Positions 1 to 27,431 of a DNA stretch of 27,431 nucleotides are shown piece by piece. Numbering within the stretch: the stretch's first letter is position 1; every line of letters starts with the position of its first letter. The stretch lies in IMG/VR virus record IMGVR_UViG_3300034642_000337, positions 1-27,431 of that record, one strand, 5' to 3'. This DNA comes from a virus. A model generated the notes under the pieces. It was not told the origin of the DNA, made no database searches, and was given only the letters and a program-made list of their open reading frames with translations. The translations under genes were made by a program, and so were the position numbers.

Positions 1-22
1 ATGCGCTCGAAAGGCACGACGA
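1..22. repeat. Terminal redundancy of a circular assembly (left copy)
   Basis: The first 22 bases are identical to bases 27410-27431. The tape measure reading frame continues uninterrupted across the join, so the window is one full turn of a circular or circularly permuted molecule with a 22-base overlap. The overlap is probably an assembly artefact and not a biological terminal repeat. Confidence 0.95.
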
Positions 23-2873
23 ATTCACCACGGCTTGCGGGGTTCTCACCAATCAGGGCCAGCGTTGGACCAAGCACCGCGCCACCTTGCGCGAACGCTG
101 TGAACGAAGCGAACAAGGCTTGCACCGCCGACACGTTGGCGACGGCTTTGGCGGGGGCGCTTGCGCCACCCGTGGCGATGTTGTCGGGACTCGCGGGACT
201 GAACGCCGACGTGATGGCGTTGGCCACCGCTGTCGTCAAGGCCGTTCGAACCATTTGAATGGCGATGTTCTTGACCGCTTCGCCGAATTTCTTCTCTTTG
301 TCAATCAACGAGTCGAACAACGCGCCCGCGACTTGCGCGCTGGCATCCGCGCCGGCTTGTAAAAAGTCGAATGATTCCTTCGCCGTTTCGCCCACCTGTT
401 CAAGCCCTTCTTCCGCCCCGCCTAGCGCCTCACGAAGTACGTCGATTTCGTCCTTCATCTTTTGGAACATCGGCGTCCCAATAAATTCTTCATCCGCCAA
501 CGACATTGCTTGAAACGCTTCTTCGGTAGCTTCAAGGCGTTGACGTAGCGCCTCGACGGAATCAATCATTCCAATCCCCTGAAGCGTTCCAATTTCCCTC
601 AAACGTTTCGCCATCGCTTGAAGCGGTGACGCCGTTTGTTCGGCTTGAACCGTTGTTTCCTCAAGGCGTGAAAAGAGTTGGCCAAGCGTTTCGGTTTGCT
701 TTTTGCCCGCTTCGTCGGCCTCTTCGGTGGCGCTTTTGTTTGCCTTGTTTGCTTCGGTGTTGCGGTTGGTTGCGTCCGTGTTGGCGTTGGTGGCGTCGGC
801 GTTTGCGTTTTGTGCGTTGGTGTCGGCGTTGGTGGCGTCGGTAGCTTCGCCCGTCGTCTTGGACATTTGCGACGCCATTTCTTCGAATCTTCGCAGGCTC
901 GCGCCGGTGTCGCTAACTTCCCCGGCGACTTCCATCAAAGCCGTCGAAAACAAGTCGAAGTCACCCACCAACCCTTCACCCTCGACGTTGGCCGTCATGA
1001 ATGCATTCGCAAGGGTGTTGAATTGCCTTTGACTCAGGTTTGCCCCGGCGCCGGAATCTTTCAAGAATTGCTTCAACTTTGCCCCCGTCGCGTCGAACTT
1101 GCCAACTTCACGCGTTCCGTCGGCGATTTCCCCAAAGAACTGACGAACGAGGGCCGACGTTCTTTTGATGTCCTCCGGGTTGAATTCAGCACCAAGCAAA
1201 ACATTCTCGGCGCTAATTATGCCCCGTTCGACTTTGGTTTGCGCCTCCAGTTTCTTTTGTTGCGCTTCGGCCAAAAGTTGCTGACGAATGCGGTCGCCGA
1301 TGGCGTCCGTCACCTGCGTTTCTAGCCTGGCAATATCTTCCAAGCTGGCTTTGTTCAAGTCAAGGTTGCCAAGGTAATCGGGGTACTTCTTTTGAAGTTC
1401 TTCAATTGCCTTGCCCCGGTCGCGTTCCATCGCGACGGCGTTCTTCAACTCTCCAAACAACACACGTGCTTCGGCTGATTCTTCGCCCAACCGCTTGTTG
1501 AGTTCTGCCGTTGCCCCTTGCGCCGTTCGCGTTTGGAAACTGAACGACGTCATCCGTTCGACAAGAGGCTTCAACGCGACGCCGATGGCAACGAAGGCAC
1601 CGGCCCCCGCAAGGAATGCAGGGTTCATCAAAAGCGGGATAAGACGCCCCAAGGCGCTGGCCGATTTTCCGGCGCCCGACACGCTAGCCTTCGAAAGCAA
1701 TTTGAACGCGCCCGAAAGTTTGCCGATTGCGCCCGTCACCTTTCCGCCAACGATTAACATTGGCCCAAGGGACGCCACCGCCATTCCTATCTTCACGATT
1801 GTTTGCTTCGTGTCCTCGTCAAGGTTGGCAAAGCTAGACGCAAGTTCACGAATCACATTTGCAACTTCAAGGACGGTTGGCGCCAAAGCCGTTCCAAGTT
1901 CGATTTGCATCGCCTCGATAGCCGAATTCATTTCGGCCATCTTGCCCGCCGTCGTGTTGCCCATGACGTCGGACATTTGTTGGGCCGTTCCGCTGGCGCC
2001 TTGAAGTTCCTTTTGTAGGTCGGCAAGGTCTGTCAAATTCTCCCCGAAAATCGGTCCGAGAATCGCGGCCCGCGTCCCAAGCGTCTCCATGGCTTCGGTG
2101 TACGAGACACCGCCGGCAAGCAATTTTTGAAAGGTGTCTTTGACCGGGACGCCTGACTTCGCCAACTCGCTGAAAGCCATTTTCAACTTCGTTCCTGCGT
2201 CCGAACCGGCGATGCCATTGTTCGCCATGACGCCGAGAAGGGCGGTCGTCTCCTCAAGGCTGAAGCCGAAAGCGTTGGCAACCGGCCCGGCGTTCTTCAT
2301 CGACTCGCTGAACTTTGTCAGGTCCAACGCCGAAGCACCGAACGCCTTGGCCATGACGTCGGTCACGTCTCCCGTTTGCGAAGCGTTTTTAGAAAATTGA
2401 CGCAACGTTGCCCCGACAACTTCGGCGGTTTCGCCCAAGTCGGAGTCGAACGCTTTTGAAAGGTTCAACACCGAATTGGTCATTCCGGGCAAGCCGTTTT
2501 GACCTGTCAATTCACCAACCCCGAAACCAAGTTTCGACAACTCAAGCTGAAGCGATGACACGTCCGACGCGCTGAACGAAGTCGTAGCGCCGAGCGTCTT
2601 CGCCTGTTCGGTAAGTTTGCGAAGGCCCGCTTCACCGCCACCCGAAACGGCGCCGACCTTGGCCATAGCTAACTCAAAGTCCTGTGCGGTCTTGAATGAC
2701 GTCGCCCCGACAAGGGCAAGGGGTGCCGTTAATCCCATAGACAACCCACGCCCGGCGGACTCCATACGCTTCGACGCGCTCTTAAAGCGCGACAAGCTAC
2801 GGTTCAACCCTTTTTCAAATTCGGACCCGTCAAGGTCCAACAATATCGCGAGGCGTGACGACTTACCGGCCAT
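1..2873 (-). CDS. Tape measure protein, N-terminal 957 codons (continues across the junction)
   Basis: This is the phage tail tape measure protein, which sets tail length and is packed in the tail tube. It starts at the ATG at 2873, overlapping the end of the frameshifted chaperone frame by 11 nt. It runs off the left edge and ends at 27283, giving 999 residues in all. Residues about 50-350 have the typical TP901-type tape measure core: small, Ala/Gly/Ser-rich amphipathic helices such as TAQDFELAMAKVGAV, followed by hydrophobic stretches near residues 380-440. Residues about 674-720 form a low-complexity Asn/Thr/Ala/Asp linker with 7-residue periodicity. The C-terminal ALIGENPASRGEFVVPFER matches the usual end motif of tape measure proteins. 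At about 1.5 angstrom per residue the tail would be near 150 nm (inference). The position directly after the G/GT chaperone pair supports the call. Confidence 0.93.
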   Translation of the reverse strand, partial: MAGKSSRLAILLDLDGSEFEKGLNRSLSRFKSASKRMESAGRGLSMGLTAPLALVGATSFKTAQDFELAMAKVGAVSGGGEAGLRKLTEQAKTLGATTSFSASDVSSLQLELSKLGFGVGELTGQNGLPGMTNSVLNLSKAFDSDLGETAEVVGATLRQFSKNASQTGDVTDVMAKAFGASALDLTKFSESMKNAGPVANAFGFSLEETTALLGVMANNGIAGSDAGTKLKMAFSELAKSGVPVKDTFQKLLAGGVSYTEAMETLGTRAAILGPIFGENLTDLADLQKELQGASGTAQQMSDVMGNTTAGKMAEMNSAIEAMQIELGTALAPTVLEVANVIRELASSFANLDEDTKQTIVKIGMAVASLGPMLIVGGKVTGAIGKLSGAFKLLSKASVSGAGKSASALGRLIPLLMNPAFLAGAGAFVAIGVALKPLVERMTSFSFQTRTAQGATAELNKRLGEESAEARVLFGELKNAVAMERDRGKAIEELQKKYPDYLGNLDLNKASLEDIARLETQVTDAIGDRIRQQLLAEAQQKKLEAQTKVERGIISAENVLLGAEFNPEDIKRTSALVRQFFGEIADGTREVGKFDATGAKLKQFLKDSGAGANLSQRQFNTLANAFMTANVEGEGLVGDFDLFSTALMEVAGEVSDTGASLRRFEEMASQMSKTTGEATDATNADTNAQNANADATNANTDATNRNTEANKANKSATEEADEAGKKQTETLGQLFSRLEETTVQAEQTASPLQAMAKRLREIGTLQGIGMIDSVEALRQRLEATEEAFQAMSLADEEFIGTPMFQKMKDEIDVLREALGGAEEGLEQVGETAKESFDFLQAGADASAQVAGALFDSLIDKEKKFGEAVKNIAIQMVRTALTTAVANAITSAFSPASPDNIATGGASAPAKAVANVSAVQALFASFTAFAQGGAVLGPTLALIGENPASRGEFVVPFER
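712..850 (-). repeat. 21-nt-period Asn/Thr/Ala/Asp linker inside the tape measure gene
   Basis: The coding sequence repeats units such as DATNADT, NAQNANA, DATNANT and DATNRNT, a 7-residue (21-nt) period built from GCN, AAC and ACC codons. It reads as a flexible or coiled-coil heptad linker between tape measure domains. A very similar composition and period occurs in the tail hub gene at 24226-24355. Confidence 0.8.
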
Positions 2874-3210
2874 GAAGTTTCATTTCATCGGCAAGGCTTT
2901 TGATGTCCTCAGCCGAAAGGGGTTTGTTATTTTCGGGCGAGGCCATGCCTTGCCCGTATGGATTAAAATCAAGCGCCGACTTTGCCGATTGACCTTTGCC
3001 TTTGTTGATGTTAAATAACATGGCCATGACAGCGCCGGTGTGATTCCATTGTGTACGGTCGGCCTCCAACGTCCCGTTCCTGAAACATGAGAACTCATAA
3101 AAAGTCATGTCCCAAAATTCAGCGGGTCGCAACCCCAAGCGAAGACCCGACGCGTACAAGGTGCGCCACGTTGGGGGCGGTCCGGGTTTTATTCCCGAAC
3201 CGCCTCCACG
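2863..3210 (-). CDS. Tail assembly chaperone extension (T part of G-T fusion, made by -1 frameshift)
   Basis: This frame is open from the slip site at 3210-3216 to the stop at 2863. It would be read as the C-terminal 115 residues of a 225-residue G-T fusion (110 residues from the upstream frame plus 115). It contains PTWRTLYASGLRLG followed by RPAEFWDMTFYEF, which resembles the rcc01693/Phage_TAC_6 type of tail chaperone. There is no ATG at its beginning; the first internal start candidate is a TTG at 3159. Translation by frameshifting is therefore more likely than independent initiation. The fusion is expected to bind the tape measure protein and tail tube subunits during tail assembly, as lambda gpGT does. 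It overlaps the tape measure start by 11 nt. Confidence 0.85.
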   Translation of the reverse strand, partial: RGGGSGIKPGPPPTWRTLYASGLRLGLRPAEFWDMTFYEFSCFRNGTLEADRTQWNHTGAVMAMLFNINKGKGQSAKSALDFNPYGQGMASPENNKPLSAEDIKSLADEMKLHGR

Positions 3211-3216
3211 TTTCCC
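3176..3216 (-). promoter_or_regulatory. -1 programmed ribosomal frameshift signal
   Basis: The heptamer GGGAAAC lies at 3210-3216, in the phase G GGA AAC relative to the upstream frame, which is the canonical X XXY YYZ arrangement and close to lambda's GGGAAAG. After a 5-nt spacer (GTGGA) comes an 11-bp hairpin: GGCGGTTCGGG (3194-3204) pairs with CCCGGACCGCC (3176-3186) with one G-T wobble, around a 7-nt loop that contains the zero-frame TAA stop. This matches the known layout of siphovirus G/GT frameshift signals. Confidence 0.9.
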
Positions 3217-3539
3217 GGTTCTTCATCCGGGGCCAACGTCTCCAAAACGTCGTTGGTGACTTGCGTGAACTTCGTTTCGTCCTCGCAAATGAAGGACGCC
3301 ACTTGTTCGAATGACGGCAACGACGACTCAGGTTTTCCGGTCCGCTGGCAATGGTTTACCATACCGCAAAAGACGATTTTGGGAATGGTATTCAAAGGGT
3401 CGTCCGAAAGGTGTTTGTCGATTTCGGCCAACTTGATTCCATACCGTTCCGACAAAAGCCGAAAGGCGTTCATGTTGACCAACGACGTGACTTGAGCCGT
3501 GTTGATTTTTACCGAAAGTTGTCCACGCAGTTTGTTCAT
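3189..3539 (-). CDS. Tail assembly chaperone (G-like)
   Basis: This 116-residue protein lies between the tail tube gene and the tape measure gene, the standard place for the short form of the tail assembly chaperone. It starts at ATG 3539 and stops at TAA 3189. It is acidic towards the C-terminus (DEEPG) and carries the GGGAAAC slip site at codons 109-110. Most ribosomes would produce this form; a minority would shift to -1 and make the 225-residue fusion. No strong sequence signature of its own was recognised. The call rests on gene order, size and the frameshift signal. Confidence 0.85.
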   Translation of the reverse strand: MNKLRGQLSVKINTAQVTSLVNMNAFRLLSERYGIKLAEIDKHLSDDPLNTIPKIVFCGMVNHCQRTGKPESSLPSFEQVASFICEDETKFTQVTNDVLETLAPDEEPGNVEAVRE

Positions 3540-3580
3540 GGTGTTGTGAATTTGAGTTGCCCCAAATTACAAAACTACCA

Positions 3581-4030
3581 TCACGCTTGCGTCAAAGCCC
3601 CGGTACCTTTCAACGAACAAGTGAACGACGCGAATGAATCAACGCCGGCGGTTGCCTCGATTGATTCGATGAACGCTTCGCCCGTGTACGTCGTGCCGGA
3701 ATCGGCTTTGAAGACAACCGTCAAAGTTGAACCGCCAATTGCGTAATCCATGAGGTTGTTGAAGCCATGTTCTTCGGCGCCCGTTCCGTCGTCTTCGGCG
3801 GTTGTGATGTCAATCAATCCATCGACGGACATTGTGAACGAGCCGGTGCCGGCGATGCTGTGAAGCGTAGCGATAGACGCTTGCCCGTTCTTGGCCGACG
3901 TCTCGATGACGTTGTTTGAGTAGGAAAGGGAACATGATGTTGACAATCCAACGAGGCGCGAAGTCGCGTTTGAGTCGTCCGATGTCACGAAGATTCCCAC
4001 TTTGTTTCCGGAAATTGTTGCGAGTGGCAT
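3581..4030 (-). CDS. Major tail tube protein
   Basis: This 149-residue protein begins MPLATISGNKVGIFV and is rich in Ser, Thr and Gly with beta-strand patterning throughout, as expected of TP901-1/lambda-V type tail tube subunits that stack into the tube. Segments such as SLSYSNNVIETSAKNG, TGSFTMSVDGL and TCSLKGTGALTQA are typical of the family. It lies between the tail completion protein and the tail chaperones, the conserved order for siphoviruses. The 70 nt upstream hold no gene; a short GC-rich hairpin (CGCC-GGCA-GGCG) is visible there but has no T tract. Confidence 0.88.
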   Translation of the reverse strand: MPLATISGNKVGIFVTSDDSNATSRLVGLSTSCSLSYSNNVIETSAKNGQASIATLHSIAGTGSFTMSVDGLIDITTAEDDGTGAEEHGFNNLMDYAIGGSTLTVVFKADSGTTYTGEAFIESIEATAGVDSFASFTCSLKGTGALTQA

Positions 4031-4100
4031 TTCGAAAGTTTTTCAGTTGATGCCACAAAAGTCGGGCGCCTGCCGGCGTTTTTGATGTCGGTGCGAAATA

Positions 4101-4511
4101 TCACCGCGCCACGTAGGAGGCACGGAACGAGGCCGTGAACACCAACTCGACGATGAAAATATTCCCTTCGTCCATGACATCCGACGCGACGGCGTCGATG
4201 ACGGTCGAAGCTACGTCGTAGTTGTTCGACCCGATGGAAAACGAACCGGCCATGCCTTCAAACAGCGTTCGCACGATTGTGTGCATCGACCATGCTTCCG
4301 AGAGGGACGTGCTGAAACAATTCACCGTGAACTCGAATTCGTCGTTGACGCTTGTCGTCGTCTTGGTCGGAGTGAACGACGCATTGGTTTGTTCGAACAT
4401 GACGGCGGGCAAGTCGGAACCTTGTTGTCTTAGGTAGGGATATATGCGAGCGCCAACGATGGCTTCCAAATCGGAGTCGTCGTCAAGCTGTCGAAAAATT
4501 AGGTCTAACAT
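4101..4511 (-). CDS. Tail completion/terminator protein (DUF3168-like)
   Basis: This 136-residue protein opens with MLDLIFRQLDDDSDLEAIVG followed by ARIYPYLRQQGSDLPAVMFE. That is the pattern of DUF3168 tail terminators: a short N-terminal helix, then 'v.G.RIyP...q....PaV.y'. These proteins cap the head-proximal end of the tail tube. The gene lies between the HK97 gp10-like protein and the tail tube protein, which is its expected slot, with a 1-nt gap to the upstream gene. The C-terminal FTASFRASYVAR is a typical closing beta-strand. Confidence 0.85.
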   Translation of the reverse strand: MLDLIFRQLDDDSDLEAIVGARIYPYLRQQGSDLPAVMFEQTNASFTPTKTTTSVNDEFEFTVNCFSTSLSEAWSMHTIVRTLFEGMAGSFSIGSNNYDVASTVIDAVASDVMDEGNIFIVELVFTASFRASYVAR

Positions 4512-4512
4512 T

Positions 4513-5013
4513 TCACACCTGTTTGTTGAATTCTTTCACGAGAAATTCCCGCACCTTGTTGCCGATGCGAAAGGGAAGGTCGGACTTGTAACGTTCATAA
4601 GTCGGGCGGACGAATGGTTGCTTGCGCGCCCCGCTTGTAATCGTCTGCGTCCGAATCAATTTGCCCCCCGGACCGAAGAACGTGAATTGTCCTTTCGTCG
4701 TTTTCTTGCGGGGTCGCACCCCTAGTTCGGCGAAGTGTGCCGTGTACGAACGATTCGACCCCTTGTAACGTGGCCCAAGCCTGACGACCCACGACTTTGA
4801 CGCCCGTGAATAGAAGGTGATGGTCGCAATGGATTTTCGAATGCGCCCCGTCTTCTTTGGCGCCTTGGCCCGCATTGTGTTGTACGCTGGTCGAAACGCT
4901 TTTTGCATGATTTTGCCAACCTGACGACGTGCCAAATTGAAGGGCATTTGTTCAAGCGCCTTCATGATTTTCGTCGCCTGCTGTGTGTCAAATTTGGCTT
5001 CGACTTTAGCCAT
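4513..5013 (-). CDS. HK97 gp10-like head-tail completion protein
   Basis: This 166-residue, strongly basic protein contains RAKAPKKTGRIRKSI at about residues 48-62, the 'aP..TG.L..si' signature of the HK97 gp10/SPP1 gp17-related family. It also has AHFAELG near residue 92 and ends with KQPFVRPTYERYK, the usual 'hPFlrPa....' motif. These proteins help join head and tail. The start overlaps the previous gene by 8 nt. The neighbours (head closure upstream, tail terminator downstream) agree with the assignment. Confidence 0.88.
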   Translation of the reverse strand: MAKVEAKFDTQQATKIMKALEQMPFNLARRQVGKIMQKAFRPAYNTMRAKAPKKTGRIRKSIATITFYSRASKSWVVRLGPRYKGSNRSYTAHFAELGVRPRKKTTKGQFTFFGPGGKLIRTQTITSGARKQPFVRPTYERYKSDLPFRIGNKVREFLVKEFNKQV

Positions 5014-5320
5014 GTTCTTGACAAATTAGCTTCATGAAACGCTTCCGACCGATGACGATGACGCCAAGAATTCGGTACGTCCTCCCGTCGTGTTGGACTT
5101 CCCACGTTTCGTCAAGGTCGCCTTTGTAACGAATGGTAAATTCGGACCGAATGACTTGAACAATTTGGTCCCCAATTATGACTTCCCCCGCATTGCGCGC
5201 GAAACGCTTGGCCCACACCTTGCCGTGACTTGAAAAGGTCGTGTTCGGTTGGCCGAATGCATCAACCGTTGAAGACGGTTGAAGCAACGTCAACCGCGTG
5301 TCCATTTCCCCGATTTTCAT
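5006..5320 (-). CDS. Head closure/head-tail joining protein (SPP1 gp16-like)
   Basis: This 104-residue protein begins with MDTRLTLLQPSSTVDAFGQP at residue 6, matching the start of the Phage_H_T_join family ('l..rI.l......D.~G.~~~~w'). It continues with KVWAKRF and the WEVQHDGRTYRILGV strand that closes these small beta-barrel proteins. It should seal the portal/connector after DNA packaging and provide the tail docking surface. The gene overlaps both neighbours (4 nt upstream, 8 nt downstream), consistent with translational coupling. Confidence 0.85.
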   Translation of the reverse strand: MKIGEMDTRLTLLQPSSTVDAFGQPNTTFSSHGKVWAKRFARNAGEVIIGDQIVQVIRSEFTIRYKGDLDETWEVQHDGRTYRILGVIVIGRKRFMKLICQEHG

Positions 5321-5937
5321 CGAATGCGCTTGAGGGTTTTCACCATGCTTTCGAAGGCCAACGGCAACGTGTGCGGGCGCCCCGTAGAAAACGCCACGGC
5401 TTCGCGGTTCTCGTAAAGGTGTGCGAGGTACATGAGGCAGGCCACAACGAAAAGCCGGCTTGTTTGCGTCGTGTTGTCGCCCAAAATATCGACGTCTCCC
5501 GCCACATCAAACGTCAGTTTGTAGGGGTAGGGATGGTCCAACGCATAGTCGGCCGGCTTCGCATAACTCAATTTCAATTCAAGCACACCGGGCGACGTCA
5601 ACTTGTGGACGGTGAACGCGTCATCTGTCGTTACGGAAGTTTCGACGAAGTTCTCGTTCAAGTAGGTGAACCCCGTTAAACGTTGGATGCGAAACGGGAC
5701 TTCGAACCGGTCCTTGAGGGTGTGCATTTCGACCACGGCTTTCTTATTCTCGACGTTGCGCCCGGTCACTTGTTCGACGTAACGAATCGCGGTTTCGGCC
5801 AACAAGTTGACGTGGGTATATTCATCGTCGCCAACGTCGCCCATGTCGGCGCGCAAGTGTTGTTCGATGACGGTCACGCCACCCAAAAGAGTGACGGCGT
5901 CGGCCGTGTGTTGGAACTGGACGCGAAGGTTTTCCAT
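5317..5937 (-). CDS. Head-tail connector adaptor (HK97 gp6/phiE125 gp8-like)
   Basis: This 206-residue protein has the layout of connector adaptors that form a ring under the portal. The N-terminal helical part (about residues 30-60) includes HVNLLAETAIRYVEQVTGRN, which resembles the 'd.~l~~li~aAr~~ve~~tgr' motif of this family. A central beta-rich insertion follows, then a C-terminal helix LFVVACLMYLAHLYENREAV, matching the 'a~l~l~ahlYe~Re' motif. It is the first gene after the capsid terminator, and its ATG lies 16 nt beyond the tRNA-like fold described at 5954-6004. An earlier ATG 15 nt upstream is closed by a stop after three codons. Confidence 0.85.
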   Translation of the reverse strand: MENLRVQFQHTADAVTLLGGVTVIEQHLRADMGDVGDDEYTHVNLLAETAIRYVEQVTGRNVENKKAVVEMHTLKDRFEVPFRIQRLTGFTYLNENFVETSVTTDDAFTVHKLTSPGVLELKLSYAKPADYALDHPYPYKLTFDVAGDVDILGDNTTQTSRLFVVACLMYLAHLYENREAVAFSTGRPHTLPLAFESMVKTLKRIR

Positions 5938-5953
5938 GTCATGAATTCATTTG

Positions 5954-6004
5954 TCGCCGTTGTGGATTCGAACCACACGAACCGCAACCGAAAGCGGACG
6001 GCGA
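5954..6004 (-). ncRNA. tRNA-like folded element in the leader of the tail operon
   Basis: On the minus strand these 51 nt fold as TCGCCGT / CCGC-8nt-GCGG / TTCG / TGTGG-TTCGAAT-CCACA / ACGGCGA. That is a perfect 7-bp acceptor-like stem, one 4-bp hairpin, a 4-nt variable-like segment and a perfect 5-bp T-arm with a canonical TTCGAAT loop. A D-arm, a proper 7-nt anticodon loop and a CCA end are absent, so this is not an ordinary tRNA gene. It lies between the capsid terminator and the connector ATG. It could be a structured 5' end, or an RNase P/RNase Z type processing site. The structure is seen in the sequence; the function is inference. Confidence 0.6.
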
Positions 6005-6034
6005 ACCGCAACAAGTGCGGTCCCAAGGAATGGG

Positions 6035-6069
6035 AAAAAACAACCCGCCGGACCATTCCCGACGGGTTG
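6035..6069 (-). terminator. Intrinsic terminator after the major capsid gene
   Basis: An 11-bp stem (CAACCCGTCGG at 6059-6069 pairing with CCGGCGGGTTG at 6041-6051, one G-T wobble) with a 7-nt loop is followed by six T residues (6035-6040) on the minus strand. It lies 13 nt past the capsid stop codon. It probably limits read-through into the connector/tail genes and so keeps capsid expression above tail expression. Confidence 0.9.
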
Positions 6070-6082
6070 CCATTGTAGTCAA

Positions 6083-7456
6083 TTAGACGGTCGTGGGTGC
6101 GGTATCGACTTTCAAACCGCCCAGCAAAGCGCCTGAACCATTGCGACGAATCTTCCCGTCAAAGTAGGCGTCGGCCACGATGCGAACGACACCCTTCAAG
6201 CCTTCCGTGTAAGGGTCGATGGACACCGAAATGCCCGCCCAAGAACACATGAAAATGTCACTTGCGTCGGCCATGATAATGGGCGACACGGCAATTGTGT
6301 CATTTGCGTCGGAATCGCCGAAGTACGTGGCGCTCAACTTCGTGATGTCAGACAAAACGGTTGTCGCGTACGCGGGATGGCCCAACACGGTAGATGCACC
6401 ACCGGTGATGTTGCCCGAAGCGGGAATGAAACCGCCCCCGTCGGCCGTCTGACCCTTCAAGAATGCCATCAATCCGGGCGTCATCAAAAACACCGGACGC
6501 AGGTTGTCGGGGTTGCCTTCGAGGTACTTGCCCTCAAGCCCTGCGAGGTCGGCGAAATTGGTGGCCTTTGCGTTGGTCGCGAAGCGTCCTTGAGCGATGC
6601 GCGAAGCGCCGTCCAAGTCGGTCACGATTCCGTTCAAAATATGGTCATCCATCTTCGAAGCGAGGGACGCGCCAAGGTCACGGCTAAACAAGTCGTCAAG
6701 GTTGCCGTTCACGGAATACATGAGATTCTTCGACACGTCAACGGCACACGCCACGCGGGTCGGCTTCAACGTCTTACGGCTGAAAGCGGTCGTTCCAACG
6801 GCCACCGGGTCGGCTTCCGTGTTGTCGGTCGCGTTGCCCCCTGAAAGGCTGGCGGAATTGCCGGGCATAACGGGCAAGTCAACGTCGCCGGCAAAGCCTG
6901 ACAACTGTGAAACACCTGCATTTGCCAAAACGCTCTTGGCTTGCAACGACATGGCGATTTCGCTTTGCTGAACTTGAACACCGCTTGACGTGGTGTGAAT
7001 GTTTGAAGCGCCGGCGTCCACACCGTACGCGGTACGTTCGCCGTAAGCCAACCACGAAGGAATATTAAAATCCCCGCGGACGGAAATGCCACATTCCAAC
7101 GCCTCGCGACGTGCTTCCGCATCCATTTCCGCGGTCACGCCTTCCAACTTGTGGGCCATTGCACCCTTCAAGCCTTCCGTGATGCTGAAACGCTTGGCCA
7201 ACTTTTGACGCTCGTTTGTTTCACCGCTTCCGGTGGCAAAGTCAACGGGTTGTGCCGTAGCTTTCAAAGCCGATTCCACTTTTTCGGCGCGCTCAATTTG
7301 TGCGTCGAGTTTGTCGATTTCGGTCAAAATGTCTTCAGACCTTTGAACTTCGTCTTCGGTGAATTCACGGCCTTCCGTTTCAGCCGTCTTCACCATTTCA
7401 TCCAAGGCGGACACGCGTTCGCCCCGGACTTCTTGCAATTGTTTCGCGTTCTTCAT
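6083..7456 (-). CDS. Major capsid protein (HK97 fold) with N-terminal delta/scaffold domain
   Basis: This 457-residue protein has the two-part layout of HK97-type capsid proteins. Residues 1 to about 65 are a charged coiled coil, the delta domain that acts as scaffold and is removed by the prohead protease. The shell domain follows from about residue 120, with SGVQVQQSEIAMSLQAKSVL (N-arm), LPVMPG, ISVSIDPYTEGLKGVVRIVA and DAYFDGKIRRNGSGALLGGL near the end. The C-terminal 'v.V.aea.fD..v..p.A...l' pattern is typical. The start overlaps the protease stop by 4 nt (ATGA). A strong terminator follows directly. Confidence 0.95.
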   Translation of the reverse strand: MKNAKQLQEVRGERVSALDEMVKTAETEGREFTEDEVQRSEDILTEIDKLDAQIERAEKVESALKATAQPVDFATGSGETNERQKLAKRFSITEGLKGAMAHKLEGVTAEMDAEARREALECGISVRGDFNIPSWLAYGERTAYGVDAGASNIHTTSSGVQVQQSEIAMSLQAKSVLANAGVSQLSGFAGDVDLPVMPGNSASLSGGNATDNTEADPVAVGTTAFSRKTLKPTRVACAVDVSKNLMYSVNGNLDDLFSRDLGASLASKMDDHILNGIVTDLDGASRIAQGRFATNAKATNFADLAGLEGKYLEGNPDNLRPVFLMTPGLMAFLKGQTADGGGFIPASGNITGGASTVLGHPAYATTVLSDITKLSATYFGDSDANDTIAVSPIIMADASDIFMCSWAGISVSIDPYTEGLKGVVRIVADAYFDGKIRRNGSGALLGGLKVDTAPTTV

Positions 7457-9075
7457 GATTTTTTGCGAATTTGTTTGATTCGATGTTTCAAAACGGCCGA
7501 ACGAATCTTTGCGCCGTGGGTTTGTATTTTGTCGCTTGGAGCCGTTTCGGGGCTATCCTGCGGGTTTTCTTTGCATTCGTTAGGGGAACAACCACATTCA
7601 CCACAATCGTCCTTCTGAGGGGCTGAAAATGCGTCGTAGCTACGAAGCACCGACGAAGCGTCTGAATACGCGCCGATGGTTACAACGCTAACGTCAACAA
7701 GGCGGGCGACGCGGTTGATTGTGCGAAGGTCGTTTTCACCGTCGCGCTTTTCCCACGTGTCGCCATCTGGCCCCAACATGAAAGCAAACGACGCGTCGCG
7801 GACAATTCCGCGTTCCATCAGTTCGACCAAGTCTCGCCCGGCGGTCGTGTCGGGGATGGGGAACGAGTAGCGCAAACCGTAATCGTCAACGCTCAATTCC
7901 AAGCCCGCGCCAACCTTGGCAAGCGGTTGAAGTTGGTTGTGATTGAACAACGCAACGACGGGGTCGTTCAAGCGCCCTTCAAAAGCCGACGGGCTGACGA
8001 CTTCGTTGAAAGGTCCGATATTGGTCTCGCGGTTGAATACCGACGCGTAGCCTTCAACGCGACGTTCGCCGGTGTCGGCGTCGGCCTCTCGAAGTTCAAT
8101 GGATGCGGTCGTTTGAAAACGCCTTTCCGGTGTGCCCTTGTCCGCCTTGCGATTGTACCCAGCGCCCTCGTCTTCGTCGGTTGCGTCCTCGTGTTTTTCG
8201 CAAGCCATGAAGACCGTTTTGCCTTCCATGTCGTGCGTGTGGAAACCTTTGCACCCCTTTTCTTCGGCGTGTTTCAAGGCGTCCTCTTTGTTGTCGAAAA
8301 CGGGTTCGCCGTCAATCGTGCCGACGCGTTTCCTTTTGTCCTCGTCTTTCATTGGTTCGTTTGTTTTGAGTGGGTGCCCGCTTGGAAAAAGGTCCGTGTC
8401 ATGTTTCCCGCTTCGAAATTTTTCATTCTTGAGGGCGTACAAGAACGATGACAACCGGGCGTAGGCCCATTGTTCAGGGCTGGAAACCGACGGGCGGACG
8501 CTGTCGGGGTTTGTCTTATATGCACCGACGCCACGCTTGAAAACTTTGGCCCCCATCGAATACGTCGCCCGGTGGATTTTGTCGCGTGAATCCAACTCGT
8601 CGTTGTAGTTGTCAATTTTGTTTTCGATGCCTTTCTTCACGGCTTCCGTGAATCCATCGACGCCACCAACGCTTGCCCTGTTTTCGTCGCGCTTGTTTGC
8701 GATGACTTCGTTCACGGCGTTCTTCATGGTCTTTTCGCCGATGTCAAGAATGACGCCCCATTTGATTGACGCCACAACGCCGGCGATGTTTGACTTTGTC
8801 GGCTTGTCTTCGGGGAATTGCTTGCCGTCGTACCGGTGACGGCTTGCCCACGCTTCGCGTTCACGAATCCAATCCGTCACGGCTTTGGCGTCGTCGCCTT
8901 CAAGGGCACGACCCCAAAGGCCGAACGCCTCGTTGCCTCGAATGTTCCCGCCGGCCTTCCAAACGTCGGGGTGATTTTCCTTCAACCGTTCCGCAAACGC
9001 GCGGTCGAACTGTTTCCAATTCGAGTTCCGAAGCGAAATTTTTTTGTCTTCGCCCTTTGTCGGAAAGTTAGTCAT
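7453..9075 (-). CDS. HK97-family prohead protease with a large N-terminal extension
   Basis: The 540-residue protein (ATG at 9075, overlapping the portal stop by 8 nt) carries a U35/S78-type prohead protease domain at about residues 325-475. It has VEGYASVFN, ALFNHN (candidate catalytic His about 379) and RDASFAFML (candidate catalytic Ser about 429). Ordinary HK97 proteases are near 200 residues; here about 300 residues precede the protease. The extension contains NIRGNEAFGLWGRALEGD, GVVASIKWG and a module reading RGVGAYKTNPDSVRPSVSSP-EQWA with GKHDTDLFPSGHP, which I recall from phage structural proteins and Mu-like modules. A short Cys-rich stretch (CGECGCSPNEC) lies near the C-terminus. 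The role is to cleave scaffold/delta domains during capsid maturation; the extension's role is unknown. Confidence 0.9.
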   Translation of the reverse strand: MTNFPTKGEDKKISLRNSNWKQFDRAFAERLKENHPDVWKAGGNIRGNEAFGLWGRALEGDDAKAVTDWIREREAWASRHRYDGKQFPEDKPTKSNIAGVVASIKWGVILDIGEKTMKNAVNEVIANKRDENRASVGGVDGFTEAVKKGIENKIDNYNDELDSRDKIHRATYSMGAKVFKRGVGAYKTNPDSVRPSVSSPEQWAYARLSSFLYALKNEKFRSGKHDTDLFPSGHPLKTNEPMKDEDKRKRVGTIDGEPVFDNKEDALKHAEEKGCKGFHTHDMEGKTVFMACEKHEDATDEDEGAGYNRKADKGTPERRFQTTASIELREADADTGERRVEGYASVFNRETNIGPFNEVVSPSAFEGRLNDPVVALFNHNQLQPLAKVGAGLELSVDDYGLRYSFPIPDTTAGRDLVELMERGIVRDASFAFMLGPDGDTWEKRDGENDLRTINRVARLVDVSVVTIGAYSDASSVLRSYDAFSAPQKDDCGECGCSPNECKENPQDSPETAPSDKIQTHGAKIRSAVLKHRIKQIRKKS

Positions 9076-10297
9076 CGACGGCCGGGGTTGACGCCCCCGA
9101 CATTTGTCCAAGCGGGGCAAGGTTCAACGGTACAAAATGGGTGTCGCCCCCTTCAATCGGGTTCAAGTTCTCCAACGCTTCGCGAGCCTCGTTGATGCTT
9201 ACCACGCCATCGCGAATCAAAGCGGTGAAGTATTCGCCCCGTGTTTTCGCATCCGCGCGCAAAAGCGAAGCGATGTTGAACCGCGCTTCGACTTGCCCGC
9301 GCTCGCGTTCGGTCAACAACTTGACGGCAACTTGTTGTTGAATCCGCTTCAAAAGTGGCGCAATTGTATATTGAGCGAAGAAAATTGATTGTTGTTCAAC
9401 GTTGTTGTACGTCACGCTGGAGTCGAGGCCGACAAGGGCCGGTGAAACCCCGAACGCGCTACAAATCATTTCCGCTTGGAACTTGCGGGTCTGAATGAAT
9501 TGTGCCGACTCGGGCGCCGTGCCAATCCGTTCGTACTTCATTCCGTGTTCGAGAATGGCGGTCCGGTGTTGTCCCTTCGGGCCATGGTAACGCGACGCCC
9601 ACGAAGCCGAAAGGCGTTCAAACTGTTCGTCGGTCAACGAATGGTCCGTTTGAATTATACCGGAGACGTTGCCACCCGACCCAAAGAAGGTTGAACCGAA
9701 ACTCTCGGCCGACCGTTCGAGGCCGATTGTTTCCCTGTGTTGTTCAATCAACGACACGCCACGAAAGCCGGACACGATGAACAATTCATCGTCCACAAAA
9801 ACGTTTTCCGTTTCGCTGTGAATCCACGCCGTTTGACCGTTGGCAAGTTGCGTTTCGTTCAAGTCGTCCGCCGGGACGTACTGCAAGGCCAACACGCGGG
9901 CGTTGTTGTCGCGCTCGATGACTGCGAATCCTTTGCCGTACAAATACGCGTCAGAAATGAGGCATTCCCAAAGGTCGAACGCGGTTTTGCCGGGCATCGG
10001 TGCAACCTTGAGCAACGGCGTCAAGGCATGGTCGATTTTGGTTTGCCGTGTGCCGTTGACTTCAAACAAGTCCACGTCAAGGCTGGCGACCGTGTGGGCG
10101 ATTTTTTGAACACAAGCGCGAACAGTCGTCGATGCCATGGCCGAAACGGGCGTGACAACACTTCCGGACGACACCCCGCCGAAAATCGTTTGCGCTCGTT
10201 GCGCGCCTAGGGCGTCACCAAAAGAACGGCGTTCGCTTTTTTCTTGTGAATTTTCGGGCGTCGCGGGACGGCCCAAGAAACGGTCAAACCACGGCAT
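9068..10297 (-). CDS. Portal protein (HK97 type)
   Basis: This 409-residue protein is the dodecameric portal, the entry channel for DNA packaging. It begins MPWFDRFLGR, then has ASTTVRACVQKIAHTVASLD near residue 55, the 'AlactAvyaCVrlIaeavAsLP' motif of the family. It continues with HALTPLL, AYLYGKGFAVIER, AEMICSAFGVSPALVGL ('iaraFgVPp~llG') and NVEQQSIFFAQYTIAPLLKRIQ. Length and motif order fit the HK97 portal family well. It is followed by protease and capsid genes in the canonical order, although the terminase genes lie in a different transcription unit about 5 kb upstream. Confidence 0.95.
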   Translation of the reverse strand: MPWFDRFLGRPATPENSQEKSERRSFGDALGAQRAQTIFGGVSSGSVVTPVSAMASTTVRACVQKIAHTVASLDVDLFEVNGTRQTKIDHALTPLLKVAPMPGKTAFDLWECLISDAYLYGKGFAVIERDNNARVLALQYVPADDLNETQLANGQTAWIHSETENVFVDDELFIVSGFRGVSLIEQHRETIGLERSAESFGSTFFGSGGNVSGIIQTDHSLTDEQFERLSASWASRYHGPKGQHRTAILEHGMKYERIGTAPESAQFIQTRKFQAEMICSAFGVSPALVGLDSSVTYNNVEQQSIFFAQYTIAPLLKRIQQQVAVKLLTERERGQVEARFNIASLLRADAKTRGEYFTALIRDGVVSINEAREALENLNPIEGGDTHFVPLNLAPLGQMSGASTPAVDD

Positions 10298-10353
10298 GAA
10301 CGCAAATTTGCGAAACTATCCGTGCAATTCAATGTCGGTTTGAAAACTTTGGT

Positions 10354-10437
10354 TCACACGTTGCGCCAAAATTGAAACGCAACGGACGAACAAAAAACGA
10401 CCGTGATTGTGACGGCGACTACTTCGGAAACTGGCAT
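10354..10437 (-). CDS. Possible 27-residue single-pass membrane peptide
   Basis: A short ATG frame overlapping the previous small gene by 19 nt encodes 27 residues with one hydrophobic segment (VVAVTITVVFCSSVAFQFW). The size is at the limit of what can be claimed; no ribosome-binding feature or family supports it. Position between two structural genes and the membrane-like composition are the only support. Nothing else is seen in the 56 nt before the portal start. Confidence 0.3.
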   Translation of the reverse strand: MPVSEVVAVTITVVFCSSVAFQFWRNV

Positions 10438-10595
10438 GACGACTGAGGTTGATTTGACAACATTTGAAGAAAATCGTGGCCGTCCAAAATGCCGTTCCCG
10501 TTGAAGTCAAACGCGCTCAAGTCGGAACCCGACGCAACTTCGTTCCCGAAGTTCACGAGAAACAAAAGAAAATCCATGATGAAACCGGACCACAT
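10419..10595 (-). CDS. Small dockerin/EF-hand-like protein
   Basis: This 58-residue protein (ATG 10595; an internal ATG at 10577 would give 52 residues) contains SDLSAFDFNGNGILDGHDFL at about residues 24-43. This is an EF-hand/dockerin type calcium loop with Asp30, Asn32, Asn34, Asp38 and Asp41 spaced DxNxNxxxDxxD. The N-terminal MDFLLFLVNFG resembles the 'DLL.FL..FG' helix that flanks such loops in dockerin-like repeats. It follows the zinc-finger gene and precedes the portal. Calcium binding and a structural or surface role are inference. Confidence 0.6.
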   Translation of the reverse strand: MWSGFIMDFLLFLVNFGNEVASGSDLSAFDFNGNGILDGHDFLQMLSNQPQSSCQFPK

Positions 10596-10628
10596 GGCCC
10601 GGTGTACGTTAGTCGCCTTGGTTTTGTT

Positions 10629-10817
10629 TCATTTTTTTTCGTCGCGCCATCTTTCGAACGCGTCATCTTCCGGTGTGTGCGCTGGTGTGTACCGGCCCGA
10701 CCCGTGGCAATGCTCGCAACCAACCCAAAACGGCGACCCCGGCGGGTCAATCCAACCGCCCAATCCGTCACACTCAGGGCAAACGTCGTCGTCGTCGTTT
10801 TCAGTAAACGACCCCAT
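10629..10817 (-). CDS. Small DnaJ-type zinc-finger protein
   Basis: This 62-residue protein starts at ATG 10817 within the end of the metallophosphoesterase gene (17-nt overlap). It has two CxxCxGxG-type knuckles: CPECDGLG with Cys13/Cys16 and CEHCHGSG with Cys34/Cys37. The pattern matches the zinc-binding rubredoxin-like module of DnaJ central domains and is common in small phage proteins. The N-terminus has an acidic run (ENDDDD) and the C-terminus is charged. The function is unknown; a single zinc site formed by the four cysteines is the expected structure. Confidence 0.75.
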   Translation of the reverse strand: MGSFTENDDDDVCPECDGLGGWIDPPGSPFWVGCEHCHGSGRYTPAHTPEDDAFERWRDEKK

Positions 10818-11580
10818 CGACGATGCGCATATTTTGAAAGTGGAATGTTCCCGACTTGCGGACCTCGACGAACCCGAATCCGTGGTTCCATTGGTTGTGT
10901 TGCATATAGTCAGGCGACAAGTCACAAAGGCAACCCAACGACCATGACGTTGATATTTTGCCGTTAATGTCCTTAGTTGTGAATTCGCTTGTCCTGTGAA
11001 AATGTCCGCAAACGCTGGAATTCTGCGTTCGCAGATGCAACCAACGGGCCGGGTGTTGTCCGCCTCCCCCGCGTCCGATTTCGTGGCCATGGACGACGAA
11101 CAGTTTTCCGAACTTTGTCACCCTCCAATCTTCGACGAAGTTGACGTTCATTCCCGCGTCCGTCAAAACGCGTTCGAGGCTGAACGACGGGACGCCCAAA
11201 AGTTCAGGCGCGCGGGCTGTCATATACCGGTCGAACCGGTTCTCGTGGTTTCCCATCTTTGCCCACACGTTGGCCTTCGGAAAAGCTGTTGCGATGGCAT
11301 CAACGAACGCCGACGCCGTTTCTAGTTCTTCGGCAAACCGTCGTTCGCGTGGGTCTTTCTCGAACGACGACAACGAATAAAAGTCAAGAATGTCGCCGTT
11401 CAACCAAATGTCCGTCGCCTTGTGCTTTTGTCCGTATTCAATCGCCCCGGCGATGGCCTTCACGTCGTGGAAGGGAATATGAATGTCCGACAACATCAAC
11501 ACCCGACGCGGGCCGTTCAGTTGCAACGGCTGGCGACTGATGCGCTTGTTCGGTTGGGGCAAATTGAAACGTCGTTTCAT
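10801..11580 (-). CDS. Calcineurin-like metallophosphoesterase
   Basis: This 259-residue protein has all the metal-binding blocks of the metallophosphoesterase fold in order: SDIH (residues 31-34), NGDILD (61-66), GNHENR (110-115), VHGHE (163-167) and GHFHR (192-196). It should be a two-metal hydrolase. The substrate cannot be read from sequence; phage relatives are often annotated only as metallophosphatase. Start ATG 11580 overlaps the previous gene's stop by 4 nt. It lies between a holin-like membrane protein and small structural-region genes. Confidence 0.92.
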   Translation of the reverse strand: MKRRFNLPQPNKRISRQPLQLNGPRRVLMLSDIHIPFHDVKAIAGAIEYGQKHKATDIWLNGDILDFYSLSSFEKDPRERRFAEELETASAFVDAIATAFPKANVWAKMGNHENRFDRYMTARAPELLGVPSFSLERVLTDAGMNVNFVEDWRVTKFGKLFVVHGHEIGRGGGGQHPARWLHLRTQNSSVCGHFHRTSEFTTKDINGKISTSWSLGCLCDLSPDYMQHNQWNHGFGFVEVRKSGTFHFQNMRIVDGVVY

Positions 11581-12020
11581 CGCATGGTTTTTTCGATTGT
11601 GCGACCGGCAAAGTAGGCGCCGAAAACAGTTAGCAAAAGCGTCTCAAACATCCCCGCAACGGTGCCGGTCATGCTGAAGAATTGCGGGGCGATGGCGTTG
11701 ACAATCGCGAAGACGATGAACGCGAAGGTCAGAGACAACAACACAAGGGGCCGAACGTTCTTCGAAAGCCAAGAATCCGAATCCATGTCGGCCAACCATT
11801 GCCGGCTGACATCGACGCCCACAAGTTCGCGCGTCTCCCTCAAGGCTGTTTTGAAGGCGTCGCGTTCTCCCTTGCGGAAGGTCCGCGTTTCAATCAAAGT
11901 CGCGATTGAATCCAACAAGAAACCCGCCGGAACCATGTCGGCGAAGGCGCGAAGAATGTCGGGCGCATGGCGTCGCAACCATTTGCCGACGGGCGTGTGC
12001 CTAACGACAACCGGCCTCAG
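11577..12020 (-). CDS. Holin-like (3TM holin family-like) membrane protein
   Basis: The frame shows a soluble N-terminal half followed by two hydrophobic segments. From a CTG start these lie at about residues 90-111 and 121-140, with SDSWLSKNVRPLVLL just before the first and YFAGRTIEKT after the second. I recall this 'D..SWLs.n.RPl.ll...' plus 'GR.iEK' layout from the GTA/3TM holin-type family of phages. No ATG exists in frame near the upstream gene. The CTG at 12020 (CTGA overlap with the preceding stop, 147 residues) and the TTG at 11978 (133 residues) are the candidates, so the 5' boundary is uncertain. It could be the holin or an accessory membrane protein. Confidence 0.7.
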   Translation of the reverse strand: MRPVVVRHTPVGKWLRRHAPDILRAFADMVPAGFLLDSIATLIETRTFRKGERDAFKTALRETRELVGVDVSRQWLADMDSDSWLSKNVRPLVLLSLTFAFIVFAIVNAIAPQFFSMTGTVAGMFETLLLTVFGAYFAGRTIEKTMR

Positions 12021-12208
12021 CCCCTGCGCTCGATTTCGTCGGGCGCTTCGTCTTTCTTCACGTTCTTGACGACGGCGTTGATTGCCACGTCCAACCAGCC
12101 AAAAACGATTGCGTCGTCTTTGGTCCCGGGAGTCAAGTTGGCCACGATTTTCGCCACGGCCAAACAAGCGAGCAAAAGTTCGCCCCAATTTTCTAGAATC
12201 CATTCCAT
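12017..12208 (-). CDS. Small membrane protein of unknown function
   Basis: This 63-residue protein begins MEWILENWGELLLACLAVAK. A hydrophobic segment (about residues 8-26) is followed by NLTPGTKDDAIVFGW and a basic, then acidic tail. Similar short proteins with a 'NLTPT.KDD' motif occur next to holin-like genes in Bacteroidota phages, from memory. It directly precedes and overlaps the holin-like gene, suggesting that the two membrane proteins work together, perhaps in lysis. No family name can be given. Confidence 0.7.
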   Translation of the reverse strand: MEWILENWGELLLACLAVAKIVANLTPGTKDDAIVFGWLDVAINAVVKNVKKDEAPDEIERRG

Positions 12209-12232
12209 TTGTCAAAGTTGTATTTGTCTCGT

Positions 12233-12544
12233 TCATTTTCGGTTTCGTTTTGCAAGGTTGCAAATTTGCCTCAAGTGTTCGTTGATTTCCGTCTTCGACG
12301 GGTTGGCGTTCTCCATCGGCGACCGTTGGTTGAGGTTGGCACGAATCGTGATTTCGTCCAATGTTTCACGGTCGATTTCAACCGTCTCGTCATGTAGCCA
12401 AGCAACAACGTCGTCAATTTCGTCACGGTGTCCAACACTCCGAGAAACCAACCGTGCCACCGCACGACGTCGCGACATTTCCTTTTCATGCGACGACGCG
12501 TCCGCGTCTTCCCACATCTTTTCAAAGTCCTCAAGGCTTCCCAT
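12233..12544 (-). CDS. Hypothetical protein
   Basis: This 103-residue protein starts at ATG 12544, 1 nt after the stop of the ERF-like gene. It is strongly charged and helical in outline, with no membrane segment and no cysteine cluster; it contains RETLDEITIRANLNQRSPME and ends NLAKRNRK. I do not recognise it. Its position after the annealing protein might suggest a DNA metabolism role, but nothing in the sequence shows this. Confidence 0.7.
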   Translation of the reverse strand: MGSLEDFEKMWEDADASSHEKEMSRRRAVARLVSRSVGHRDEIDDVVAWLHDETVEIDRETLDEITIRANLNQRSPMENANPSKTEINEHLRQICNLAKRNRK

Positions 12545-12545
12545 T

Positions 12546-12944
12546 TCATTCTAGCCCTTCATGTTCGTCTTCGCTAATCACGCCGGGTTCCCTGTACAGT
12601 CCGACAATCTTCAAAACGGCGCGCGACAAAGCCCGCTTTTCAGCCATGGCGAAAGGGTACTTCGTGCGGTTGTTTTGTGGCGATGCTTCGCCGTAGGTCT
12701 CGACGCGGTACGTCACGCCATCACGCTCGACGGTCGCCTTTGCTTTGATAACAACGAAGCCGGGGTTTTCGGACACGACTTCAAAGGTCACTTCGACGCC
12801 GTGGTTCGCTTGTATTTTTTCAATGCCTGTTCGCGTAATGATTGCGAATTGAGACGAAACAAAGGTGTCGTTTGGCGTCAATCCGTTTTCGACGAACAGC
12901 GCATTCAATCGAGCGCGTTCGTCTTTGCTCAATTGTTTCTTCAT
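12546..12944 (-). CDS. ERF/Rad52-like single-strand annealing protein (putative)
   Basis: The 132-residue protein starts at ATG 12944 in a 4-nt ATGA overlap with the previous stop. The centre reads VTFEVVSENPGFVVIKAKAT, followed by YGEASPQNN and YPFAMAEKRALSRAVLKIVG, then an acidic tail GVISEDEHEG. The 'GEAs..n......~A.TkA~~RA~~~~~Gl' pattern is the hallmark of ERF and related phage annealing proteins that pair complementary single strands in recombination. It is shorter than typical ERF proteins (about 200 residues). It is the only clear recombination function besides the VRR-NUC nuclease. The alternative is an uncharacterised Bacteroidota phage family sharing the same motif. Confidence 0.65.
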   Translation of the reverse strand: MKKQLSKDERARLNALFVENGLTPNDTFVSSQFAIITRTGIEKIQANHGVEVTFEVVSENPGFVVIKAKATVERDGVTYRVETYGEASPQNNRTKYPFAMAEKRALSRAVLKIVGLYREPGVISEDEHEGLE

Positions 12945-13408
12945 TTTTTCGGGGGTTGGATTCGTTCGCTTCCGCAATTCGAACAGTGTCCGGTCGGCGT
13001 GTTTGTCGTGGACGTCTCGCAAAAGTGACAAAAGAACTTCAAAGGAACTTCCTTGAGCCTGTTCACTTCCATTTCGAGGGACAAGATTTCGGACGCCCTT
13101 TCGGTGGCTATGGCCATCGCGGAACGACTCACACGCGTTTCGGCTTGCAAGGCGTCGTCAAGGTGGAAGGAATGCAGGTACAAACGACGAACGAGGTGGA
13201 TGGCCTTCGTCATTTGTTGCCGGACTTCGTTGGGTACGTTGGGCCATTTCTCAAGTTCTAGTTCCATGAATTCGGCCCAGCCTATCGCGTGGGTTCGCAA
13301 ATACATGCGGTCGAGAAAATCGCCGGCGGTATCTTCTCGCATTTCCTTGGGTACGCGCCAAGTCACGGCACCAGTTTTTGAATGTCCGTCTTTAGTGTGT
13401 GAATCCAT
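12941..13408 (-). CDS. Hypothetical protein with C-terminal zinc ribbon
   Basis: This 155-residue protein is mostly helical, with a conserved-looking WAEFMELELEKWPNVPNEVR segment around residues 44-63. The C-terminus has a four-cysteine ribbon: CHFC near residue 127 and CSNC near 143. It overlaps the preceding gene by 46 nt and the annealing protein by 4 nt, so it is probably co-translated with them. The function is unknown; zinc binding is inferred from the two CxxC knuckles. Confidence 0.7.
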   Translation of the reverse strand: MDSHTKDGHSKTGAVTWRVPKEMREDTAGDFLDRMYLRTHAIGWAEFMELELEKWPNVPNEVRQQMTKAIHLVRRLYLHSFHLDDALQAETRVSRSAMAIATERASEILSLEMEVNRLKEVPLKFFCHFCETSTTNTPTGHCSNCGSERIQPPKK

Positions 13409-13710
13409 TGTTCGAGGGTTGCAAGTTGTTCAAGGTACATTTCGGCGGTCGCAACGTTGTCAACCGTGAAACGAATTCCCAACATGGCGCCAGTCAACAT
13501 TTCATGCGCGTCGTTCCATCGTCCGCGCTGAACGTGTTTGACGGCCTCGGTCAAGTCCTCGACGACCCAAACGTTGAAAGTTCCCGGCCACGTCGTTCGA
13601 CCTACCCACGACGCAAGCCGTTCAATTCGGTCGGCCATGAAGTCGCCGTGATTCTTCTTTGAAACGAAGTCGGACGTGGCGACGGGGAAAATCATTTGAG
13701 TCGTTTTCAT
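13363..13710 (-). CDS. Hypothetical protein
   Basis: This 115-residue protein begins MKTTQMIFPVATSDFV and continues with aromatic-rich helices (LASWVGRTTWPGTFNVWVVE) and EMYLEQLATLEQWIHTLKTD near the end. It has no cysteines, membrane segment or known motif. It lies second in the operon driven by the promoter at 13959-13989 and overlaps the next gene by 46 nt. I do not recognise it. Confidence 0.7.
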   Translation of the reverse strand: MKTTQMIFPVATSDFVSKKNHGDFMADRIERLASWVGRTTWPGTFNVWVVEDLTEAVKHVQRGRWNDAHEMLTGAMLGIRFTVDNVATAEMYLEQLATLEQWIHTLKTDIQKLVP

Positions 13711-13738
13711 GCCCTAATGTATGGAAGTCAACGCTTTT

Positions 13739-13927
13739 TCACTTAATCCAACGGAAAGCCTTTGATGCGTCGGCGCTGTGCATTTCGTATTTACGCCATG
13801 CTTCCGCGCGTTCTTCGGCCGTTTCTGCATGAAAAGCCAAGTGCAGGAATCCACGTGCTTTTCCCTCTTCGATTTGGGTCTTCGACTTCTTGAAAAGTGT
13901 TGGGCGGGTGTTGCTTGCGTTGTTCAT
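13739..13927 (-). CDS. Small hypothetical protein, first gene of its operon
   Basis: This 62-residue basic/charged protein begins MNNASNTRPTLFKKSKTQ and contains HAETAEERAEAWRKYE. It is the first gene after a Bacteroidota-type promoter and carries the shared A-rich leader directly before its ATG. The promoter position suggests it may be among the first products of the unit that ends with the capsid gene. No family is recognised. Confidence 0.7.
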   Translation of the reverse strand: MNNASNTRPTLFKKSKTQIEEGKARGFLHLAFHAETAEERAEAWRKYEMHSADASKAFRWIK

Positions 13928-13989
13928 GACTGTGTGTTTTTGTGTTTGTTTGATGGTGTAAAGATATGCACGGAATCCACACGACCAAA
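13928..13989 (-). promoter_or_regulatory. Promoter D and 5' leader (Bacteroidota-type)
   Basis: A -33 TTTG (13986-13989), 19-nt spacer and -7 TATCTTTA (13959-13966) match TTTG-N19-TAnnTTTG except for the last base. The leader ATCAAACAAACACAAAAAC runs up to the ATG at 13927. It drives the unit from 13927 to the capsid gene. Confidence 0.8.
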
Positions 13990-14008
13990 CTTTTCAGCAA
14001 CTTTTTTC

Positions 14009-14040
14009 AAAAAAAAACGACCCCAACGTTTTGGGGCCGT
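14009..14040 (-). terminator. Intrinsic terminator of the small-gene unit
   Basis: A 10-bp stem (ACGGCCCCAA at 14031-14040 with TTGGGGTCGT at 14017-14026, one G-T wobble, loop AACG) is followed by a run of T residues on the minus strand. About 30 nt upstream a second hairpin (GGCGGG/CCCGCC, 14071-14093) lies without a T tract. This ends the unit before promoter D. Confidence 0.92.
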
Positions 14041-14123
14041 CCTTGGCCGGGCCTTTGCCATATATCAAACGGCGGGACACACTACAACCCGCCAGCCCTA
14101 TGAATGAAAAAAAGTTGTCCCCT

Positions 14124-14375
14124 TCACGGGTCGTTCACGAACCGAACAACCGCATCGCCCGCCGACCTCAACGACGGCATAACGGCGAAGCGCGTTCGCA
14201 TTCCTGACAAATATCGGTCAACGGCAAACGACTTGCAACCGTTCACGTCGCGCGGTGTTTCCTTAATTGTCCACACCGCGCCCTCGTGTTCGCATTGCCA
14301 AACGACGGACGTCCTGCGACGCGATGGCGGACCGACGAGAATCTTTCTTTTGGTCCAGTTCAATTCTTGGTTCAT
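14124..14375 (-). CDS. Hypothetical protein
   Basis: This 83-residue protein starts at ATG 14375, overlapping the previous stop by 4 nt. It contains RKILVGPPSRRRTSVVWQCE and the short strand AVWTIKETPRDV; many basic residues suggest nucleic acid contact, but nothing is proven. It is the last gene before the terminator at 14009-14040. I do not recognise it. Confidence 0.65.
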   Translation of the reverse strand: MNQELNWTKRKILVGPPSRRRTSVVWQCEHEGAVWTIKETPRDVNGCKSFAVDRYLSGMRTRFAVMPSLRSAGDAVVRFVNDP

Positions 14376-14566
14376 CGCTTTGCGTATTTAGTTACGATTT
14401 CGTTCCAACAAACAACGAGGCGGGCAAGGTCTTCGTTTGCCATCGGCCGACGAAAAGACCGGTAAATTGTCCACACCTGTTCGTGATGTCGAAGGGACAT
14501 TTCCGAACGAACGGAAGGCGTCAACGGTAGGCAATCGCCGTGGGGTTGGATGGGTGTTGGTCTCAT
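14372..14566 (-). CDS. Small hypothetical protein
   Basis: This 64-residue protein starts at ATG 14566, overlapping the upstream stop by 4 nt and the downstream start by 4 nt. Its C-terminal half (MANEDLARLVVCWNEIVTKY) looks helical. The overlapping chain of starts and stops is the main reason to call it. No family is recognised. Confidence 0.6.
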   Translation of the reverse strand: MRPTPIQPHGDCLPLTPSVRSEMSLRHHEQVWTIYRSFRRPMANEDLARLVVCWNEIVTKYAKR

Positions 14567-14955
14567 TGGTTCGTGCTTATTTGGTCTGCAAATGTCAATT
14601 CACCTTCGTAAAAATGCCGGCGACGACGACAATTATATTCCCTATATTTCAAATATTCAATTTCCGCGATGGGTGTCCAGTTTTCGTAATGACGAAACAA
14701 CGTTGGATGTTTTTTGATGTCTTCGGAATCAAACAATCCGGAAAATTTCCCGCATGGACTGACCATTGAAATTTTGACAAACACCTTCAAACGTGGTTCG
14801 GTCCATCCGTTTGAATCCGTCACGGTCACAAAACCGGGTGTTCGCGAAACGATTTTGTGCGTCGTGCTTTTGTGGTGTTCCGTCAATTGGTTTTCGTCGT
14901 AGCCTTGGATGTTTTGCGCGTATTTGCGCCCGACTTCAAATTGTATTCGTTGCAT
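14563..14955 (-). CDS. Hypothetical protein
   Basis: This 130-residue protein starts at ATG 14955, directly after a copy of the shared A-rich leader; the start is set by that leader. It begins MQRIQFEVGRKYAQNIQGYD and is beta-rich, with KIVSRTPGFVTVTDSNG and HYENWTPIAEIEYLKYRE. The 'k..V..RT.gfVtv..~~g' outline is reminiscent of small phage proteins carrying one beta-barrel-like domain, but no function can be given. Confidence 0.7.
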   Translation of the reverse strand: MQRIQFEVGRKYAQNIQGYDENQLTEHHKSTTHKIVSRTPGFVTVTDSNGWTEPRLKVFVKISMVSPCGKFSGLFDSEDIKKHPTLFRHYENWTPIAEIEYLKYREYNCRRRRHFYEGELTFADQISTNQ

Positions 14956-14978
14956 AGTGTGTTTTTGTTTGTTTGATG
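14956..14978 (-). promoter_or_regulatory. Shared A-rich translation leader (internal copy)
   Basis: The sequence ATCAAACAAACAAAAACAC ends just before the ATG at 14955. It is nearly the same as the leaders after promoters A, B and D, but no promoter precedes it. It probably serves translation initiation of an internal operon gene. Confidence 0.7.
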
Positions 14979-14986
14979 GTTGGGCC

Positions 14987-15223
14987 TCAGATGCCCCAAT
15001 CGGCACGGTTGAAGCTGTACTTCATCCAGCTGGTAAAATGGCGCTTCAGTTCGGAGGACGTGCGCAAAAAGGGTTCGAGGTCGTCGAGGTCTTCTTGTGA
15101 GGCGTACCCCGTCAGCTTCCATTGGTTATCATATGGGCATTGTTCCAAGGTGAAAATTACTCCGTCCACTTTGTACATGTATTCCCATGAGTAACGCTTT
15201 GGGAGGTTGATGACTTTATTCAT
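14987..15223 (-). CDS. Hypothetical protein, first gene of its operon
   Basis: This 78-residue protein begins MNKVINLPKRYSWEYMYKVD and includes VIFTLEQCPYDNQWKLTGYA and SSELKRHFTSWMKYSFNRAD. It is rich in aromatic residues. It follows promoter B and the shared leader. No family is recognised; its position as first gene of a unit of four small unknown genes suggests an early host-interaction role (inference). Confidence 0.7.
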   Translation of the reverse strand: MNKVINLPKRYSWEYMYKVDGVIFTLEQCPYDNQWKLTGYASQEDLDDLEPFLRTSSELKRHFTSWMKYSFNRADWGI

Positions 15224-15282
15224 GACGTGTTTTTTTGTTTGTTTGATGTCTCAAAGATACGCACACTTTTCACACTTCCAAA
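15224..15282 (-). promoter_or_regulatory. Promoter B and 5' leader (Bacteroidota-type)
   Basis: A -33 TTTG (15279-15282), 19-nt spacer and -7 TATCTTTG (15252-15259) fit TTTG-N19-TAnnTTTG exactly. The leader ATCAAACAAACAAAAAAAC runs to the ATG at 15223. The spacer GAAGTGTGAAAAGTGTGCG is closely shared with promoter C. Confidence 0.88.
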
Positions 15283-15291
15283 CTTTTGGGC

Positions 15292-15321
15292 AAAAAAAAT
15301 TCGAGAAACTATGACCCGAAT
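15292..15321 (-). terminator. Terminator after the terminase unit (moderate)
   Basis: A 7-bp stem (ATTCGGG at 15315-15321 with CTCGAAT at 15299-15305, one G-T wobble, 9-nt loop) is followed by about eight T residues on the minus strand. A weaker hairpin CGCCG/CGGCG (15322-15342) lies just before it. It separates the terminase unit from promoter B. Confidence 0.65.
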
Positions 15322-15365
15322 CGCCGAAACCTAGCAACGGCGCGGGTTGCAGGCACGAAAAATTT

Positions 15366-15581
15366 TCATGATTTTTTCGGCCTTCGCTTGCAAATCCACA
15401 CGAAGAACGCGTTCAACGTGGGGAATTTGAACACGCCAAAGATGTCGTCATGAATCATTTCCAGTTGGTAGTACGTCTCCGACGCCGTGTCGGTGCCGTT
15501 CAACCGGCGCTTGTATTCAGCAAAGAAGCCGTCGCGCGTGTAAATGCGACGTGCGATTTCTAGCTTCTCCCGGTCCGTCAA
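15366..15581 (-). CDS. Small hypothetical protein downstream of terminase
   Basis: This 71-residue protein starts at ATG 15581, overlapping the large terminase stop by 4 nt. It begins MTDREKLEIARRIYTRDGFF and ends FVWICKRRPKKS. It has a helical, mixed-charge outline and no known motif. It is the last gene of the terminase unit, before the terminator near 15300. Confidence 0.7.
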   Translation of the reverse strand: MTDREKLEIARRIYTRDGFFAEYKRRLNGTDTASETYYQLEMIHDDIFGVFKFPTLNAFFVWICKRRPKKS

Positions 15582-17308
15582 AGCACACGAATTGAAACGT
15601 CGTCCGGCAATTCGGGGCGCGTGTCGTCGTCGTCGAACGTCATGAATTCACCGAGGGCCATGATTGCCGAAACGATTCCGTCAACCTTGCCACCGCTTTT
15701 TTGCTTCGTCACCTTCATGTTCCCGGCCGGGTCGAAGGCCAACGCGACATTGTCCAACATCCAATCTAACACGGGGTCGTGTTTGTGCAACATCGCGCCA
15801 TCCAACACGACGCGCTCGAATTGCTTTGTCGGTGCTGACATCGAAACGAAGCCTTGTCCGAACGGCGCGCAAACGACGCCGTCGTTGACTAGGTCCGTTA
15901 TCAATTGACTCGAATTGTACCTGTCAAACGCAAGCGAACGCAACGTGAACTTGGTCGCGATGCAATCGCGGTCGAACAAAACTTTGCCGTCTTCGCCGAC
16001 GTGTTGGCCTGTGATGAATCGACGAATAAAGTCGTAATCTGTGACGTTTCCCGGCGTCACGTGGACGTTGTCGAATTCTTCTATCCGTCCATACAACGAC
16101 GACTCGTCAAGTTCAAGTTTCCGTTCAATCGCCCGTTCAGGTACGAAGTAGTGAACGCGCAAAATGAAGTCGCCCGAAGCCTGTGGGAAAAGCAACGCCA
16201 ACGCGCTGATGTCAGACACCGACGCCAAGTCAAGGCCGGCAAAACACACCGCGCCCAACTCAGGCTTCGCGTCGGACTCGTTGCCACGCCAAACGTCGCG
16301 GTCAATCCATCGACTTTGTTGGCTGACAAACTGGTTGCAATGCTTGGTCTGAAATTCCACGACCGCGCGCCCGCCGTGGTTTTGGGCTTGCTTGCATTGA
16401 CTGAACAAGAATTGTTCGCCGATGGATTCACCCAAGCCGGGGTTGGCCTTAATCCAAACGGCCGGGTCTTTCCAATCGTCGCCGTCGTCCAGTTCGTACA
16501 AAAGCGCAAGCGTTCGCGGGTCGGACTTGTCGCCGTCCAAAATCGCCTTCGCCGTCTTCATTATTTGGAACGCCGGGCCGTCAAGGTTGAACCCGGCGGT
16601 CGTGATGGCAAGCGTCAACGGGTTTTTCCGGGCGCCCTGCGACGACTTAACGACGCGCAAAATTCCGCCGTCGCGCATCCCATGGAGTTCGTCAACGATT
16701 CCAAGGTTCAAAGAAAGGCCGTCCATCGTGTTTGAATCGCTGGACAACGGTTTGCAAACGCCGTCACGCGGGGCCAAAATGTCGTGACGACGGACGCGAA
16801 AACGACGGCGCAATGTTGGGTTGGCCTCAATCATGCGACGCACTTCGTCGAATCCGATTCGCGCTTGGTCGCGCTTCGTCGCGCAAAAAACAAACTCCCC
16901 GGCCGAATCGTTGTCGAGGACCATTTGAGCGATGGCGATGGCGGACGCAAGTTGGGTTTTTCCTGACTTGCGCGCAACGTAAAGGTAGGCCGTGCGGTAC
17001 CGTCGGACGCCGTCGGCGTTGCGCCACCCGAACAGTTGGGCAACGAAAAATTGTTGCCATGGCGAAAGCAAAAAAGGACGGCCGGCCCATTCGCCCCGCG
17101 TGTGCTTGCAAAATTTTCCAATGAAGTCAATCCATTTGCGCGCCTCTACTGGGTCAAACGTCCATTCAAAATCCTCTCGCGAAAGGTCGTCAACAAAACA
17201 TTCGACCGCCCGGCGGACGTAGTGCCCGACAACTTGCCGGCCTTCCAAAACGTCGGCGACGTAAGTCGCCCAATGTTCAGGCGTCCAGGAAGCTGTCAAG
17301 TTCGTCAC
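15578..17308 (-). CDS. terL: Terminase large subunit
   Basis: This is the DNA packaging motor, an ATPase and nuclease (Terminase_1/HK97 type). I place the start at GTG 17308, giving 576 residues and a 32-nt overlap with the small subunit. The Walker A-like motif is VARKSGKT (residues 111-118) and Walker B is LGIVDELH (202-209, Asp206/Glu207). The nuclease domain begins near FAGLDLAS (Asp359), with DRYN and KVDGIVSAIMAL further on, giving the acidic residues of the RNase H-like nuclease. Flanking genes (small subunit, HNH) confirm it. A downstream TTG at codon 4 is an alternative start. Confidence 0.95.
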   Translation of the reverse strand: MTNLTASWTPEHWATYVADVLEGRQVVGHYVRRAVECFVDDLSREDFEWTFDPVEARKWIDFIGKFCKHTRGEWAGRPFLLSPWQQFFVAQLFGWRNADGVRRYRTAYLYVARKSGKTQLASAIAIAQMVLDNDSAGEFVFCATKRDQARIGFDEVRRMIEANPTLRRRFRVRRHDILAPRDGVCKPLSSDSNTMDGLSLNLGIVDELHGMRDGGILRVVKSSQGARKNPLTLAITTAGFNLDGPAFQIMKTAKAILDGDKSDPRTLALLYELDDGDDWKDPAVWIKANPGLGESIGEQFLFSQCKQAQNHGGRAVVEFQTKHCNQFVSQQSRWIDRDVWRGNESDAKPELGAVCFAGLDLASVSDISALALLFPQASGDFILRVHYFVPERAIERKLELDESSLYGRIEEFDNVHVTPGNVTDYDFIRRFITGQHVGEDGKVLFDRDCIATKFTLRSLAFDRYNSSQLITDLVNDGVVCAPFGQGFVSMSAPTKQFERVVLDGAMLHKHDPVLDWMLDNVALAFDPAGNMKVTKQKSGGKVDGIVSAIMALGEFMTFDDDDTRPELPDDVSIRVL

Positions 17309-17771
17309 CCTCGTTTTGTTTGTTTTTGGTGTTCTCGACTTGAGCCGAAGCGCCGAACAACTTCGCTCGGTCCATCGGTGACAAGCCAAGCCGGGAAGCG
17401 ATTTTCAGAATCGCGTTCTCGGCTTTGTCCTTGGCCGATTGCATCGCGGAAACGTTCGTTGTCCCGTTCTCGAATTCTTGAATCAGGTCGTCGGCCGACG
17501 TGACACGTTCGGCGATGTCACGCCACAGGGCGACGTTCTTGGCCAACATCGAAAGCAACAACGAATCAACCGTTTCCAACAACCCGCGTTCTTCTAAGAA
17601 CGAACACACCGCGTTGAAGTAGGCCCGTTCCTTCCGTGTCAACTTGCAAGCCGGGACAACCTTCGGGCGTTCTTTCTTCTTTCGTTTGGAAACCGCTTCA
17701 TCCGCGTTGTTCGTCGGGGGTTGAACGCCTCTCAAGGCCATGTTCATGATTGACTTCGCGTCGTTATTCAT
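17277..17771 (-). CDS. terS: Terminase small subunit (P27-like)
   Basis: This 164-residue protein begins MNNDAKSIMNMALRGVQPPT, then has a basic patch (KRKKKERPK) and CKLTRKERAYFNAVCSFLEE, resembling the P27 family opening 'l~~~g~~~w~~~~~~L~~~g~l'. The C-terminal AILKIASRLGLSPMDRAKL matches the 'l.~l~~~lGLsP~~R~kl' motif of P27-type small terminases. It should recognise the packaging site and load the large subunit. Ordering HNH - unknown - small - large subunit is usual for cos-packaging phages. Confidence 0.9.
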   Translation of the reverse strand: MNNDAKSIMNMALRGVQPPTNNADEAVSKRKKKERPKVVPACKLTRKERAYFNAVCSFLEERGLLETVDSLLLSMLAKNVALWRDIAERVTSADDLIQEFENGTTNVSAMQSAKDKAENAILKIASRLGLSPMDRAKLFGASAQVENTKNKQNEGDELDSFLDA

Positions 17772-17912
17772 TGACTTCCAATTAGTTACACGTCAAAACC
17801 TCCCCCGGCCCGAAATGTCGAACACTCACAGCGACCTCCACCCGTCGCGGTCTTGGTCCAAATGTCGTTGATTTTGCGCCCCCCTTACCCCTTTTGCGCG
17901 CAAAATTTTGCG
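17772..17912 (-). other. Intergenic region before terminase small subunit; candidate packaging (cos) region
   Basis: These 141 nt carry no gene. On the minus strand they begin with a perfect 14-nt palindrome CGCAAAATTTTGCG (17899-17912), then two further CGCAAAA copies around a G-rich run (GGGGTAAGGGGGG), then a small hairpin GCGAC/GTCGC (17831-17848). Position next to the terminase small subunit and an HNH gene is where cos sites are usually found. The cleavage site itself cannot be placed. Confidence 0.4.
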
Positions 17913-18182
17913 TCAATTCAAGAAAATTTCTTCAACATCGCCTTGTTGATTCTCCGCCCAGACGATGAAAGTTGCGAGGACGTCGTGCATCATATCGACG
18001 GACCAATTGGAAACGATGTCGCGCCATGTTGTGCCGGGCAAATGGTCGCACCACAACGCCACGAGTTGCCACACGGCCAGCCCTGATATATCCGCCGTGG
18101 CGACGACAACGGGGGAACGTTCGGCCAACTCAATCAGAGTTTGACGAACGTGGTTTGCCTGTTCTTCGAATTCTTGCGACAT
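17913..18182 (-). CDS. Hypothetical protein between HNH and terminase
   Basis: This 89-residue acidic protein starts at ATG 18182 (MSQEFEEQANHVRQTLIELA), overlapping the HNH gene by 53 nt. It includes GLAVWQLVALWCDHLPGTTW and ends QQGDVEEIFLN. It looks helical and has no recognised motif. Its place between two packaging genes suggests a packaging accessory role (inference only). Confidence 0.65.
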   Translation of the reverse strand: MSQEFEEQANHVRQTLIELAERSPVVVATADISGLAVWQLVALWCDHLPGTTWRDIVSNWSVDMMHDVLATFIVWAENQQGDVEEIFLN

Positions 18183-18576
18183 GATTGACCCAACCTTGCA
18201 TTGTCTCGTGGTGTATGCCACGGCGTTCAAGGCTAGATTTCACCTCGTGACACTCGTGGCAAATGGCCCAACAATTTGCAAGGTCGAACATGTCAAACTC
18301 GTTCCGATGTCGCGGGGAAATATGGTCACAATCAGTCGAGGGTGTGGTGCATCCCATGGCGTCGCATATCGGGCAAAACGGAAAGCGTTGGATGACAGCG
18401 CGACGGAATCTTTGCCAGCGTGCCGACTTCAATCGCGGTTCCGTCTCCGAGCCTGTGGGCGTGTTCTCGAAAGGGCGAACGGGCGTTGAATCTGAATGAA
18501 ACGCACGGTTCGGCTTTGTGCCTTTGACCTTGGTCTTCCATGGTCGGCGCCGGTCGTGCTTTGGTATCTCGGGCAA
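18130..18576 (-). CDS. HNH endonuclease (packaging-associated)
   Basis: The 148-residue frame begins at a TTG (18576), 10 nt after the preceding stop. It has a basic N-terminus and a zinc-containing HNH domain: CPICDAMGC, CDHISPRHRNEFDMF and CWAICHECHEVKSSLE. That is two CxxC pairs, the DH with the catalytic His, the central Asn and the CHxCH end. HNH proteins next to terminase genes are required for specific terminase cleavage in HK97-type phages. A downstream in-frame start cannot be excluded, since the first 40 residues are low in conservation signals. Confidence 0.9.
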   Translation of the reverse strand: MPEIPKHDRRRPWKTKVKGTKPNRAFHSDSTPVRPFENTPTGSETEPRLKSARWQRFRRAVIQRFPFCPICDAMGCTTPSTDCDHISPRHRNEFDMFDLANCWAICHECHEVKSSLERRGIHHETMQGWVNHVARIRRTGKPRSSNSD

Positions 18577-18586
18577 GGGTTGCTCT

Positions 18587-18739
18587 TTAGTTTGAATACA
18601 ACTTGCCCCGATTGCTTTCGGCTGACTTCGTCCGCGCTTTGGGTGCGCGTCCGATGTCGCCTGTCATCGTCCGAGACGGGTCGAAGGTAGCCCCGCCGTC
18701 GATAGAAGTCAATGTCGAAACGACAAGAGTTTTCCCCAC
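18587..18739 (-). CDS. Small basic hypothetical protein (50 residues, GTG start)
   Basis: A GTG directly after the previous TAG stop opens a 50-residue frame beginning MGKTLVVSTLTSIDGGATFD. It has a basic second half (IGRAPKARTKSAESNRGK). It fills the space between two called genes exactly, with 10 nt left before the HNH start, which is the main argument for it. An internal ATG would give 26 residues. No family is recognised. Confidence 0.5.
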   Translation of the reverse strand: MGKTLVVSTLTSIDGGATFDPSRTMTGDIGRAPKARTKSAESNRGKLYSN

Positions 18740-18925
18740 CTACGTGTTCATCGCTGGGGTCCACTCTTTGGCCAAGGGTTCCCATTCCTTCTGAAGAACC
18801 ACTTGGTCAGTTCCATTATCAAAGTAAAGGACAATCAAAGTTCCAAGGAATGCATAATGCATCACGCGAGGGCTTCGGCTTTTGATGACTTGCGCCGACT
18901 TGAGTTGTGTTGGAAGGTTGTGCAT
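18740..18925 (-). CDS. Small hypothetical protein
   Basis: This 61-residue protein starts at ATG 18925 behind a copy of the shared A-rich leader. It begins MHNLPTQLKSAQVIKSRSPR and has a hydrophobic strand (FLGTLIVLYFDNG) and QKEWEPLAKEW. It may be a small beta-strand protein and not a membrane protein. An ATG at 18949 lies in frame within the leader, but the leader match favours the start chosen. Function unknown. Confidence 0.65.
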   Translation of the reverse strand: MHNLPTQLKSAQVIKSRSPRVMHYAFLGTLIVLYFDNGTDQVVLQKEWEPLAKEWTPAMNT

Positions 18926-18947
18926 GGTGTGTTGTTTTGTGTTTGAC
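18926..18947 (-). promoter_or_regulatory. Shared A-rich translation leader (type 2)
   Basis: GTCAAACACAAAACAACACA plus CC lies directly before the ATG at 18925 and is identical to the leader at 19180-19201. No promoter precedes it. Confidence 0.7.
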
Positions 18948-18957
18948 ATGGTGCGTT

Positions 18958-19179
18958 TCATTTGTTGTTTGAACCAAAGTCTAACGTCACGCGCTTTCCA
19001 TCAGCAAACGAGACAATCGTCTGCGTCAAAAACGAATCTGCATGAATGAAGCTGGGGTACTTCGACAACGTGTGAATGTATTCGCCTGCGATGCGAGCGC
19101 GCTCGGCTTTTGTTGGACATTCAAGGTGGTCAACGCGCCCGGTAATTTCGTTGGTAATCCTGATTGTAAAAACTTTCAT
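18958..19179 (-). CDS. Small hypothetical protein
   Basis: This 73-residue protein starts at ATG 19179 after a copy of the shared leader. It begins MKVFTIRITNEITGRVDHLE, followed by CPTKAERARIAGEYIHTLSK and QTIVSFADGKRVTLDFGSNN. A beta-alpha-beta outline is suggested, with nothing diagnostic. Its leader and size match its two neighbours, making a run of three similar small genes under promoter C. Confidence 0.65.
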   Translation of the reverse strand: MKVFTIRITNEITGRVDHLECPTKAERARIAGEYIHTLSKYPSFIHADSFLTQTIVSFADGKRVTLDFGSNNK

Positions 19180-19201
19180 GGTGTGTTGTTTTGTGTTTGA
19201 C
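19180..19201 (-). promoter_or_regulatory. Shared A-rich translation leader (type 2)
   Basis: GTCAAACACAAAACAACACA plus CC immediately precedes the ATG at 19179, starting 2 nt after the upstream TAA stop. It is identical to the copy at 18926-18947. Confidence 0.7.
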
Positions 19202-19204
19202 TGA

Positions 19205-19462
19205 TTAGAACTTTTTTTCGATAGCTGTGAACAGGTCCAACGCGCGGGCTTTGAACGCTTCGACCGCTTCGGGCTTGCTCCACTTCCAACCCTCAGCCTC
19301 GTTAATGTACTGCACGCCGTCCGTGTGAGTGTATGATACCCGTACAGCCCAGTTCCAAACGGCGCCTTCCTTGGATACGCTGGCAACTACGATTCGGGCG
19401 CCTTCGGTTGCCTTGAAGTTTTCCCATTGGTGGGCGAGCTTGTCGGTGGTAACAAATTTCAT
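19205..19462 (-). CDS. Small hypothetical protein, first gene of the terminase unit
   Basis: This 85-residue protein starts at ATG 19462 behind promoter C and a type 2 leader. It begins MKFVTTDKLAHQWENFKATE and contains VWNWAVRVSYTHTDGVQYIN and WKWSKPEAVEAFKARALDLF. It is rich in tryptophan. An ATG at 19486 within the leader would add eight residues, but the same leader elsewhere lacks this ATG. No family is recognised. Confidence 0.7.
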   Translation of the reverse strand: MKFVTTDKLAHQWENFKATEGARIVVASVSKEGAVWNWAVRVSYTHTDGVQYINEAEGWKWSKPEAVEAFKARALDLFTAIEKKF

Positions 19463-19521
19463 GATGTGTTGTTTTGTGTTTGACATGGTCCAAAGATACG
19501 AACACTTTCCACACTTCCAAA
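19463..19521 (-). promoter_or_regulatory. Promoter C and 5' leader (Bacteroidota-type)
   Basis: A -33 TTTG (19518-19521), 19-nt spacer and -7 TATCTTTG (19491-19498) fit the consensus exactly. Spacer GAAGTGTGGAAAGTGTTCG is nearly the same as in promoter B. The leader GTCAAACACAAAACAACACA leads to the ATG at 19462. Confidence 0.88.
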
Positions 19522-19544
19522 CATTCGGCAAAATTTTTTTTCCG

Positions 19545-20492
19545 TCATCGTTGCAAGGGTCCGAATTCTTTGTTGAATTCGTCCCGTTCAACGAACCGGT
19601 GTTTGCTTGGTTGCCACCACAACTTGACGCGCCCCAACTTGCCCACGCCCTTCGGCTTGGTCTTTTGACAATACACCCAACATTCGCCCGGCTCGATTGC
19701 TTGGCCGTCGGGTTCGATGACAAGGCCGGCCGGCGGACGGTACACAAGCAACATCGTGAACGCGCGACGAAACCACGTTTGCCCGCCCGCCCATTCCGTG
19801 GGCAACGCATGGCCTTGATAACGCGTCCCGCAAACGCTTTTTTTGTCCGCCTGGACTTTGGCGATATGAGTCACCACGATGTCGATTCGGTTTTGTTGTG
19901 CGGACTCCCGTCGGACGTCACGCAGGGCGTCGGTCAATTGTAGGTCTTCCCTTCCGCCGTGCTTCTCCAAGTCCCGGTCAATGTCGTTCCACGGGTCGAG
20001 AACGGTCACGTCGAACGCCTCCCGTTGCGCTATTTGATGAAAGGCGTCAAGCGTGAACGGCGTGTTAGTGTTGGCCACGTCGTCGGGGTCAATGATTGCG
20101 AAGTGCTTGTTGACCCAAATCAAAGCGTCCTGAAACTGTTCGTCAGTCATGGCCCGTTCGTTTGGCAACCCGCCCGGCGTCATCTTCCGGGCGTCGGCTT
20201 GACACTTCATTTCGACAAGGTCAACAATCAGGTCGTCGGCGCCACCTTCCTCGGCCATGAACAGCAGGGACCGCCACCCATGTTTGACCGCGCAATTGAC
20301 GACCAATTGTTTCACGAATATGCTTTTGCCGTGGTGCGGTGCCCCGGCCACGAACAAGGGAAAGCCTCTCTTGAGTGTGTAGAGGCTGTCAAGGTCACGA
20401 AAGCCGGTCCCAAGGCCACGTTGGGAACCGGTTTCGCGAATCTTATTCACCGCCTCGAAGCGGTCCAACGGCTTGACGATTGGGACGTTCAT
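19545..20492 (-). CDS. RecA/DnaB-type replicative helicase (ATPase)
   Basis: This 315-residue protein has a single RecA-fold ATPase domain. Walker A is GAPHHGKS (residues 50-57), FMAEE supplies the catalytic Glu (81-82), Walker B is VTVLDPWND (162-170, Asp166) and the sensor strand VVTHIAK (206-212) occupies the place of the DnaB 'sQlnR' motif. The start GFRDLDSLYTLKRGFPLFVA resembles the beginning of DnaB/Twinkle C-terminal domains ('G~~~lD~~~gG~~~G~l~vi~G'). There is no N-terminal primase or DnaB N-domain. It probably unwinds phage DNA and is loaded with the SSB-like and DnaA-like neighbours. A RecA-like recombinase is a less likely alternative. Confidence 0.85.
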   Translation of the reverse strand: MNVPIVKPLDRFEAVNKIRETGSQRGLGTGFRDLDSLYTLKRGFPLFVAGAPHHGKSIFVKQLVVNCAVKHGWRSLLFMAEEGGADDLIVDLVEMKCQADARKMTPGGLPNERAMTDEQFQDALIWVNKHFAIIDPDDVANTNTPFTLDAFHQIAQREAFDVTVLDPWNDIDRDLEKHGGREDLQLTDALRDVRRESAQQNRIDIVVTHIAKVQADKKSVCGTRYQGHALPTEWAGGQTWFRRAFTMLLVYRPPAGLVIEPDGQAIEPGECWVYCQKTKPKGVGKLGRVKLWWQPSKHRFVERDEFNKEFGPLQR

Positions 20493-20824
20493 CCGAAGGG
20501 GTTGGTGCTTGTGGTGTTCGTTTGTCCAAATGGGGCGTCATTTGAAGCGTTTTGAGCGCCTCCCGACCCTTGGCCTTGGTTCATGTTCTTTTGGCCTCCT
20601 GTGGCCTCCCATGCCTTCGCGTTGCCCAAGATAGGCACGTCATCGGGTCGGCTTTCTTGCGGAATGTCCTGTTTGACGACGTAATCGTTTCCAAACTCGT
20701 TGTCTGGCGTGTTGAACAACACGAGGTTAAGGTACTTGCCCTTGGCACCGTTGTACAGGTGTTCCGTCAAGATTTTGTTCACGTCAACGCGAATGGTCAA
20801 ACGCTTGGGGATTGGTTGGTTCAT
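20489..20824 (-). CDS. Putative single-stranded DNA-binding protein
   Basis: This 111-residue protein starts at ATG 20824 (ATGA overlap with the previous stop). The N-terminal 65 residues are beta-rich: KRLTIRVDVNKI, KGKYLNLVLFNTPDNEFGND and YVVKQDIPQES, then PILGNAKAWE. The rest is Gly/Asn/Gln-rich and disordered, ending in TTSTNPFG. This beta domain plus flexible tail ending near 'PF' is the layout of SSBs, and I recall similar proteins in flavobacterial phages. The tail lacks the acidic DDDIPF-like residues, so the tip is not canonical. Position directly before the helicase supports the idea; the call is inference. Confidence 0.5.
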   Translation of the reverse strand: MNQPIPKRLTIRVDVNKILTEHLYNGAKGKYLNLVLFNTPDNEFGNDYVVKQDIPQESRPDDVPILGNAKAWEATGGQKNMNQGQGSGGAQNASNDAPFGQTNTTSTNPFG

Positions 20825-21273
20825 GTTTGAGGGTTTTGAGGTTTCCAAATATCGGACGCAATGTCGAAAGTCATTTGAACGATTCCGAGAGTGTCGGGGT
20901 CTTTGACCGACATCAGTTTGGGAATCGACTTGCGGGCGTGAATGACGCTTGAGTGATGGCGTCCAAAAATGCCGGCAATGGTCACGAGGGCAAGCGTCGT
21001 ATTTTCCGCAAGGAACCACATCAGCGCGTGACGCACTTGAACACGTTCACGGCGTCGGGAATCGCTCAAGAGTTCTTCGAGGGTGAACCCGTTGTGGGCG
21101 CACGTCTTCGCGATGAACATCGGCACAAGGTCCAAGCGTCGGTTGATATGGTTTCGAATCCGGTTTTCGCCGTGCTGTTCCTCGATGATGCGGTTCGCTA
21201 CTTGGCGGTGTTTCTTTGTGATTGCAAGAACCCCGTCGAGAGGTTCTTTGCAATGGGGGCAAGTGTTGGGCAT
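20821..21273 (-). CDS. DnaA domain IV-like DNA-binding protein
   Basis: This 150-residue protein has an N-terminal CPHC knuckle (Cys5/Cys8) and a basic central part. At about residues 63-120 it has FTLEELLSDSRRRERVQVRH, MWFLAENTTLALVTIAGIFG and GRHHSSVIHA (104-113). This matches the DnaA C-terminal domain that binds DnaA boxes ('~~~R~~aMYL~re~t~~Sl~~IG~~fg~RdHsTVlhA'). The ATPase domain of DnaA is absent. It may bind an origin and recruit the helicase two genes downstream, or compete with host DnaA. It starts behind a copy of the shared leader. Confidence 0.85.
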   Translation of the reverse strand: MPNTCPHCKEPLDGVLAITKKHRQVANRIIEEQHGENRIRNHINRRLDLVPMFIAKTCAHNGFTLEELLSDSRRRERVQVRHALMWFLAENTTLALVTIAGIFGRHHSSVIHARKSIPKLMSVKDPDTLGIVQMTFDIASDIWKPQNPQT

Positions 21274-21292
21274 TCGTTGTTTTGTGTTTGTC
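21274..21292 (-). promoter_or_regulatory. Shared A-rich translation leader (type 2, shortened)
   Basis: GACAAACACAAAACAACGA lies before the ATG at 21273 and overlaps the stop of the upstream gene. It is a diverged copy of the leader at 19180-19201. Confidence 0.6.
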
Positions 21293-21446
21293 AGTTTCTA
21301 CGCACACCCCATGCGGTGTACCTGATTCCGTAGAGTTTGAAAATTGTGTTGTCGATGTTCAACAAGCGTTTCCAATCGCTCTGAAAATCCGCGTCCCGGC
21401 GTTGCTTTTCTAACGCCTCTAGGGTCGGTCGTGTTATGTTGGGCAT
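21291..21446 (-). CDS. Small hypothetical protein (51 residues)
   Basis: This short frame starts at ATG 21446 and begins MPNITRPTLEALEKQRRDAD, followed by FQSDWKRLLNIDNTIFKLYG and a basic end (GVRRN). It fills the only gap between the cysteine-peptidase-like gene and the DnaA-like gene. Helical and charged; function unknown. A different frame over the same stretch is open for 84 codons, but it begins inside the upstream gene. Confidence 0.6.
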   Translation of the reverse strand: MPNITRPTLEALEKQRRDADFQSDWKRLLNIDNTIFKLYGIRYTAWGVRRN

Positions 21447-21463
21447 GATATGAATTTAGGTTG

Positions 21464-22066
21464 TCAAATTTTGCTGATTTTCCACGCCATTTCCAACCGG
21501 CGGGCCTTCTTGTTTTCGAATCCTTTCCAATCGACAAGGCAACCGTCATCAAGCACGAGCAGGTGCCTTCGAACTTCTAGAAGATACATACCGTCGCCGG
21601 CTTTCTTTTGCGCTTGTCCTACGGTTTTACCTAGTTTGACAGCTTCAACACGCCATCCGTCGCCGGCCATCGCTTTAAGCGAGGACGGGCTACACACCGT
21701 CCCGGTGAACACCCTTTGACGCCCTACGAGATTTCTCTTGTTGTACTCGCGTCGGTCGCGGGCTTCATCTTTTGACAGTTGGTAGTTGTGCTGGAAAGCG
21801 CGCGTCTGAATGACGTGGGGGTGTTGCCCGGTTGCGTAGGCCATGGAGAATATCACGCAACAACCCTGATTCCGGTACGTGCGACCTTGGGTCTCTTTGA
21901 TAATCCCCACGCCATGCCTTTGGTTCATGACTTGTCGCATGTCGCGGAATGTTTCGCGGACCGGTTCAAAGCGTTCGAAACCAATTTGACGACGAACGCC
22001 GTTGACCATTTGGAACGTGTACACGTCGCGCGCGCCTGTCCCGTCGGTGAATGTTTGTTGAATCAT
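21464..22066 (-). CDS. Putative papain/C39-like cysteine peptidase
   Basis: This 200-residue protein has RNQGCCVIFSMAYATGQ at residues 65-81 and, near the C-terminus, GMYLLEVRRHLLVLDDGCLV with His168 and Asp179 (VDWKG). A Cys on a helix start, then much later a His in 'v.~HllvldDG...D' is the pattern of papain-like/C39-type cysteine peptidases and of a phage family I recall with 'NC..RAla.AtG' and 'GHa.av.dG'. Here the nucleophile would be Cys69 or Cys70. The substrate is unknown. It starts at ATG 22066 behind a copy of the shared leader and a UUCG hairpin. Confidence 0.55.
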   Translation of the reverse strand: MIQQTFTDGTGARDVYTFQMVNGVRRQIGFERFEPVRETFRDMRQVMNQRHGVGIIKETQGRTYRNQGCCVIFSMAYATGQHPHVIQTRAFQHNYQLSKDEARDRREYNKRNLVGRQRVFTGTVCSPSSLKAMAGDGWRVEAVKLGKTVGQAQKKAGDGMYLLEVRRHLLVLDDGCLVDWKGFENKKARRLEMAWKISKI

Positions 22067-22087
22067 TGTGTTTTTGTTTGTTTGATG
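22067..22087 (-). promoter_or_regulatory. Shared A-rich translation leader (type 1)
   Basis: ATCAAACAAACAAAAACACA directly precedes the ATG at 22066. It has no promoter of its own but follows the strong hairpin at 22090-22107. Confidence 0.7.
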
Positions 22088-22089
22088 AA

Positions 22090-22107
22090 GGGGGGCCGAA
22101 GCCCCCC
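22090..22107 (-). promoter_or_regulatory. Very stable UUCG-capped hairpin between two genes
   Basis: GGGGGGC-TTCG-GCCCCCC forms a 7-bp all-GC stem with a UUCG tetraloop on the minus strand, 15 nt past the upstream stop. It is followed by TTCATCAAAC and not a T tract, so it is not a standard terminator. It may partially stop transcription or protect the upstream mRNA end. Confidence 0.75.
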
Positions 22108-22122
22108 GGTTGATGTCCTGTT

Positions 22123-22461
22123 TTAAGCCTTGCTTGCCTTACGCATTATCAATTCGGCCTTGAGCAGTTCGGGGACGTCGTAGTACAAGTCGTACTTGTC
22201 GGAACGCTCCAACCGTCCGCGAAGTTCGTTCGTGCTCATCATGCTGTAGAGGTATGCTACTACCTTGAAGTTCATCTTGAAGGGCCATCGGTTGTCATAG
22301 GTCTTTGTTGCGCCTCGCTTTATCAACTCGGCTTCAATCAGTTCGGTGACGTCGTACTTGTCGGGACGTTCCAACCGTTCGCGAAGTTCGTTCGTGCTCT
22401 TGATGCTGTAGTGGCACGCTACTGTCCTGAGGTTTTGTTTGAGGTTTTCTCCGTTGTTCAT
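22123..22461 (-). CDS. Hypothetical protein with internal tandem duplication, first gene of its operon
   Basis: This 112-residue protein consists of two copies of one domain of about 45 residues. Copy 1 (about residues 9-53) has STNELRERLERPDKYDVTEL and IEAELIKRGATK. Copy 2 (about 63-111) has STNELRGRLERSDKYDLYYD and LLKAELIMRKASK. Copy 2 carries a four-residue insertion after DKYD. The duplication is also clear at DNA level, so it is recent. The gene is the first one after promoter A and the shared leader. Function unknown. Confidence 0.75.
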   Translation of the reverse strand: MNNGENLKQNLRTVACHYSIKSTNELRERLERPDKYDVTELIEAELIKRGATKTYDNRWPFKMNFKVVAYLYSMMSTNELRGRLERSDKYDLYYDVPELLKAELIMRKASKA

Positions 22462-22522
22462 GGTGTGGGTTTTTGTTTGTTTGATGTCCCAAAGATAGGC
22501 ACACAATCAACAAACCGCCAAA
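22462..22522 (-). promoter_or_regulatory. Promoter A and 5' leader (Bacteroidota-type)
   Basis: A -33 TTTG (22519-22522), 21-nt spacer and -7 TATCTTTG (22490-22497) fit the Bacteroidota consensus. The leader ATCAAACAAACAAAAACCC runs to the ATG at 22461. It drives the replication gene unit. Confidence 0.85.
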
Positions 22523-22531
22523 CATTCAGGC

Positions 22532-22562
22532 AAAAAAAATTGACTTTTTTTCAGAAAGTCAA
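22532..22562 (-). terminator. Intrinsic terminator at the end of the tail/lysis unit
   Basis: TTGACTTT and AAAGTCAA pair as an 8-bp stem (22540-22562) and are followed by eight T residues (22532-22539) on the minus strand. It separates the VRR-NUC gene from promoter A, which begins 10 nt further on. The 46 nt between it and the VRR-NUC stop hold no gene. Confidence 0.88.
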
Positions 22563-22608
22563 CAACGACGCGGGTTCTAGCGCCAAACTTTTTTTGTGGA
22601 CTGTGTGC

Positions 22609-22983
22609 CTAAAACCCCAAAACGTCGGGGTCGTCGAAGTATTCGCGCAACGTGGACGCGCATTCGTCGAAGCCTGTACACACGACCGCCTTCCAGCCTC
22701 GCGCATTCAGCTTTTGAATGGCTTCGCGTTGGGCGCTTGAGACGCGCCCCCGCTTCGCCTTCAATTCTATGGCAAGCCCAACGAAGCCTTGACGCGGTTC
22801 AAAAAACAAAAGGTCGGGAATGCCTGCAAGGTAGCCCGCCGACTTCATGCGCTTGGCTTGGTTCATGGACAACCGCACCCCGCCGACCGTCGCGCAAAAC
22901 ATGACGTCGGGCGCGTGTTCCTTCAAGCGCCTGACAACCTCGCATTGAATGTCGTGTTCCGGGCTGGCGTTCTTTCGCTTCAA
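22609..22983 (-). CDS. VRR-NUC domain nuclease
   Basis: This 124-residue protein is a single VRR-NUC domain (PD-(D/E)xK fold). It has Glu15 in HDIQCEVVRRL, GIPDLLFFE (Pro56-Asp57), LAIELKAKRG (Glu73, Lys75) and SSAQREAIQKLNARGW (Gln85), matching the family's E...PD...ExK...Q pattern. I choose the TTG at 22983, which overlaps the endolysin stop as TTGA; the longer frame has no ATG nearby and lies mostly within the endolysin gene. Such enzymes act as structure-specific or nicking nucleases in phage recombination or packaging. Its place at the end of the late unit fits resolving branched DNA before packaging (inference). Confidence 0.88.
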   Translation of the reverse strand: MKRKNASPEHDIQCEVVRRLKEHAPDVMFCATVGGVRLSMNQAKRMKSAGYLAGIPDLLFFEPRQGFVGLAIELKAKRGRVSSAQREAIQKLNARGWKAVVCTGFDECASTLREYFDDPDVLGF

Positions 22984-23453
22984 AACATCAATGTCTTTTC
23001 CGCTGTTATCAAAGCTTCGTGAATTCCAAGGTCGCGCCACGGTTCGCAATTGATGGCCCAAAATTCTTCCGCCACGTCGAAGCAAGGACACGCCTTCGAA
23101 CTGAACTCGTTGTGCCCGTGGACGCTTTCGATTTCCGGAACGGTAATCATCAACGACATCGACAACATGACAAGGGAAGCCCGTTGTGCGTCGGTCCTCG
23201 TGTCGCGTGGTGTGCCGTCTTCGTCGAGTCCGCCGGCGTAGGCGATTCCAACGCTTCCCCTGTTCATGCCTTTGACGTGTGCCCCGACTTCGGTCAAGGG
23301 TCGCCCAGCTTCAATCCGGCCGTCGGTACGCACCAAAAAATGGTAACCAATATCCCTCCATCCCCGGTCCAAATGCCACGACCGCACCGTTGACGCGCTC
23401 ACGTCGCCACGTGTCGCCGTGCAATGCAATATGATTTTATCAATCTTCCGCAC
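22980..23453 (-). CDS. N-acetylmuramoyl-L-alanine amidase (endolysin)
   Basis: This 157-residue Amidase_2/T7 lysozyme-type enzyme cuts the amide bond between N-acetylmuramic acid and the stem peptide, releasing phage from the cell. It starts at GTG 23453. Zinc ligands by comparison with T7 lysozyme are His10 (IILHCTATR), His114 (VHGHNEF) and Cys122 (KACPCFD); Tyr37 (GYHFLVRTDG) and Lys120 match the catalytic Tyr and Lys. It has no signal peptide or separate wall-binding domain. It overlaps the putative holin upstream by 14 nt, giving a holin-endolysin pair. Confidence 0.95.
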   Translation of the reverse strand: MRKIDKIILHCTATRGDVSASTVRSWHLDRGWRDIGYHFLVRTDGRIEAGRPLTEVGAHVKGMNRGSVGIAYAGGLDEDGTPRDTRTDAQRASLVMLSMSLMITVPEIESVHGHNEFSSKACPCFDVAEEFWAINCEPWRDLGIHEALITAEKTLMF

Positions 23454-23619
23454 CTTCGACCATGCTTTGCCGTTCGTGCCTAGCCTTCAAAGCGCGTTCG
23501 ACGTTCATCCAAATGAGCGTCAGCGCGCCGACCGCCCCAAGGGTAAAGGTAACGGCTTCGGTGAATGTCACCCACGTCCAACCGAAAAGCGCGACGTTTA
23601 GAATGTTTTCTCGTGTCAT
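23440..23619 (-). CDS. Putative holin (59 residues, one membrane segment)
   Basis: This short gene starts at ATG 23619 in a 4-nt ATGA overlap with the tail hub stop and overlaps the endolysin start by 14 nt. It encodes 59 residues beginning MTRENILNVALFGWTWVTFT, with a hydrophobic stretch (AVTFTLGAVGALTLIW, about residues 22-37). A charged cytoplasmic tail (VERALKARHERQ) follows. Size, membrane segment and position directly before the amidase suggest a holin-type protein, though the family is not recognised. A second holin candidate lies at 11577-12020. Confidence 0.6.
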   Translation of the reverse strand: MTRENILNVALFGWTWVTFTEAVTFTLGAVGALTLIWMNVERALKARHERQSMVEGAED

Positions 23620-26600
23620 GTTGAAGCAATTGTTATATCGGCGCCGAAAACCATCTCGTCGGTTGACCCCGGTGAAACTTCGATGACAATCGAGGCCGTC
23701 GCCCCCGACGTGATGTCGGTGATGTCGATGGAAGCGTTTGTGTTTCCTGTTCCGACGCTTGTGATGGCGCCGGAAGTTTGGTTGAAGCTGTAAACTTCAA
23801 CCCCATTCGTCACAGTGGTTTCCGTGTACACTTGAACGTGCGTCGCCTTGAATCCTGAAGGAATCTCGTTGAACGCAAACAAAGCGCCCGACGCGTTGTT
23901 GCATGCAACACCCAAGGTGTTCGCGGTGTCGTCTTCGATGCGGGTTTGTACAATGGCCCGCCCGACGTCGTTCCCCTTGAATTCAGTCGGAAAAATTTTG
24001 ATGAGCGTCGCGGAACCATGCCAACCCGTTGAAGCACTTGCGAAGGACAAAACGCCCGCGCCGTTGGTTTTCAGAAATTGCCCTGCGGTTCCGTCTGATA
24101 TTGACGAAAGCACTCCGGACGCGCTGAAGGTTGCAACTTCAACGCCCGTTTGCCCCGTCCGTGCCGACGAACCGTTGTTCGATTCGTCGAGGGCATTTTC
24201 CACGGCCGTCATGTCGGTTTGTAGGGACGTGATGTCGGTCGCGTTGGTGGCGATGTCCGTCGTGTTGGTGGCGATGTCGGTCGCGTTCGTTGTGATGTCC
24301 GTCGCGTTCGTTGTAATGTTCCCAGCGTTCGTGTTGATGTCGGTCGCGTTGCTGAGTCCTTGCAACGTGTTCGACGCGATGGCGTCTTTTTCGCTTTGCG
24401 TCACGAACTTTTGGTTCGCGTTTTCCAAAACGTTTTCCGCCCGTAGGCAAGTGCCGTCACCTGTTATCAGGGTGATTCCCGTTCCGCTTGCCGTGAGGAA
24501 ACGCGTCTTGTCTTCAATGGCGGTCACGTCGGACGATGTCCCGGCCTGTGAACGTCTAAGGCCGGCGATGTCGCCTTGAGAATTTGAACCCGTTGCAACG
24601 CCAACTTGAAAGCCTGAAATTGGTCCCGGCCCGGTGCCTCCGGGGTTGCCGTTTCCGCCCGACGTCGTTTGTGGCCCCCTGACGTCGTCGGTCGTGTCCC
24701 AGTTCGTGATTGACGTCAAGTCGCGCGACGTTTTGCACCGACTGATGACGTAGGCGGTGCGGTCCTTTGCGACAAGCAAGTTCAGGAATTCAAACGTCAA
24801 CGTCGTTCCGTTGGTGTAGGCGAATTTGATGGGCCTTTGAAATTGCGCCATCGCGATTTTGTCGATGTCGTAAAAGCCACGGTCGTCAGACAACGGCGGG
24901 GGCGTTTGCGCGGTGTATGCGTGTTTGCCCTTGCGAATCTCCAAAGGGTTGTGCCTTTTTTGCAACGTTTCGTCGGCCAACAATTGATGCAAAAATTTTC
25001 CGTCGGCTGTCAAGTTGTCCAGCGTAATCCAATTTCCGTCCGCGTAGCTTGTCGAACCGTTGTCCGCGTCCACAAGCGTCAACGCTCGCGTCGTGGCGCC
25101 CACGGTGTACTTGTCTCCGAATATGCTTTTTGCCGTGACGATGCGCGACGTGTTCTTGTCCGCTTCGGCGATGAATGAAACGGGGTTATCTTCCGACGCT
25201 TCGCCACTTAACACCTTCACGAAAGCGGTACCGATGCCCAAGGCGGAAGTCCCGTTGTAAAAGCTTTGAAATTGATTTTCTTCGTCTTCGCTGAAAAAAT
25301 CGCGGACCGAGGTACCGCTTAACAATTGATGTTCCGAGTTCATAACGCGGACGTCAATTGTGACTTCGATTCCGGTGTGCGTGACGCCCGTCGGCGTTGG
25401 AGGCAACACCCAATTCATGGGAAATTCATGGTCATTGTCAAGGTCGCCAAGTGTGAACCCGGTCACGACCTTGAATTCTGTTCCGTTAGAACGCAAGCGC
25501 GTGTGAAACCCACCCGGAAAGTCGGCGTCAACTTGGTCGCCGTTGCTGTCTTCAATCGTGACGACCGGGGGCGCTGGGTCGCTTCCCATCCGTGGAATGG
25601 TGAATTGGTATTCGCTTTCCGTCAACGTCCATTCGACGTCCCCGTTTTGTGCTTCGAACTTTTGGGTGTTGGTCGTTGACCCGATGGCGTTCTTGATGTT
25701 GACCGTCTCGGAACGCGTCGTGATTTGACGCTTCAAATAGTAATCCCCGCACTTGATTTTCATCGAGATACGGAACCGCGCGCCCCGTGCATTGTCCGAA
25801 TATAATTCATTCGCCGTCGATGGTCCGAACGAATTCTTTTTACCAATTCGCGTAAATCTCAGAGTGCCCACAATTGCGAATGATTCTCCGCCTTCAATTA
25901 CCACATCTTCGTGCGTTGCCACAATCGGCTTGCAAAGCCATTCCGTTTGGTTTGGGTCCTTTTCAAAATATATAATATTATTACCCAACAACGCCTCCCC
26001 GTCGTAGCCGTAATTTTGCTGTGAAAAGGTGGCCAACAATCGAGCGCCCCCGTCGTCGTGGATGGACTCGACAAGGCGCGTCGGGAAAAGGCACGTCACC
26101 TTGGTTTTCCCGTCGGGTTCAAAGCCTTGTTCGAAGACGTCAATCGGTTTTCCAGACGTCGAGTTGGTCAAGGGTGATGCCGTTTGGTTGGTGGCGTTCA
26201 CGGCCTTGAGTTGATATTGGTCAAACCAAACGAATTCACGTCGGGTTGTCGCAATCAAACAGTCGGGATTTTGGAACCACCACGACCCGTCTGAAAGGAA
26301 GATTCTAGCGCCCAAACAGGACGCGATGTTTTCAAGAACCTCCGAACATGACGTGAACTTTCGCGCCCTAACGATGCCCCCAAGGTTGTCTTCCTCCTCT
26401 TCGACTTCGACGAATGCGTTCGAGTCGCATTTCGTCAAGTCGAGGACCGAAGCCCCGCCGTGAAAATCAACCGTCGTTTCGCCTATCGTCAAGTCGATGG
26501 CGTGTTTGGTTTTGTCAAGAATCCACACGCATTCCCGAAAGAACGGCGTCACGGGCGTTTGGCTTAACGTGCGTTCAACGTGCGTTTGGTTGTAATCCCT

Positions 26601-27278
26601 GAACACTTCGGTCGCGCCGTTGTACTGATTCCAACCCCAAAGGGAGGCCGTCGGTAGTTTGGCAAGGCATCGACCAATTTGACGACTCAAAGGTTGAATG
26701 TCTGAGAACCTCGTGCCGTCGTCTTTTATGAACGGTTCATCGTTCAAAAGTACAAGCCCGCAATTCGCATTGATTTCAAAAAAGTCGCCATTCGATTGAA
26801 GGACGCTTTCCGTTTGGTCACTCAAGATTGTTCCGAACCAAACCGGACGCCACCAACCCGACGCGTCGGCGAAGGCCATCGACCCGACCGACCCCACACC
26901 GTCGCCCGAATTGTTGTCGGGTTCGTGAATGTACATTGCAAGCCCAAAGCGATTGTCGGGAGATGTTTGCAAAGCCGTCACGAGTTCTTCGATTGCGTCA
27001 GTGTCCACAAGTACCGCAATTTGAAGCGACGACGGGACCAACGGCGTGTGCCGGTTGTCGGTGTCGCCGTCATATTCTAGACGAAAGCCCGTGTCGCCTT
27101 CCATACGAAAGCGCGTCACAGTTGTTTCGCTTTGACTGAACGTCCCGGCGCTGTCACCGGTGTCAATGATTTCGATTCGGTACGAATGGAAGTCCGACGA
27201 CACGCCTTCGGTGAAAAATCTACGCGTCCAGCCCGACCCGCTTCCCGATTTTGTACCGTCAAATTCTAGAATCGCCAT
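23616..27278 (-). CDS. Tail hub/tip and receptor-binding fibre protein (single large protein)
   Basis: This 1220-residue protein follows the tape measure gene after a 4-nt gap (start at ATG 27278, MAILEFDGTKSGSGSGWTRR). It is the only tail gene between the tape measure and the lysis genes. It probably combines distal tail, hub and fibre functions. The first 850 residues or so are beta-rich, with WWRPVWFGTILSDQ and FTSCSEVLENIASCLGARIF resembling hub/baseplate proteins. Residues about 974-1030 are a heptad repeat of the TNATDI type, probably a trimeric coiled coil. The last 170 residues begin with DGTAGQFLKTNGAGVLSF, a motif common at fibre tips, and end in beta-strand-rich sequence, probably the receptor-binding part. 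No peptidase motif was recognised. Confidence 0.8.
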   Translation of the reverse strand: MAILEFDGTKSGSGSGWTRRFFTEGVSSDFHSYRIEIIDTGDSAGTFSQSETTVTRFRMEGDTGFRLEYDGDTDNRHTPLVPSSLQIAVLVDTDAIEELVTALQTSPDNRFGLAMYIHEPDNNSGDGVGSVGSMAFADASGWWRPVWFGTILSDQTESVLQSNGDFFEINANCGLVLLNDEPFIKDDGTRFSDIQPLSRQIGRCLAKLPTASLWGWNQYNGATEVFRDYNQTHVERTLSQTPVTPFFRECVWILDKTKHAIDLTIGETTVDFHGGASVLDLTKCDSNAFVEVEEEEDNLGGIVRARKFTSCSEVLENIASCLGARIFLSDGSWWFQNPDCLIATTRREFVWFDQYQLKAVNATNQTASPLTNSTSGKPIDVFEQGFEPDGKTKVTCLFPTRLVESIHDDGGARLLATFSQQNYGYDGEALLGNNIIYFEKDPNQTEWLCKPIVATHEDVVIEGGESFAIVGTLRFTRIGKKNSFGPSTANELYSDNARGARFRISMKIKCGDYYLKRQITTRSETVNIKNAIGSTTNTQKFEAQNGDVEWTLTESEYQFTIPRMGSDPAPPVVTIEDSNGDQVDADFPGGFHTRLRSNGTEFKVVTGFTLGDLDNDHEFPMNWVLPPTPTGVTHTGIEVTIDVRVMNSEHQLLSGTSVRDFFSEDEENQFQSFYNGTSALGIGTAFVKVLSGEASEDNPVSFIAEADKNTSRIVTAKSIFGDKYTVGATTRALTLVDADNGSTSYADGNWITLDNLTADGKFLHQLLADETLQKRHNPLEIRKGKHAYTAQTPPPLSDDRGFYDIDKIAMAQFQRPIKFAYTNGTTLTFEFLNLLVAKDRTAYVISRCKTSRDLTSITNWDTTDDVRGPQTTSGGNGNPGGTGPGPISGFQVGVATGSNSQGDIAGLRRSQAGTSSDVTAIEDKTRFLTASGTGITLITGDGTCLRAENVLENANQKFVTQSEKDAIASNTLQGLSNATDINTNAGNITTNATDITTNATDIATNTTDIATNATDITSLQTDMTAVENALDESNNGSSARTGQTGVEVATFSASGVLSSISDGTAGQFLKTNGAGVLSFASASTGWHGSATLIKIFPTEFKGNDVGRAIVQTRIEDDTANTLGVACNNASGALFAFNEIPSGFKATHVQVYTETTVTNGVEVYSFNQTSGAITSVGTGNTNASIDITDITSGATASIVIEVSPGSTDEMVFGADITIAST
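24226..24355 (-). repeat. 21-nt coding repeat (TNATDI heptads) in the tail fibre gene
   Basis: Six near-identical 21-nt units encode NATDIT/NTTDIA heptads (a 7-residue period), typical of trimeric coiled-coil fibre stalks. Units differ by a few bases, consistent with duplication by slippage or recombination. The stalk length could vary between relatives. Confidence 0.85.
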
Positions 27279-27282
27279 GGCT

Positions 27283-27431
27283 TCAGATGATTGCTGTTCG
27301 TGACAATTTACGTTCGGACCGCTTCGAAGACAAAAGGAGGTCATCACCCAAAACGCGCGCGCTGAATTCAGGACTTTGACCGGCGCCGGCCATTTCCAAG
27401 AATTGTCCCATGCGCTCGAAAGGCACGACGA
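27283..27431 (-). CDS. Tape measure protein, C-terminal end (continuation across the junction)
   Basis: The frame entering from the right edge is the same frame that leaves the left edge. Beyond the overlap it adds GQFLEMAGAGQSPEFSARVL and a basic end (KRSERKLSRTAII), stopping at TGA 27283-27285. Bases 27410-27431 duplicate 1-22, so on the circle the gene runs 2873 to 1 and then 27409 to 27283, 3000 nt or 999 residues. The tail hub ATG follows 4 nt later. Confidence 0.93.
   Translation of the reverse strand, partial: VVPFERMGQFLEMAGAGQSPEFSARVLGDDLLLSSKRSERKLSRTAII
27410..27431. repeat. Terminal redundancy of a circular assembly (right copy)
   Basis: Identical to bases 1-22. See the left copy. 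Confidence 0.95.

Follow-up and report, generated by a model that had tools for sequence, protein, structure and literature searches.

The A/C-rich leader that recurs before small genes of this virus appears to be the 3' half of a phage-specific, portable expression-and-exchange cassette, which would combine a ready-made translation start with a seam for gene swapping (probability roughly 0.7). The window, that is, the whole 27,431-nucleotide stretch analyzed (IMG/VR record IMGVR_UViG_3300034642_000337), carries protease/major head, portal and TerL families together with a DnaB-like helicase nearest to those of Flavobacterium and Riemerella phages; a DNA search of the phage collection returned no match to close named phages. 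The repeat unit, in this phage of Bacteroidota type, is an A/C leader of ~20–26 nt that adjoins the ATG of small genes.

Nine leaders directly precede start codons on the minus strand

A first-pass annotation of this DNA had proposed nine leaders, with and without promoters, and we located all nine directly 5' of the start codons concerned (five of type 1, four of type 2). As had been proposed, promoters accompany some of them: a TAnnTTT(G/A) motif lies directly upstream of 13927, 15223, 19462 and 22461 only, and the other five leaders lie within operons. Leaders, promoter modules and one hairpin are listed below, with genes named by the position of their start.

13928–13953, minus strand: type-1 leader of gene 13927 (62 aa), TCAAACAAACACAAAAACACACAGTC up to the ATG; promoter TATCTTTA directly upstream
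14956–14976, minus strand: internal type-1 leader of gene 14955 (130 aa), TCAAACAAACAAAAACACACT, without promoter; starts 10 nt past the upstream stop codon
15224–15246, minus strand: type-1 leader of gene 15223 (78 aa), TCAAACAAACAAAAAAACACGTC; promoter TATCTTTG upstream
22067–22085, minus strand: internal type-1 leader of gene 22066 (200 aa), TCAAACAAACAAAAACACA; hairpin CGGGGGGCTTCGGCCCCCC directly before
22462–22484, minus strand: type-1 leader of gene 22461 (112 aa), TCAAACAAACAAAAACCCACACC; promoter TATCTTTG
18926–18946, minus strand: internal type-2 leader of gene 18925 (61 aa), TCAAACACAAAACAACACACC; a further in-frame ATG precedes the gene ATG by 24 nt
19180–19200, minus strand: internal type-2 leader of gene 19179 (73 aa), TCAAACACAAAACAACACACC, as at 18925; starts 4 nt past the upstream stop codon
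19463–19483, minus strand: type-2 leader of gene 19462 (85 aa), TCAAACACAAAACAACACATC; promoter TATCTTTG, with an in-frame ATG at predicted position +1
21274–21289, minus strand: degenerate internal type-2 leader of gene 21273 (150 aa, DnaA-C-like), (TG)ACAAACACAAAACAACGA
13954–14000, minus strand: promoter module of gene 13927, TTTGG...TATCTTTA, upstream of its leader; 76-nt repeat family D1
15247–15294, minus strand: promoter module of gene 15223, upstream of its leader; repeat family D1
19484–19533, minus strand: promoter module of gene 19462, upstream of its leader; repeat family D1
22485–22532, minus strand: promoter module of gene 22461, upstream of its leader; repeat family D1
22089–22107, minus strand: hairpin CGGGGGGCTTCGGCCCCCC between gene 22461 and the internal 22066 leader; fold −16.7 kcal/mol

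The 20-mers quoted in the annotation stand as consensus forms, but the copies are not identical to one another, and the claim that they lack G had to be relaxed to nearly G-free, with a G near the ATG at 13927, 15223 and 21273. The description of all nine genes as small was also loose, given the 200 aa of gene 22066 and the 150-aa DnaA-C-like protein of 21273. Allowing up to three mismatches, the type-1 pattern matched eight times in the window (shuffles: mean 0.13, largest 2) and the type-2 pattern seven times (shuffles: mean 0.19, largest 2); the two patterns cross-match, and all matches are minus-strand and immediately precede one of the nine starts. No known RNA family was found. Structural genes do lack leaders, as claimed earlier, but in part because of gene packing: the leaderless genes of the window mostly overlap their upstream gene, and the spacer before the gene measures 17 nt or more in 9/9 leader genes versus 9/32 others (Fisher p 1.4e-4). 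Of the five internal leaders, each starts directly behind a hairpin or at most ~16 nt from a stop codon.

The four promoter-linked leaders lie downstream of a promoter of the Bacteroidota TTTG/TAnnTTTG type, the sigma-ABfr consensus (PMC6847099). A terminator-like hairpin stands upstream of 54 of 118 cassettes, versus 9 of 118 on the antisense strand, and is not universal. Hairpins also adjoin leaders in L059, L181 and L063. A generic scan for promoters and terminators was uninformative, with terminators no commoner than in shuffles.

Leaders have the features of Shine-Dalgarno-free translation starts

Initiation in Bacteroidota is Shine-Dalgarno-free, in a region that is A-rich and unfolded with A at −12/−13 and often at −3, and the A-12/A-13 signature stimulates translation in Flavobacterium johnsoniae (PMC6847099). 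The window leaders cannot pair with the anti-Shine-Dalgarno sequence and have A-12 in 8/9, A-13 in 8/9, A-3 in 6/9 and A-6 in 2/9. Moreover, the start region of leader genes has a mean MFE of −0.8 kcal/mol, versus −7.1 kcal/mol in the remaining genes (p 2e-5). The annotation was thus right that the leaders are unstructured and incapable of Shine-Dalgarno pairing, and the three marks of Bacteroidota initiation (no Shine-Dalgarno, A at −12/−13, low structure) are all present. The leaders also share with host regions an upstream sigma-ABfr promoter (PMC6847099); host regions, however, have composition rather than a fixed sequence in common, and in the sampled genomes the exact cassette is no commoner than by chance.

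The G-free, unfolded leader fits Shine-Dalgarno-free initiation and, because Bacteroidota ribosomes work without such pairing, is probably a ready-made ribosome entry site; it may enhance translation and would therefore work before internal operon genes too. In the related L061 and L062, several internal leaders retain A/C composition only, so the exact 20-mer does not seem to be needed for translation. A is found at −12 at a frequency of 0.52 in the leaderless window genes. The earlier reading of a portable translation element, perhaps S1-binding and found internally as well as after promoters, is partly supported but incomplete: gene-replacement junctions had been overlooked.

A phage-specific promoter-leader cassette recurs in many viral stretches

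Leader plus ATG occurred in 21 viral stretches, versus none for a reversed, composition-matched pattern, and promoter plus leader plus ATG in 97. Among 81 distinct sites analyzed, the gap between TTTG and TCAAAC was 5 or 6 nt in 76, the distance from TCAAAC to the ATG was 23 nt in 40, and an ORF of at least 40 codons lay downstream of 74. The annotation had proposed a comparison with highly expressed host genes. For the exact sequence the outcome was negative: the promoter-leader cassette was at chance level in 396 Bacteroidota-phylum genomes (6 matches versus 4 for controls), and the exact leader plus ATG matched six times across all genome contigs, in no case with a promoter, and once in the 396 genomes. 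A host origin of the leader was rejected on the latter counts. In the phage collection the cassette found weak matches only, mostly in Bacteroides phages over the promoter half. The short pattern TCAAACAAACAAAAC...ATG was dropped as evidence; its hits in 54 viral stretches are mostly chance, with a promoter at 6 of 51 analyzed sites.

In other phages the exact leader is almost always tied to a promoter and predicted transcription start, and in most of them promoter or start-site function could be what keeps the sequence exact. It is only in the window's own clade that internal copies without a promoter are common; beyond the window they occur in L008, L014, L059 and L061, without exception sense-oriented and immediately before an ATG. 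Absence from close relatives, which the annotation had named as a finding that would tell against the element, applies to single copies and not to the element: the L006 orthologue of the 21273 gene (99% aa) has no leader.

Homology between relatives ends at the ATG of leader genes

Where the DNA upstream of a leader gene was common to a relative, we scored whether homology ended within −20 to +40 of the ATG. It did so in 143 of 199 comparisons at leader starts (72%), versus 45/586 and 77/790 at size-matched leaderless starts (8–10%) and 135/1387 at large genes; the compared pairs are not fully independent, since the loci share ancestry. The proportion was 135/163 with leader and promoter both present, and 20/23 for a set made up of the window and of loci that were located by helicase homology, without use of the leader. 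A promoter-without-leader control probably includes chance TAnnTTTG matches, and the size-matched leaderless controls are better. Whole-genome breakpoints (6 at 9 leader starts versus 4 at 16 other starts) were too few, and the pairwise test was used instead. The MCP start at 7456, flagged as leader-like in this test, is a coding overlap with a G and not a leader.

At 13927, L181 is 97–100% identical up to the ATG and then continues into an unrelated 150-aa gene. Homology with L181 and L059 stops at the ATG of 15223, and L006, ~94% identical upstream of 22461, is unrelated past the ATG. At 19462, homology ends at the ATG with L007, L047, L051 and L060, and inside the cassette with L118. Across 70 orthologous pairs, identity per successive 5-nt step from TCAAAC was 1.00, 0.95, 0.85, 0.63 and 0.57, and ~0.3 after the ATG; identical leaders were found in only 17 of these pairs, though many promoters were 96–100% identical. 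The promoter keeps the first ~15 nt of the leader with it, and the last ~10 nt vary with the incoming gene. Near-identical leaders before unrelated genes are best explained if leaders are gene-replacement junctions, and on these alignments the leader is such a junction, nearly base-exact.

Three exchange slots were delimited in the window:

18734–19460, minus strand: slot A, genes 19462, 19179 and 18925; homology with L118, L007 and L010 ends at 18734 and at 19460–19492
21279–22457, minus strand: slot B, genes 22461, 22066 and 21446, with leaders at both ends; the L118 block ends at 21279 and 22457
14562–15216, minus strand: slot C, genes 15223 and 14955; L181 blocks end at 14561 and 15216

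Slot content differs in every relative, and one gene family (L007:1252, L059:1576, L181:2869; 72–83% aa) occurs in different slots with different leaders. The 138 leader-preceded genes fall into 88 families with a median length of 70 aa, and a domain scan of 84 representatives of the swapped genes gave very few domain matches. Exchange may proceed by homologous recombination inside the leader. A candidate annealing recombinase is the protein at 12546–12944, which has weak RecT/Erf signals (RecT E 0.0013, below Pfam's cut-off) and a good structural model (pLDDT 87); a fold search with this model gave no significant match, and RecT, Redbeta and Rad52 were absent among the 50 matches listed.

Discussion

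In the proposed cassette, a host-type (sigma-ABfr) promoter, TTTG...TATCTTTG, would lie upstream, behind a terminator-like hairpin in almost half of the cassettes examined. The predicted transcription start lies 0–1 nt before TCAAAC; hence the mRNA would open with ~20–26 nt of G-free, unstructured A/C leader, followed by the AUG, and the leader would admit the ribosome through A at −12/−13 and its lack of folding. The cassette could act as a seam because the same ~60–75 bp recurs at several places in the genome and in many phages. In an exchange, the promoter and the first ~15 nt of the leader would be retained, the last ~10 nt would be imported with a new small gene, and a gene so joined would be expressed at once. 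We advance only tentatively the broader picture of a plug-in site shared by many Bacteroidota phages. There, small and mostly unknown genes would be exchanged into a fixed promoter and half-leader through crossovers within the leader; every incoming gene would supply the remaining half-leader and be translated immediately, with no Shine-Dalgarno sequence. The type-2 seam might serve as UTR, or it might be translated as an N-terminal tag if the first transcribed base begins an AUG that is used.

The leaders might instead be ordinary Bacteroidota translation starts, A-rich unfolded regions made alike by selection on composition, with the gene-swap pattern incidental. Their A-12/A-13 and low structure match the grammar of the phylum, leaderless window genes also tend to A at −12, and the internal leaders of L061/L062 keep composition and not sequence. 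Against this stand the near-identical 18-mers, far above chance, and composition alone does not predict the end of homology at the ATG. This account is made improbable, too, by the failure of the reversed pattern (21 versus 0) and by 97 promoter-linked viral copies against host genomes at chance. A transcription-level element, with TCAAAC as an initially transcribed sequence or a phage-regulator operator needed with the promoter, would accommodate the fixed distance of 5–6 nt from the −7 element and the restriction of the exact leader to promoters in most phages; we think it rather unlikely in view of the five promoterless window copies and those in L008, L014, L059 and L061, always sense and just before an ATG. 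The type-2 leaders could also be coding, transcription starting on the AUG and an N-terminal tag (MSNT...) being translated from a leaderless mRNA. An ATG does occupy the predicted +1 in eight promoter-linked sites; it is the only near start in L006, L059:2848 and L203, and in five sites a second ATG follows nearby, 24 nt downstream and in frame in 5/5. Transcription in F. johnsoniae likewise starts 4–5 nt past the −7 element (PMC6847099). Yet no ATG stands at that position in type-1 leaders or in the internal type-2 copies at 19179 and L008:8842, and the frame is broken by leader lengths of 15–26 nt, which leaves us doubting that the leaders are translated.

The role of the leader in exchange faces a stronger challenge. 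Illegitimate recombination could strike anywhere, selection then keeping the joints that preserve promoter and leader, so that the leader would be no recombination substrate. Gene-exact joints are common in mosaic phages, a clear recombinase was not found in the window searches, and the seam sits where function demands. We give this explanation some weight, at clearly less than even odds: against it, the 3' ends of leaders differ from one incoming gene to another, with the 5' half and promoter unchanged, the cassette is common to donor and recipient, as expected of crossover in a repeat, and slot B has leaders at both edges.

The expression-and-exchange cassette is, on the best reading, comparable to T4 PeSLs and mycobacteriophage SAS/ESAS, and unlike both in sequence. 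The T4-type PeSLs (promoter early stem-loop cassettes), a subject linked to the names Arbiol (2010) and Comeau (2014), are repeated and reportedly mediate shuffling of neighboring genes between related phages. Both are repeated regulatory cassettes with a promoter, early in the PeSLs and putatively so here (a 76-nt promoter-leader repeat at four sites, with a host-type promoter), and both have flanking genes swapped between relatives (here the 72% versus 8–10% of homology ends). The PeSL stem-loop has at most a possible counterpart in the terminator-like hairpins described above, which occur in only part of the cassettes. By contrast, the promoters here are of Bacteroidota type, and the small genome (a 27.4-kb record) is not that of a T4-type myovirus; the seam lies in the 5' leader at the ATG instead of being a promoter-terminator unit, and the leader also occurs alone inside operons. 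The Start-Associated Sequence (SAS/ESAS) of cluster K mycobacteriophages is a 13-bp sequence, GGGATAGGAGCCC, with the Shine-Dalgarno core AGGAG; it lies within a few nt of non-structural gene starts of varied families, mostly in one orientation, about half of the copies having an inverted repeat upstream (PMC3203893). It is not known to have been described as a replacement junction. Both elements repeat at non-structural starts in one orientation and are rare or absent in the host, which for our phage was judged on a sample of the phylum. The leader differs in being nearly G-free and usually promoter-tied, and in lacking the 13-bp SAS with its Shine-Dalgarno core.

Phage mosaicism seldom reveals how a new gene gets expressed or why joints fall so neatly between genes; in this phage a single short sequence appears to be both joint and translation start, which would answer both questions. 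The leader is also a sequence tag with which hundreds of unknown, exchangeable small phage genes could be collected from metagenomes, and by analogy the swapped genes may be candidates for host takeover or counter-defence. Lastly, it suggests compact leader parts for expressing genes in Bacteroidota, in which Shine-Dalgarno sites are not functional.

Repeated leaders in the window

We confirmed the repeated leaders described in the first-pass annotation: all nine of these A/C-rich stretches of 20–25 bases were located directly before the ATGs of the genes concerned (named by start-codon coordinate; type 1: 13927, 14955, 15223, 22066 and 22461; type 2: 18925, 19179, 19462 and 21273). With up to three mismatches allowed, the type-1 18-mer matched the window eight times (0.13 expected) and the type-2 18-mer seven times (0.19 expected), always on the minus strand and immediately 5′ of one of the nine starts. 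As had also been proposed, leaders occur both after promoters (four) and at internal genes (five). In the promoter-linked cases, leader and promoter together form a 76-nt repeat. Internal leaders start no more than ~16 nt past the upstream stop codon, except that of 22066, which lies immediately downstream of a strong hairpin. The spacer is at least 17 nt at every leader; the majority of other window genes overlap a neighbor. Within the 22461 gene (window 22123–22461), we also noted a tandem duplication of 107 nt (79%, 162 nt apart).

At 27,431 bp, the window comprises one virus record, which is listed without completeness. Both ends carry an exact 22-nt direct repeat (1–22 = 27410–27431), so the assembly, of about 27.4 kb, is probably circular and complete; homology blocks in L006, the closest relative, put positions 27431 and 1 side by side. 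Nearly all genes lie on the minus strand. Matches were found for large and small terminase, portal, protease, major head protein, a DnaB-like helicase, a DnaA-C-like protein and a VRR-NUC nuclease, and numerous small genes were without matches. The host probably belongs to the Bacteroidota, since the closest named relatives of the helicase are from Flavobacterium and Riemerella phages and the promoters follow the Bacteroidota pattern TTTG/TAnnTTTG.

Homology ends at leader starts

Pairwise comparison showed that DNA common to the window and its relatives ends at leaders. At 13927, the related viral sequence L181 is 97–100% identical up to the ATG and continues into an unrelated 150-aa gene; homology is likewise lost at the ATG of 15223 and 22461. 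Upstream of 19462, the DNA is common to four relatives, each followed by a different gene. We then anchored homology 300 nt upstream of starts in 184 sequences (32 near-duplicates removed). Homology ended at the ATG in 143/199 comparisons at leader starts, and in 20 of 23 in a subset retrieved independently of the leader pattern; at size-matched starts lacking a leader the counts were 45/586 and 77/790, and at large genes 135/1387.

Among 70 orthologous pairs, identity was ~0.7–0.8 in the promoter, 1.00–0.85 over the first 15 leader nt (the 1.00 at TCAAAC being partly forced, as this motif was used for selection), 0.6 by the ATG and 0.3 beyond. Because identity drops toward the ATG, and leaders are identical in only 17/70 pairs though numerous promoters are nearly so, the 3′ end of the leader tends to travel with the gene that is brought in. 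Downstream of leaders, the genes are short, with a median of 70 aa, and diverse: their 138 proteins fall into 88 families with few domain matches. In L006, the slot equivalent to the exchangeable genes 19462, 19179 and 18925 holds a DNA methyltransferase (11667–12329; N6_N4_Mtase, E 1e-17), possibly an accessory counter-defence gene.

We infer recombination as the route of gene exchange. A 132-aa protein (window 12546–12944, minus strand) with a conserved KYPFAMAEKRAxxRxxLK has weak RecT/Erf signals and a confident predicted alpha-beta-beta-beta-alpha model, with which a fold search gave no significant match; it is possibly a compact annealing protein.

The cassette is a phage element

That the leader might recur in other phages was borne out: the 18-base leader plus ATG was found in 21 viral stretches, versus none for the reversed pattern, and promoter, leader and ATG together in 97. 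The loci of this cassette form 18 groups without extended DNA similarity, at 29 to 56% G+C. At 76 of 81 distinct sites, 5 or 6 nt separate TTTG from TCAAAC, and at 40 the distance between TCAAAC and the ATG is 23 nt. The mRNA would begin 0–1 nt before TCAAAC, because start sites fall 4–5 nt past the −7 element in F. johnsoniae (PMC6847099). Leader copies without promoter occur mainly in the window's own clade. The parallel suggestion of host copies failed: in the 396 genomes sampled from the Bacteroidota, the phylum to which Mesonia belongs, the cassette was at chance level (6 hits versus 4 controls), and it therefore belongs to phages.

At promoter-linked type-2 leaders, an ATG mostly coincides exactly with the predicted transcription start (+1):

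Window 19462–19486, minus strand: type-2 +1-ATG site
L008:8583; L009:8826 and 10994; L059:1303 and 2848; L006:11453; L203:32 (other viral sequences; coordinates of the −7 element, coding orientation): type-2 +1-ATG sites

Where a second nearby ATG is present, it is 24 nt downstream and in frame (5/5, MSNTKQHxM). In L006, L059:2848 and L203, the leader appears to have become coding, because the +1 ATG is the sole nearby start. The type-2 promoter copy at L010:8530 has ATA in place of ATG. The internal type-2 leader before window 21273 is degenerate.

A terminator-like hairpin lies upstream of the cassette in 54/118 cases; the antisense strand gave 9. At window 22066 and in L059, L181 and L063, a leader and a hairpin touch. 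L059 has a terminator with a T run immediately 5′ of a leader. On the reverse strand of L181, the A-rich leader of gene 2869 contains a hairpin, GGGAGGGGGCAACCCCTCCC, with AAAAACACAC remaining between it and the ATG; gene 3148, the orthologue of window 14566, starts inside the leader-like TCTAAACAAACAA ATG AACACACACAAACC, and its N-terminus is altered to MNTHKPTP.

Translation signals and known systems

Bacteroidota ribosomes initiate without Shine-Dalgarno pairing, and in F. johnsoniae translation is raised by A at −3, −6, −12 and −13 and by low structure, the −12/−13 region being proposed to lie opposite S1 (PMC6847099). Of the nine window leaders, eight carry A at −12, eight at −13 and six at −3, and their start regions are nearly unfolded (−0.8 versus −7.1 kcal/mol for other genes, p 2e-5). 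The earlier proposal of a portable translation-initiation element thus stands in part: A-12/A-13 and low structure fit it, and on these signals we infer a role in translation.

T4 PeSLs are likewise reported to be gene-shuffling cassettes carrying a promoter and a stem-loop (PMC4503421), but belong to T4-type myoviruses. Mycobacteriophage SAS/ESAS repeats are linked to start codons, as is the leader cassette, but SAS has a Shine-Dalgarno core (PMC3203893). Because of these differences, the cassette belongs to neither system, and we found no earlier report of it in the open-access literature searched. With its behavior at gene junctions and its phage specificity shown, the element is best read as a portable expression-and-exchange cassette.
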